This document shows positions 1 through 64,000 of a DNA stretch of 64,000 bases, in pieces; positions within the stretch are counted from its first letter, which is position 1, and every line of letters begins with the position of its first letter. Location of the stretch: assembly GCA_903813345.2 (NCBI GenBank), contig CAIIXF020000004.1, positions 30,383,986 to 30,447,985 of the forward strand, in the 5' to 3' direction. The stretch is from Owenia fusiformis. Taxonomy: Eukaryota > Annelida > Polychaeta > Sabellida > Oweniidae. The notes beneath the pieces are model-generated. The model saw only the letters and a program-made list of their open reading frames with translations, was not told the DNA's origin and ran no database searches. A program made the translations under genes and the position numbers.

Positions 1-1325
1 TTCGTATGCGCAACTAAAACCGTTTCTGATTCAAATGACACGATATCCAATTGTATCCAACGGATACTATTTAAGAAACATTTAAAAAAAATGAATTTGA
101 AAAAGTAAAAAAAGTCTGAAATTTTTTTTTTGAAAATTAATTTGGGAAAAAATGTTTAAAAAAATTTAAAAAATGTCAAAAATGAAAAAAAAATTGGAAA
201 TTTTCTTTAAAAAAATGTAAACAAAAATTGTGAAAAAAGGTGTGATAACCACTTGTCTGTTTGACAATATAGTTCCAAGGTTATATGCTCAGTAAAAATG
301 CAATCATTTTGTAAGAATAAGTTCACAGAAAATAAAATGAAAAAATTAGAAACGAAAATGAGAAAAAACGACTTTTAGGTCCAATCATTTTAAATCTACA
401 CAATAATAGCGACCATTGGATAAATATGATATCTTATGATTTTCTCGGCTATCATTTTTATCCACTCTTGGATATTGCCAATCTTCACTCATTTGCTGCG
501 CTCACTAGTAGAGATGGGCGATATCCACACTACTATACCTAACACCTAGAAATGCATAAGATACTTTGTTTGTCTAATTGAATTGTTTAATATATTTTTG
601 AAAGTGCCTTACTGGCATCTAATTTTCAACCGATAAACCATTCATAAGGAACAGACAAATAAAAACAAATACATAATTATTACTAATAAGCCAAATGGGT
701 TGCTCATGAACACCAAATGCAAGGTATAGTAGTGTGATATCCACACATGGATAAAAATGGTATCCAACAAAAAATCACAGGATATCATCTATATATTTTA
801 CATTTCTATACGCATTTATAGTGTAAGCAACTCGTTTCAAATCCTTGTCTTTAATTTAACATGTTAAGTACTTTAGATGTATAAAGTGTATTTAACATGA
901 ATGAAAGATTGATAGCTCAAAGATGGATTCGATTGTCTCGAATTCGTTTTTCATCGTTTGCATATATTATCTTTAATTTCAGATTAGTTTAGCAGTAAAA
1001 CAACGTGGCGTACAAGTATACTTCATTACAGATTAATTTACAAAGGGCATCCTGCAAATAAAATAAAATGTTTGACGTTATTGATTGGTTTGTTTTGCAT
1101 ATTTTATTAATGGAGTGTATTTCAAGTGTTACCTTATAAATTACACATTAAGTACAAATACAGATGGATCAACATACGTTTGATAGATATTTTCACGTTC
1201 ATGGCGTAAGCTTAGAATATACTACTTAGAGCTCCGTGGTGTCTTAGTATCAATACCATAAAACATCACACTCAGCTTACAACCAAAGAAAATGACCTAC
1301 TTTATGTCATGTGTACAACATATAA
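1..1325. repeat. Dispersed repeat R1, copy 1
   Basis: This stretch is repeated in the same orientation at about 48750-49905. The two agree through long blocks, for example the GATATCC-rich part near 440-530 and the block ending with ACCTACTTTATGTCATGTG near 1310. The copy runs off the left edge of the window, so its true start is unknown. No open frame or terminal repeat is seen, so the class of the parent element cannot be named. Copy 1 differs from copy 2 by a 207-bp insertion at 529-735. Confidence 0.8.
529..735. mobile_element. hAT-like MITE inserted in repeat R1
   Basis: A 207-bp insertion is present here and absent from the matching position of the second R1 copy near 49310. Its ends are inverted (ACTACTATACCT and AGGTATAGTAGT). 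It is flanked by a duplicated GATATCCAC (520-528 and 736-744). An 8-9 bp target duplication fits the hAT superfamily; the superfamily call rests on that length alone. It has no coding capacity. Confidence 0.6.
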
Positions 1326-1947
1326 TATGCCAGGCTACTGCAGGCATTTTGGGAAGTCAGAAGGCCACTTGTTAGACATAATTTTTCTGAAAGATTACTT
1401 AATGTAGCATCAATTCACATATGTCTGGGTCGTATTCGTTTTTGGACGAATGATTTTGAGCCTTTGTACCCCCTAGAATAATATTTGAGGGGGTTTTTAG
1501 ATTATCATATTATAACATCAACTAAGTGTTTCCTATAGTACTGATTCCTACATAATATGTCACAAGTACAATGGTCAAGTGTATTCTAAAATTATAGAGA
1601 GATGTGTTGATTGGTTTAGGAAAAAAACATAATTTATAGAAATAAAAATACATATTTTCGTTCATTTTTTACTTTCACCAATCTTATTTTTGCAGCTTCA
1701 GAGAAATAATAGGCAGTAAAAGTGCTCCAAATAGTATTCATAAATCATTTCCAAGTTATGTGTGGCATTGTAATATAAGTAATGTATTGATTAAGTACTA
1801 TTTTGTATTTTTAATATTGCTTTGTCTACCCCTACTCCTTAGAAATATGAGAAAGTGAAGGTGGCACAATTAGATCAGAAATTCTATAATGAGTACTAAT
1901 ATTTCTTCATCTCCAAGTAGCATTGAAAAATGTATTTGTGTGATATA
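1326..1947. other. Stretch without recognised features
   Basis: AT-rich sequence with no open frame, tandem repeat or inverted ends that I can support. Confidence 0.5.
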
Positions 1948-3039
1948 CAGGCTGGTCCAAAAAAATTGGAACATTTGTTTATTGAACACAAAATCTTTAT
2001 TTTTCCTCTGAAATGCACCAAAATTTTCCTGAGTATAGTTCAGTCACTTATCTCTCTGGTGTACAGTTTATAGGTGCCAACCACAAAGTTAATGCATTAA
2101 ACTAGTCAATGTTTGATATGACCCCCTTTTCTTAAATATACACTTGTCAATTTCGCCGCTACTTTTTCAAGTTTTCTTTATTTCAAAGCTTTAATGAACA
2201 TGTTGATTGCTATACACATCTTATAAAATCATATTTAATTGACAAGAGGTGTTAACATCTATGGTTTACTAGAAAACTAGTGTGTAATTGTTAACTTCAG
2301 AATACCTAAAATCATTATTTTTATTTAAAAGTAGGAAAGAAAGAACATGTAAATAGGTGAGTAATTGCATAACCCATACAGCTACTAAAGTGACAAAATC
2401 AGTGTTTCCACTTTTCAGTAAAGGGGAAACCGACCAATTATTTACAAGGCTTTATTAAAGACCACCTCTAAGCACATATAATATATCATTTGTGTTCTGG
2501 GAAACTCCTTTATGATATTGATATACGTATATTGATATATTCAATGAATATTATTCATATTAGAACAAGAAGGGGGGGGGGCTTCATTTACCAGTCAACA
2601 CAGACTACCCTGGCCTCTTTCTGGAGAATATTCAATCAGTAATACACCCAACAATAGCCATTAAAATATGCTTGATACCCATCAATTTGGGTAAAAAATG
2701 TTGAATATGTTCATATATTTGATCTTTCAAGGCAAACATATAAGTAGTTTGTTCAAGTTGAATTTTTTAATCAAGGCTTGGACAAAATCAAACGAACAGC
2801 AAGGTGAATGAATCATTTCAAAACTGAGTCCCAGGCTTCAACTTGTAATTCAGGAGAAAAGGGGTCATATCAAACATTGTCTAGTTTGATGCATTAACTT
2901 TGTTGTTTGCACCTATAAACTTTACATCAGATAAATAAGTGACTGAACTATGCTCAGTTAAAGTTTGGTGCATTTCAGAGGAAAAATAAAGGTTTTGTGT
3001 TCAATAAACAAATGTTCCAATTTTTTTTGGACCACCCTG
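1948..3039. mobile_element. Tc1/mariner-type non-autonomous transposon, 1.09 kb
   Basis: Long inverted ends of about 185 bp (1948-2132 and 2855-3039) begin CAGGCTGGTCCAAAA and end TTTTGGACCACCCTG. TA dinucleotides flank both sides (1946-1947 and 3040-3041), the target of the IS630/Tc1/mariner superfamily. The interior holds no transposase frame, so the copy needs an enzyme from elsewhere. The two ends differ by several substitutions and small gaps, so the insertion is not recent. Confidence 0.75.
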
Positions 3040-3051
3040 TATATGCTTTCT

Positions 3052-3300
3052 AGACATTTCACCCCCTGGACGTTTCACCCTTAGACTGTTCACCCCTTAG
3101 ACGTTTCACCCCTGGACATTTCACCCCTTAGACATTTCATCCCCTGGACATTTCTCCCCCTGGACGTTTCATACCTAGACATTTCATCCCTTAGACATTT
3201 CATCCCCTGGACACTTCACCCCCTAGACGTTTCACCCCTAGACATTTCATCCCTAAGACGTTTCACCCCTTAGACATTTCACCCCCTAAACATTTTAGCC
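3052..3300. repeat. Minisatellite of GACATTTCACCCCTTA-like units
   Basis: About fifteen imperfect tandem units of roughly 15-18 bp, each built on GACATTTCACCCC or GACGTTTCACCCC followed by a short variable tail (TTA, CTG, TAG). The array starts just after the Tc1/mariner-type element. Confidence 0.85.
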
Positions 3301-3514
3301 TGAATTTTTTACTCCTACATATTTCATTCAAGTATTTCTCTTTGTTAGAACTGAATACCCTAAGTGTAGATGGTATTATAGTACATATTTCCTATTGACA
3401 CATTTTAGATGATTTTATGTAATAGGGTTTAGCCTGGGCTTAATTAATTAAAATCAGAATTTAATTACCAAGTCTTCCAAATAGCATAATCAAATAACAA
3501 GTACTGTAAGTCAC

Positions 3515-3745
3515 TATAATTAACGCAGAGGCGACTAGGTAGTTACCAGTTTCACCACCAGGTGACTCGTTCGGGCAGATAACATGGCAGGTATAGTAGA
3601 AAGTTCCCTTTAACTTAAATTACATCTGTTTAAGTGATTCAATTTTTATATAACCCTTATGCATCTAATAGTTAAAAATTAAAATATGTCCAGTAAAAGA
3701 AAATGTTATCTGTCCAATATAAGAAGAGATATTTCACTTTTGTGA
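3515..3745. repeat. Dispersed repeat R2, copy 1
   Basis: This segment matches 32468-32705 in the same orientation, including GTAGTTACCA, GGTGGCTCGTTCGGG (with one change here) and AGAAAGTTCCCTTTAACTTA. The family is not recognised and no coding frame is seen. Confidence 0.7.
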
Positions 3746-3860
3746 TTTTGTAACATGGGGTCTACGGGAATCAACCCGAACTAGAAGTCACATTTTCAAA
3801 ATAATTAAATTTTCAAAGTTGATAAACAATTTTCAATCTATTAGATGTACTTTTACATGT

Positions 3861-4255
3861 AAAGGACGATTCTCGGTTTGGAGAACGAAGTTCATCATTC
3901 TAAATGAGCATTATCCCTGCTTCAGACAAATTTGATTTTTTTTTTACATAATATAGATTTGAATGTCTTCTTTTGAATAGTCATACTTTAATTTGGGTAA
4001 TATTTCTAGATTTTTCGCAAAAAAATATTAGCGCAGTACAATGATGAACTTCTTTCCCCAAATCGAGACTTGTATTTTATTGAATCAGTCTAATTGAGCG
4101 TTATCCCTGCTTCAGACCAATTTGTTATTTTACATCTTGTAGATTTAAATGTCCTCTTTTGAATATTCCTAGTTTAATTTGGGTAATATTTCTATATTTT
4201 TCATGAAAAAGTTATTAGCTCAGGAGACTGTTCTCCAAACCGAGAATCGTCCTTT
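3861..4255. mobile_element. Foldback MITE with an internal duplication
   Basis: The ends are inverted over about 27 bp (AAAGGACGATTCTCGGTTTG and CAAACCGAGAATCGTCCTTT). The interior consists of two related direct copies of about 140 bp (3890-4030 and 4085-4220), each with ATCCCTGCTTCAGAC and TTTAATTTGGGTAATATTTCT. No coding capacity. The superfamily is not clear because no target duplication stands out. Confidence 0.65.
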
Positions 4256-4279
4256 CAAATATGACATCACTTTGTGTAC

Positions 4280-4325
4280 ATGCGTGTACATATTTCGGGG
4301 ATCTCGGGCCCTAGGGGTAACGTAC
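4280..4325. repeat. Outer boundary segment shared with the inverted copy at 42.3 kb
   Basis: The stretch CGTGTACATATTTCGGGGAT followed by CTCGGGCCCTAGGGGTAACG recurs reverse-complemented at about 42301-42371. It marks the outermost match I can see between the locus at 4.3-15.3 kb and its inverted copy at 23.3-42.4 kb. Confidence 0.6.
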
Positions 4326-4384
4326 GCTCTACCCCACGACTGTACGTAAATTTTGTGGAGAGTCGTCCTATTCGAATTCAAATT

Positions 4385-4860
4385 TAAACGTTCTGATTGG
4401 CCAATTTAAACCACGTGAGCACGTTCTGATTGGTCAATTTTGACCACGTGACCAACCTTATTAATAACGTTGAATGGGGTTAAATAAAAATCGATGGCCG
4501 AATGATAAAAAATACGTTACACCAATTAACGGCTGGCTGATTGGTAATCGATAATCTACCTGAGCCCGTACTTACCGGTACGTTTCTCGGCCATTTGTTA
4601 TGTATATCGACATCTGCGCGATCTAATTAATAAGATGACCTCGTAAGTGCAAAATGATAATCGATAAACCGTCTCGAAACGTACTTGCCGGTACATACCT
4701 GAATAATTAAGGGTTTTGACGGTTGTGCGTGGCGTAAATAATAAGTTCGCCTCGTTAATTATACTACGTGTGTCGAGGTCATTAATCAATAAGTGTATAT
4801 AAAGAGATGAGATTACTTTAGCTTTCATAAAGTTAAATACTTCATTATTTAAGATGCAGA
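4385..4860 (+). promoter_or_regulatory. Promoter module A, related to the Polinton-1 terminal promoter
   Basis: This segment is a diverged copy of 5445-5870. Shared blocks in the same order are GATTGGTC..TTTTGACCACGTGACC (CACGTG at 4412-4417 and 4445-4450), AAAATCGATGG, TGGTAATCGATAATC, a CCGGTACG-type small palindrome, and ATAAGTTCGCCTCGTTAATTATACT. It ends with a good TATA box, TATATAAA at 4796-4803, about 145 bp before the open frame at 4946. Inverted CCAAT (ATTGG) and E-box motifs followed by a TATA box are the usual parts of a strong RNA polymerase II promoter; activity is inferred. Confidence 0.55.
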
Positions 4861-4945
4861 TCGGTAAATTTCGAGTACCCGCAAATATTAAAACAATAAA
4901 AATGGGGACTTTATAGAAACAATTTCAACACCGAAAATTGTTTTA

Positions 4946-5266
4946 ATGAAGATATGCGATGGGATGTTTGCAGCCGTCAAAAACGAGGGGGTAGACGTTA
5001 GAAACTATCAAATATGGCCTATCACAGGAATCTCAAACGTATGCAATGCCTATGGAACGTGCGCTGGGGTATTTCTAATGCATAATCGAGCGGCCCGACT
5101 TATCGATAATTTATCTCACGTCACGGCAAAATTCGAGGAAATTGAATCCAAGAAAAAAACTGATGTAACAGAATGGGACGTTTTACTGGGAGGTCCGTAT
5201 CGACTCAATCTTCATCCTAAATTTCGTAGGGTTAACATTCGAGGTAAGGTTTTAAATGATTTGTAA
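4946..5266 (+). CDS. Unrecognised coding exon of the outer locus
   Basis: An open frame of 106 codons follows promoter module A. A splice-donor-like GAG/GTAAGG at 5244 suggests that the coding exon ends near 5243 and that the last codons to 5266 are intron. The protein is mixed in composition, without a clear signal peptide or membrane segment. It contains YGTCAGVFLMHNRAARLI, which vaguely recalls the late part of some glycosyltransferase folds, but I would not name a family. A further coding-like stretch lies beyond Polinton-1 at 14006-14215. Both flank the same 6-bp target duplication, so they belonged to one locus before Polinton-1 entered. The upstream part of the gene, if any, is not identified. 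Confidence 0.4.
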   Translation: MKICDGMFAAVKNEGVDVRNYQIWPITGISNVCNAYGTCAGVFLMHNRAARLIDNLSHVTAKFEEIESKKKTDVTEWDVLLGGPYRLNLHPKFRRVNIRGKVLNDL

Positions 5267-5368
5267 TTGATCTTAGAATATTAAAATAAAATTTAAATTG
5301 ATACTATTAATGTAGCTACATATCACATTTTCGTATTTTAAAAAGGTTATCACGTCAATACTTACTCC

Positions 5369-6141
5369 AGTAGTAAGACCTATACTGTGACCCGGGGTGA
5401 CCCCTGATGCATTCTGGGAGTTTTTCAGGGGTCCACGCTGATTGGGCAGTTTAAACCACGCGCCTACGCTCTGATTGGTCGAGTTTTGACCACGTGACCG
5501 ACCTTATTAATCACTGTTGAACTAGGTTAATTAAAATCGATGGTTGACCGCTAAAAAGACGTTTAACCTTGAAAGCCTGTACCGTCGGTACAGGCTCTGG
5601 TAATTTGATACGGAATATTGACAGCCGGTGAAGTAAAATTAATAAAAACGCGTCAGTCGTTGACTGGTAATCGATAATAGGTAAGACTGTACCCGCCGGT
5701 ACAGGCTCGATTGATTTCTTAGATGTTGTGGCACGTGGGGCGTGACTTAAACAATAAGTTCGTCTCGTTAATTATACTGCCTGTAATGAGATCGATTCGA
5801 TCGTAATTTCTATATAATAGGTAAATGAAAAGTCAGTGTCAGTGAACCATTAAAAAAGGGCCAGTGACTATTCTATAACACTGTATACGTATTCTTAAAG
5901 CAACCTATGCTTAATAAAGGATCATGTAAATTAACTTTATATTTTGTTTGGCTTATATGGTACATATTATACGGGGTAATAAACAAGTAGATAGGTGTCC
6001 AAAAAATGCAAAGTTACAAAACAACCACATTTTGAAAAAATTTAAAGAACCACTAGAATTTACTTATAAAAAGCCAAATCATAAGTCTTGACTCATTTCG
6101 AGTTTTGTCATGGCGGAGAACGTCAGTGATTATCTTAGTAA
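5369..6141 (+). repeat. Polinton-1 left terminal inverted repeat
   Basis: About 770 bp, matching the reverse complement of 13229-13999 with only scattered differences. It contains the promoter that leads into the integrase and reaches a few codons past the integrase start. Confidence 0.88.
5445..5870 (+). promoter_or_regulatory. Polinton-1 integrase promoter inside the left end
   Basis: ATTGG motifs near 5440 and 5474, CACGTG at 5490-5495 and 5732-5737, and small palindromes such as GTACCGTCGGTAC lead to ATAAGTTCGTCTCGTTAATTA and a TATA box TATATAAT at 5811-5818. Transcripts starting shortly after would have a 5' leader of about 260 nt before the integrase ATG at 6110. The same module in the right end (13500-13925) points inward on the minus strand. 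Confidence 0.5.
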
Positions 6142-7273
6142 CCTATATTACGACCCTACATTTAATGGAAGTTTTACATCACCATCTAAATTCCACAAAA
6201 GTATTAAAGAGCTTAGAAATGACATAACATTAAAAATGGTGAAAGATTTCTTGAACGGTGTTGAAGCGTATACCATGTATAAACCCGTCAGGAAAAAATT
6301 TAAAAGAAGTCCTGTCGAGACATTAGGAATTCATTATATGATGGAGGCCGATCTGATCGATTTTAGCAAATTGAAATCATATAACAATGGCTTCAGTTAC
6401 ATATTAATTACAATCGATATTTTCAGCAAATTTGTCCACGCAAAACTTTTAAAAACAAAAACTGCCAAGGAGACATTTAAAGCTCTCAAACACATTTTGG
6501 ATGATTTAGGGGAAGCTAAACAACCCACCATCTTGCGCCTAGATATGGGTAGAGAATTCGACAACAATATCTTGAAACCATATTTGAAACGTTTAGGTAT
6601 CACCCAAATTTTCAGTCTCAATGAAAAAAAGTCAAATTACGTCGAGAGAGTTATTAAGACGTTAGCGACACGGTTACATAGGTACATGATTGCTAATCAA
6701 ACTAACCGATACGTCGATGTTCTAATGGACATAGTGAATGGTTACAACAATACATTTCATAGAACTATTGGAAGAGCACCATCTAGTGTGAATGAGGCTA
6801 CCCAATACGAAGTTATGCACGACCAATTGACGCAACAAGAGCAACGTGACCAACGGGAACGTATTAAAAACGTAAATATCAAGAAAGAAAATGTCGCGAG
6901 GAAACGAAAAGCAAAAGTTACTTTTAAATTTAAAGCTGGCGATTTAGTACGTATATCTACATTACGTCATCCATTTCAGAAAGAATATCACGCACGCTGG
7001 ACGGGTGAAATATTCAAAATTAAAAGTAAATATATGAGAGGAGGTGTTCCCGTTTATAAATTGATGGATTATAACGACGATGACATAAAAGGCACGTTTT
7101 ATAACGAAGAATTGAATAGGGTGACCACTAAACCAGATCAGTTATTTCAAATAGATCATATTCTTAAATATAAGGGGCGATTACCAAACAATAGATTAGC
7201 GTTAATCAAGTGGAAGTTCTGGCCGAAAAAATTCAATTCCTGGGTGAATGTTAAGGATATCTCTGAAATTTAA
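6110..7273 (+). CDS. INT: Polinton integrase (retrovirus-like DDE, chromodomain tail)
   Basis: 387 codons. An rve-type catalytic core spans roughly residues 70-235, with the acidic triad visible as MEADLIDF (D81), LRLDMGREFD (D145) and KKSNYVERVIK (E179), the D,D-35-E spacing class. The C-terminal third is basic and ends in a chromodomain-like segment (KGRLPNNRLALIKWKFWP..W), as known in Polinton and Ty3 integrases. The enzyme joins the linear element DNA to the chromosome and generates the 6-bp target duplication. It is the first gene of the element, its promoter lies in the terminal repeat, and the first codons are part of that repeat. Length and motifs fit the family. Confidence 0.93.
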   Translation: MAENVSDYLSNLYYDPTFNGSFTSPSKFHKSIKELRNDITLKMVKDFLNGVEAYTMYKPVRKKFKRSPVETLGIHYMMEADLIDFSKLKSYNNGFSYILITIDIFSKFVHAKLLKTKTAKETFKALKHILDDLGEAKQPTILRLDMGREFDNNILKPYLKRLGITQIFSLNEKKSNYVERVIKTLATRLHRYMIANQTNRYVDVLMDIVNGYNNTFHRTIGRAPSSVNEATQYEVMHDQLTQQEQRDQRERIKNVNIKKENVARKRKAKVTFKFKAGDLVRISTLRHPFQKEYHARWTGEIFKIKSKYMRGGVPVYKLMDYNDDDIKGTFYNEELNRVTTKPDQLFQIDHILKYKGRLPNNRLALIKWKFWPKKFNSWVNVKDISEI

Positions 7274-7310
7274 AGACACGGTAATTAAAATGAAATCATT
7301 TTTTAAAAAT

Positions 7311-7382
7311 AGGCCCTTCCGGGATTCGACCCCCGAAACCTATCACAGCCAAATTGAGAATCGTACTTCTACATCAATGAGC
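7311..7382 (-). tRNA. tRNA-Pro-like gene (anticodon TGG) within Polinton-1
   Basis: On the minus strand a 72-nt cloverleaf starts GGCTCATTGATGTAGAAGTA and ends CCCGGAAGGGCC. It closely follows animal tRNA-Pro: acceptor GGCTCAT with AAGGGCC, D-arm TGATGTAGAAGTACGAT, anticodon arm CTCAA/TTTGGCT/GTGAT with anticodon TGG, and T-arm region TCGGG..GGTCGAAT..CCCGG. The T-loop appears one base longer than usual and two stem positions mispair, so charging is uncertain. A T-run (TATTTTT) follows directly, as in polymerase III terminators. The gene lies between integrase and penton, antisense to both. The same gene occurs in the second copy at 42112-42183. A tRNA inside a Polinton is unexpected; it may be captured, or serve as a polymerase III small RNA. 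Confidence 0.72.
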
Positions 7383-7452
7383 CGAAAGATATTCGATAGA
7401 CTCGTCTCTCACCAGGGTATTTAAGAAGATACCTATACGGGTTAATTTAGTT

Positions 7453-7878
7453 ATGAGTTTGAAACAGACGTACGCACATCTTTCGAGCGATGATTCCTTA
7501 ATTTATTACGCGGATAACACTCAAAGTAAATTTACCAGCAAGTTACCCAATTACCAAACGTTTAAAAAATTAGAAAACTGGACTTGCGGTTTAACCGAAA
7601 TTTGTTTAGGTAAACGTGTGAATAAAGGCTTAATATACGTATATTGTAATATAATAGGTGAATCATTAGTAGGACCAACTTCGAGGACGATCCTACGTAC
7701 TATATCGACATCTAAGACATACTGTGAATTCAAAAATATATATTACTTGGATTTAGGACTAAATAATTTTAACGAGATTAGTATTGCCTTGACTTATCAG
7801 GACGGTTCACCCGTGGAATTTACGAATAATAGCCCCACAACCTGTGTTTTAAATTTTAAAAAGAGATTACATATTTGA
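7453..7878 (+). CDS. Penton-like minor capsid protein, compact form
   Basis: 141 codons. The N-terminal part (SSDDSLIYYADNTQSKFTSKLP) and the later part (GLIYVYCNIIGESLVG, then TILRTIS) match in pattern the start and end of Polinton/adintovirus penton proteins, known for a YVYCDII-type strand followed by LLR. The middle of the usual protein of about 300-400 residues is absent. The second copy at 41615-42043 has the same compact length, so this is the family's form here. It would occupy capsid vertices. It precedes the basic protein and the major capsid gene. Confidence 0.65.
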   Translation: MSLKQTYAHLSSDDSLIYYADNTQSKFTSKLPNYQTFKKLENWTCGLTEICLGKRVNKGLIYVYCNIIGESLVGPTSRTILRTISTSKTYCEFKNIYYLDLGLNNFNEISIALTYQDGSPVEFTNNSPTTCVLNFKKRLHI

Positions 7879-7914
7879 GTAAACTTTTCGCCAATCTAAG
7901 ATTATACAAAGGGT

Positions 7915-8250
7915 ATGGATATCTGGACAGATTTGTTCTCAAAGCCCAAGAAAAAAATGGGTAAAATTAAAGTAAACAAGGCTTATTATGTTCCTTTGAA
8001 AAGTGGCGGTACCAATCAAACCGGAAGGGGAACCTCTGTAACGATGATATCACCATCTGAGCCTAGCGTTCAAAGAGCTAGACTGCGCATGCGCCGTGAA
8101 ACGGATTCAGGCTCTAAATCTATAAAATCCAATGTATCTAAAAATAAGACCACACAGTCCAGAGGTATCGAAGGGAGTAACAGCGTAGCAAAGAAAAAAC
8201 GTGTTAAACGTGAAAATAACACGCTCGGTATAAGTACCATATTTGATTAA
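7915..8250 (+). CDS. Small basic virion-type protein, unrecognised
   Basis: 111 codons, strongly basic, with PSVQRARLRMRR near residues 55-65, a KKKRVKRE cluster near the end, and a hydrophobic C-terminus LGISTIFD. No membrane segment. It sits between the penton-like and major capsid genes, about 37 bp before the latter. A homologue at 41229-41582 keeps the start, the RMRR motif and the LGISTIF tail, which supports a real protein. By position and charge it could be a DNA-binding core or minor capsid protein (inference). Confidence 0.6.
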   Translation: MDIWTDLFSKPKKKMGKIKVNKAYYVPLKSGGTNQTGRGTSVTMISPSEPSVQRARLRMRRETDSGSKSIKSNVSKNKTTQSRGIEGSNSVAKKKRVKRENNTLGISTIFD

Positions 8251-8288
8251 AAGGGAAAAACAGATAAAACAAAAACAAATAAATAAAA

Positions 8289-9614
8289 ATGGATAACATT
8301 ATGGATAGTTCTAACGAGGTTGTGAACGAGCAGTTTATGATTTTCGATTCTCGTGACACAAATGTCAGCACGAAACAGTTGAAATACGTCAATTTTAGAC
8401 CGATCAATTTATCAGATGGTAATCCATTAACCTTCGATATAACAAATAACGGAGATCACTACTTAGATTTGAGTAAAACAGTGTTATTCGTCAAGGCAAA
8501 AATAACCATGCCGGATGGGAGTCCATTGCCTTTAGATCCAAACGACCCGGCGGCATCTGCACCCAAAGTTACTTGCGCTAATCTTTGGTTACATTCATTA
8601 TTCTCGCAAGTGGATGTTCAAATGCAGCAAAAATCAATTTCAACATCGGGACCTTATTACCCGTACACAAGTTATATTCAAACAGTACTAAACACATCAG
8701 CGGCAGATATGCAAGGTTACTTATCATCCCAAATGTATTTTAAAGATGAAGCCAGTCTAGGTAACGACCATAACGGGTTTGACTCCAAAAATAATGGATT
8801 CCTGAGGAGAATGGCGCACACGATCGAGAGTTTGGAGGTTGAAATGGCGGGTCCATTGCACGCTGACATCTTTAAGATTGAAAAATATTTGTTGAATAAC
8901 ATTGATATTCAAGTCAAACTAACACCATCCCCGGCTGCCTTTAACCTAACGGCTCATGATAACGACGTAGCTTATAAGGTTAAGATTACCGACGCATTTC
9001 TAAGAATTGCCAAAATTGAGCCGACACCCGGTGTATTGGAAGGTCACGCCCAAACGTTAAAGACGAATCTGGCTCAATATCCGTACATCGGCAGAGAAAT
9101 GAAAAGTTTAAGTGTGGCCACCGGAAACCGCAATTTTCAAATCGATAATTTATTTCTAGGCAGGGTGCCTCAAACGATATACCTAGTCATGGTCACGGCT
9201 CGATCTCAAATGGGCGTGTACGATTTGAATCCTTTCAACTTTCAACATTTCAACTTAGATTATCTAGACGTGTTAGTCGATGGACTAAGCGTGACCAATC
9301 CCGTAACATTAGATTACAGAACAGGTGGTTTGCTGAACAAGTATATAACGTGTTACAACAACTTATTTCCCCAGTTTAACGACCAAAAACGAAACGCGAG
9401 CATATCCAGAGACGAATTCGCCAACGGAACTACAATTTTAAGATTTGACGTCAATAACATCGGTAGTACGCAAGTTAATTCGATCGAGAGAAGGGGTAAT
9501 TTATCCATCAATGGTCATTTTCAAAAACCTCTACAAGAAGCAATCAACATCCTGATATTGGCGGAGTTTCCCAAAGTTATTCAGATAGACGAGGCTAGGA
9601 ACGTCATAACATAA
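8289..9614 (+). CDS. MCP: Polinton major capsid protein (double jelly-roll)
   Basis: 441 codons. The protein belongs to the group annotated in many invertebrates as uncharacterized protein F54H12.2-like, which is the Polinton major capsid protein. Recognisable stretches are KQLKYVNFRPINL and LTFDITNNGDHYLDL near the start, ANLWLHSLFSQVDVQM near residue 100, and a C-terminal HFQKPLQEAINILILAEFP. It would form the hexagonal faces of an icosahedral particle. The stop overlaps the start of the protease frame by one base (TAATG at 9612-9616), a compact virus-like layout. The frame looks whole. Confidence 0.88.
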   Translation: MDNIMDSSNEVVNEQFMIFDSRDTNVSTKQLKYVNFRPINLSDGNPLTFDITNNGDHYLDLSKTVLFVKAKITMPDGSPLPLDPNDPAASAPKVTCANLWLHSLFSQVDVQMQQKSISTSGPYYPYTSYIQTVLNTSAADMQGYLSSQMYFKDEASLGNDHNGFDSKNNGFLRRMAHTIESLEVEMAGPLHADIFKIEKYLLNNIDIQVKLTPSPAAFNLTAHDNDVAYKVKITDAFLRIAKIEPTPGVLEGHAQTLKTNLAQYPYIGREMKSLSVATGNRNFQIDNLFLGRVPQTIYLVMVTARSQMGVYDLNPFNFQHFNLDYLDVLVDGLSVTNPVTLDYRTGGLLNKYITCYNNLFPQFNDQKRNASISRDEFANGTTILRFDVNNIGSTQVNSIERRGNLSINGHFQKPLQEAINILILAEFPKVIQIDEARNVIT

Positions 9615-10153
9615 TGAACTCTCTCCAATTAAGGCATATATTAGAATCTACATCTTATTTAAAAACCGCCTACCGTAGGGTCTGCGCCAAAGACGAATTA
9701 CCGCGGTTTTCTCCGAGTAAATTAGCCGTTTATATCGTCAATACGGCCAAGCACGATCACCCCGGATTACATTGGGTCTTACTCGTATTCAAGATTGACA
9801 CGTTGGGTCAGAAAACGTGTATGTATTTTGACAGTTTGGGTGGTCATCCTCGAAAATATGGTCTATTTGAATTCATATGAAATAATTCGGATACATTTAT
9901 ATACAATAACTTGAGACTTCAAGATGATGAAAGTACAATCTGTGGCCAATATACATTAGTTGTAATGGATCGTTATATTCGTAGAAATGAAAGCTTACTG
10001 GGTATATCGAATGACTATAATATCGAGGATACTTATTACAACGATCTAATCACCATAGATTATTTCAAGACTCACTTTTCTACCAAATCCGCAGTGACTT
10101 ATGTAGAATGCCAAACCTGCGTTAAACCGAATATTCAGGCTTTAGAAAGTTAA
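9614..10153 (+). pseudogene. PRO: Adenain-like cysteine protease, broken
   Basis: The region encodes the hallmarks of the adenovirus-type maturation protease used by Polintons: LHWVLLV (catalytic His-Trp), MYFDSLGGHP (acidic residue and the following turn) and STICGQYTLVVM (nucleophile Cys). Position directly after the major capsid gene and before the ATPase is the usual Polinton order. In virions it would trim capsid precursors. It looks broken, with about one break. Confidence 0.75.
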
Positions 10154-10336
10154 TTAGATATAATTGTTTATATTCTATTTATGTTATACTATTGTGTATC
10201 GAAATAAAATGGATTAGGTAAAAAATTATATTTGTTCTTTGGTACTAACTTATTAAAAATCATCAATGGCCCGATTGTTTAAATAAAAGACTTCGCAAAA
10301 CAAGTATTTATCATTGTAAGTTCAACCGTCGAATCC
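10154..10336. other. Spacer between protease and ATPase
   Basis: AT-rich 180-bp gap with an AATAAA at about 10203 that could serve as a polyadenylation signal for the upstream genes. Nothing coding is seen. Confidence 0.35.
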
Positions 10337-11008
10337 ATGACACATAGCCTGGTGCCCTTTAATTCGCCTACCTCTATCGCCATGATAGGAGCGTCTCAAT
10401 CGGGGAAAACTAACATGTGTTTCAAAATTCTAAAACATAGAGATGCCTTGTTTCAAAATAGTTCGAATTCACCTTCCAAAATATTGTTTTGTTACTCAAC
10501 TTGGCAATCCGTGTACCGCAATATGGAGCTACAATTTAAAGATGAAATCATATATCACGAAGGACTAGTCGACGAGGAAGAAATCTTAAATTTTACGAAA
10601 GATATATCGATACCAACATTTCTAGTTCTAGATGATTTAATGGCTAGCGTATGTCAAAGTAGAGAGGCCGCCAAAATATTCACGCAATTATTTCATCATA
10701 GAAATATGAATGTCCTTTTTCTAACACAAAACGCCTTGTGTCAGGGTCCTAGCGCTAGAAATATTTCATTAAATACGCAGTATTTCATCATTTTCAAGGC
10801 AAATCGTGATAAAAGACAACTAAAGTGTTTGGCTGGTCAGATATATCCGGATAAAACGAAATATTTCATGGACAGCTATTTGGACGCCACTTCGGAAAGG
10901 TATGGTTACATAGTCGTGGATATGTCGCCAGATGGCGTTGATGAATATAGATTACGCACACGTATATTTCCGAATGAAGACCCTATCATTTATAAACCCA
11001 AAAGTTAA
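10337..11008 (+). CDS. ATP: Genome-packaging ATPase (FtsK/HerA family)
   Basis: 223 codons. Walker A is GASQSGKT at about residues 18-25 and Walker B is TFLVLDDLM near residue 95. Downstream are VLFLTQN and ISLNTQYFIIFKANRD, the layout of Polinton and adintovirus ATPases that pump DNA into the capsid. Length fits the family (about 220-250). It follows the protease, the expected order, and the frame looks whole. Confidence 0.9.
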   Translation: MTHSLVPFNSPTSIAMIGASQSGKTNMCFKILKHRDALFQNSSNSPSKILFCYSTWQSVYRNMELQFKDEIIYHEGLVDEEEILNFTKDISIPTFLVLDDLMASVCQSREAAKIFTQLFHHRNMNVLFLTQNALCQGPSARNISLNTQYFIIFKANRDKRQLKCLAGQIYPDKTKYFMDSYLDATSERYGYIVVDMSPDGVDEYRLRTRIFPNEDPIIYKPKS

Positions 11009-11067
11009 TTGAATGCGTCAGTATAGATCCAGACGGTTACCGGACAACATATAAAAGACATGTCACA

Positions 11068-11391
11068 ATGTCAGCACTTATTAAAAGGAATAAAAACTTC
11101 CTAAAATTCCTTTTGACTAGTACTTTGCAGCAAATGAAAGTTTTATTGAATACAATTACTGAAACGCAACTTCGAGTTCTAGGTGAAATAGCTCTTAACG
11201 TACTTCACGGTAGTCTCCCTATCGCGAATTTTTATAAACAAAAATTGAAACGACATAAAAGAGTTTTACAACACATCGCGACCAAATCAAAAAGCAAGAA
11301 GTTTAGAAAGGACTTGATCAAACGTAATACATCAGTTTTGGGTCTATTGATTAAATCCGTTCATAATTTTATCCAAAAATTGAAGCTATGA
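11068..11391 (+). CDS. Conserved small basic Polinton protein
   Basis: 107 codons, very rich in Lys and Arg. The pattern LRVLGEIALNVLHGSLP followed by KLKRHKRVLQHIATKSKS matches a small protein often seen downstream of the ATPase in Polintons and adintoviruses (ALNVL.G..P then KLKRHK..L..L). Its role is not established; a basic virion component is possible. It overlaps the next open frame by a few bases. Confidence 0.6.
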   Translation: MSALIKRNKNFLKFLLTSTLQQMKVLLNTITETQLRVLGEIALNVLHGSLPIANFYKQKLKRHKRVLQHIATKSKSKKFRKDLIKRNTSVLGLLIKSVHNFIQKLKL

Positions 11392-11828
11392 TCAAATCTG
11401 TTTTGATACCTTATGATAAATATATCAGACTCGAAAATTCCTCGTGTAAAACTGAGGAGGGTAATAACAAAACCATAGATCAGTCGCCAACTAATACTGA
11501 TAAAATGGATGGTGGAATAGGTACACGTAAACCTAGTCAAACGAAGCAAGTTGATTCCGGGAGTAATGATGCATCTACGTTTTCCTCGGAAAATAAATTG
11601 GATGCCCCATCCGATAGCGACTTTAAGGAAGGGACCTCGAGTAAACAAAATGATGACGCGGGACTATCAACCAGTGATGATGATGATGCAATAGGGATGC
11701 CTAGCTATACCGATAATACACCTAGGTTCATTTACAAAAGAAGCGCCACATCGTACAAAGTACCGGGTATTATGGCCAAAGCTCTTAAGAGACCACGTAA
11801 AAACAAAGCAAAATGGCTGCCATTTTAA
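11388..11828 (+). CDS. Low-complexity protein with acidic middle and basic tail
   Basis: 146 codons. The middle is rich in Ser, Thr, Asp and Asn with STSDDDDAIGMP, and the end is basic (AKALKRPRKNKAKW). No domain is recognised. It overlaps the preceding gene by four bases (ATGA type), suggesting it is a true gene of the same unit. A disordered N-terminus plus a short basic tail would fit a minor virion or scaffolding protein, but that is only inference. Confidence 0.45.
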   Translation: MIKSVLIPYDKYIRLENSSCKTEEGNNKTIDQSPTNTDKMDGGIGTRKPSQTKQVDSGSNDASTFSSENKLDAPSDSDFKEGTSSKQNDDAGLSTSDDDDAIGMPSYTDNTPRFIYKRSATSYKVPGIMAKALKRPRKNKAKWLPF

Positions 11829-12719
11829 ACACTCTATTAGGACATATTTGAATACAATGATGTGAATATCACCCCTGTAGGCGTAAACTTGTTTGTTGGA
11901 CTAAATACAGACTTTGCCTACTTAATTATAGCTGTCTTATTTACCATTGTATTTAATTAGACCGATATAAATCAATTAAACTCATGTAATTCATGTGATC
12001 TTCCCAAGTTTCTGGTTCACTTTGTATTTTTGTTTTAATTGAGGAATCGCTAAATAGTATTGAAATATAGGAAAGGTATTTAAAAAAAGATTTTAGGAAA
12101 TCTGCATATTTATTCAAGACCAGAATTTATTCTATTTGACGTTTTTTTAAAAATTCTGCATGTAATTTTCAAAAAAACAACAACATAGTTGTCTTAAAGT
12201 TTTCTTAAAGAGGTCGATTTAAATCCTCATTGATGTGGTGTTCAAAAAGCCTCAAATGCTAATTTACTCAATTGCGGTTCGCAATTTCAATGCTAAATCG
12301 CAATACACGTGTAAACAATATCATATGATTACATTCCAACGGTGTTTAATGTTAAACAATTATTGAATATGTATACACGATAAATGTTATATATTTGTAT
12401 CAATGTAGTGATATCCAACTACCACTAGATGTCAGCATCGTACAGAGTATTTTAATATTTGAAGATGTCACCCTAATCGAATATACACGTGTTTCTAAGT
12501 AGATGACATTGCAACTGTGTGTGTAGGTCTGTAATTAATGATTTTGTACAAATGTTGAAACTTTGGAATTAATAAACTTACATCGAATGTTTCACTAAGT
12601 TTTAAACAATTAAAGAACAATAAACAAACAAATTAAGGGATTTTCTGATCTACAAGATCTTGTAGTTTAATACATTCTTATTTATTTGTCGTATATCTTT
12701 TGTACACATTGTATGAATT
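11829..12719. other. Non-coding stretch within Polinton-1
   Basis: About 890 bp of AT-rich DNA between the last capsid-module gene and the inverted small gene. It contains a short palindrome CTACAAGATCTTGTAG near 12651. No trace of DNA polymerase B motifs was recognised here. Confidence 0.5.
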
Positions 12720-13108
12720 TTATATGGCTATCATAGGCTCCCTTTGTCTTTCATCCTTAACCATTGGTAATTTGGATCTCGTTAACATTCTAAGCCATAA
12801 CACATTACCTAAAAAATGATATAGCATTAGTTACCACTATTAAATATAAACCAAACATTACGTTGTGTTATAGTTTGTCAAAAATCGCGTAACTCACCTA
12901 TGATAACAAAAGTTAAAACACCTCCGGTAAAGCTTAAGGCCATTGGAGTCTCTAGATTTACATCGTAACTACTACTAATATATGGTTTCAGTACGTAATA
13001 AGGTGTTACGTTTTCAGTTTCATTAAAGTGTCGAGTAACATTGATGTTTTGACAAATGCAGCATGTTCCAATAACGCTCAAAACTAATAATCGACCTATC
13101 ATGTTCAA
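12720..13108 (-). CDS. Small spliced membrane protein, copy within Polinton-1
   Basis: The minus-strand reading starts MNMIGRLLVLSVIGTCCICQ, a likely signal peptide. It has N-glycosylation sites (NVT, NET, NVT), then a hydrophobic segment with GGVLTFVIIG. A canonical donor (GGTGAGT) ends the first coding exon at about 12898, and an acceptor (TTTTTTAG) precedes a short second exon ending at 12720. The copy at 14283-14670 has the same intron and nearly the same sequence. It lies just inside the right terminal repeat, whose promoter points towards it, and is transcribed against the capsid genes. The region from the glycosylation sites to GN-A-L---RS resembles the first membrane segment of prostanoid-type receptors (weak). 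Confidence 0.6.
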
Positions 13109-13228
13109 AAACCTAAGTATGAATGACTATATTACTTACATTGACGTATATATGTCTTTATTTCTACTGTGTGATACATCGTATTTAACTCTAGTTACTG
13201 AAATCCACGGGGTCGAAATAACTGCATA

Positions 13229-13999
13229 ACTAAGATAATCACGGACGTTCTCCGCCATGACAAAACTCGAAATGAGTCAAGACTTATGATTTGGCTTTTT
13301 ATAAGTAAATTCTAGTGGTTCTTTAAATTTTTTCAAAATGTGGTTGTTTTGTAACTTTGCATTTTTTGGACACCTATCTACTTGTTTATTACCTCGTATA
13401 ATATGTACCATATAAGCCAAACAAAATATAAAGTTAATTTACATGATCCTTTATTAAGCATAGGTTGCTTTAAGAATACGTATACAGTGTTATAGAATAG
13501 TCACTGGCCCTTTTTTAATGGTTCACTGACACTGAGTTTTCATTTACCTATTATATAGAAATTACGATCGAATCGATCTCATTACAGGCAGTATAATTAA
13601 CGAGACGAACTTATTGTTTAAGTCACGCCCCACGTGCCACAACATCTAAGAAATCAATCGAGCCTGTACCGGCGGGTACGATCTTACCTATTATCGATTA
13701 CCAGTCAACGACTGACGCGTTTTTATTAATTTTACTTCACCGGCTGTTAATATTCCGTATCAAATTACCAGAGCCTGTACCGACGGTACAGGCTTTCAAG
13801 GTTAAACGTCTTTTTAGCGGTCAACCATCGATTTTAATTAACCTAGTTCAACAGTGATTAATAAGGTCGGTCACGTGGTCAAAACTCGACCAATCAGAGC
13901 GTAGGCGCGTGGTTTAAACTGCCCAATCAGCGTGGACCCCTGAAAAACTCCCAGAATGCATCAGGGGTCACCCCGGGTCACAGTATAGGTCTTACTACT
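13229..13999 (-). repeat. Polinton-1 right terminal inverted repeat
   Basis: Reverse complement of the left end. It carries the same promoter block (TATA at about 13551-13558 on the minus strand) and even the first codons of the integrase, which here lead nowhere. It would drive transcription inward towards the small spliced gene at 12720-13108. Confidence 0.88.
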
Positions 14000-14005
14000 T
14001 ACTCC

Positions 14006-14215
14006 GACGATCCTCGAAAACATTTACCAGATAGAAATGGCGTCGTAATTACAAGGGCAGTGTTTGAGCAATTTGTGGACAACCTTATCAAATACGGTCT
14101 CGTTCAACCTACCCAACCTCAATGTCTAATAACGGGGCATGAAGAAAAAAGTGAAGCTGATAGTTGTAGTGAATGTTGTTATTTCGAGCCTGGGGATTTC
14201 AGAAGCCATAGTTAA
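14006..14215 (+). CDS. Coding-like 3' stretch of the outer locus
   Basis: Directly after the Polinton-1 target duplication an open frame of about 69 codons runs to TAA at 14213-14215. It includes GVVITRAVFEQFVDNLIKYG and a Cys-rich SCSECCYFEPGD tail. It has no start of its own. Because it abuts the duplicated target site, it and the stretch at 4946-5243 were one locus before the insertion. No family is recognised. Confidence 0.4.
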   Translation, partial: DDPRKHLPDRNGVVITRAVFEQFVDNLIKYGLVQPTQPQCLITGHEEKSEADSCSECCYFEPGDFRSHS

Positions 14216-14282
14216 ATCTCGCAGTAGAAATAAAGACATATATACGTCAATGTAAGTAATATAGTCATTCATACCTGGGTTT

Positions 14283-14670
14283 TTGAACATGATAGGTCAA
14301 TTATTAGTTTTGAGCGTTATTGCAACATGTTGCATTTGTCGAAACATCAATGTTACTCGACACTTTAATGAAACTGAAAACGTAACACCTTATTATGTAC
14401 CGAAACCATATATTAGTAGTAGTTACGATGTAAATCTAGAGACTCCAATGGCCTTAAGCTTTACCGGAGGTGTTTTAACTTTTGTTATCATAGGTGAGTT
14501 ACGCGATTTTTGACAAATTATAATATATCATAATGTTTGGCTTATATTTAATATTGGTAACTAGTACTATATCATTTTTAGGTAATGCGTTATGGCTTAG
14601 AATGTTAACGAGATCCAAATTACCGATTGTTAAGGATGAAAGACAAAGGGAACCTATGATTGCCATATAA
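14283..14670 (+). CDS. Small spliced membrane protein, outer copy
   Basis: Exon 1 (14283-14493) encodes a signal peptide (MNMIGQLLVLSVIATCCICR), three N-glycosylation sites and most of a membrane segment. The donor is G/GTGAGT at 14494, the acceptor TTTTTAG ends at 14581, and exon 2 (14582-14670) adds NALWLRML and a charged tail ending ERQREPMIAI. The product is 99 residues with one membrane span. AATAAA follows at about 14702. The span reads TPMALSFTGGVLTFVIIG then N-A-L-W-L--RS, much like the N-terminus and first helix of prostanoid GPCRs, but the other six helices are absent. The reverse-complement copy at 12720-13108 lies inside Polinton-1, so the gene travels with these elements. Confidence 0.6.
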
Positions 14671-14710
14671 AATTCATACAATGTGTACAAAAGATATACG
14701 ACAAATAAAT

Positions 14711-15335
14711 TAGAATCACAGCAAAAAATGTGAATCAAACCACTGAATCCTGGAGTCAGGATTCATACAGGATTCATATGCACATATGAATCCTGTATGA
14801 ATCCTGCCTCCAGGATTCATACAGGATTCGCTGTTTAAATAGTTTACAAATGAATCCTGCCTTCAGGAATCATACAGGATTCATATGCAATATAGTTTAC
14901 AAATGAATCCAGCCTTCAGGATTCGTACAGGATTCATATAGAAGGTAGTTTGCAAATGAATCCTGCCTTCAGGAATCATACAGGATTCATATGCAATATA
15001 GTTTACAAATGAATCCAGCCTTCGGGATTCGTACAGGATTCATATAGAAGGTAGTTTGCAAATGAATCCTGCCTTCAGGAATCATACAGGATTCATATGC
15101 AATATAGTTTACAAATGAATCCAGCCTTCAGGATTCGTACAGGATTCATATAGAAGGTAGTTTGCAAATGAATCCTGTAGCCAGGATTCAAGCAGGATTC
15201 ATATGCAATATAGTTTACAAATGAATCCAGCCTTCAGGAATCATACAGGAATCAAACGAAAATTGGAATTGATGTGTATGTTTCTATTCTAACACTCACA
15301 TTGGCGTATCGCATATACAGTACACATCATGCCTA
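14711..15335 (+). repeat. 53-bp satellite and flanks, copy 1
   Basis: From 14740 to about 15260 lie tandem units of 53 bp (often as 106-bp pairs), built on ATGAATCCTGCCTTCAGGA, ATCATACAGGATTCATATG and TAGTTTACAA. Each unit contains an inverted pair, GAATCCTG and CAGGATTC, so single strands can fold. Flanks on both sides (CAGCAAAAAATGTGAATCAA at the start, ATTGATGTGTATGTTTCTAT at the end) recur inverted at 23305-23945. Confidence 0.85.
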
Positions 15336-15339
15336 AGAT

Positions 15340-15500
15340 CACATCGGCATGCTCCAATCGGCGAGTCGATAGGCGCGTAGTCGGCAGGCCGATCGGCACG
15401 TCGATAGGCACAGGTCGGCACGCCGATGGGCCTTGCCATCGGCACAGCAAAGTACTGCCGATCGACACAGTCATCGGAACCGCATTCCCATCGGCACTAT
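15340..15500. repeat. GC-rich CATCGGCA repeat cluster
   Basis: A 160-bp patch with many copies of ATCGGCA, GTCGATAGGC and their complements, clearly richer in G+C than its surroundings. Weaker relatives occur at 15925-16035. No gene is seen; open frames here are short and arise from the repeat. Confidence 0.5.
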
Positions 15501-16639
15501 CCATCGACTTCGTCGTGAGAATTACGTGTATCAACACATTACATTGCTCATCGCCAAGACGATAATATTTCGATTTACATTTAAAATTCGTGAGACATTA
15601 ACCCGGGGACATTAATCCATACAGCTTAAATATATAATATATCACTATTAACGTCCCACAGATTTAAATATTTTTTACAATCTATGTCGTCGCACGGGGT
15701 AACTGAATTAAATAAACTGGCTAGATATTAAACGAATGATGGGATTCTACGACTAAAAAGATGTTCATGTACATTGAAAAGTGGACAATTCATTTGTTTG
15801 AGTAAGTTTGAGTAAAAAGAATATTTATCAAGACAGATTTTGCCAAGTGGGGAGAGGGTACAATTTCGAAAGCTCAAGAGAAAGCAAGTTCAAAATATTT
15901 GTTTTTATTCCCCGTGTCTCGCCGGAACTGCATTCCCATCAGCACCTATCAAGACTGCCCATCGGCGTAGTCGTTGGAACTGTCAATCAAAACTAAACAT
16001 TGCTTGGTACAACCCTTCTAAAAAGCCTCCCATCGGACAATATTTCAACTTGACATGATTTAGCAAAGGACGAATTTCCATGATTAAAATGATCGTGTTG
16101 TATTTCGTACCTTCAACAATTATTATAATTAAAGGAATTATTGAAATACAGTATGATGCCAATGATGGGCAGTCATTGAAGCATGTGATAAAAGCCTTAT
16201 CATTGTGCGAATCATATTGAAATTAATCTCATTCCCCGGGTCTCATTCAGCAAACAAGTATTAATATACGCTACGTTAAGATAATAAAAACACGAAATAA
16301 TTTAGTGTTTCACAGTCTTACAGAACGACGATTTAAAATTGTTGCTTGGAGCCAACATGATCAACAAAATTTCTTATTTATTGTAAGGAATAAAATTAAG
16401 ATTTAAATGTTCACCCCCCCTCCTCCTCCGTTTAATTTCGATTCAAACAAAATCAAACGGGAATGATTATCTTACAAGGTACGCTGAGACTTAAGACAAT
16501 AAAAGACGATAATTAACCTGATTGCATCCTGTGTCTTATTAGCGTCTGTTATTTATTACTGCTTGACCAGTACCAGACTGATTGCGTATTGATAATCAAA
16601 CCGGTCGTTGGATGCAATGATATATCTAAATTTATCCCA

Positions 16640-16742
16640 TGATACTACTTCCCGATGAATAACACCTTGGAATATTTTTGATTTTGAAAGAAAATCGTAT
16701 TGTCCCGCCAAATCCCGCTCACGAAAATGATATACTCCCATT
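16640..16742. repeat. Dispersed repeat fragment shared with 48110-48235
   Basis: Both places contain ACTTCCC-ATGAATAACAC, AATCGTATTGTCCCGCC and CGCTCACGAAAATG-type blocks in the same order and orientation. The family is unknown. Confidence 0.6.
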
Positions 16743-17531
16743 TGAAAATTAAGAGATTTTGAGACGTATGAAGCAGCCTATTAAGCATAGTGTAATTGTA
16801 ATTTCATGCTCTGACATATCATACCAGTGTATTCCTTCAGTCATACAATATTGTAATACCTTGAATCCTTGATGGATCAAGATGCTGATAAAACAGTTAA
16901 AGTCGTAGAAACCTTAGCAATAGCGAATGTGTTTGGTCCCTCTAATTAATATAATATGAATTTTGTTACAAGATAACTGTATTGAATTTTTCTATGTTGA
17001 TGTGTTTATGTTATATATCTACAATAAAATTTTTATATTTCAAAATTCCATACAGTAAGTCATCGGACATTTTGTAGACTAATAATATAACAGACTTCTG
17101 GTTTTGTTCCATACACAATTTAGATAAGGATTGTGAACTTTAGATTTTATGAAGAGAGTTATTTATATCTATATAATTACGTTTTGAGTTGGAGGAAATT
17201 TACTCAATATCACTTTGATGCCTCGGTCACCTGGCCATAAAAGGCATTTGCTTAATATGATATTCATTTTTTACAGGTTGTTTCCATTAACGGGGTGATA
17301 CAGGCATGTGAAGTGTTTGGCTATGCATGGACCTCAAGGATGACACGGGGTGGAAGAGGGGCAAGGGTTGGTGCAAGTCCCGGGATGCAAGTCTGCACTC
17401 TCAGACTCCAGATAGGAGTGAAACGCATCATGGGATTATTTGCATTCGTTGAACTTTACAGAAACAGTTGAATATAATTCAGAATTTAAGTGAATCCACA
17501 TGATCATTTGCGTTCAACAATGCGTTTATAG

Positions 17532-17736
17532 AGAGGTTTCGCAAGTTTTTAGCTCAACGTGTTGTGTTCACCAGATTTATTACCCTTTGCATTCGTTCGA
17601 CTTCACTTCTTAATTAAAAGAGAGCTTCATCTTCTGATAGTTTATTTCTAGGCTCTGCGCGTAGGGTACAGCTTAATGAGCAGCTAGTTCAAACTAAAAC
17701 GAGTTGAGGTTAATCCATTGTGCGAAACCTCTCTAA
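17532..17736. mobile_element. Short foldback MITE (GAGAGGTTTCGCA ends)
   Basis: Perfect 15-bp inverted ends TAGAGAGGTTTCGCA and TGCGAAACCTCTCTA bound about 205 bp, with TA at both borders. A weaker internal inverted pair (AGCTCAACGTG and CGAGTTGAG) adds to the stem. No coding capacity. Confidence 0.6.
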
Positions 17737-18095
17737 TACCAGAGGGGTTATTCATCAAGCTAAATGACCCCTCGGGGCGATATATATGTTATGTTACAGT
17801 TACATGTTACAGTTACATGTTAAATTGTTAAGACTTGAAAGTTAATAATTAAGTTTTTTTGCGTTATCTTTCAGATACTTATAATTAGTACACGTTGCTC
17901 TCTATGTTGGCGGTGATGACACGTTCTGCTTTCTTTTCAAGAAGCTGCAGTATAATCTTTAAATGTATTCAGTTTATTGGTTTTGCATGTTGCATACATA
18001 TTGATAAGTGTTTACATTCATAATTTAAAAAAAGCTTTGTTTTGATTTATTATTACTTACAAGATGGGAACAAACTTTTGTAGGGGATGTTACAG

Positions 18096-18264
18096 GCGGG
18101 CCCGTAGCCAGCTTTTGGCAAGGGGTTAGTTCGCTTTTTAAAAAAGGAGTGTCACATGTTGTCCCAAATTACTTGAAGATCACAAGACAAAGGGCATGAT
18201 TTTGAAAGAACTTTTGGTTGCTCGCATTTACTCAACCCCCCCCCCTCTTGGCTACGGGCCTGAG
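18096..18264. mobile_element. Foldback element with GGCCCGTAGCCAG ends
   Basis: Inverted ends CAGGCGGGCCCGTAGCCAGC and GGCTACGGGCCTG bound about 170 bp with a poly-C run near the right end. Related ends occur near 18715 and 21020, so it is a repeated family. Confidence 0.55.
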
Positions 18265-21200
18265 ACTACATGTACAGATGTTTATACAACATGATTGTAG
18301 ATAGAACGTTCATTATTTTAATAAGCCTAAGCTAAATACTTTGCTGTGCTTTATCAATTACGCTTCCAGTTTCGACCATTTATCTGTATTGATATTATAA
18401 GCAAATTGATGTATACTTGCTCCGTAAGGTTGGCAGATTGAAATGTTTTCATAGGCCTAGCTACCGCACCCCCTCCCCCATCACTAATGAAAAGAGATGG
18501 AAGAAGAAATGAGCTTTAAAATATGCTTTTTATTGTGAAGTAAAGGTGAAGTTTCTAGCTCAATTTTGAAGGAAATTGCATCGATTTTTGTAAAATTCAA
18601 AACATATCTTAAAAAAATATTTTGGCTTGCTAATCGCACCCCCACCCCATTCTGACTGAAAACCGAAATTTTAGGGGGCAATCGCATCCCCCCTGACTGA
18701 AAGTCGGCTACGCCCCTGTGTTTCCCTTTGTCCCCTTTCATTTATCTTCTGTAAACTTGTTTGAACAAATTAATACTAGTACTACAAAGATAACTTCATT
18801 CGAAACGCATGCAATTCACTCCAATTATATTTATTCATGTATTTGCATTAGTGAGGGAAAGGGATTTGATTATAAAATTGACGGTGGTTGCGAAGTTGTG
18901 ATTTGGGAGGGAGGGGTATACTATACTAAGGTGTTATAAGACCCAATAATTAATATAAACAACTAAGCGCCTTCCTGATTGCATCCTAGCTCATCCTGTC
19001 CACCAGTCTATCTCGATCGCATTTTATCAACGAATTTATAATTCCTGATTAAACTGACTCTTGATTTTAAAATAGGAATTCTAAATCTGTTACTAGTATT
19101 TAAAAGTTGGTGTCTAGTGTGATACTGGAAATTGGAATACTATATTTTGTATTACTATTGTATCTCGATCTATAGTATATAAATATGGATTTCTAGGTCT
19201 ACAGGCTGTCATTCCCACATGGGCTTCATTGAAACATACGACATTGCAAAGTTCATCCATTTCAAACAAGCCAGGAAAACAGATAACTAGTCTTGCATCA
19301 GGCCCCGCAAATGTCCGATTTTCTCTCGGGAAATACATACATATCAGAGACATATTTCATAGCCAGAGGGCAAAAATGTCAAAATCGATATAAAATCTAA
19401 AAAGGATAAAATGCCCCCCCCCCCGAATACGGTACCTAGGTAATTAAATCTAATATTTCATAGTTCCCGCATAATAATAAAACTTTCATTTACCGCTGTA
19501 TCGAAATTCACGTGATCCCTTATTGAAGTTTTACTAATAATTGGGTTTGATCATTTAATGCTGTTGGATAGAATATTAGGTGAAAAGAATCAAAATTTTA
19601 GCCCATGTCTGGGCGAATGGTATAAATTCATATAGTTCTGATTACAATGAGAATTCTAAAAAATTTCCTGTCATTTCCTTTACTCTACGTTTATAATCAC
19701 GTATCATGCTTATTAACTAGATCAATACAGACTCGATTTCCTTTGCCCACCATCAACATTGTTATGTAATGACGGGAAACAGTCACTGTAATCTTCTAAT
19801 CAGCCGTTTGTTTTTATTGTAATTAGGAAACTAGTCAATTTTGATTTCGTTTTGTTTCAATGAACGAAAAGCACATTAGTTCAGCATTTCAAGGAAGGGT
19901 GGGGGGGGGGGGGTGTAAACAATTACTGACTGTCAAGTACATGTATCTCTCACGAGGCCCTATTTCCCCAACCCTCCACTCATGCATACGCCTATCATAT
20001 GTTTGATAGGGAAATATATAACATTCCAACAGATACTGTCTGGACCTCCTACCCTTTTACACCGGGTCTCTTCTTGAACCCCTCCCATATTCTAATGTTT
20101 CTCGAAACTGCTCATGTAAACTTTGTAAGGCAATGCAGGGTTTGCTACGGGTGTGACTTGCAATGTATAACTTACTTGTACTTGTATAAGAAATAAAAAC
20201 AAATAAACAAACATATTTAACATAATTAATACGGTGATAAGCAACAAAACGTCAACATAAAATTTTGAAGTTTCAAAAACAGCCATGCACTACCCTGCAT
20301 TTTAGCTGAAATTAAGTTTATTCCAAATAACTTATGTAACGAAATGGAAATGATTCGAAAAATAACAATTCGATGAACATTTCACAATGAAGCAAACAAA
20401 ACCAGATAGTTAAGAATTATTCTAATTTAAACCGACCTGAAACCTCAACCCTAAAGACACTGGTGACATTTGAAAGACTAATTTCTTAATCTAATTTCAA
20501 CAAAACAAATCAAAACTTAAAAAGGTTGACGGTCGTTGTAGTTTATAGACCATGCTAACAAAGTTTAAACATTTTATTTACGGCTTATTTAAAACATGCA
20601 AACGGGTGATGTTAGGAAATATATTTAAAGTGTATTCATGCCTGCAATCATCGCTGGTAACACCTGAAAAACAACTTCTTAAAATACAAACATAATTCAC
20701 TGCACTGCTGTATACGTCTACCTGCTCTCAAATCTAATAATGAAACGAAAAAAATAATGCATGCCAAACTTTTATCTATTGTAATATTATCTATGGTTAT
20801 TTCAAAGTTTTACTCTTGCATCAAGCAACTGTGCCATTTCCCCAATACAATATGGGATAAACCTTTCAGGCCCACTGTCAGGATGTATCAAGAGAGTGAG
20901 TTCACTTTTAAAAAAATTCCAAGGGGTTCACTTTTGACAACTCTGACCAAAAAATGACCAAAACCATTTGAAAATTGCTCAAAATGGTGAAAACTCCGAC
21001 CCCCGGCCACTCCCTGGCTACGGTCCTGTCTTTAAGGGCTAACACTTTACTTGAGGCAAGATGCATAAACTTGAACTCCCTGGGCTATAACTTTAAGAAC
21101 GGCGTATTGTTCTTCAAACTGGACTTGAAATCTCAATTGTCACTGCTTGTGTGTCATACTCATTGGCACCTGCAAAACAGAATAATATAATAAGAATAAC

Positions 21201-21269
21201 ATCATGATGATATCAGATATCATATTTCATTTGGAGCCTTAAATATTAAACAAGGCATAAACATGAAAA

Positions 21270-21383
21270 ATGTCACCACCCGCCATTTGTTACAGACGCT
21301 GAACGCCGACCCCAGACGCTAAACACCGTACACAAAAAAGTTGGAGACTTTAACAATATGTGACCACTTTTGGTGGTGACATA
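21270..21383. mobile_element. Small foldback element (ATGTCACCACC ends)
   Basis: Inverted ends ATGTCACCACC and GGTGGTGACAT enclose about 110 bp, including two related GACGCTGAACGCCGACC and GACGCTAAACACCG blocks. Confidence 0.4.
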
Positions 21384-21789
21384 AAAAGGGGAAGTCCCGT
21401 CTAAATAAAACTCCTGGTTTCAAGTTTTTTGTAAACATACACCATTGCAACATACACCATTGCACCATTGCATGATGGTTGTCATGACCTGCAGGTCACG
21501 ATGACAAATGAATGTTACGTTGTCAATAGAATATAGCGTTTGACCATCTCTGATCATAAAAATGAGTTGATAGAAATTCAAGTAACATGTATCAAGTTCA
21601 TTTTATCACAGACTGCAACTATTGATTCCAAATCTGGTTCACTGAACGGCTCAATAATTAGAAGTAAAGCGTATTTTATAGAGTCAGTAGTCTGGTGGCA
21701 GTTTAGAAATCCCGCGTTCGAACACTTATAATACTCCTAGATCTTAATATAACAATACGGTTTTTGCAATACGTTGTTTTTATTCACCT

Positions 21790-21920
21790 GTAGACGCACC
21801 TGGTGATCGGAAAATATGAACGGATCGGAGGGGGTGGGGTTGGTGAAGATTTGTTGAATTTTCTATCAAAAATGGGCTGACCTCCCTCCTCCGTTCATTT
21901 TGTCCGATCGCTGGGCGTGA
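21790..21920. mobile_element. CACGCC-family foldback element, short copy
   Basis: Inverted ends (CGCACCTGGTGATCGG and CCGATCGCTGGGCG) enclose about 130 bp with GGATCGGAGGGGG and CCCTCCTCCGTTCATT arms. Same family as 58954-59847, 33130-34431 and the fragment at 47568-47640. Confidence 0.6.
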
Positions 21921-23304
21921 TAGATAATGTATTGAACGTTTTTATGTGTTTCTTATTGAACGAAATGTGTATTTTGGACTAATAATGTAATTCATAATAA
22001 ATACAAGTATTTCAAGAATTGCCATACTGCACGTAAAACGGGTAGCCGTAGCTTCTTCACTGATGTACGATATACTACATGTACTTAAAAAAGTTTTGTT
22101 GCGACTAATAAAACAGATCATCTTTAATGTAAAAATAACAGGTGCACACCATATAATCATTTTAGATACTGTATTTAGTGATATTATGAATCCCAAACAC
22201 AACGCATTAATTAAATGCATGTTTAAGTGTCAATTAGCCTATTAGAATGTTAGAATAAATATATTAAAACTATGAACAGATAATTCATTGATATGTATTT
22301 ATTCAACTCTAATGGGCTTTTTTCTTTGAACTGCTACATGGCTTTCGATTTACAGATTTACAGATTTCGAGCCATCAAAGTCAGATTAGGCGGAGCCCTT
22401 ATCCTCAATTAAAAAATAATATTGGTAAGGAAGTCGGACATGTTTGATACAATTTCTCATCTCTTTTCTGCTTTTAAAATAACCGACTTGAATCACAATT
22501 TGTGTACGATCATTGCATCAGATCTGAAAATATCAATATTGTACTCACTGGTTTTGTGATCGAAAGGTAGTTTTTTCGTATAAAAAATATATGAGTTATA
22601 GATTATATAATTTGTGTGTTTTTTATGAAAAATAACATGCTCCCCGCAGGTGACAAATATTTCGACCACAGCCGTGATACTGTTTTATTTAACTCCTATT
22701 TGAAAACAGATTGCGGAGAGACTGAATTGTTCATTTTCTTTTAAAAAATATACGACTGAAAACTTATTTCGTCAAATTTTGGCCCTTGCTATCCCCCAAG
22801 CCCCCGGATACATTCCAATATAAAAATAAATTAACACCATCAAATCTTTTTATTCCAAAATACATTTCGACGATGAATATTAATATTATACGTTTTTAAT
22901 CATAACCTAAATTATAGTTTGTAAAATTAGTAGCAGGTGTGAATATTTATATTATGTATGCATGTCAAAATGGCTAATACATGCTCTCGTGTTTATGTTC
23001 ATGTGATATAAAGTGTAAATAAATTAGACAATAACTGAATACCAGTGTCTTGTTTTAGTTACAAAACAAATGTTCAAGCTTCATTATCAAACAGATTTAA
23101 AATACTAGAGTTCTGCTTAAACGCAACAACTGATTAGGACAAAAACTGAAAAACAATATGGCTATCTTTAAATTAAATTAAAAATAGATTGTGTCATGCA
23201 AGACTCGCCATTTGAATAATTTACAAAATGAATTCAGCCTTCAGGAATCATGCGGGATTTATGCACAAGGTAGCTTCTCAAATAATTACACATTTTTTTT
23301 ATTA

Positions 23305-23945
23305 AATTTTCGATTTCATTTGGTACGCCTGTGCGCATTTGGCGTAATATATGCGACACGCCAATGATAACTGTTAAAACAAAAACATGCACATCAATTT
23401 CCGTTTAAATCCTGTACGAATCCTGAAGGCTGGATTCATTTGTAAACTATATTATATATGAATCCTGCTTGGATCCTGGCTACAGGATTTATTTGCAAAC
23501 TACCTTCTATATGAATCCTGTATGAATCCTGAAGGCTGGATTCATTTGTAAACTATATTGCATATGAATCCTGTATGGTTCCTGAAGGCTGGATTCATTT
23601 GTAAACTATATTGCATATGAATCCTGTATGATTCCTGAAGGCTGGATTCATTTGTAAACTATATTGCATATGAATCCTGTATGATTCCTGAAGGCAGGAT
23701 TCATTTGTAAACTATATTGCATATGAATCCTGTATGATTCCTGGAGGCTGGATTCATTTGTAAACTATATTGCATATGAATCCTGTATGATTCCTGAAGG
23801 CAGGATTCATTTGTAAACTATTTAAACAGCGAATCCTGTATGAATCCTAGAGGCAGGATTCATACAGGATTCATATGTGCATATGAATCCTGTATGAATC
23901 CTGGCTCCAGGATTCAGTGGTTTGATTCACATTTTTTGCTGTGAA
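23305..23945 (-). repeat. 53-bp satellite and flanks, inverted copy 2
   Basis: Reverse complement of 14711-15335, including both flanks. Ten or so 53-bp units with TGAATCCTGTATGATTCCTG and GGATTCATTTGTAAACTATA. It marks the inner border of the inverted second copy of the locus. Confidence 0.85.
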
Positions 23946-24118
23946 TGTATTAAACTAAATCAGAATATCGCTTTATTAGTTTGTTTATTGTTGAGACTTT
24001 TTGAACGCCGCATCAATGACGATTTAAATCCAGATTCGTCTTTAACGTTTGGGCGCGACCTTCCAATACACCGGGTGTTGGCTCAATTTTGGCAATTCTT
24101 AGAAATGCGTCGGTAATC

Positions 24119-24634
24119 TTAAGCTGCGTCGTTATCATTAGCCGTTAGGTTAAAGGCAGCCGGGGATGGTGTAAGTTTGACTTGAATATCTATGTTATTC
24201 AACAAATATTTTTCAATCTTAAAGATGTCAGCGTGCAATGGACCCGCCATTTTAACCTCCAAACTCTCGATCGGGTGTGCCATTCTCCTTAGGAATCTAT
24301 TATTTTTGGAGTCAAACCCGTTATGGTCATTACCTAGACTGGCTTCATCCTTAAAATACATTTGGGATGATAAGTAACCTTGCATATATGCCGCTGATGT
24401 GTTTAGTACTGTTTGAATATAACTTGTGTACGGGTAATAAGGTCCCGATGTTGAAATTGATTTTTGCTGCATTTGAACATCCACTTGTGAGAATAATGAA
24501 TGTAACCAAAGATTAGCGCAAGTAACTTTGGGTGCAGATGCCGCCGGGTCGTTTGGATCTAAAGGCAATGGACTCCCATCCGGCATGGTTATTTTTGCCT
24601 TGACGAATAACACTGTTTTACTCAAATCTAAGTA
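24119..24634 (-). pseudogene. Major capsid protein fragment, second Polinton copy
   Basis: The minus-strand frame matches about residues 60-230 of the capsid protein at 8289-9614 with few differences (for example ANLWLHSLFSQVDVQM and SGPYYPYTSYIQTVL). It is separated from the start of the gene (36304-36474) by element X. A fossil. Confidence 0.85.
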
Positions 24635-25964
24635 ACAGGATCTTAAGAGGTTCTGGACAAATCATTTGATTCTGGACTTGTCATATTTTTTTTTCAACGA
24701 AATCACATCCAAGGGTTGAATTTTTATTAGCTATTTAGAGAGTGAGTCCTGCCTAGTATTAATTTCAATAAAAAAGTTAAAATAGAACCCTATTTGAGAG
24801 TCAATCTAATACATTACATTGATAAATTAAGGCAAATCCTGAAATATTTTTAAAGTGCATTTTTTATGAAATATTATCCAGCAAGTATTTAAATGAAACG
24901 GTCTTATTTAAATACAAATCATAACATGATATTTTTCATGAAACATTTTTCAATGAAATTCAATTGAAGGGCCAAGATAAAACGAGCTAATTTAGGTGAA
25001 AACCCTTACATGATGATGTGTTTTCATAACTTCTTTCATAAAATTCCATCAAGGGGTGAAGATAAAATGATCGAATTTAAGTGAATTAAGGATCACGAGA
25101 ATATGTTTTCTTTGATATTTTCTATGAAATCCCATCCAATGGTCAAGGTAAAATTTTGATTTTGATTTTGATTTGGTCACGTGTTCGAAAGATCCATATA
25201 AGGCCCATAGAACCATATAGGAACGTCATTTTGAATGTCACGTGATAGATCCATATAAGGCTTTTAGAACCATTTATGGAAAGATGAGGGGAAGCCCCTG
25301 ACACCTGTTTCACGATTTTTATGCACTTCATTATTGTACCGAAGTTTGCCGATTCGATTCGTCGTATTTCGGAATCCTGGTGTCAATTTTATACTCCATT
25401 GGAGTATTTTTGACCTACTTCTTATGACGGAAATTCCCGAACCTTGTTCGGATTAATCCGGATTTTCTGACCTACCTTATCTACCGAGATTTCACGAGTT
25501 AACATTCGTCTCATTCCGGAATCCTGGTGACAATTTTATACTCCATTGGAGTATTTTTGATCTACTTTTTCTGGATTTTGCCCTACTTATTATATCTTGA
25601 CAACAAGCAAATCAAAAAGTTTGACATGAACGGGTCTCGATCAACTAACCTAGACTATGGAAGCCAGGCACGCTAACCATTAGGCCAACGAGCTACCGAT
25701 ATGAAAGAACAAAAGTATTATATATTTATACCGAGCGTCAATTCAAAATGATCCTCACTTTTGTCTCCACTTAAATACGACTCGTCAGTTGTATCCAGAA
25801 TAGTAGAACGCCTATGGCGCTAGTGAATAACCAAGTCCCAGGTGAGTGGTTCGTATCCCTCCGTGATATACTATTTTTGTTTTATTAAATACGACAGAAA
25901 GGAGCAAGGTGTAGGTTGAAAACAAGACGTTCGTTTGTTTCAAAACAGTTTGGAAACATTAATA
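24635..25964 (+). repeat. Element X left inverted end
   Basis: About 1330 bp matching the reverse complement of 34966-36297. It contains repeated ACTCCATTGGAGTATTTTTGA blocks (near 25390 and 25540), a tRNA-like stretch and a CACGTG-containing pair GTCACGTG near 25175 and 25237. Confidence 0.9.
25637..25706 (-). other. tRNA-like sequence in the left end of element X
   Basis: On the minus strand GTTGGCCTAATGGTTAGCGT resembles a tRNA D-arm and A box. An anticodon-like arm CTGGCTTCCATAGTCTAG (TCC) and a B-box-like TTGATCGAGACCC follow. The acceptor halves do not pair, so this is a tRNA-derived relic or internal polymerase III promoter rather than a working tRNA. The same stretch lies on the plus strand at 35229-35300. 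Confidence 0.5.
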
Positions 25965-26070
25965 GTACAATAACGTCATTTCTAAGGGCGATATAGTGAA
26001 ATATTGGACCAAGGGCCGAAGGCCCAAGGTCCAATATTTCACTATATCGCTCGCAGAAATGACGTTATTA
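25965..26070. repeat. Perfect hairpin inside element X
   Basis: AATAACGTCATTTCT..GCGATATAGTGAAATATTGG is followed after GGGCCGAAGGCCC by its reverse complement, giving a stem of about 45 bp with almost no loop (25971-26070). No function is known. Confidence 0.7.
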
Positions 26071-27281
26071 GTATTATTACCACCGTTAACGACCAGGACT
26101 GAAACAGCAAGAAAATCTTACGCATTGAACGTTATCTAATTTCCCGGGGAAAATTGCCGGTCCAGAATATATTCTAGACCGGTCCATATGGACCACCACT
26201 ATGACGTCACACATTTCTCAGGTCGATATAGTAAAATAAACGCCTTCTAAACTAGCACTAAAACCCCTAGAACTGGCCCGGCAAGGTGGTAATAATCTCT
26301 GATAATTTAAGATTTTCCACTCCTGAAGGGCCTCTAGATCTATGAAATTCAATAATCCACTCAGTAAAAATACGATTTCTCTGCAACCTGATGTCCAATC
26401 AAGATCATTCAAATATATATGTGTTCCTGACACGTTTGGGCGTCCGGGAATAAAATTGCTTGTGAAAACTATTTACAAAAGTGTTCCAGAGACCCTTATC
26501 TACTTGGATAAGGTTTTATTTGAAGATACATTGCCTTATTAGCAGGTAGAGGGGCATACAGAAAACAGAAGCAAATGCTATGTTGAAAATTTTCTATATT
26601 TCAATTTGAACCTGTGTTTACATGTCACGTAGGCCAGTGTTTTATATGGGGATTATATGTACTTTCCTTGTTTACATGAACGTAAATCATTACATGAAAT
26701 CTGCATTCTTCTGGGTTTAATCTGGGTTTGTATTGTCTTATTGGGGCTTTTCGACTTTAAAACAAACCCTACCTAAATGGATTGTGTCTCGGGAACGTTT
26801 TTGTAAATAGTTATTATAAACAATTCTGAAAGAATATCACATATTTTTGTCTTCCCGATTTCAGTCATGAATTACGTCAATTTCTCGTGCTAACATTGGG
26901 TAGACGTTGTCATAACCGGATGCCCGAACGTGTCAGGAACATATAGATACTCGAATGATGTTGATTGAACATCAGGGTTGAGAGAAATCGTAATTTTACT
27001 GAGTGGCTTCACGAAAAAATAAGCAGCACTTTAGGCCACCTAAATACAACTCGTCAGTTGTATCCAGTTGGAATCCAAGCGTAATGTTTTTAATTATATG
27101 GTTGTGCTTTGATTTTACGCTGAAAATATTTATAACTACGTCAACTTTATATTAAAACATTTATTATCTTTTCAGTTGTATTAAAATGTAAAATATGATA
27201 TATGTCAGCTTATTGCTTTCTGGAGAACAGTCAAGGTTTAAATTTGGTACAATGAATCGGACACTCATGTAAATCGACATG
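26071..27281. other. Element X interior, left of element P
   Basis: About 1.2 kb. Two inverted related segments lie at 26349-26500 and 26775-27010 (shared ACTCAGTAAAA, TTCCTGACACGTT and CATCCGG-type blocks). A 66-codon frame at 26342-26542 falls on one of them but does not look constrained. CAACTCGTCAGTTGTATCCAG near 27050 repeats a block of the terminal repeats. Confidence 0.5.
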
Positions 27282-27317
27282 GTTATAAGTAGTGAAGAGT
27301 GAACATTTATATAACAA

Positions 27318-27367
27318 TGACATAGTGACATAGTATGATATAGTGACATAGCAACCATGACATAGTT
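27318..27367 (+). repeat. TGACATAG repeats near the left end of element P
   Basis: Four exact copies and one variant of TGACATAG lie within 80 bp of the terminus and recur mirrored at 31783-31832. Short direct repeats close to the ends are typical of binding sites for a terminal protein or recombinase (inference). Confidence 0.6.
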
Positions 27368-27369
27368 AC

Positions 27370-27500
27370 GCATGGTCTGATTGGTTAAATTTCCCGCTGC
27401 AATCTGATTGGTAAAATGATGTCACGTGACTCCAGCCTGTTAATGATTAATTAGTGATAACCCGTTGCTGAGCAATTTTATAAGGCTTATATAATACTCA
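27370..27500 (+). promoter_or_regulatory. Promoter of the left-arm gene of element P
   Basis: Two ATTGG motifs (CTGATTGGTTAAAT and CTGATTGGTAAAAT), GATGTCACGTGAC with CACGTG at 27423-27428, and a TATA box TATATAAT at 27488-27495 lie ahead of the gene at 27662. The same motifs in the same order occur in the Polinton-1 end, where the TATA box has the identical sequence. The block TTCCCGCTGCAATCTGATTG recurs downstream of the gene at 28515. Confidence 0.5.
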
Positions 27501-27661
27501 TCAGTACAAATACAAAGTTTACATTGTAGTATTTACTTAAACAACAAATCTATTATTTCACGATCACCTGATAAGATATTCATATACTGGACGTTTGTAA
27601 GGATACTATATTTACACCTTTAAAGAACAGGCTTAACTACAGGAGATATTTTAAAAAGATT

Positions 27662-28351
27662 ATGGAAATTTTTCATTTGAAACCTCAAGATGTCAGTAAA
27701 GTCGGGGGGACCATAGTAAAACCATTAGAAACTGGCCTTCCAAGAATGTTAAAGTTAGCCGTAGGACCGCATCGTCAACAAACAATTCTCTTCCCAACAG
27801 TTGACCATGTATTTATGAAAACGTACGATGTGCTTGATGTACAGTCGAAACATGATGGATCACTACAAGTACCATTTGAACCGCAATCATCCGATCCATG
27901 TGCTGGAAGGATAACAAGACAGGAATTTGACTATTTCATAGAATGCTGTCAAGAGAACGGTTGTATATTTTCAAAGGACAACAGAAATTCTTCAAAATAT
28001 GAACAACAAGCCCTATATACATATGGTTTAGACCACTGGCAACACTTAGGCAGAGGATATGAATTTACGATTTCCAGCAACTACAAAACGTTAGAAATCG
28101 TGTCTAATAGGTTCAATGAAGAGAAGGAGATTTACGAAGTAAACTGGAGTCTGTGTTTAACATTTCAACAAATACACGACTTATTAGATAATATATGGCT
28201 CATCATGGAGCCTTTGACACTGGCCGAGAAAAACTGCCTAGCTACTTTACATGACGATCATCTGAATCAAATGGGCACATGGTCATGCAACAACGTTTGC
28301 CAATTCATGAACCGCAGGACAGTTTTTGATAAAGCACTTAATGACCAATAA
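27662..28351 (+). CDS. Unrecognised 229-residue protein, left arm of element P
   Basis: A single-exon frame starting MEIFHLKPQDVSKVGG. It has a Cys-rich FIECCQENGC near residue 95, a segment YEVNWSLCLTFQQIHDLL near residue 160 and WSCNNVCQFMNRR near the end. It lacks a signal peptide, membrane span and obvious enzyme motif. An AATAAA at about 28410 follows the stop. The mirrored copy at 30801-31487 differs by one residue in length, which together with the good promoter and poly-A signal argues for a real, recently maintained gene. Possible roles (DNA-binding, host interaction) are guesses. I do not recognise a family. Confidence 0.7.
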   Translation: MEIFHLKPQDVSKVGGTIVKPLETGLPRMLKLAVGPHRQQTILFPTVDHVFMKTYDVLDVQSKHDGSLQVPFEPQSSDPCAGRITRQEFDYFIECCQENGCIFSKDNRNSSKYEQQALYTYGLDHWQHLGRGYEFTISSNYKTLEIVSNRFNEEKEIYEVNWSLCLTFQQIHDLLDNIWLIMEPLTLAEKNCLATLHDDHLNQMGTWSCNNVCQFMNRRTVFDKALNDQ

Positions 28352-28514
28352 CACTATGCTTGCTGTCATTTTTGTATCAGACAATAGACATGTTTATTAG
28401 AATATTATTTGAATAAACATACATATGTAATAACGACAATTGCAGTCATCTCCGTTTAAATTCCTAAATCAAACCTTTACACCATGACACCAATAGTAAT
28501 ACCAATACTTGAAT

Positions 28515-28560
28515 TTCCCGCTGCAATCTGACTGGTCAAATGATGTCACGTGACTCCAGA
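28515..28560 (+). repeat. Second copy of the promoter block, downstream of the left-arm gene
   Basis: TTCCCGCTGCAATCTGACTG..AAATGATGTCACGTGACTCC repeats 27390-27434 with two or three changes, in the same orientation, so the gene is bracketed by two copies. The mirror of this block lies near 30598-30645. Confidence 0.65.
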
Positions 28561-28599
28561 CATTTACCTACATTTTAACTCAAGATTCTTAACAGTTAG

Positions 28600-30570
28600 T
28601 TAACCATATCGAGTAAATGACTTACTCAAATGAGTAACTTAATTGTGTAAATGAGCTACCCAATTGAATAATGAACAAACTCAATTGAGTGAATGGATAC
28701 CTCAGTTGAGTAAATTTGTAACTCAATTAAGCAAATGAGTTAATCTATTGAGTATATAAGTCACTCAAATTAGTAAATGGGTAACTAAATTGAAAAATCG
28801 ATCAAATGAGTAACACAATAATGTAAATGAGTAACTCAATAGAGTCAATGAGTAAGACAATTAAGTAAATGAGTAACTCCACTGAGTAAATGAGTAACTC
28901 AGTAGAGTAAACGAGTAACTCAATTGAGTAAATAAGAAACTCAGTTGAGTAAATTAGTAACTCAATTGAGTAAATGAGCAACTTAATTGATGTATTGAGT
29001 TACTCAATTAAATGAGTCCATTAGTGACTCAAATAAAAATAAATTACTTAATGGAATGAGTAAATGGCTAACTGGGATGAGTAAATGAGTAACTCAAATG
29101 AGTAATTGAGTGCTGGATTATCAAATTTGGCTGATGCATTTATTCAATCGAGTGACTCATTTACACAATCGAGTTACTCATTACTCAATCTAGTGACTCA
29201 TTTACTCAATCGAGTTACTCAATTTACTCATCCGAGCAAGTCAATTACTCATTCTCTCAATTTTACTCACCAATGACTCAATTATTCAAATGAGTTACCG
29301 ATTTACTCATTAGAGTTACTCATTTACTCAATTGAGTTACTCATTTTACTCATTCGAGTAAAAATTATAATGGATAACTGCGCTTGTGCGGAAAAAAAAG
29401 ACAAATAATTTGGCCCCCCCCCCCCTTGCCCAAAAACTGTTTGCTCCCATATGACACAAATGTTCACTTAACTAATAAGATATTTAAAATGCATTAAGAT
29501 GACATTAGATGACTATGACATTAGCAAGATGGTCAATTACTCATTCACTCAATTTACTCACCAATGGCGCATTTATTCAAATGAGTTACTCATTTATTCA
29601 ATCGAGTTACTCATTTACTCAATTGAGTTACTTAATTGACCCATTCGAGTAAGTCAATTACTCATTCACTAAATTTGACTCGCCAATGACTCATTTATTC
29701 AAATGAGTTACCAATTTACTCATTAGAGATACTCATTCACTCAATTGAGTTACTCATTTACTCAATTGAGTTAATCCTCTAGCCCAGTTATCCATTATAA
29801 TTTTTACTCGAATGAGTAAAATGAGTAACTCAATTGAGTAAATGAGTAACTCTAATGAGTGAATCGGTAACTCATTTGAATAATTGAGTCATTGGTGAGT
29901 AAAATTGAGAGAATGAGTAATTGACTTGCTCGGATGAGTAAATTGAGTAACTCGATTGAGTAAATGAGTCACTAGATTGAGTAATGAGTAACTCGATTGT
30001 GTAAATGAGTCACTCGATTGAATAAATGCATCAGCCAAATTTGATAATCCAGCACTCAATTACTCATTTGAGTTACTCATTAACTCATCCCAGTTAGCCA
30101 TTTACTCATTCCATAAAGTAATTTATTTTTATTTGAGTCACTAATGGACTCATTTAATTGAGTAACTCAATACATCAATTAAGTTGCTCATTTACTCAAT
30201 TGAGTTACTAATTTACTCAACTGAGTTTCTTAGTTACTCGTTTACTCTACTGAGTTACTCATTTACTCAGTGGAGTTACTCATTTACTTAATTGTCTTAC
30301 TCATTGACTCTATTGAGTTACTCATTTACATTATTGTGTTACTCATTTGATCGATTTTTCAATTTAGTTACCCATTTACTAATTTGAGTGACTTATATAC
30401 TCAATAGATTAACTCATTTGCTTAATTGAGTTACAAATTTACTCAACTGAGGTATCCATTCACTCAATTGAGTTTGTTCATTATTCAATAGGGTAGCTCA
30501 TTTACACAATTAAGTTACTCATTTGAGTAAGTCATTTACTCGATATGGTTAACTAACTGTTAAGAATCTT
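28600..30570. repeat. Tandem array with ACTCAATTGAGT core, centre of element P
   Basis: About 90 imperfect units of roughly 21-22 bp such as GAGTAAATGAGTAACTCAATT fill both inner arms and part of the spacer. Units switch orientation near 29120 and again near 29800 and 30040. The core ACTCAATTGAGT is itself palindromic, so the array can fold at unit scale as well as arm scale. A poly-C run and a short unique part lie at about 29390-29530. Confidence 0.85.
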
Positions 30571-30800
30571 GAGTTAAAATGTAGGTAAATGTCTGGAGTC
30601 ACGTGACATCATTTGACCAGTCAGATTGCAGCGGGAAATTCAAGTATTGGTATTACTATTGGTGTCATGGTGTAAAGGTTTGATTTAGGAATTTAAACGG
30701 AGATGATTGCAATTGTCGTTATTACATATGTATGTTTATTCAAATAATATTCTAATAAATATGTCTATTGTCTGATACAAAAATGACAGCAAGCATAGTG

Positions 30801-31487
30801 TTATTGGTCATTAAGTGCTTTATCAAAAACTGTCCTGCGGTTCATGAATTGGCAAACGTTGCATGACCATGTGCCCATTTGATTCAGATGATCGTCATGT
30901 AAAGTAGCTAGGCAGTTTTTCTCGGCCAGTGTCAAAGGCTCCATGATGAGCCATATATTATCTAATAAGTCGTGTATTTGTTGAAATGTTAAACACAGAC
31001 TCCAGTTTACTTCGTAAATCTCCTTCTCTTCATTGAACCTATTAGACACGATTTCTAACGTTTTGTAGTTGCTGGAAATCGTAAATTCATATCCTCTGCC
31101 TAAGTGTTGCCAGTGGTCTAAACCATATGTATATAGGGCTTGTTGTTCATATTTTGAAGAATTTCTGTTGTCCTTTGAAAATATACAACCGTTCTCTTGA
31201 CAGCATTCTATGAAATAGTCAAATTCCTGTCTTGTTATCCTTCCAGCACATGGATCGGATGATTGCGGTTCAAATGGTACTTGTAGTGATCCATCATGTT
31301 TCGACTGTACATCAAGCACATCGTACGTTTTCATAAATACATGGTCAACTGTTGGGAAGAGAATTGTTTGTTGACGATGCGGTCCTACGGCTAACTTTAA
31401 CATTCTTGGAAGGCCAGTTTCTAATGGTTTTACTATGGTCCCCCCGACTTTACTGACATCTTGAGGTTTCAAATGAAAAATTTCCAT
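30801..31487 (-). CDS. Unrecognised 228-residue protein, right arm of element P
   Basis: Mirror copy of the gene at 27662-28351, one codon shorter (a single Asn instead of two in the WSCN..VCQF segment) and otherwise the same in the translations compared. Promoter motifs (TATA at about 31654-31661, CACGTG at about 31721-31726) lie upstream on the minus strand. The two genes face each other across the repeat array. Near-identity means recent duplication or ongoing gene conversion between arms. Confidence 0.7.
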   Translation of the reverse strand: MEIFHLKPQDVSKVGGTIVKPLETGLPRMLKLAVGPHRQQTILFPTVDHVFMKTYDVLDVQSKHDGSLQVPFEPQSSDPCAGRITRQEFDYFIECCQENGCIFSKDNRNSSKYEQQALYTYGLDHWQHLGRGYEFTISSNYKTLEIVSNRFNEEKEIYEVNWSLCLTFQQIHDLLDNIWLIMEPLTLAEKNCLATLHDDHLNQMGTWSCNVCQFMNRRTVFDKALNDQ

Positions 31488-31861
31488 AATCTTTTTAAAA
31501 TATCTCCTGTAGTTAAGCCTGTTCTTTATAGGTGTAAATATAGTATCCTTACAAACGTCCAGTATATGAATATCTTATCAGGTGATCGTGAAATAATAGA
31601 TTTGTTGTTTAAGTAAATACTACAATGTAAACTTTGTATTTGTACTGATGAGTATTATATAAGCCTTATAAAATTGCTCAGCAACGGGTTATCACTAATT
31701 AATCATTAACAGGCTGGAGTCACGTGACATCATTTTACCAATCAGATTGCAGCGGGAAATTTAACCAATCAGACCATGCGTAACTATGTCATGGTTGCTA
31801 TGTCACTATATCATACTATGTCACTATGTCATTGTTATATAAATGTTCACTCTTCACTACT

Positions 31862-33129
31862 GTTATAACATTGAACTCAATGCAGTAAATTAGTTATTTC
31901 TATGAATCACAGCGGGATTGGTTTCATTTTATATGATTGCCAACTCTGGCGTTTTTTTTGTAAATGCTTTTGACCGCTGTAAATGTGAAACTGATACAGT
32001 ATTATTCAATTGTTTTATGTCTTGGTCACATTTGCTCCGATTTTCACTACGGCGCCCGGCCGATTGAGTATTGTGTTCAGAAATGTATTCAATTTTGAAC
32101 AAAATACTCGCAGCAAATGTGATCCAGGCATTACACAGCGGTATTTCGAACATACTATTGTTGCTTAACCACGACCTAGCCAATTTTAAAATCATACTCC
32201 TTATTTAAATCCAAGTAAACGATCAATGTCTAGGTATTTGGCGTTTGATGATACTATGGCCCTTGGCGAATTATGATTAGATGAAGCGAGGTCAACATTA
32301 ATGTTTCTTGTACAAGGTCATCCCAAGGTCTAAGATAAATATTTAGGTATTTTACGTTTCAAGACCTTTGGACAAATTCGATTCAACGATGTATTAAAGT
32401 TAAAATGTATACAGAGATAAAATAGGTTATCTCCTATCGTTTCCTTGTGTATACGTTTATGTCTCTGCGTAATAACGCAGATGCGAGCAGGTAGTTACCA
32501 ATCTCACCACAAGGTGGCTCGTTCGGGTCAGATAGCATGGCGGGTATGGTAGAAAGTTCCCTTTAACTTAAAGTACATCTGTTTTCGTGGTTCAATTTTC
32601 ATATCACCCTTAAAATGTATCTAATAGCAATGCAATTAAAATATGTCCAGTGAACGAAAATGCAATACAAGAATAGATATTTCACTTTTTGTGATTTTGT
32701 AACAATGGGGTTATTTTTTGTATATGTAACATGGTCATTTTCACATTTTATATTATTACTGTTCATATTAATCAATCCCTATTCATCTCAATATAACAGG
32801 TCCCTAAGTAGGTTGTTTGCAGTTTTACTCTTTTAATACCATGTTCACTTTTCACCTTGAGTTATTCAACTATGCAAACTGTGTCAGTTTTATATATCTA
32901 TTGTTCCCCTATATGGTCTTTCTCACTCACATGTAGCTGAGTTTGCATTGGGTGTTGGCTTGTCAGTAGTTGCTGTAAGAGTTCATGTTGTACATTACAG
33001 AGCATTGTATTTTAAACATTGAAGTTTGAAATATACTATTTTATATATATTTTAATTTGAAGTTCGAGTTATTTTATTGCCACCCACGGGCCTTCCACAC
33101 GCCCATTTACATATAACAATTTGAAACAA
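31862..33129. other. Element X interior, right of element P
   Basis: No gene is seen. At 32015-32135 lies a copy of the small GC-rich foldback element found again at 33905-34053 (GCGCCCGGCCGATTGAGT, TTCAATTTTGAACAAAATAC). At 32468-32705 lies dispersed repeat R2, matching 3515-3745. Confidence 0.5.
32468..32705. repeat. Dispersed repeat R2, copy 2
   Basis: Same orientation match to 3515-3745, including GGTGGCTCGTTCGGG and AGAAAGTTCCCTTTAACTTA. Confidence 0.7.
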
Positions 33130-33165
33130 CTTTAAAAAGTGAGCAATGTCAGTGTTGTGATAATA

Positions 33166-34100
33166 AAGAATTTTCGTTATGAGTTGTTTCAAAAACTTAT
33201 ACGTATACTTATACTTTAAAGGGTCTTGTCGAACTAAAATCAATTCAAATTGATTTTCATAATCTGTACCAAGTGGGGCATAACTATTCCCGATATAGTC
33301 AAGCTTCATCATCAACTAGGGACTGCGAATACAATGTCCTTTGCTAGTGTCAATTATGAACACGATAAACTAAATTCTAGTTGACGGGTCCTTGTAGTGT
33401 ACGATAAACAAGACCCTTTAAAGTGAATCACTACACGAACGAGTCGATCATTTCAAAGTTCTCATGAAATTATAAGGTCAATTTTTAAGTTTTTACGTAT
33501 AAAAGGGCCTTTATACGCAGATTATAAACTTACAGAGTTGGATCTCCGCATAGTATATGTGTGGACCTACTGACCAGAATGGCTTATTAAAATTAATCGG
33601 CTGAATAGGCATAGTATCCAATCAAATAGCTCGACTCATTCATTAGCTGAACTAATTCTCCCTTCGTTATTTCTACAAGGTGATTCAAAACGATCATCTA
33701 CAAAAATATATTTGAGAGTAGATAAATCTGTAAAACCCGTGTGCTATATCAGCCTATTTGATTCTAGAAAACACATATGACACAACTAAACATGCTTTAC
33801 ATCAAGGGGGTACGGATGGTATGCCATTGGCCCTTTTTATTACCGTCCTAGGAGATATTTCCCGACGAATTAGGATATTATGAAACACCTTGTTTATTGG
33901 GTTTATAATGCCTGGGTCACATATGCACCGATCCATCGGCCGGCGCCCGGCCGATTGAGTGTTTTGTTCAATATTGTATTCAATTTTGAACAAAATACTC
34001 AATCGGCCGGGCGCCGTAGCGAAAATCGGAGCAAATGTGACCAAGGCATTAGTATAAGTATACGTATAAGTTTTTAAAAAACTTATAACGAAAATTCTCT
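33166..34100. mobile_element. Non-autonomous TIR transposon, 935 bp
   Basis: Inverted ends AGAATTTTCGTTATGAGTT and AACTTATAACGAAAATTCTCT extend with differences through ACTTATACGTATACTTATAC. AATA is duplicated at the borders (33162-33165 and 34101-34104), and the intact neighbour of this site is seen in the family member at 59670. No transposase frame. It contains the nested foldback at 33905-34053. Confidence 0.65.
33905..34053. mobile_element. GC-rich mini foldback element
   Basis: About 150 bp with inverted ends AATGCCTGGGTCACAT and ATGTGACCAAGGCATT, and inner arms GGCGCCCGGCCGATTGAGT and ACTCAATCGGCCGGGCGCCG. A partial copy lies at 32015-32135. Confidence 0.6.
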
Positions 34101-34183
34101 AATAACGCCCCTCATACCTATTTATTACAGGTCGTGTAGACCATTGTTGCCTGATTTATAGCAAAAACATTGACTTTTGCACG

Positions 34184-34184
34184 T

Positions 34185-34219
<35 letters not shown>
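34184..34219 (+). repeat. (GAT)n microsatellite
   Basis: About twelve tandem GAT triplets. Confidence 0.95.
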
Positions 34220-34439
34220 CGCCTTTTATAATAGATCTCATATCTTAGAAGCGTATCAGTTCAAAAAATACTAGAAGACCTTACATATTTTGCCATGCAC
34301 TGCGCCTATTCATTTGGCAATTCAGTTGTAAATTTTATCTTGAAAAAAATAAATCTTCCAAATTTGTTGAGTTTTCTTGCAGAAATCGCCTACCCCCCCC
34401 CCCCTCCATCCATTTTGTATGATCACAAGGCGTGATTTA

Positions 34440-34965
34440 AGCTGCTGATATTCTTCTTTAAACGAGTCGGATTTTCAAAATCTATAAGTTGGACTCCCTT
34501 TATAGAAGCTTTGAACTGAATTTGCACTGCTTAATGCTGAAATTTTATTGTTTATCCATACATTTTAAGAAAAAATGTATAAAAAAAGATGTTAAAGCCA
34601 AATGTTGCCCTAAAAATTCAGAAAATGTAAAAAATTTCGAATTTTCTATGTACAGGCCTTGTTGCCCCTTTAAGAAGCTTAATATGTAAATTATCTAATC
34701 AAACACTTCGTCCACCATTTTGAAACACTAATCAATCCAATCTGTGCTAGCGATTCATAGGGCGAGCCAGTGGGATATTTCCAGGGTTCATACACACCTG
34801 GAAATGTCAGGGAAATTGACTTGATTTTCCAAGTGCTGGAAATGTCAGGTAATTTTAAAATTAGGTCAAAAGGGCCAAAGATGACCGGGAATTTTGAAAC
34901 GGTAGACATGTCAGGGAAATGTCAGGGAAATTTGTATCAGTGTTGAAAAAATAATGTTCCAGAGA
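34440..34965. other. Element X interior before the right end
   Basis: No gene. From 34780 to 34935 several AATGTCAGGGAAATT-type blocks repeat with spacing of 20-60 bp. Confidence 0.45.
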
Positions 34966-36297
34966 TTAATGTTTCCAAACTGTTTTGAAACAAACTAACG
35001 TCTTGTTTTCAACCTACACCTTGCTCCTTTCTGTCGTATTTAATAAAACAAAAATAGTATATCACGGAGGGATACGAACCACTCACCTGGGACTTGGTTA
35101 TTCACTAGCGCCATAGGCGTTCTACTATTCTGGATACAACTGACGAGTCGTATTTAAGTGGAGACAAAAGTGAGGATCATTTTGAATTGACGCTCGGTAT
35201 AAATATATAATACTTTTGTTCTTTCATATCGGTAGCTCGTTGGCCTCATGGTTAGCGTGCCTGGCTTCCATAGTCTAGGTTAGTTGATCGAGACCCGTTC
35301 ATGTCGAACTTTTTGATTTGCTTGTTGTCAAGATATAATAAGTAGGGCAAAATCCAGAAAAAGTAGATCAAAAATACTCCAATGGAGTATAAAATTGTCA
35401 CCAGGATTCCGGAATGAGACGAATGTTAACTCGTGAAATCTCGGTAGATAAAGTAGGTCAGAAAATCCGGATTAATCCGAACAAGGTTCGGGAATTTCCG
35501 TCATAAGAAGTAGGTCAAAAATACTCCAATGGAGTATAAAATTGTCACCAGGATTCCGAAATACGACGAATCGAATCGGCAAACTTCGGTACAATAATGA
35601 AGTGCATAAAAATCGTGAAACAGGTGTCAGGGGCTTCCCTCATCTTTCCATAAATGGTTCTAAAAGCCTTATATGGATCTATCACGTGACATTCAAAATG
35701 ACGTTCCTATATGGTTCTATGGGCCTTATATGGATCTTTCGAACACGTGACCAAATCAAAATCAAAATCAAAATTTTACCTTGACCATTGGATGGGATTT
35801 CATAGAAAATATCAAAGAAAACATATTCTCGTGATCCTTAAATCACTTAAATTCGATCATTTTATCTTCACCCCTTGATGGAATTTTATGAAAGAAGTTA
35901 TGAAAACACATCATCATGTAAGGGTTTTCACCTAAATTAGCTCGTTTTATCTTGACCCTTCAATTGAATTTCATTGAAAAATGTTTCATGAAAAATATCA
36001 TGTTATGATTTGTATTTAAATAAGACCGTTTCATTTAAATACTTGCTGGATAATATTTCATTAAAAAACGCACTTTAAAAATATTTCAGGATTTGCCTTA
36101 ATTTATCAATGTAATGTAAGTATTAGATTGACTCTCAAATAGGGTTCTATTTTAACTTTTTTATTGAAACTAATACTAGGCAGGACTCACTCTCTAAATA
36201 GCTAATAAAAATTCAACCCTTGGATGTGATTTCGTTGAAAAAAAAATATGACAAGTCCAGAATCAAATGATTTGTCCAGAACCTCTTAAGATCCTGT
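34966..36297 (-). repeat. Element X right inverted end
   Basis: Reverse complement of 24635-25964 with only a few differences, for example one base in the tRNA-like stretch and one triplet near 36115. Confidence 0.9.
35229..35300 (+). other. tRNA-like sequence in the right end of element X
   Basis: Plus-strand partner of 25637-25706: GTTGGCCTCATGGTTAGCGT, then CTGGCTTCCATAGTCTAG, then TTGATCGAGACCC. Cloverleaf closure fails at the acceptor stem. Confidence 0.5.
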
Positions 36298-36303
36298 TAA
36301 GTA

Positions 36304-36474
36304 GTGATCTCCGTTATTTGTTATATCGAAGGTTAATGGATTACCATCGGATAAATTGACCGGTCTAAAATTGACGTATTTCAACTGTTTCGTGCTGACA
36401 TCCGTGTCGCGAGATTCGAAAATCATAAACTGCTCGTTCACAACCTCGCTAGAACTGTCCATAATGTTATCCAT
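36304..36474 (-). pseudogene. Major capsid protein N-terminal fragment, second Polinton copy
   Basis: The minus strand reads the start of the capsid protein (MDNIMDSSSEVVNEQFMIF and so on, about 57 residues, nearly as at 8289). It ends where element X entered. The upstream spacer GGGAAAACAGATAAAACAAA matches 8250-8285. Confidence 0.85.
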
Positions 36475-36841
36475 TTTTATTTATTTGTTTTTGTTTTATC
36501 TGTTTTCCCCTTTTAATCAAATATTTTTTATTTATTTTTATTTTTTTATTCAAGTTCTCATTTAATAAATTTCAAGTACAATATATAAAAGAGTACAAAT
36601 ATAATTTTATTTGTAATTTCACAAAAGTTTTATATGTAGAAATATGTACTATAAGTTTAAATAGATATAATTTTACATGATCTTACAACTTGAACTTCAT
36701 TCATACCCATTCAAATTCATTCATTCATGCATTCTCCCACTCACACGTTGACTTTTTCATTGGTATATCTCTTCAATTAGAGTCCTAATGGACCATTTAT
36801 TTTTATCAAACGAAACAGAAAATGTGGTGTTTAAAAAAAGT

Positions 36842-39800
36842 CTAGAAAAGTCTATATAGTGCATTTACATCAATACCCCTTTGATCTAGGTGCTTAATGC
36901 TGTCTAGATACACTCTTAGATAATTGATGAATTTGAAAAAGTAAGGTATTTCACTTTCTAAAAATGATTTGTATAAAATATATTTCACAATCAGTATACA
37001 TAAGTTAAGCTCATTGACTTTCTCTTCGTTCCGGATGATACCTAATAAAATATTATTTTCAGTAACTTTTGATTCTTTATTTACTTTTTGATTCCACCAT
37101 TCAATAAATTGTTTCCATATATCTTTTGTTATTCTACAGTTCACGAGCATGTGCTTCATGGTATGGGTTTCATCACACCATGGGCATTTGTCTGTCTGTG
37201 TAATGTTCATCATTTTTAACTTATTGTTGCATATTAATGTATTTGTCAATATTTTGTACTGGAAACTCCAAATTTTTGTTTCATATGTTACCTTTTTGGC
37301 AAGTGTATAATAGTATTTCATTTCTGTTTCCTTTACATCATTTTCTTGGATCCATTTTCTCAAAGATGTAGGTTTTTCTACCTCTTTTTCAAGGATTTTG
37401 TTATATATTGTTTTACATGTCAATTGACTGGGAAGCAGTAATGTTTTAATTGTGCATTTGTTTTTCAATCTGTTATTTTTAAGATTTTTCCATGTTTTGG
37501 GAATAGCGCTAAGTATACTCGCATATTTCAAAAAGTCTATATGAATGCTAAATTTTTGTTCCAGTTCTGTCTTAGATAAGAAGTTGTCATTTCTGTCTAA
37601 GATATCATGAATTTTAACAATACCTGCTTGATGCCATTTCTTGAAGTACAGCATTTTATTATTGACTAAAATATTTTTATTATTCCATATGATTTCATTT
37701 TCAACATCATCCCAATTATTAACATCATGATGAGTTACTTCTGCCCATGTTTCTAGCATTGTCAAATAAAATTTAGGAATTTCATTATAGTTTTGAAAAT
37801 ACTTTATATGGTAGTTACACTTAGTGAGAAACTCAATTCCACCATGTTGTTTAATGAATAAATTTGGAATTTCTTTCCAGGATGATTGTTCTTTGTCTAT
37901 CAATCGTTTTATCCAAGTGCATTTTAGGGATCTATCCATTATGATATAATCTTTCATTTTTAATCCGCCTTGTTCAATTTCAGCAATAATTGATTTTCTC
38001 TTTACTTTTGGTGGTTTCTTTTTCCAAACAAATTCAAAAATTGCTTTGTTTATTTCTTGTAAAATCTGGGGTGGTATGTGCATAACTGAACTTACATATG
38101 TTAACTGAGAAATACCTAAAGATTTGATAATTTGAATTCTGCCTATTATTGTTAAATTTCTCAAGTTCCATAATCTTATTTTATTTTTCATTTCTTCAAT
38201 TTTCTTTGCGATGTTCAATTTTGATCTATCATCTGCATCATAGGTAAATGTTATTCCTAGAGCTTTTACACCAGTTTTTGATTTGATTCCATTTATATCT
38301 TGCTGTTTTTCCCGATCCCTTCCTATCCACATTATTTCAGTCTTTTCTTTGTTAATTTCTAGACCAGAACATTTTCCAAATTTTTCAACTAAATTTAAAG
38401 CATTATTTGTTGACTCCTGATCATTCAAAAATATGGTAGTGTCATCAGCATACTGACAAAGTTTGACTTCACATTCATCTTTAATTGGAATTCCTTTTAT
38501 GTTTTGATCAGCTCTTATAGCAATACTTAATAATTCAGCAACAAGTATGAAAATTACACCAGAGAGTGGGTCGCCTTGGCGAACTCCCCTTTCCAATTGG
38601 AACCATTCAGATGTGAAGCCATTATTTATAACACTCTGTGGTTTTGCATATATAGCTCTGACATAATTTATTAGTGTTTCCCCAAAATTAAATTTTTCTA
38701 ATGTGTTTATCATAAACTTCCAGTCAATACTATCAAATGCTTTCTTATAGTCAATTAAAAGAAGAAGACCTTGAATGTTGTTCGTTTTTGTATAATCTAG
38801 CATATCATATATAAGTCTAATACTTTGTCCTATATATCTATTTTTCACATACCCAACTTGATCATTATGTATTAATTTTGGTAAAATATCTCTGAGACGT
38901 TCACTTATAGTTTTTGTACATATTTTATAGTCCACGTTTAACAGAGTTAGTGGTCGCCAATTTGTTAGATGTTGCCTATTTTTACCTTTTTTTGGAATAA
39001 GAGATATGATGCCTCTATTTTGAGATATGGAGAGTTCTCCTTTAATAAGTGAATAGTTAAAACTGTCAGTCATTTCTATTTTAATATCTTCCCAAAATGT
39101 GCAATAGAATTCAGCTGTCAGCCCATCTGTGCCAGGAGTTTTGTTCTTTTTGAAAGTTTTTAATGATTTAAAGCATTCCTCCCATGTAATTCTCTTATCG
39201 CAAATTTCCTTGTCTGTATTATTGATTGTTGGAATTTCATTTTGTAGAAATATATTAGAATATTCACCATCAGGATCATTGTTCTTTTTACTGTATAAAT
39301 CTTTGTAAAATTCTTTTTCTGTTTTTAATACTTGTTCAGGGTCATTAATTAATATACCACGATTATCATAAATAGAATGTATTACCTTATTTGAGTAATT
39401 GTGTTTTTCTAAATTGAGAAAATATTTGCTTGAACGTTCACCATACTCACACCACCTTGCTTTGGATCTCATGATGCTACTTTGTGTTTTTCTATCCTGT
39501 ATTAGTTCTACTTTAAGTTTGCATGCATTATATTTGTTAAGTGTGTCAGTGTTATTATTTTGGTCAAGCGCAACTTGAGCTTCATTTAAGTCTTTCAGTG
39601 CTCTTTCATCTTCTAGTCTGGATTCTTTTGATTTTGTCTTACTATATTTTTGACATACTGCTCTAATATCTGTTTTTATAAGATCCCATTTTAATCCCAA
39701 ATCTTGAATCTCTCTGTGTTTTTCCTTAGAATTTGTAATCTCTTCTTGAATTAGCTTTTTATATTCTTTATCATTATCCCATTGCGAATTATATTTCCAA

Positions 39801-40552
39801 AATCCAGGTCCCCGTCGTTTAAAATTTTTTGATTGAAATGTAATAAATGCAGCATTATGATCAGGAGATGGACCAAATCCTATTTCCGAGCTAACCAGTT
39901 CTTTTAAATCTGTTGATATTAACCAATAGTCGAGCCTGCATTGAATTTTACAGTCAGCATTATGCCAGGTGTATCTTTTTTCTAGAGGATGCTGATATCG
40001 CCATATGTCCTGTAAATTATTTGTATTTTTTAACGTTAAGATCTCATTTATTACTTTGGCCTTTTCTTGTATAGGTTTTCCTCCATATTTGTCTTTTTCT
40101 GTAAGAGCACAATTAAAATCACCAGCGCAAAAACAATAATTAGTATCTACATTGTTTAACAATAAATGATTCACAATTTGAAAAAAGTCTATTTGTTGGT
40201 TTTTATCATTTGGGGCGTATATATTTACAAAACAGTATGTGTCGCCATCTATCTCAACATTAAGTATCACATACCGACCATTTTTATCTACTGTCTTACC
40301 ATATATATTAGCATCAATTTTTTCTGAAATAAGTATAGCTACTCCTTTACTATGACATGTACCATGTGAAAACACTGAGATTCCTTTCCACTCGTTTCTC
40401 CATTGATTTTCTATTTTTGTGTGACTAAACGTCTCTTGTAAAAAGGCTACACCTATATTTTGATTATTTAACCATCTAAAAGTGTTCATTCTTTTTCTAG
40501 ATTTGTTTAATCCTCTAACATTTAGAGTTACAGCTTTAAATTTTACACCCAT
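36842..40552 (-). CDS. LINE ORF2: endonuclease and reverse transcriptase
   Basis: 1236 codons without interruption. An apurinic-type endonuclease occupies residues 1-240 (TLNVRGLN at 9, LQET at 38, NIYAPN near 110, AGDFNC near 143, SPDHNAAF near 229). The reverse transcriptase lies at about 505-770 (SLIPKKGKNR, WRPLTLLNVDYK, DYKKAFDSIDW near 601, RQGDPLSG near 658, YADD at 701-704). A C-terminal zinc knuckle CPWC..H..H..C lies near 1123-1139, as in the Tx1 branch of L1. The enzyme nicks the target and primes cDNA synthesis there. Stop codons precede the ATG at 40552, so the start is reasonable. Confidence 0.93.
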   Translation of the reverse strand: MGVKFKAVTLNVRGLNKSRKRMNTFRWLNNQNIGVAFLQETFSHTKIENQWRNEWKGISVFSHGTCHSKGVAILISEKIDANIYGKTVDKNGRYVILNVEIDGDTYCFVNIYAPNDKNQQIDFFQIVNHLLLNNVDTNYCFCAGDFNCALTEKDKYGGKPIQEKAKVINEILTLKNTNNLQDIWRYQHPLEKRYTWHNADCKIQCRLDYWLISTDLKELVSSEIGFGPSPDHNAAFITFQSKNFKRRGPGFWKYNSQWDNDKEYKKLIQEEITNSKEKHREIQDLGLKWDLIKTDIRAVCQKYSKTKSKESRLEDERALKDLNEAQVALDQNNNTDTLNKYNACKLKVELIQDRKTQSSIMRSKARWCEYGERSSKYFLNLEKHNYSNKVIHSIYDNRGILINDPEQVLKTEKEFYKDLYSKKNNDPDGEYSNIFLQNEIPTINNTDKEICDKRITWEECFKSLKTFKKNKTPGTDGLTAEFYCTFWEDIKIEMTDSFNYSLIKGELSISQNRGIISLIPKKGKNRQHLTNWRPLTLLNVDYKICTKTISERLRDILPKLIHNDQVGYVKNRYIGQSIRLIYDMLDYTKTNNIQGLLLLIDYKKAFDSIDWKFMINTLEKFNFGETLINYVRAIYAKPQSVINNGFTSEWFQLERGVRQGDPLSGVIFILVAELLSIAIRADQNIKGIPIKDECEVKLCQYADDTTIFLNDQESTNNALNLVEKFGKCSGLEINKEKTEIMWIGRDREKQQDINGIKSKTGVKALGITFTYDADDRSKLNIAKKIEEMKNKIRLWNLRNLTIIGRIQIIKSLGISQLTYVSSVMHIPPQILQEINKAIFEFVWKKKPPKVKRKSIIAEIEQGGLKMKDYIIMDRSLKCTWIKRLIDKEQSSWKEIPNLFIKQHGGIEFLTKCNYHIKYFQNYNEIPKFYLTMLETWAEVTHHDVNNWDDVENEIIWNNKNILVNNKMLYFKKWHQAGIVKIHDILDRNDNFLSKTELEQKFSIHIDFLKYASILSAIPKTWKNLKNNRLKNKCTIKTLLLPSQLTCKTIYNKILEKEVEKPTSLRKWIQENDVKETEMKYYYTLAKKVTYETKIWSFQYKILTNTLICNNKLKMMNITQTDKCPWCDETHTMKHMLVNCRITKDIWKQFIEWWNQKVNKESKVTENNILLGIIRNEEKVNELNLCILIVKYILYKSFLESEIPYFFKFINYLRVYLDSIKHLDQRGIDVNALYRLF

Positions 40553-41238
40553 TTAACAAACAAACAAAAATGTTTTTATGTTTATTTCACAAAAAATGTC
40601 AGTACATATGTGTACATACTTACCTGTAGTGTAATATACATTGTTATCAGTTGTAAGGATTTCATTTATGCATTGTATTTTAATTGTAAGGATTTGCCAA
40701 AAGTCAACCATATATACAATATACTCAACCATCACACACATACACATACATACAACACACCACACATTTATACATCTTAAAACAACAAACATAACTATTT
40801 ATTTGAATTGTCAGTTTATTTCAGTTAAACTATACACTCGCTGTTCAGATGTAAAGGTACAATATACCTGTTAATTGCCGTGCGCGATTTTGATTTTGAG
40901 CTGGCAATTAAAACTAATAAAATAAATGGCGCCAACAGGCTCATGTTCTTAATAATTATTTATCTACTTTAATTTGGTGGTCAAATTATACGTCTTTTTT
41001 AGATTTCGTGATTATGAAATATAACGAGAAATATATACCTTTGAGTTTTAGATGCAGTATATTACATCCAGAGCACCCCCCATTAAACGGCCAGACGCCA
41101 GGCTACCGCGTTGACCCGTAACCGCAATAGGCCCAATGCTCTGGAGTTATTTTGACTGTTTTGCATCCATACACTTACATGAAATGGTGTGTGCAATTGC
41201 GAGATGTTCAAAATGTTCTAAAATGCTTTTAAAAATAT
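40553..41238 (-). other. LINE 5' leader
   Basis: About 690 bp with CA-rich simple sequence near 40735-40780 (plus-strand ACACACATACACATACAT). No ORF1-like frame is present. Confidence 0.5.
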
Positions 41239-41582
41239 TCAAATATGGTACTTATACCAAGCGTGTTATTTTCACGTTTTCCACGTTTTTTCTTTAATAC
41301 GGTGTTACTCCCTTCGATACCTTTGGTACGTGTGGTCTTATTTTTAAATACGGTAGGTTTTATAGATTTAATCCGGGGGCCTGTATCTATGATGTTATCA
41401 CGACGCATGCGCGCTCTAGCTCTTTGAACACTAGCTTCAGACGGCGATATCAATGTTACAGAGGTTCCACTTCCGGTTTGGTCGGTTGCACCACTGTTCA
41501 AAGGAACGTAATGAGACTTGTTTACTTTAATTTTACCCATTTTTTTCTCTGGTTTTGAGAGCAGATCTGTCCAGATATCCAT
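41229..41582 (-). CDS. Small basic virion-type protein, second copy
   Basis: 117 codons, homologous to 7915-8250: same start MDIWTDL, the RARARMRR motif, and LGISTIF near the end. The last few codons and the stop come from the LINE that inserted just behind the gene. A remnant of the older Polinton copy. Confidence 0.7.
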   Translation of the reverse strand: MDIWTDLLSKPEKKMGKIKVNKSHYVPLNSGATDQTGSGTSVTLISPSEASVQRARARMRRDNIIDTGPRIKSIKPTVFKNKTTRTKGIEGSNTVLKKKRGKRENNTLGISTIFEYF

Positions 41583-41614
41583 AGCCTTTGTATAATCTTA
41601 GATTGGCGAAAAGT

Positions 41615-42043
41615 TTACTCAAATATGTAATCTCTTTCTAAATGTAAAACGCAGGTTGTGGGGCTATTATTCGTAAATTCCACGGGCGAACCGTCCTGAT
41701 AAGTCAAGGTAATACTGATCTCGTTAAAGTTGTTTAGTCCTAAATCCAAGTAATATATATTTTTGAATTGGCAGTGTGTCCTAGATGTCGATATAGTACG
41801 TAGGATCGTCCTCGAAGTTGGTCCTACTAATGATTCACCTATTATATTACAATATACGTATATTAAGCCTTTATTTATATGTTTACCTAGACAAATTTCG
41901 GTTAAACTGCAAGTCCAGTTTTCTAATTTTTTTAATGTTTGATAATTGGGTAACTTGCTGGTAAATTTACTCTGAGTGTTATCCGCGTAATAAATTAAGG
42001 AATCCTCGCTCAAAAGATGTGCGTACGTCTGTTTCAAACTCAT
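41615..42043 (-). CDS. Penton-like minor capsid protein, second copy
   Basis: 142 codons, about 90 percent identical to 7453-7878 (for example GLIYVYCNIIGESLVGP and YYLDLGLNNFNEI are kept). It looks whole in length although its locus is a fossil. Same compact form as copy 1. Confidence 0.75.
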   Translation of the reverse strand: MSLKQTYAHLLSEDSLIYYADNTQSKFTSKLPNYQTLKKLENWTCSLTEICLGKHINKGLIYVYCNIIGESLVGPTSRTILRTISTSRTHCQFKNIYYLDLGLNNFNEISITLTYQDGSPVEFTNNSPTTCVLHLERDYIFE

Positions 42044-42111
42044 AACTAAATTAACTAGTAATGTATCTTCTTAAATACTAAGGTGCGAGGCGAGTCTATC
42101 GAATATCTATC

Positions 42112-42183
42112 GGCTCATTGGTCTAGAAGTACGATTCTCAATTTTGCTGTGAGAGGTTTCGGGGGTCGAATCCCGGATGGGCC
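42112..42183 (+). tRNA. tRNA-Pro-like gene, second Polinton copy
   Basis: 72 nt starting GGCTCATTGGTCTAGAAGTA and ending CCCGGATGGGCC. The acceptor stem pairs fully (GGCTCAT with ATGGGCC, one T-G). The D-arm and A box TGGTCTAG match animal tRNA-Pro better than in copy 1. The anticodon loop reads TTTTGCT, giving TTG where copy 1 has TGG. TATTTTT follows as a polymerase III terminator. It lies between the integrase remnant and the penton gene, antisense to both, exactly as in copy 1. Confidence 0.7.
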
Positions 42184-42199
42184 TATTTTTAAAAAATGA

Positions 42200-42296
42200 T
42201 TTCATTTTAATTATAGATGTCTTTATATTTCAGAGATATCCTTCACATTTATCCAGGAATTGAACGATTTCGGCCAGAACTTCCACTTTACTAACG
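42200..42296 (-). pseudogene. Integrase C-terminal remnant, second copy
   Basis: The minus strand matches the last 25-30 codons of the integrase at 6110-7273 (the segment with KWKFWP and the end WVNVKDISEI region). A fossil fragment at the outer edge of the second copy. Confidence 0.65.
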
Positions 42297-42545
42297 CCGA
42301 GATCCCCGAAATATGTACACGCCACCACGCCGAGGGGGGAGGGAGCGTCCGTTACCCCTAGGGCCCGAGATTCCCGAAATATGTACACGCCACCACGCCG
42401 AGGGGGGAGGGGTGGGGTCCCCGTATGTGCCTCCCGAGCTCAGGGAGGCTTACAGATGTCCCTCCCCATTGGAGCCCATGTTAGGGAGGGTAATATGAAA
42501 AATCGTGTCCCTCCCCATAGGACTCCATGTTAAAGGTTCGCCAGA
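42297..42545. repeat. GC-rich boundary repeats
   Basis: Two tandem copies of a block of about 65 bp (CCGAAATATGTACACGCCAC, CACGCCGAGGGGGGAGGG) and two of GTCCCTCCCCATTGGAGCCC or its variant. Part of the block matches 4280-4325 inverted. Confidence 0.65.
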
Positions 42546-42568
42546 ACTCTTGTTTCTACAACTACTGA

Positions 42569-42672
42569 CATGTAATCGGGAGGTTGTGGGTTCGATTCCC
42601 ACCAATGTGGGGTGTCTTTTTCACATCAGCCCTTAGCATAGGATTTGATCCTATGTTTTCAGATTAACTAGT
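42569..42672 (+). repeat. tRNA-derived SINE-like fragment, copy 1
   Basis: GTGGGTTCGATTCCCACCA is a good polymerase III B box with T-arm. The following GTGGGGTGTCTTTTTCACAT, AGCATAGGAT and CCTATGTTTTCAGATTAA recur at 42973-43077. The 5' half with the A box is not evident. Confidence 0.55.
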
Positions 42673-42972
42673 TATTTCTACTTCGGGGGATGGCACATTG
42701 GAAAGACCATGTGACATCATGAATAGTATGATTAACAATCTGGAAATCATGGTTTTTGGGAGTGGTGACTTAGACAATGTCCTGAGACATCACCTGTAGT
42801 AAATACGCATATGTCATGCAATCTGTATTAATGGTGAGAGGTCTCGTTCGGGGGGCCTGGGAGACAAGGTCTAGTAGCTAAGCTTCCCCTAACCACCGTC
42901 AGTACTCATGTGTCGGGTCGTGTATATTTGGTAGATCCTAGGGTAATGACATTGGTGTGTTATTCCCTATCT

Positions 42973-43077
42973 TACACGTAATCGGTAAGTTGTGGGTTTC
43001 GATTCCCACCAGGGTGGGGTGTTTTTTACATCAGCTCCTAGCATAGGAATATCCTATGTTTTCAGATTAATTGAGTA
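42973..43077 (+). repeat. tRNA-derived SINE-like fragment, copy 2
   Basis: Direct repeat of 42569-42672 with small differences, about 400 bp away. Confidence 0.55.
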
Positions 43078-43184
43078 ATGTGTTACGTTATAACGGCAGG
43101 CCGTAGTAATGGCAGTCCATACTGGATATCCGAAACATTTTGGTAAGTTTTGATGTTCGAATCGTAATATAGACCTCAGAGCAG

Positions 43185-43297
43185 GGGAAATATAGTCGAA
43201 TACATCCCTTAGGGCTAGGCACAAAAGCTTTCGAATTCCTCACTCCCTTTGTGCCTATCCCTGTGGGATGTATTTGACGATATTACCCATACTCTTC
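43185..43297. mobile_element. Small foldback MITE
   Basis: AATATAGTCGAATACATCCC..GGGCTAGGCACAAA is mirrored by TTTGTGCCTATCCCTGTGGG..ATGTATTTGACGATATT with a short loop. Confidence 0.6.
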
Positions 43298-44929
43298 GGT
43301 CTATATTCTTTAAACAAATACTTTTTAATCATAATGACCCTAGACCAGGTTAATGATTGAAAGTTGATTGAAATCGGAATAAAAATTGAAAAAATGAAAA
43401 CAAAGTTTATTAGTCGATGTTTTGTTAACCACTTTATGATTGTGTTTCTCTTTCTCTATATTCTGGATATTTTCCTACATAGATACAATTTGGTAGGATA
43501 GTACAATCTGGATCGCACGTAGGCCCAGCATGATCATAATGTAGCACCCCAGGGGCAATGCGCTCTTTAATTACTGATAGATGTTGGTAGCGTAGCGAAT
43601 AAAATAGCACAACCTGACTCCCGGGGGCGTTACGGGTAATCCCCAGATGGCGCTCCCTCTCTGAAGCCGTCAAATGGGAAAAAGCGAACAGAATAATGAA
43701 TTAATTTGAATTACAATAAGAATATAGTTTCTTTATTAACTAAAATTACATAATTTTGTTCGAAAATAATGATAAATCATGAGGATAAGTGTCAATTAAA
43801 ACAGATCTAAGAGAATTACTGATGCGCTAATCAAATCTAAGGGGTGCAGATAAATGCGATGTCATGTTGCGACTTCTTAGCCGCTCTCAACCGCTCCTGG
43901 GGGAGAACTGGCAGCGCTGCTAGGTTGGATGATCGCTCCCAGTGCAGCTATCTTTCCTCTCGCTTGGCCGAGCGGGAGGGGTAGCGCAGAAAGGAAGCAA
44001 CACACCAATGCCAGCCATGACTTGCGGAATGAAATCAATTAACATAAATTACATCGATCATTTTTCTAAAGAATATTTGAATGCTCAAGCCAGGACCTTA
44101 CAGGTATATGAGAAGTTGAAATGAACTAATGATTTTTACATTTTGAAAATGACTTCACTTTAATTACACAAATTGGGAAGAATTAAAAGATGACTAGCTT
44201 ACCAAAACAATGATTTATCCGAATAATATCCAAATTATATCCAATTTATATGATTTAATCCATAAAATCAAGATAAAACAAAAGAATCATAAAGCGCATC
44301 TTGTCCCTGCAAAATCCCAGCAGAAGAGACAGTTGGTTTGAACTGAGCATGGAACTAAAATTTCACTGGCATGAATCTATTAGCTAAAAATAATTACATG
44401 AGAAATCAAACTGAGAAATTCTATGGGGCTGCTATTGATAGGTGTGAACTGTTAAAATATACAGGGCTTTACAATTAATGTACAAAATACAAGATAGATG
44501 TCTGAGACAGGTTCAATTAATTAATAATGAATAACATATTCCTTAATAAAATGAAATTATTACAAAGTGATTACAAATCTTATCTTTAATTGAAATAAAA
44601 GTAACGGCACAAAAATATTACATATAGTTGGGTCGTTACAATAACAATTATATCCGTTTACTGCATTTGGTATTCGTAGTTATTGGTATAACGCACATAT
44701 TAATGAAATTAAAGATAAATACGCTTTTGAAGGTCTGATAAGAACATTCATGAATACCAATTCCGAGCTATGAACTGGCAGTTTGAAAGAAATGCGGGCT
44801 GGGTTATGTGTTATTTTATTGATAGTTGTATTGAATGTCGTAGTTATAAAACTCAAATTTAGTCCTATGAGAAGTAATCAGGGTGCGCGTTCAGTACTGT
44901 ACCGTCAATTGGCGAGATATTGAACAAAG
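43298..44929. other. Stretch without recognised genes
   Basis: Short frames only. A G+C-richer patch at 43480-44000 carries two small open frames (minus at 43434-43673, plus at 43942-44124) with no recognisable motif or splice context. Confidence 0.45.
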
Positions 44930-44999
44930 ATGAATACTCTAACTTTGTTATTTTGCATCGTTGCTTTTGCAGTCATTTCGGACTTTGTCAATGGAGAGG
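44930..44999 (+). CDS. Signal-peptide exon of a candidate host gene
   Basis: ATG at 44930 opens MNTLTLLFCIVAFAVISDFV and NGE, a textbook secretory signal with a small residue near the expected cleavage site. The exon ends in codon phase 1 at a consensus donor G/GTAAGC (45000). About 40 bp upstream is a plausible 5' leader. Signal-peptide exons ending in phase 1 are typical of animal secreted proteins. Candidate further exons in the same phase lie at 47349-47408 and 50495-50604. Prediction from sequence signals only; no family recognised. Confidence 0.5.
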
Positions 45000-47348
45000 G
45001 TAAGCCCTATTTCTTACATTCAAATATTCCAATTTAGATGTCTATTGATTTATTTATCAGAGAGCTTTCGATATAGGTTGAAGCCAAACTTAAAAAACAA
45101 CATTATTTTAATTTTCTAATTGTAATCATCACCCATACTTGCTGTTACAAACTAACCGAAAAATAATGAATTATTTGTTCAAGAGGACTACATGCATACG
45201 ATAGAAATATATTAATTTAATATATTAATATTAAACTTTTAGCAAAGGAAGCTCAAGTAATATTGTAATGTGAAAGGGCTGACACAATATCCAAAACAAA
45301 TATAATCCATTTCTTCAATAAGTATTGTTATGAATTCATTTTTAAGACAAATAACTAGCGATTATGATACGATAATCTTACTCGTCAAAAAGCTCTAATA
45401 CGATCCTATCATTTCATTGTCTAATACGATCCTATCATTTCATTGTCTAATACGATCCTATCATTTCATTGTATTCATAAAAAATCATAAATAATTTGGA
45501 ATGCACAGATGGACCTGTGCTGCGGTAAGTGTTTAGCCATATATTGAGAAAGATACCAAGTTTAAATATTTCTCCAGCATCCAATCAATGATTTTCGTTT
45601 TGAATTGAGTGGCGAATGGAAGATATTCGCTAACAATACGCTTTGTATGCTTTATACGCTTTGACTGAAGAGTCGTTAGATAAATGTATTGAAGAGACTA
45701 TGGCAGATGTCATTCTTAATACTTTTCCCAATACTTATCTCTCCAAATCATTTTAAAAAGGAGAAATTATCATTGTTATTAAAATCGAATATCAAGCAAT
45801 GTTGTGCAAAAGAGGTTTTATGGAGATTGATTTTATATTAATCTTTGAAATATTTTTTTGGACGGACGTTTCTTACCCAAAATAAACAGTGGCAATATAT
45901 TTCCAGATAAACAAAAATGAACAACGCATGGATCTGAGATGCTTATTGTAATGCGTTATATCTAGGATGATAGGAAAATTGCTTTTGTTTTTGTCAGCTT
46001 TCATTTAAAATACCTTAAAAAAGCATATCATTTTGTTCAAAGCTAACAGATGGTAACCTTTTCTGTCCATAAGCTCACTTGTAATCGATTCTAAAATCAA
46101 GTTAGCATGGTTACAAAAACATTGATGTTACCATGGTAGCCATGAAAATGGGAGTAAAATAAGACAAATAAACATCCAAACCTACCATAATGGCACTAAA
46201 TCTTTCCAGACATACACATTTTTATGAACTTTGATATTTACCACTTAGATTTTCACAAGGTGTGACCCGGCAATTTTCACTATAGAATCACACATTATCG
46301 CCCAAATGGCTTTTCTTGTCAATAATAGCGTCATTGTACAATGCTTTTGGGGGCAAAGTGATATTTTTCTTAAAGAATGGAGTATTTCAAGATTGTTTGT
46401 GCAGTTTAAGGATGATCTATTGGCAAATTAGGAGTTTATGGGCACTTAACTAGCCTTGGGGTGGTTTGAATTTTGGCCAGATTCTTTTCTTGGGAATTTT
46501 CAGATTTTCACATTTTAATGACATTAATTGTGATCCATATAGCTTATACTCCAAAGAGCCAAGGAAGCCTCTTTGCACCGATAACAGCGTTTGCTTGGCA
46601 AAAATCACACGACCATGATACACAATTTTGGCTAATTTGTTGCAAATTTTGTCAAAAGCTGATTAAATTTGTCAGGGTTTCACTGGTTTTCTAACATTAC
46701 ATTTTTCAAATCAAAATCATAGACTAAGTTTGACTTATTAGATAGCCTTCTTCAAATTACACTCAATTATAGGGTCATAAGTCAAATTCAGCCATATATT
46801 TAGTTCAAATATGATAACATCGCTCAGCAAAATTGGCCTGGGCGATTCTGACATCTAAAACTGTTACAATGAATCCTTTACCAGGCAAAATTTGGCAAAG
46901 TAATTCAACGTTTGCTCATGGCAGTTTGTATGCCTTCCAATAATGACATTTTAGGCAACTTTCCGAATGTTAATGACAAAAACAATGCCTCATTATCGTC
47001 AAAACCCGTAATTTTAAAGTTGGAAATAGATAAATGCTGTTTCAGCACAATTTTATAGTTTCCTCTGCTTAGATCCTTATGGGCCATCGTCCAATTAACA
47101 TTTCACGTTACGTTACGTTGATAGCAGTTTTAGTGATTCTCATGGTGCTAATAAGGTTAATTCCACAGACAAAGGCTCTGATACAATCAAATGAGGTACA
47201 TTGAAATCTTTGAAATTAGTCCAGTTAACATTTTATACATGTCATGCATAAGTACAAGTACATGTATATGAAAATACCTAGAATTATATATATATATACA
47301 GTTCCTCACTGCATGGACTTCAAAACCAAATATTATATTTCCTTCTAG
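45000..47348. other. Putative intron of the candidate secreted-peptide gene
   Basis: AT-rich. It contains three tandem copies of a 26-bp unit (CTAATACGATCCTATCATTT plus CATTGT) at 45394-45472. A short exon-like stretch ATGGACCTGTGCTGCG between AG (45508) and GTAAGTGTTTAGCC (about 45525) resembles the end of the exon at 47349-47408. Confidence 0.4.
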
Positions 47349-47408
47349 TTTATGATTTAATTGGCGTTATAGGACCCAACAGGAAACCGGTACATGGGCC
47401 TGCAACTG
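47349..47408 (+). CDS. Candidate exon 2 of the secreted-peptide gene
   Basis: A 60-nt open stretch between acceptor TTCCTTCTAG and donor CTG/GTAAGT. It is in phase 1 at both ends, so it fits behind the signal-peptide exon without changing frame. It reads YDLIGVIGPNRKPVHGPA in that phase. A symmetrical small exon with strong sites on both sides is unlikely to be chance, but confirmation needs transcripts. Confidence 0.4.
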
Positions 47409-47567
47409 GTAAGTTTAGCCACACGTCCTTGTTGACATTAACGAAATGCATAGTGTGTATGCTCTAATTAAAAGTAACATATTCGGCACATACGTTACAG
47501 TCCGAGGCAGTGAACATGTGAGTCAATAAAGCCTTAATATTATTTGGAAAAAGAAGCCGTGGGTGTT

Positions 47568-47640
47568 CTCACGCCTGGTGATCGGAAAGGGACGTAGGGG
47601 GGGGGGAGGCTATCTTCTGTTGAAATCCAATGCCTAGCAT
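47568..47640. mobile_element. CACGCC-family terminal fragment
   Basis: CTCACGCCTGGTGATCGGAA followed by a poly-G run matches the left end of 58954-59847. The partner end is not seen. Confidence 0.5.
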
Positions 47641-48109
47641 TTCTCAGTCCCTTGTCGCATGGTTCACTACTGTTAGAGAGAACATAGAATACAAGATAGG
47701 CGTTGTAATGGTGAGGCTAGTATTTTCAAATCATAACAAAAATCTATGAAAAATTCTCAATCTGCAAACAAGTTCAATGGGTCGCATAATTAAGGTGGGA
47801 CACAAAAGACAACATATAAGCAATGGTATATAAATATATATCACACCATGAAATGAACTTTGTAAAGAAAACCTTTACAATTATGAGAAGTTTGCTCAAA
47901 TAAAAACCCTTTGTGATACGTTGTCAATTTATTCAGTGAATGAGGCGTGTAGTAAGGTGTGTAGAGGTGGGTGGTAACACTACCAGAATCAAGTCTACCA
48001 TGATATTCTAGTATATACTCTACATGATTTTCTAGGCCTAGATTCATGTTGACTTGCCAATGGATTTTGCCGGGAAAATTGTCAATTAATTGTCAATATA
48101 ACAATACAA

Positions 48110-48235
48110 TACAATACTTCCCAATGAATAACACTAGTGAATATTTTTGATATTGAAAAAAAATCGTATTGTCCCGCCCAATACGATCATGAAACTCGTA
48201 TTCACCGTCAAATCCTGCTCACGAAAATGGTATTC
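48110..48235. repeat. Dispersed repeat fragment shared with 16640-16742
   Basis: Same blocks in the same order as the first copy; here the TCGTATTGTCCCGCC block is partly doubled. Confidence 0.6.
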
Positions 48236-48749
48236 TTGAATATTCTTGATGTAACAAAAAGTGATTAATTTCTACACAATGCGAAACAATTCCTATCATT
48301 ATTATCAACTGCTTATTTGGACTGAAAACTACGTGATTTAAACATTTATTAAGCAAATGGAGTAATAACACTTACAACTACAGTATTTGTTACAAATACT
48401 AGCTTGGAGGGATTCAATATGGGTTTTATTCTGAGGGGCATTTGATATTTTCCGAGGGCCCTAAGGGAAATATCATGTGTAACGAGCTTTGGGCTTTAAT
48501 GGGATAATGCAATTTTTTTAAATCCTTTGTGTTATATTTATGAGTAAATGAAACTTGAATTAATTGCCAACCACACAATATTATCTATGCTATTTTCTTT
48601 TAGTTCGAAAAACCCAAGTTCGGCGATGTTGCGGCGATGGAGATCGCCACATGGAAAATACGGCATATGAAATATCTAGCGAGTTGATTTATGTTCTTTA
48701 TCCGATGGATACTAAATATATATGGGGATAAAGACACAAGATAGTTTTC

Positions 48750-49905
48750 GTATGCGCCACTAAAATTGTTTCCGATCCATACATAGGGGTTATGCACTGG
48801 GAGGTTTAGGATACAGGAGTCCGAATCCGAGGGATATACAATATATCTTCCCGAGGGATGCGATATCCGATCGTATCCGACGGATACTATTGAAAAAATA
48901 TTTTTAATTTGGAAAAATAAAAAAATGTGAAAATTTTTTTGAAAATTAATTTGGGAAAAATGCTGAAAAAAGTTGAAAAAATGTCAAAAATGAAAATTTC
49001 CTTCAAAAAATAGAAAAAAAAAATTTGTAAAAAGTTGTGATGACCACTTGTCTGTTTGACAAAATAGTTCCAAGGTTATGTGCTCCGTAAAAATGCAGTC
49101 ATTTTGTAAGAATTAGTTCATAGAAAATAAAATGAAAATATTAAAAAAGAAAATGAGAAAACAACGACGTTTAGGTCTTATTATTTTAGTCAATAATTGC
49201 GACCATAGGAGAAATATGATATCTTATGATTTTCTCGGCTATCATTTTTATCCACTCTTGGATATCGCCGATCTCCACTCATTCTCTGCGCTCATTCGTA
49301 GAGATGGGCGATATCCACTCATGGATAAAAATGGTATCCCACAAAAATCATAGGATATCCTCTATATATTCTACATGTTCTTTACGCATTCAAAGTGTCA
49401 GCAGCTCGTTTCAAATCCTTGTCTTTAATTTAACATGTTAAATACTGTAGATGTATAAAGTGTATTGAACATGAATAAAAGTTTGATATGTCAAAGATGG
49501 ATTCGATTGTCTCGAATTCGTTTTTTCATCTTTTGCATAATATTATCTTTAATTTCAGATTAGTTTAGCAGTAAAACAACGTGGCGTACAAGTGAACTTC
49601 ATCACAGATTAATTTACAAAGGGCATCCTGCAAATGAAATAAAATGTTTTTACATTATTGATTAGTTTGTTTTGCATATTTCATTAATTCGTCGGAATGT
49701 ATTTCAAATGTTACCTTATTAATTTCATATTATACATGTATACACGATATGTAGAGATATTTTCACGTTCATGGTGTAAGCTTAGAATATACTACTTAGA
49801 GCTCCGTGGTGTCTTAGTATTAATACCATGAAAACGTTACACTCAGATTACTCGTTATACCAAAGAAAATGACCTACTTTATGTCATGTGTACAACATAT
49901 AAGTG
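48750..49905. repeat. Dispersed repeat R1, copy 2
   Basis: Direct repeat of 1-1325 without the hAT-like insertion. Near its start (48784-48858) it carries a fragment of the GGTTATGCAC..TCCCGAGGGAT foldback family found complete at 51090-51215. Confidence 0.8.
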
Positions 49906-50494
49906 TCATATGTACAACATATAGGTGTCATGTTTCTTCTGTTCGAAGTTCAATGACGTTAGAAGTTAAAGCCATTAAATATTTTTGTTTCCAAAAAGTA
50001 TTAGTGAGACCAAGCTATTTAAAGAAATGATGTTGCAATTTCTTGTACGCTACTGGGGATTGTCCACTATGGAAAATCAGTTTCGAACATTAAACACATT
50101 TAGGTTCATATAATATATCTATATTCACTCTTTAAAAGGCTAGAAATGCATCTGTGGTTTTAAACAACACACCACAAAGCATCTAATCTTCAAATACCCT
50201 CTGTTGAATGTTATAAGAGAGAAACGTGGGGGGGGGGGAACTCAGGAACATGCCAGAAATGAACATTTTCTTTACAGGATGCTCTATAGAGCAAAAGCAG
50301 AATATCATAATGTATGGCAGAGATGGAGTTAGCATAACATGCAATTCTTCAATATTGAAGCATTTTACATCCTTTTTATGTGATTGCATTGATATAATTA
50401 TATAGTTTCAACACATTCCTGCCATGCGTACATACATGTTGGTAGTCATTTTTGTTGCTATTTTGTAAATTTGAATAAACTTTTTTATTAACAG
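49906..50494. other. Stretch without recognised features
   Basis: AT-rich; a poly-G run at about 50229. No gene seen. Confidence 0.4.
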
Positions 50495-50604
50495 GGCCAA
50501 TAATGCTTAAATCAGCCTTGATCCTGTCATTTGTAGATCATATTGTAAAGAAAAATAAAGAAACCATAAAAACTAAGGCTAGAAAGAGTTACAAATCGTT
50601 TTAG
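50495..50604 (+). CDS. Candidate terminal exon of the secreted-peptide gene
   Basis: After acceptor TTTTTTATTAACAG a frame in the same phase stays open for 35 codons to TAG at 50602-50604. It ends in a very basic tail (KKNKETIKTKARKSYKSF). This would make a secreted peptide of about 79 residues with a cationic C-terminus. The phase match supports it, but AT-rich DNA can be open by chance and no clear poly-A signal follows. Confidence 0.28.
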
Positions 50605-50689
50605 AATACATTTAGTATTCTGTCGGGTTGAATGCCATAAACATGCTAATTTAAAACTATGTGCGATAAATACAATGGATGGGCCCTCA

Positions 50690-51235
50690 ATGTTTCCCTC
50701 GGGATATACCACATATCCAAAACCTCCCATAACATAACCCTCATGTATCTCATACTTGAGTGGGTTTGGGGTAAATATCACCCGGGAATATATATCGTAT
50801 CTGAGGAGCGGGCAGGATATATTGTATATGTCCCGCTCCAGGCCAAATGCGGGCAGATATAATATATCCATCCCGCTCCCGGGAATTTTTCAAAAGTTTA
50901 AAATAGTTTAAATATCAAAATTTTTAATTTTAAAATTTTAAAATTTAATTTTTTAAGTTTAAATGTTACAATTTCATTGTATTGAACAAAAAGAATATTA
51001 CGAAAATGTTAAATATAAATATCTTGTCATTTGAAAAAGGTGGAAAAGGTTATATCTACCCTAAACCCACTCAAGTATGAGATACACCAGTTATGCACGG
51101 TCGGTTTGGATACATGGAATATCCCTTGGGATATACAATACATCTTCTTTAAGATATATTGTATATCCCTCGGGATATTCCCTGTATCCAAAACCTCCCA
51201 GTGCATAACCCCTATATATGTACTACACTCAAATA
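50690..51235. repeat. Cluster of ATATCCC foldback elements
   Basis: The segment 50730-50795 is inverted at 51052-51090 (ACCCACTCAAGTATGAGATA). A complete foldback of about 125 bp lies at 51090-51215 (TTATGCACGGTCGGTTTGGA with TCCAAAACCTCCCAGTGCAT, inner GGGATATACAATAC arms). A fragment of the family is inside R1 copy 2. Confidence 0.65.
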
Positions 51236-51684
51236 TATCTTTTTTTCTCGTTGTAACTTTATCAGAAAGGGGGGTTCTGATAACTATGCTCGATAGTCTC
51301 GATACAGATGAGAAATATTTATTATTTTAAATATGTGGAAGTCGAGAGGGTAAATGAATGGCTTTGAAGTAAGTGTGGTCGGAGAACAATATTATTAGGA
51401 CTCGTGTATTATGGACCTTGATGAACCTTAATGTAGTTTGAAACTTATCCCCCAAAGTGGACATGCCTCCGTTGCAAACACAAAATAAGCATTATGAAAT
51501 AAATAGCTTCGTCCTCAAAGTGGACATATTTTCCGATTGTACCTTATATACACATACTCTAGATATCATGTCCATATAGCAAAGTACTAAATTAGGTACT
51601 TTAAATATATTCTATTCTAGTATCTACAACTATTTTTGATGTTATGAGTATTGGCTATCAATTTTTTCAATTTTTCTTCAACAA

Positions 51685-51971
51685 ACAGGATCTTAAGAGG
51701 TTCTGGACAAATCATTTGAATCTGGACTTGTCATATTTTTTTTTCAACGAAATCACATCCAAGGGTTGAATATTTATTAGCTATTTAGAGAGCGAGTCCT
51801 GCCTAGTATTAATTTCAATAAAAAAAAGTTAAAATAGAACCCTATTTGAGAGTCAATCTAATACTTACATTACATTGATAAATTAAGGCAAATCCTGAAA
51901 TATTTTTAAAGTGCGTTTTTTAATGAAATATTATCCAGCAAGTATTTAAATGAAACGGTCTTATTTAAATA
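51685..51971 (+). mobile_element. Another element X end, cut by the assembly gap
   Basis: 287 bp starting ACAGGATCTTAAGAGG match 24635-24912 almost exactly. The sequence then stops at the gap. The rest of this copy is missing or collapsed in the assembly. Confidence 0.85.
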
Positions 51972-51994
51972 NNNNNNNNNNNNNNNNNNNNNNN
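51972..51994. other. Assembly gap (23 N)
   Basis: Unknown bases. The gap falls inside an element X end, so the real missing length may be many kilobases. Confidence 0.99.
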
Positions 51995-52800
51995 TGTGTT
52001 AAATCATATTGAATAGTTTATTTTTGATATGCACAAAGGGCAACATTTGAAGAACAAAATAAACCGCGATCCTACAACAGACAAAGTCATTGAGAATTTA
52101 ATTTTGCTGTATGGTCCCCTTTTATGTTGCCCCTACTGACCCAAATTGAATATATTAGACCAAAAAGAAAAAAATACGTTTTGTAGAATATAAGATTAAT
52201 ACCCATATCAGACTCCGGGATTATATTTCCCCACATATATTCTTTGTTGACAAAGGGGCTACATCAAGACTTTGTGTTTCATCCCCTCCCCCTTAAATCC
52301 TACTACCAACTGTCATAACAGTTAAAACAAGGAATTATCGTGGGGGTTCTAAAAATAAATTATAAAAATAAACTTTTAATCTAAATTTTAAACTTTTGTT
52401 GATCAAGTAACTTTTGACATTTTTAATCGAGGAAACATAGACTCTGTGCTAACTGTGTTAGATAAATATGACTTTTTAAATGCTTATTCCTTGAAATTCA
52501 CGGGTTAATTAGAGGAGACAATGGGGTACAGACAGACTGTAGGAAATTGTGCGAAGCAGGTCTGTTAAATCAAGGTATCTGTGCCGTTATCCGAAGAATA
52601 GTGAAATGGGAAAATGGGATACAAATTCAGAGGGTTGTCTATCTCTGTCTGTTTATTATGAAATGGCATTATTTGGTGTGATTACTTGTACTTGTATCAT
52701 TTTAAGACAATAAATGAAAAAGATTACAGTTTATAAAACATCTAAAACAATTCCTAGACTTCATGATCATGTCACGTTTGTTCAGACGATTAATTAGTTT
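51995..52800. other. Stretch without recognised features
   Basis: AT-rich; no gene, no continuation of element X seen after the gap. Confidence 0.45.
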
Positions 52801-52814
52801 ATCATTTAGTATAC

Positions 52815-54005
52815 TAGCATGACTATACTAGTACTGATCAGAGATATCACTGTCTTTTGTTTCAATGTACACTTCTCTTGTCTGATTTGAGTCAAGTGAT
52901 CCATTATTTTACTATACTAGCATGACTATACTAGTACTGATCAGAGATATCACTGTCTATTGTTTCAATGTACACTCCTCTTGTCTGATTTGAGTCAAGT
53001 GATCCATTATTTTACTATACTAGTACTGATCAGAGATATCACTGTCTATTGTTTCAATGTACACTTCTCTTGTCTGATTTGAGTCATGTGATCCATTATT
53101 TTACTATACTAGTACTGATCAGAGATATCACTGTCTATTGTTTCAATGTACACTTCTCTTGTCTGATTTGAGTCAAGTGATCCATTATTTTAGTATACTA
53201 GCATGACTATACTAGTACTGATCAGAGATATCACTGTTTATTGTTTCAATGTACACTTCTCTTGTCTGATTGGAGTCATGTGATCCATTATTTTACTCTT
53301 AGTATACTAGCATGACTATACTAGTACTGATCAGAGATATCACTGTCTTTTGTTTCAATGTACACTTCTCTTGTCTGATTTGAGTCAAGTGATCCATTAT
53401 TTTACTATACTAGCATGACTATACTAGTACTGATCAGAGATATCACTGTCTATTGTTTCAATGTACACTCCTCTTGTCTGATTTGAGTCAAGTGATCCAT
53501 TATTTTACTATACTAGTACTGATCAGAGATATCACTGTCTATTGTTTCAATGTACACTTCTCTTGTCTGATTTGAGTCATGTGATCCATTATTTTACTAT
53601 ACTAGTACTGATCAGAGATATCACTGTCTATTGTTTCAATGTACACTTCTCTTGTCTGATTTGAGTCAAGTGATCCATTATTTTAGTATACTAGCATGAC
53701 TATACTAGTACTGATCAGAGATATCACTGTTTATTGTTTCAATGTACACTTCTCTTGTCTGATTGGAGTCATGTGATCCATTATTTTACTCTTAGTATAC
53801 TAGCATGCCTATACTAGTACTGATCAGAGATATCACTGTCTATTGTTTCAATGTACACTTCTCTTGTCTGATTTGAGTCAAGTGATCCATTATTTTACTA
53901 TACTAGCATGACTATACTAGTACTGATCAGAGATATCACTGTTTATTGTTTCAATGTACACTTCTCTTGTCTGATTGGAGTCATGTGATCCATTATTTTA
54001 CTCTA
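52815..54005. repeat. Satellite with five-unit higher-order repeat
   Basis: Twelve units of about 93-105 bp, each with CTAGTACTGATCAGAGATATC, TTGTTTCAATGTACACTTCT and GTGATCCATTATTTTA. Diagnostic variants (CTTTTG, CTCCTCT, TTTATTG with GATTGGAGTCATG) recur every five units, giving a higher-order repeat of about 492 bp present twice, plus two extra units. Confidence 0.88.
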
Positions 54006-55450
54006 GTAATTGAATCGAAAACCAGTCGAACCTTTTCATATTGTATTGTCTGTTGCTAAAAAAGTGTGTTGATTGGTACCAAAGTTATTTCCAACTTTAT
54101 AAAAAAATTGTATTCAATTTAATATTTCCACGAACAAAATCATCCCCGATCAATCCCAACTCTCGATTAAAGTATTTTTAAGTAGATTAACAAATTATTA
54201 TTTTCAACACCGATCAAGTTATATTATTTCCGAAAACACATGTACACGCGGTCCCAGAGTCGAAAACATGGACTGACGATGTAATATATTTCAGATCATA
54301 GGCCTGGTCAGCCCCCTTATACTTATAAATCAAAGAAACTGTTAGATCTAAGACAACAGAATTTTTCATCGAAGTTAAAATCACTCGAAACCAGGGGTGA
54401 TGAACCTATGGCAAACACTTTTCTTGCTTTCATTTGATCTAGATCACAGTGTATATACTAATATCGTGATAATGCAGAAATGTCAGATTTAGCAAAATGA
54501 ATAGGCAGCGATCTCGTAGGCATAAGTCTGCTCATTTCAAATAAGCTATTGCCACAACGTATACATACTGTGCTTTTGTATACAGTCATTTTATTCTAAG
54601 ATTATCTAAAACAAACACAACGTATCATTAAACATGAGGCTAAAATTATTGTAATCTTACAATACTAGTATGATTAGCGTAACTATAGCGCATAATTCCA
54701 CATGGCCGGTCTAAGTACACTATTTGTTTTGATAAGGCAGTACAAAGAGATATCTAAACTGTTGACATGCTCTGTACACGCGAAATCTTTACACCTCTTG
54801 ACATGTCTTGAAACCTCTAGATACGAGGAGATTCTAGACGAGCTTTGAACGTCTAGAAATTGCGTGGAACTTCACATCTGACGCAGTGATTATTCTTTAT
54901 TACATACCCATTATGTAACACCTATCCTAGTTGGTCAATACATAGTCACGTGTCATAAAATATAATATCTATTTCCCGCCGAAAGTTATATTCCCTCAAA
55001 TGTGAGAAGCGGAAATATACATTTGAACTATTGCCCGGTGACGTCACGATTGCGACTTCTTTTCCCCAACGAACGTCTGCGCATCGTCACTGCGCACACG
55101 AAAAACAGAAAAATGGTGAAAACACACAGACGCAACTCAACTCTGTTAACCATGACAGCCGTGCGTGAACGATACAATATTGGCAAGGTGGATAAAGTTC
55201 CCTAAGATCAATATGTCTGTGTAATTTCAAATGTTATGATAATTCATTTCCCGTGTTAAACGCGACTGAATTTTCCAAGTGAGCGTCTCAGAAATCCCTG
55301 ATGAAAAAATCTGTTGAGCATATCCCGACGTCACAGGTTTAATGCTAAGTTTTAAAGCTAACAAAAATATGGACCCGGGGGCCTGGCTGTCCTGCTGAAA
55401 TGGCAAATCAATATTGGGTAAATAATAAAACAAAACGTGACTGCCTAATT
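54006..55450. other. Stretch without recognised genes
   Basis: No supported gene. The 67-codon frame at 55002-55205 has no motif. AT-poor patch around 55040-55150 only. Confidence 0.4.
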
Positions 55451-55452
55451 TC

Positions 55453-55572
55453 GGGCAATAGTGTAAATGCTTTCCCCTTGGGAATATCCTCTAAAATGTA
55501 CCATTACCATAATATACCATAATATATTTTAGAGGATATTCCCTCTGGGAAATAATTTACACAATCGCCCTC
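55453..55572. mobile_element. Foldback MITE
   Basis: GGGCAATAGTGTAAATGC, TTGGGAATATCCTCTAAAAT and their inverses (ATTTTAGAGGATATTCCCTC, TTTACACAATCGCCC) form a stem of about 50 bp around a short loop. Confidence 0.65.
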
Positions 55573-56582
55573 AATAACAGTCACTATTTGTATAATAATA
55601 TATTGTATAATTTGTTGTTCCCTTTAAATAATACGAGACTAACATTAAGGTATGAGGTTCCATATCCATCCGCCAAAAGGTATGACCCCTATATAGTCCA
55701 TTTAAAAACGCGTGGTATTGTTCTAAATAACGCCATAGTTGGCTTCTAGGGTACCTAGTATGCCACTATTTGGTATCAAAATAAAGAGGAGGAGTTCAAC
55801 TTTCATTTGAATTACGAAAATAGCGATGTAGGTCAAAAATAGTTCCGACGTGTGCATGTTTACTACGCGTTTGCCCGTCATATCAGAATTGAGGAAGTGG
55901 TGGCAAACGCGAGTTACAATAAATGGACGCTGATATTTCAAAAAGTAACCTGACTCCCTATAATTTGATGTAGATCAATCGAACCCCTATATGAACAGGT
56001 ACATTTTGATATATAACACTATGGGGGGTAAGCGTTTTATAGTTGGTCACGAACGCCATATGTGCAAAGTATTGTTATGAATTTTCGAATTTGGTGTTGG
56101 ATTACGGTACTCATACCTTATTAAATCAAAAATAATCTTTGAAAATACTTATACTTATTATATTTTTTCCGCTGTAATACAAGAAATAATTGCTTACTAT
56201 ACAGGAAAAAATATTGTATACGATTCCCTCTTAAAACAACTTATCTTGCAGTATATTAAGCCTTTTATTCTATATTATTTTCACCTTTTCACCAAGCGCG
56301 TTCAATCAATATAGGATTAGCGTGCCTAGAATGTTATATGTGAATACAATGTACACAATGATAAATGATAGAAAAATACACAGTTAAGCAATGGGCCACT
56401 TTTGAAATTGCCTAAAACATATTATTGGGTTGAATTTCAAAAAGTGGATGAGTAAGATCACACTGTTATGTTAATTTTTCATAAGAATTAAACTCACGTT
56501 TATACATTTACCACATTACCAATTCACCACTTTCAACAGGTAATCCATGATGACACTTAAAATGTCGGATCCTTTAACTGTA
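55573..56582. other. Stretch without recognised features
   Basis: AT-rich; presumably the 3' region of the minus-strand gene that ends at 56583. A TTTATT (AATAAA on the minus strand) occurs near 56263. Confidence 0.35.
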
Positions 56583-57638
56583 TTAAATAACTGTCGAACA
56601 CCTTGGTATGATAAAACCTCCGTGTGACAGATCTTGACCACCGTAAGACAGCAGACCCTTTTCTACCAAGTCATCCTGGAATCGATTGTTACGTTTATCC
56701 GAATGCACATAATATACAATCATCGAGCCAGGATTGCATAATGTCACAGCACATTTCATCATGTTGGGGAGCTTTTCGGGCTGTTCGTAGTAAACTGGTA
56801 CGGTGGACAAGTTTATACCATCAAACTTTCTTAAGTTCGGCTTAGATACAGAATCAGATATGTGATCAACGATATCTCCTTCAACCCATTTTATTCTGTC
56901 TAAACGATCCTTTATTAGTTCAAAATTGCCCTCTCTGAGATAGGCGGGCAATTGGCATATTGTCAAATCACCAGTCATAAATGATTCCAACATATGACTT
57001 CTATTATTTGGGACATTGTTACACACATGGTTAAACATGTTAAGAAGCAGTCTGTCCAATTCCTGATCACCCTCGAGTACATTCCTCATTATGGAAAAAC
57101 ACTCAAAATTCAACAGGTTCCTGAAAACCGCTCTCCATTGTGACGTTTCTCGAAGACCTTTGTAAACACGACGCTGGGTCTCCATATCGTCACCTAATTC
57201 TAAGAATTGTCGGATCGTTGCCTTATCCTGCTTTGTTGGATACAACGCGTTAAACGAGTTGATGTATGCTCTATCGAATTCTCCGCAATACAGAATACCA
57301 TCTTCAATCAAATTCTTTGAACGGTCCCAGAATTCAATTGAATCAGCGTCAAGAGCAGATCGTATATCTTCATAGATTCGCATTCTTTCCTTTGATGGGG
57401 TCAGCTCTCTGTCTATGCCTATAAGCGTGCAGAATTCTTCTCTAGATAAAAGCTTCATGCCAACTGCTTGTAGTTTGGACATGTGCAGTTGAGGGACACT
57501 GATATCTATTGCAACGACTTCTTCTGGGTCAGCAAGAAGTTTAGAAATGGCATGCGCTCCGCTTGCAGCAACGGTTAGAATTCTATCACCAGACTTTATA
57601 TTCATCATCCTTTTAATCTTACACATGTTGACATATGT
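56583..57638 (-). CDS. BtaA-like (DUF3419) aminocarboxypropyl transferase, last exon
   Basis: An uninterrupted frame of 347 codons from the ATG at 57626. A polypyrimidine-AG acceptor (ATTATAG) lies at 57639, with four more in-frame codons before the ATG, so this is probably the 3' exon of a spliced gene. The protein shows a Rossmann-type SAM-binding start (GDRILTVAASGAHAISKLL near residue 12, VVAIDISVPQLHMSKL near 37), then EFCTLIGI, IEFWDRSKNLIEDGILYCGEF and a C-terminal CAVTLCNPGSMIVYYVHSD. These fit the DUF3419 family, whose bacterial and algal members (BtaA) transfer the 3-amino-3-carboxypropyl group of SAM to diacylglycerol in betaine-lipid synthesis. The BtaB methyltransferase half is not seen in this window. 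The family is patchy in animals; substrate is inferred. Confidence 0.75.
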   Translation of the reverse strand, partial: TYVNMCKIKRMMNIKSGDRILTVAASGAHAISKLLADPEEVVAIDISVPQLHMSKLQAVGMKLLSREEFCTLIGIDRELTPSKERMRIYEDIRSALDADSIEFWDRSKNLIEDGILYCGEFDRAYINSFNALYPTKQDKATIRQFLELGDDMETQRRVYKGLRETSQWRAVFRNLLNFECFSIMRNVLEGDQELDRLLLNMFNHVCNNVPNNRSHMLESFMTGDLTICQLPAYLREGNFELIKDRLDRIKWVEGDIVDHISDSVSKPNLRKFDGINLSTVPVYYEQPEKLPNMMKCAVTLCNPGSMIVYYVHSDKRNNRFQDDLVEKGLLSYGGQDLSHGGFIIPRCSTVI

Positions 57639-58953
57639 CTATAATAAAAAAAATATGCAACAATATAAAATCTATTGATCAATTATTTGGGTAATAGCTC
57701 GTGTTTATTTATCATGTGACAGTACTCTTAGTTTTATCTTTCTTGCCGTGTTCTGAAACCGTTTTTGGTCTTATCCCGTTGGCACTTGCGCTTACTTATT
57801 CTGTAAGAATAAGCATCGTGTCAAAATATCTGGAGAACAATCTTCGAAAAACATCCGTTTTTTTTAATTTGGTTGTCATCACAGGTCTATGACTATGGGC
57901 TATGGCACATTTTGATAATCCAACCAAACAAATAATGCCGTTTAGCGATTTACCAGGATCATTTGAAGTGGTATTGGCATGTCTTATTTACTCACAATGT
58001 TTTCAAATTAAGTTCAAACACCTACGTGAGATTTTGCAGGTCAAGAAAATCTCATTTCTGATGAACAGTTCAGTCGATATGTTATGACATGCGCAAAGCT
58101 CTATTTAGTGATATTTTCATTTCAAATATGTTCGCAAATCCGATGTCTGACAACCCTTACAAAGAATCTACGTAGTGTACATTTTTACCTCCTGTGAAAT
58201 AACAAGTGGAATTTGGTAGTTGTTTTGTGCTTTATTATCATTCTGCATCGTAATTCTATATGATGTGGTGTTAAAATGTCAGCAGAAATACATATGCATA
58301 CAATAATCGAGTGAATTAGAAAAACCGATTTTTCGAAAACCCGTCTCCTGCTAAGAGTGTGAAAACTAGTATTAACATGCTCAAAAGTGCCAATATGCAC
58401 ATCAATGTCAAGCTAAATCAATGTTGTGTTTAAAATAGGTACCTGATCTACTCAATACAGCTTGTCATTCACGTATACACGCTTAGCAAACACGGCGAAA
58501 TGATCCGAATCTTGGCATTTCGTTCGAGAGCTAGTAATGTTTGCTCCGGTCTTCGTCATAAGTGTTCATCAGACTTCACGCATGCTCGGGAGAAAACCAT
58601 CAACCAATAACGTTTACAAATCAACTCTGCGCATGCGCCTTACATGGGTAATGAAATTCGTAGTATAAAGAGTCCTAGGTTCGATTCCCACACGAGGCAT
58701 TGAATTTAGCACACTTTCTTTAAATTTCTTTATCTGGCTTTTTGGCAATTGGTGAGGCTGGAGAGACTTTGGCTAGGTTTTAGATCCATATCGATTGCGA
58801 TTAACCTGAAATATGGGCGGGAATAGGCTCCCCCATCTTCCTAAAAACGGAACACCTTCATATAAGTCCTAATATCACTGGTGATCCGCTCGATTACGCT
58901 GGTACCAAAACGTCGGAACGTTGAAGGTATGATTTTTCTTTTTTTCCATATTT
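57639..58953. other. Region upstream of the BtaA-like exon
   Basis: Expected to hold intron and 5' exon(s) of the minus-strand gene; I could not identify them. A GGTTCGATTCCCACACGAGGC near 58678-58698 resembles a tRNA T-arm but has no matching 5' half. Confidence 0.35.
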
Positions 58954-59847
58954 CACGCCCGGTGATCGTACAAAATGGATGGAGGGGGGAGTAGGCGATT
59001 TCTGCAAGAAAATTCAACAAATTTGGAAGATTTATTTTTTTAAGAGAAAATTTACAACTGAATTGCCAAATGAATAGGCGCAGTGCATGGCAAAATATGT
59101 TAGGTCTTCTAGTATTTTATTTGAACTGATACCCTTCTAAGATATGAGATCTATTAAAAAAGGCGCATCATCACCAACGTGCAAAAGTCAATGTTTTTGC
59201 TATAAATCAGGCAACAATGGTCTACATGACCTGTAATAAATAGGTATTAGGGACGTTATTATCACAATACTAATGACATTGCTCAGTTTTTAAAGTTAGT
59301 TTCCATGCGTTATACAAAAAATAATCTAAACAAATCAATATTGGATGGAGGGGGGGGGGGAGAATGGATGGAGGGGGGGGGGGGTTACGTGTATATAAGA
59401 CATGATAAGATTCTTATAACTCCAAATTTTCCCATTTTTCATTCTCCAGAAATATAATATCCAGTTTCTTACGGGGGTACTGAGTTTAGTTTTTTCAAAT
59501 ACAAGAGTTCTTGTCAATTTGTTCCATCGTAAAGACATATAACTCCCCCCCTCCATCCACTCCCCCCTCCATCCACTCCCCCCCTCCATCCAATATTAAT
59601 TTATTTCGATTATTTTTTGTATAATGCATGGAAACTAACTTTAAAAAGTGAGCAATGTCATTCGTGTTGTGATAATAACATCCCTTAACATTGACTTTTG
59701 CACGTTTTGCCATGCACTGCGCCTGTTCATTTGGCAATTAAGTTGTAAATTTCCTCTTGAAAAAAAAAAACTTCGAAATTTGTTGAGTTTTCTTGCAGAA
59801 ATTGCCTACTTCCCCCCTCCATCCATTTTGTACGATCACCGGGCGTG
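58954..59847. mobile_element. CACGCC-family foldback transposon, full length
   Basis: Ends CACGCCCGGTGATCGTACAA and TTGTACGATCACCGGGCGTG, with TATTT at both borders as possible target duplication. The whole 894 bp is an imperfect inverted repeat: the arms match outside (TTCTGCAAGAAAATTCAACA) and inside (AAAGTTAGTTTCCATGC, ATTGGATGGAGGGGG). The centre has G-runs paired with tandem CCCCCTCCATCCACT units. No transposase. Confidence 0.75.
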
Positions 59848-59861
59848 TATTTCACGCGTTG

Positions 59862-60158
59862 CTGGCAGAATCCCAACGACGTTTTTTCCTCACAAACGTG
59901 TATCAGCATCACTTGTTTTAAAAAATGTACATGTTTGCGAAAAATAGACAGAATCGTCGATTTTAAAATTCCTCACTTAAGTTACATAAACGATTTGGGT
60001 TAACAGTAATGTTTATGTAACTAAAGTGAGGAATTAAATCGACGATTCTGTTGTCTTCTGAACTATTTGTTCGCAAATATGTACATTTTCTTAAACATAT
60101 GATACTGATACATGTTTGTCTTAAAAATGTCGTGGGAATTCTGCCTACAACGTGTGTA
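59862..60158. mobile_element. Foldback element of about 300 bp
   Basis: Outer arms ACGCGTTGCTGGCAGAATCC and GGAATTCTGCCTACAACGTG, and inner arms AGAATCGTCGATTTTAAAAT and TTAAATCGACGATTCTG around a small loop near 60000. It starts 15 bp after the CACGCC element. Confidence 0.6.
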
Positions 60159-61842
60159 ACAAGGAAAAAGGAAAAATCGTACCTTCGATGTTCCGACATT
60201 TTGTTACCAAAAAGAACCTTTTTGGTAACCAGCTTAATCGAATGGATTACCAGTGAATATACTATTCGATACGCCCATATAAACTGAAATAAGTTGTGTA
60301 TATCATTGCAGAGTGTATATCTTTACTGACCTATATTTCACTTATATGCCTCAAAGTATGAATCAATCCTGCTAAATGCGGTGAAAACTTATTCTTCTGT
60401 CAGTAACCAATCATTGACCTTTTACCTAACAGTGTATTGTGCTGTGCTTACAGCAAATATATGACAGTAAACCTGACCTAAAAACTGTCTTCAAATATAC
60501 ATAGCCGATCAAAATATTACGGCAGACGCAAATTAACGTTAGCCCGATGTGCGGCCATCTTGGGACCGATCTGCGGTCTGACATCGGCCCGTTGATTTCC
60601 ACGGCGACTGCAGAATAATAAATGTTATTACTCAGAGTTATAATTTCTACGATTACCATGCGGCTTGAAAAAACTGGATACGTCGTACGAAGACCATATA
60701 GTTTCCCTTAACTCGCTGCAGAAATTCATGATTAAATTGATCTGAGGTCGACGTACGGCCGCCGCACGACAAATGTGACTAAGTTGTTACTAATAATACT
60801 ATATTGAACTACCTTACCCCACTGTAATTTATTTTGTCTGTTTTGGTTTCATCAGAAAGTTCATTCTTTTGCCCAGCAGAGAAATACCGTAACGTACTTT
60901 TAACCAAATGTTGCACTTTAGGCAATTGCCACACTTTTGTAGGCCACTGCAATATATTCGCCATAATTCTTCACTTTAATGTTAAAGCATTCGACTGACA
61001 GAGACGCTAGCTCGGTACTGATTTTGTAGTGTAGTTTTGTTATTAATCATTGACGCTACTTTGGGTACAGAAAAGGGCAAACCGACCTTTATAAGATGTA
61101 TGAATTCTCTCTAAACGTACTGCAATTTATCATATCGTCTGAGGAGATAAAAACATGTGTAATGTTAGCATTTTGACTGAAGTTTACCAGCCAAAATATG
61201 CCAACGGTGTATATGTAGATCGTGATATTTGTAGCTCGGGGACAAAAGATAAACGATTCATTTCGATTTATTCAAGATGAATTTTCATGTGTAATGAAAA
61301 TTGTGTAAATTCATTGTTTTATGATTTTTATTACATAATATTTACATGTAATAAACGTTTGAATGAGTTTAAGAAAGCACAACTTTGTTACTTTTACACG
61401 TTTGAAGTTTTGTAGAAAGTAGAAAGCTTACTATATATCGTGCTTAACAAATTAAAGTTGCTTATGTTATAATCATAACATGTACAATTACTTCAAATGT
61501 GCGAAGAAATCCTTGTAGTTCCAAGACGACTCAACAACATGGGTTAGTTTGAACGAAGAGTCCCGATGCACCCAAAATATATAAATTAATTCTTAATTTA
61601 TTTAAAAAATGTTGATGTTAACATTACCATCTGTGGCCCATTTTTTAGAGTGTTTACATACCCCCCCCCCTCAAGTCTTTGATTCGCAAGGACTGAAAAA
61701 ATATACTTTCTCAAAAATTGATATTTCAGACAGACATTGTTTTGAATAGGATTTATGCGAACCCCTCTGACTGTCTTCTTATATTAATGCTTTCCTGATA
61801 AACCGCTTATTAAACAGTTTCGGATCTATATTCTTTATTAAT
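60159..61842. other. Stretch without recognised features
   Basis: No gene supported. A moderately GC-rich patch near 60530-60780, and a poly-C run near 61662. Confidence 0.45.
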
Positions 61843-63052
61843 GTAGCGACCCTGGGTTGGCTGGTCATATTTTACTCTTACATAAATTGCCAACCTGGCA
61901 CCCAGTGTCGCTACTTCCCTTCCGCTCGGAGCGCGAATGTTTCCGCTGCAGGATCAGGGAAATAGTTGCTTGAGCTATATAGCTTTTGTTCAGAACAATT
62001 GTTTTGCAAGGGTATTTTGGGCATAGCACATTTCTGCTGTAATTTTATGTAAGGGTTGATCTCGCGAGAGACAGCGAGAAGAGAGTTGGCGCCATATTCA
62101 CTCACGAGGCAGTTTTGATTTAAAGTTAAACTGGTGATTTTGATAACTTTCGACACTTGATCAGGCCTGATCGATCGCTATGGCAGCCAGGGGGATGAGG
62201 AGAGTCGAGTGGCTGCAAAACTGAGGTTGTATTTTTATATTTGAACTCCACTGCAGTGCTGAGCATACTTGTAGAAATATTGTGAATATTTTCAGATTTT
62301 ATTTTGTAGTTTGACTTCTGAGAGTCAACTGAGTTTGACATTGGGTTTAATTTGGTTATTTGGAACATCTATTTTGATTGATTTTCTTTGAGAGAATTAT
62401 GTAATTTTTGGCTGGAAGATCTGGCCTAGTTTTGATATGCTCAGCGCGCAGGTGAGATTTTTCACAGCGCCACCTTTTGACAATCGCTTTACTTAAAGCT
62501 CGATGTTGTTTTAATTGTAAGCGCTCATATAGCCGCCATCTTACTTAAGTCATTTGTAATCTTTCTGCCATGTAATTTCCTATGATTTCATTTGATAGAT
62601 AAAACTGATGTAAAACCAGATCTAATTATTTATTTACAATTAAACTTTAAAACTTTACTTGATTTGTCGTGTTGATTGTTTGTAGTCATTGATTGATGGT
62701 TTAGAAGAAACAACAGTAAAATACTCTTATAATTGAAAAAGCCTGCCATATATTGATCACTTCATTTCTTCATTCTGTTCCAAATCATTCTTGTTCAATT
62801 AGTGTTTCCAACTTTTATATTTATTTAAAGATGGCAGCACCTTACATAGAGTCCAGTAATCAATCTTAACATTCAGCTCAAATCCGATACACTACGTGCC
62901 ATGACCGTTCAGCTTACCACGCTACCATTTGTTTGCTTGTTCGGTCCAGTTTGTTTGTTTGTTTGTACGGGTTGCTTTGTTGTAGTTCTGGTTTATTGAT
63001 TGATTGGGCAGCCCGTACGTGGCAGTTTCGGGATTAAGACCGGAGCTGTTAC
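61843..63052 (+). repeat. Putative 5' LTR
   Basis: Starts TGTAGCGACCCTGGGTTGGC, mirrored 50 bp later by GCCAACCTGGCACCCAGTGT to give a terminal hairpin. Length about 1.2 kb. TTGGTTAGTCGCGG after it could be a primer-binding site but does not match a tRNA end I know. Confidence 0.4.
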
Positions 63053-63301
63053 ATTGGTTAGTCGCGGCGGGATTTTTGAGTTGTTTGTTTGATTGATTGA
63101 TTGTTGTTTGAGTATTTGTGAAATTCTGCAGCAAGTTTCTAGTTGTGCGCGGTTGAGATTTGATGACCTACTCTAGTCCAGTCCTGGTAGTAATTGACTG
63201 TGATAGAGTGATACTACTGATAGTGAGCTTTACTGAATGTGCTAGAGGAGCAGGCGACTGGTCATTGAGCGCCACATCTGAAGTTTGTTCCCTTTCTAGA
63301 C

Positions 63302-64000
63302 ATGGCACATTTTTCTGATATTATGCAGAAACACCAGAATTTGACTTCACACATTGCTATGTCAACTGATACTACATTTTGTTTTCCAGGTAAACATGGA
63401 GGCTCTAGAGTGGTTGAACCGGCTCGCATTACTACACAAGCCCCGAGTTCCCGCGTTGCAGTCAGCCAGACTGCGCCAGCTTGTCATGTTGTGACATCTA
63501 CTTGTCAGGGCCAGGCTAGGCCTCAGGATGATTCTTATCTTGATGCGCCTGCTGCGAATGGCGCAAAGGAACACATGGACTCTGCCTATGATTCCTTCGA
63601 TGGCGAGAGACTATCGTGTCAACCACCGATTAGACTTAATACGTATGATGGCACTACTTCCTTTGAGGACTATATTATACAGTTTAACATCATAGCGTCT
63701 TTCTTCAAATGGGACGATAATATGAAATCTGTGTATCTCGTATCCTGTTTGAGAGGCAGAGCGCTTTCTGTATTGAGTGCCATGGACACCAATGATAGAC
63801 AAGACTTTTCAAGAATTGTGCACAATATCTCCATCTATTGTGACAATGCTCTACAGCACACTTTTGAGTTTTACTTAAAGAAGCTGGAGTCTCGGGTACG
63901 TTTGCCGGGTGAAACCCTCACTGAACTGGCACATGACATCAAGCGCTTATCCCGAGGAGCATTCGGTGACAGCCAACATGGAAAGGATGTTGCTGTGCGC
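63302..64000 (+). CDS. Gag polyprotein of the LTR element (runs off the window)
   Basis: From ATG at 63302 the frame is open for 233 codons to the window edge. After a Thr/Ser-rich N-terminus comes the retrotransposon-gag pattern LNTYDGTTSFEDYIIQF, FFKWDD, LRGRALSVLSAM and LPGETLTELAHDIKRL, typical of Ty3/Gypsy capsid domains. It would assemble the particle that packages element RNA. Confidence 0.75.
   Translation, partial: MAHFSDIMQKHQNLTSHIAMSTDTTFCFPGKHGGSRVVEPARITTQAPSSRVAVSQTAPACHVVTSTCQGQARPQDDSYLDAPAANGAKEHMDSAYDSFDGERLSCQPPIRLNTYDGTTSFEDYIIQFNIIASFFKWDDNMKSVYLVSCLRGRALSVLSAMDTNDRQDFSRIVHNISIYCDNALQHTFEFYLKKLESRVRLPGETLTELAHDIKRLSRGAFGDSQHGKDVAVR

Follow-up and report, generated by a model that had tools for sequence, protein, structure and literature searches.

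Palindromic defective genomes of protein-primed replicators are extrachromosomal; in adenovirus incomplete particles and in the palindromic derivatives of the yeast linear plasmid pGKL1, one terminus is mirrored and both ends are replication starts. The association of the adenovirus particles with the left end is described in the part of the source available to us, and our literature search gave no confirmation of the pGKL1 derivatives. In Foldback (FB) elements the inverted repeats are very long and contain short repeats of their own. To our knowledge, Polinton DNA copying in animals has been inferred from genes and never observed. According to the accessible part of PMC8097293, vertebrate Mavericks have (AGT)2//(ACT)2 ends, inverted terminal repeats and a perfect 6-bp target site duplication, and intact copies span 12,723-24,620 bp, have terminal inverted repeats (TIRs) that are 46-1,447 bp long and share eight (or seven) conserved ORFs. 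In the literature searched, outside which most subscription papers lay, we found neither named non-autonomous or palindromic Polintons nor any Maverick/Polinton work on Owenia, and the matches listed for Polintons together with palindromes contained no such element by title.

Here we describe a 4,574-bp element at 27288-31861 of a 64-kb window of Owenia DNA (the window is the whole stretch analysed). Nearly all of this element is TIR. On balance, we regard it as a non-autonomous palindromic satellite of the Polinton/Maverick elements in Owenia, inserted in trans and probably born by fold-back copying. Its parts are as follows.

27282-27287, no strand, left GTTATA target duplication
27288-29384, plus strand, left arm of 2097 bp, beginning with AGTAGT
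29385-29780, no strand, centre of 396 bp, containing one more array segment at about 29532-29773
29781-31861, minus strand, right arm of 2081 bp, finishing with ACTACT
31862-31867, no strand, right GTTATA target duplication

Realignment of the arms and comparison of the flanks bore out the original prediction, in which the coordinates (which are exact), the AGTAGT ends, the 6-bp duplication GTTATA and the mirror-image arms of about 2.1 kb had been proposed. The arms differ by 8 substitutions in 2081 aligned columns (0.38%) and by two indels, one of 13 bases and one of 3 bases; the latter lies inside the gene carried by each arm, and the encoded proteins therefore have 229 and 228 residues. The symmetry stops exactly at the AGTAGT ends and runs almost to the centre, which is itself not an arm palindrome, and the flanks beyond the duplications differ. 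A chance origin of this structure is excluded.

Each arm contains one intact gene followed by an AATAAA, as had been claimed, together with short repeats.

27662-28351, plus strand, left-arm gene encoding the 229-residue protein, intact ORF
30801-31487, minus strand, right-arm gene encoding the 228-residue protein, intact ORF
27479-27507, plus strand, putative core promoter-like stretch (TATAAGG at 27479, TATATAA at 27488, TCAGTAC at 27501)
28412-28417, plus strand, AATAAA past the left gene
30735-30740, minus strand, AATAAA past the right gene
27385-27442, plus strand, outer 58-bp cassette of the left arm, with TTTCCCGC, ATTGG and GTCACGTGAC
28509-28566, plus strand, inner 58-bp cassette of the left arm, sharing 90% identity with the outer one
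30586-30643, minus strand, inner 58-bp cassette of the right arm
31707-31764, minus strand, outer 58-bp cassette of the right arm
28628-29359, plus strand, 21-bp repeat array of the left arm, with TGAGT/ACTCA half-sites
29806-30524, minus strand, 21-bp repeat array of the right arm

These two gene copies are the only ATG-started ORFs of at least 150 residues in the element. When the outer 1313 bp of the left arm were resampled 2000 times under a second-order Markov model, ATG-started ORFs reached at most 146 codons, compared with the 229 observed. The start context looks strong in each arm. A promoter had also been assigned to each arm; the TATA-like boxes are present, and the stretch is a promoter by sequence resemblance only. 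The motifs listed for the outer left-arm cassette resemble E2F, CCAAT and E-box sites. The predicted central foldback array was likewise found, in the form of a self-folding 21-bp array around the 396-bp centre: in the left arm the unit orientation flips between 29111 and 29137, and a 411-nt strand of the array folds much more stably than its dinucleotide shuffles do (z = -9.2, 0/100). A search of 24000-37000 against Rfam found nothing.

The protein had been described as unrecognised, and the sequence-family searches agree, since neither Pfam, PHROGs nor PDB sequences gave a known family above the cut-off. Half of a RanBP zinc ribbon was matched as a weak hint only (E 0.027 and 0.031; 14 bits, where the cut-off is 27). 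Structure prediction yielded two failed models (mean pLDDT 39.9 and 40.8), and the best of 450 Foldseek matches at E <= 10 had an E of 0.16, with none at E <= 0.001. In the model with pLDDT 39.9, the succession of strands and helices had pointed to a single-strand-DNA-binding fold like that of PC4 or PUR; this candidate was dropped because that succession is absent from the model with pLDDT 40.8, Foldseek gave no match at E <= 0.001, and Pfam, PHROGs and PDB sequences gave it no backing. The protein matches three protein clusters, all named Owenia: one 90%-identity cluster with 6 members and two others, with 1 and 3 members, that are 36-37% identical. The family includes full-length proteins of a second, diverged lineage, and at the protein level the gene appears to be multi-copy. 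No relative outside Owenia was found in protein clusters, viral contigs or genome contigs. Specifically, viral contigs searched with the gene, its alignment and the terminal 24-mer gave nothing, 85 stretches of genome contigs fitted the pattern of the protein alignment with 0 confirmed, and phage records searched by DNA gave nothing. This orphan gene, present in duplicate, is a candidate accessory gene of Polintons. Its retention points to a benefit of the protein for the element or for a helper, and it is tempting to speculate that the protein acts on DNA.

The element resembles Polintons/Mavericks, whose end motif is (AGT)2//(ACT)2 or (AG)3//(CT)3, in its termini AGTAGT...ACTACT, that is (AGT)2//(ACT)2, and in its perfect 6-bp target site duplication. 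However, it has no retrovirus-like integrase gene, no capsid, protease or packaging ATPase genes, and no ORF big enough for an integrase, a protein-primed DNA polymerase B or a major capsid protein. Compared with the vertebrate Mavericks described above, it has only 4,574 bp, arms (2081-2097 bp) that lie outside the TIR range, and one unrelated gene present twice. To ask how often such ends and duplications coincide, AGTAGT/ACTACT pairs spaced 0.3-25 kb apart within the window were counted: 2 of 32 have a 6-bp duplication, namely the palindrome and a neighbouring element A, as against 472 of 609,214 other complementary hexamer pairs. The palindrome itself lies within another element, B.

5369-13999, plus strand, element A, 8.6 kb, Polinton-like, with AGTAGT ends, target site duplication TACTCC and 771-bp TIRs
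6110-7273, integrase of element A (Pfam rve, 1.8e-08)
8289-9614, F54H12.2-like protein of element A
9599-10150, adenovirus-type protease of element A (match 6.8e-05), with an in-frame TGA at 9878-9880
10337-11008, ORF of element A with a P-loop recognised by eye
24635-36297, no strand, element B, an 11.7-kb inverted-repeat element with ends ACAGGATC, 1.33-kb TIRs and target site duplication TAAGTA

Element A, with its integrase, like ends and own 6-bp duplication, stops 13 kb from the palindrome. The published-type ends, the 6-bp duplication and this nearby integrase-bearing element support the suggested link to a Polinton integrase, and the palindrome, having such ends and duplication and no integrase of its own, fits a non-autonomous element mobilised by Polintons of the same genome. 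No polymerase was recognised in the tested ORFs of element A, nor between 14 and 24.6 kb, where 8 of the 21 ORFs with 70+ residues were tested, and viral contigs searched with the F54H12.2-like protein and its alignment gave nothing. The palindrome shares no significant DNA match with element A (best E 0.12), and nine element-A proteins or pieces found no match in it (tblastn, E 0.01). No parent with the same terminus and gene occurs within the 64-kb window, and this speaks against the origin from a Polinton terminus that we propose.

We then propose a model for how such a satellite could arise. Insertion by a Polinton integrase is well supported: supplied in trans, the enzyme would recognise the (AGT)2 ends, and a linear double-stranded copy of the palindrome would then have been inserted into element B. 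The mobilisation itself is read from these sequence marks. The preceding replication route is conjectural and its steps moderately supported. A larger element may have released a displaced strand that comprised one terminus, the accessory gene and the self-folding 21-bp array; by folding back, this strand would have served as its own primer and been copied into a palindrome, and copying of this kind would place the same terminus and gene at both ends. With a start site at either end, the helper's polymerase could keep copying the palindrome, with further insertion. A mirror-image satellite would thus be a possible by-product of protein-primed ends, strand displacement and fold-back. Unlike the defective genomes of protein-primed replicators, the palindrome is chromosomal and has a clean target duplication. 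As in virophage and other satellite-helper pairs, a small element would depend on the proteins of a larger virus-like one, but the palindrome has no capsid or replication gene and its helper is putative.

More tentatively, the inserted satellite may be self-sustaining: born by fold-back, replicated and integrated by its helper, and aided in competition or replication by the lineage-specific gene kept in both arms, it would belong to an amplified family and correspond to a defective interfering genome in heritable form. If further copies and a parent are found, such palindromes would be a chromosomal record of Polinton copying and would offer a small two-ended substrate for testing dependence on integrase and polymerase.

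An independent self-complementary lineage, copied through its own hairpin or dimer form with a borrowed Polinton integrase and with the 229-residue protein as its own replication or maintenance protein, seems to us unlikely. The two intact gene copies, the second, diverged protein lineage with its full-length members, the lack of relatives outside Owenia in the searches made and the symmetry reaching nearly to the centre all speak for it, but family searches recognised no replication domain in the protein, and the palindrome is the only copy seen in the window. Less probable still is a foldback-type DNA transposon of the FB, Galileo or Tm1 type, mobile by means of a cut-and-paste transposase and holding one passenger gene per arm. 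The palindrome does have long inverted repeats in which short repeats abound, as described for Tm1 and Foldback elements in the accessible part of PMC3169594 and as in Galileo. In the same source, however, the duplications of Tm1 are mostly 9 bp, and this difference from the 6 bp seen here led us to reject it. In addition, the ends are the Maverick motif (PMC8097293, in the part available) and the palindrome encodes no transposase.

An assembly artefact, in which a chimeric or fold-back long read fused one arm to its own reverse complement, is a known hazard of long-read libraries, but we reject it as a very unlikely source, since the symmetry halts at AGTAGT with duplications next to it and differing flanks beyond, the arms are unequal at 8 sites and two indels, and the centre is not palindromic. 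The least credible alternative is a coincidental AGTAGT start in another superfamily such as IS3EU or GingerRoot, which usually make 6-bp duplications, and it is rejected because the termini given in the accessible part of PMC10045372 are TA..TA, occasionally TG..CA in GingerRoot, rather than AGTAGT..ACTACT.

Returning to the Polinton satellite, the palindrome is housed by element B, which in turn interrupts another Polinton copy, a broken one. Substitutions between the palindrome arms (0.38%) are fewer than those between the TIRs of element B (0.68%) and of element A (0.78%). The greater likeness of the arms fits a late insertion, and the 0.38% divergence also fits gene conversion.

The palindrome (27288-31861, 4574 bp) is a real, well-delimited element of the interrupted type, in which two mirror-image arms flank a 396-bp centre:

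27288-29384, left arm of the palindrome
29781-31861, right arm of the palindrome

The original prediction had described AGTAGT ends with a perfect 6-bp GTTATA duplication, near-identical reverse-complement arms of ~2.1 kb, a 228/229-residue protein in each arm and a central foldback array, all of which are borne out in the window sequence. The element runs from AGTAGT to ACTACT with GTTATA as the six bases outside on either side, and its arms align over 2081 columns with 8 substitutions and two indels (3 and 13 bases). From the outside inward, each arm consists of the end, a 58-bp cassette, a TATA-like core, the gene, an AATAAA, a second cassette and, innermost, an array whose 21-bp units are made of TGAGT/ACTCA half-sites. 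The 58-bp cassette holds TTTCCCGC, ATTGG and GTCACGTGAC, and the inner copy is 90% identical to the outer copy in each arm. The array strand (411 nt) folds on itself at -61 kcal/mol against a shuffle mean of -27.6 (z = -9.2, matched by 0/100 shuffles), and the centre, which contains an additional array segment, also beats its shuffles (z = -4.6, 0/100).

The Polinton link proposed for the palindrome is upheld by its ends and by an integrase-bearing neighbour, element A, a Polinton-like element with the same AGTAGT ends:

5369-13999, element A, 8.6 kb, terminal inverted repeats (TIRs) of 771 bp, target duplication TACTCC

According to passages of PMC8097293, the commonest ends of vertebrate Mavericks (Polintons) are 5'-(AGT)2//(ACT)2-3' with perfect 6-bp duplications, and the palindrome has the same ends and a perfect 6-bp duplication. 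AGTAGT occurs 9 times and ACTACT 13 times in the window, forming 32 pairs spaced 0.3-25 kb, and identical outside 6-mers flank exactly two of them, the palindrome and element A. Among control pairs of other complementary hexamers, 472 of 609,214 have identical outside 6-mers, pairs within inverted repeats not being independent.

Since element A carries an integrase (rve match, E 1.8e-08), an integrase gene with matching ends is present in the same window. Element A also contains a piece of an adenovirus-type protease (Peptidase_C5, E 6.8e-05, 23.1 bits vs cut-off 21.3); the second piece of this frame gave no match in the family search, and a TGA stop lies within the frame at 9878-9880. Its 441-residue protein is of the widespread F54H12.2-like kind (435/4536 candidates at E <= 1e-5), which we take to be Polinton capsid proteins; neither this protein nor an ORF with a P-loop recognised by eye has a Pfam match.

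The palindrome is a gene-bearing, non-autonomous palindromic element with Polinton ends, and tests for membership place it outside Polintons proper. Without an integrase of its own, it must borrow one if mobile, and insertion by a Polinton-type integrase acting in trans is the best-supported step of the proposed mechanism. No description of a comparable palindromic, gene-bearing, Polinton-ended element appears among the matches listed in the literature on palindromic or non-autonomous Polintons.

The palindrome is located within element B, an inverted-repeat element that itself interrupts a second, broken Polinton copy:

24635-36297, element B, 11.7 kb including the palindrome and 7.1 kb excluding it, 1.33-kb TIRs, target duplication TAAGTA, ends ACAGGATC
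42297-41236, minus strand, second Polinton copy, fragment matching element A
36524-36298, minus strand, second Polinton copy, fragment matching element A
24634-24030, minus strand, second Polinton copy, fragment matching element A

Element B sits between the latter two fragments, inserted in an F54H12.2-like gene whose copy in element A represents the uninterrupted version of the site. Outside the palindrome, it has no ATG-started ORF of at least 150 residues. Substitution rates between arms or TIRs are 0.38% for the palindrome, 0.68% for element B and 0.78% for element A, from small counts (8, 9 and 6). These rates fit a later arrival of the palindrome in element B, although gene conversion also keeps arms alike. 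A 288-bp piece of the element B TIR is also found at 51684-51971, adjoining a run of N. An inverted-repeat stretch at 14711-23949, whose ends of ~570-600 bp consist of 53-bp tandem repeats, seems to have entered the broken Polinton as an insertion; no target duplication turned up in an exact search of the sequence around these ends. Between the broken-Polinton fragments, an intact 1236-codon ORF (36842-40552) resembles, by eye, the endonuclease and reverse transcriptase of a LINE.

The gene is intact in both arms, with 229 codons in the left and 228 in the right because of the in-frame 3-base indel; the longest ORF among 2000 resampled versions of the left arm's outer 1313 bp has 146 codons. 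A protein-cluster search, which detects only relatives with short exact words in common, returned three clusters in all (2/29 scored candidates at E <= 0.01, 3/1051 at E <= 1), all named Owenia, an annelid by its lineage record; the window accordingly derives from Owenia or a near relation. The closest match is a 228-residue Owenia fusiformis protein, 97% identical and belonging to a cluster of 6 sequences drawn at 90% identity, and the two others have 255 residues each and 36-37% identity (clusters of 1 and 3 members). These relatives, one near-identical and two distant, are all full-length and conserve a C-terminal H/C-rich stretch. Searches of Pfam, PHROGs and PDB sequences gave nothing above cut-off or at a useful E-value. 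Both AlphaFold models have a mean pLDDT of ~40 and are not usable; Foldseek with the first found nothing at E <= 0.001. A DNA-related role of the protein is a guess from its genomic setting only.

The palindrome probably originated when a displaced strand folded back and was copied, so that the arms would be copied from one another around an unpaired loop. Such copying could leave the three features that bear on this origin: the same terminus and gene stand at both ends, the symmetry stops at the 396-bp centre, and each arm has a self-folding array at its inner end. Mirror-image defective molecules similar to the palindrome occur in adenovirus and yeast linear plasmids, both protein-primed. 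Passages on adenovirus incomplete particles go no further than their association with the left end, so the copying route is an inference. No clear priming point was found by eye. Two results count against a fold-back origin: no parent element with the palindrome's terminus and gene was found in the window, and neither the ORFs tested from the 8.6-kb element A nor the 8 tested from among 21 with 70+ residues between 14 and 24.6 kb showed a recognised DNA polymerase.

The E-box-like motif GTCACGTG has 16 matches over the two strands, vs 0.56 expected, at 12 places (4445, 5491, 13870, 25176, 25237, 27421, 28545, 30598, 31719, 35683, 35744 and 54945); mirrored repeats double the counts, so that few independent cases underlie the enrichment. 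Four places belong to the palindrome, two to the element A TIRs and four to the element B TIRs, so that 10 of the 12 fall in an arm or a terminal repeat of one of three elements without significant mutual DNA match. The others are 54945 and 4445, the latter in a stretch resembling the element A TIR (4393-4511). GTCACGTG may serve these elements as a shared control or origin site.

Elsewhere in the window, a complex tandem repeat at 52806-54091 has a unit of ~493 bp with internal copies, and a 347-codon ORF at 56583-57626 matches DUF3419 (E 2.8e-27) and is possibly a host gene.
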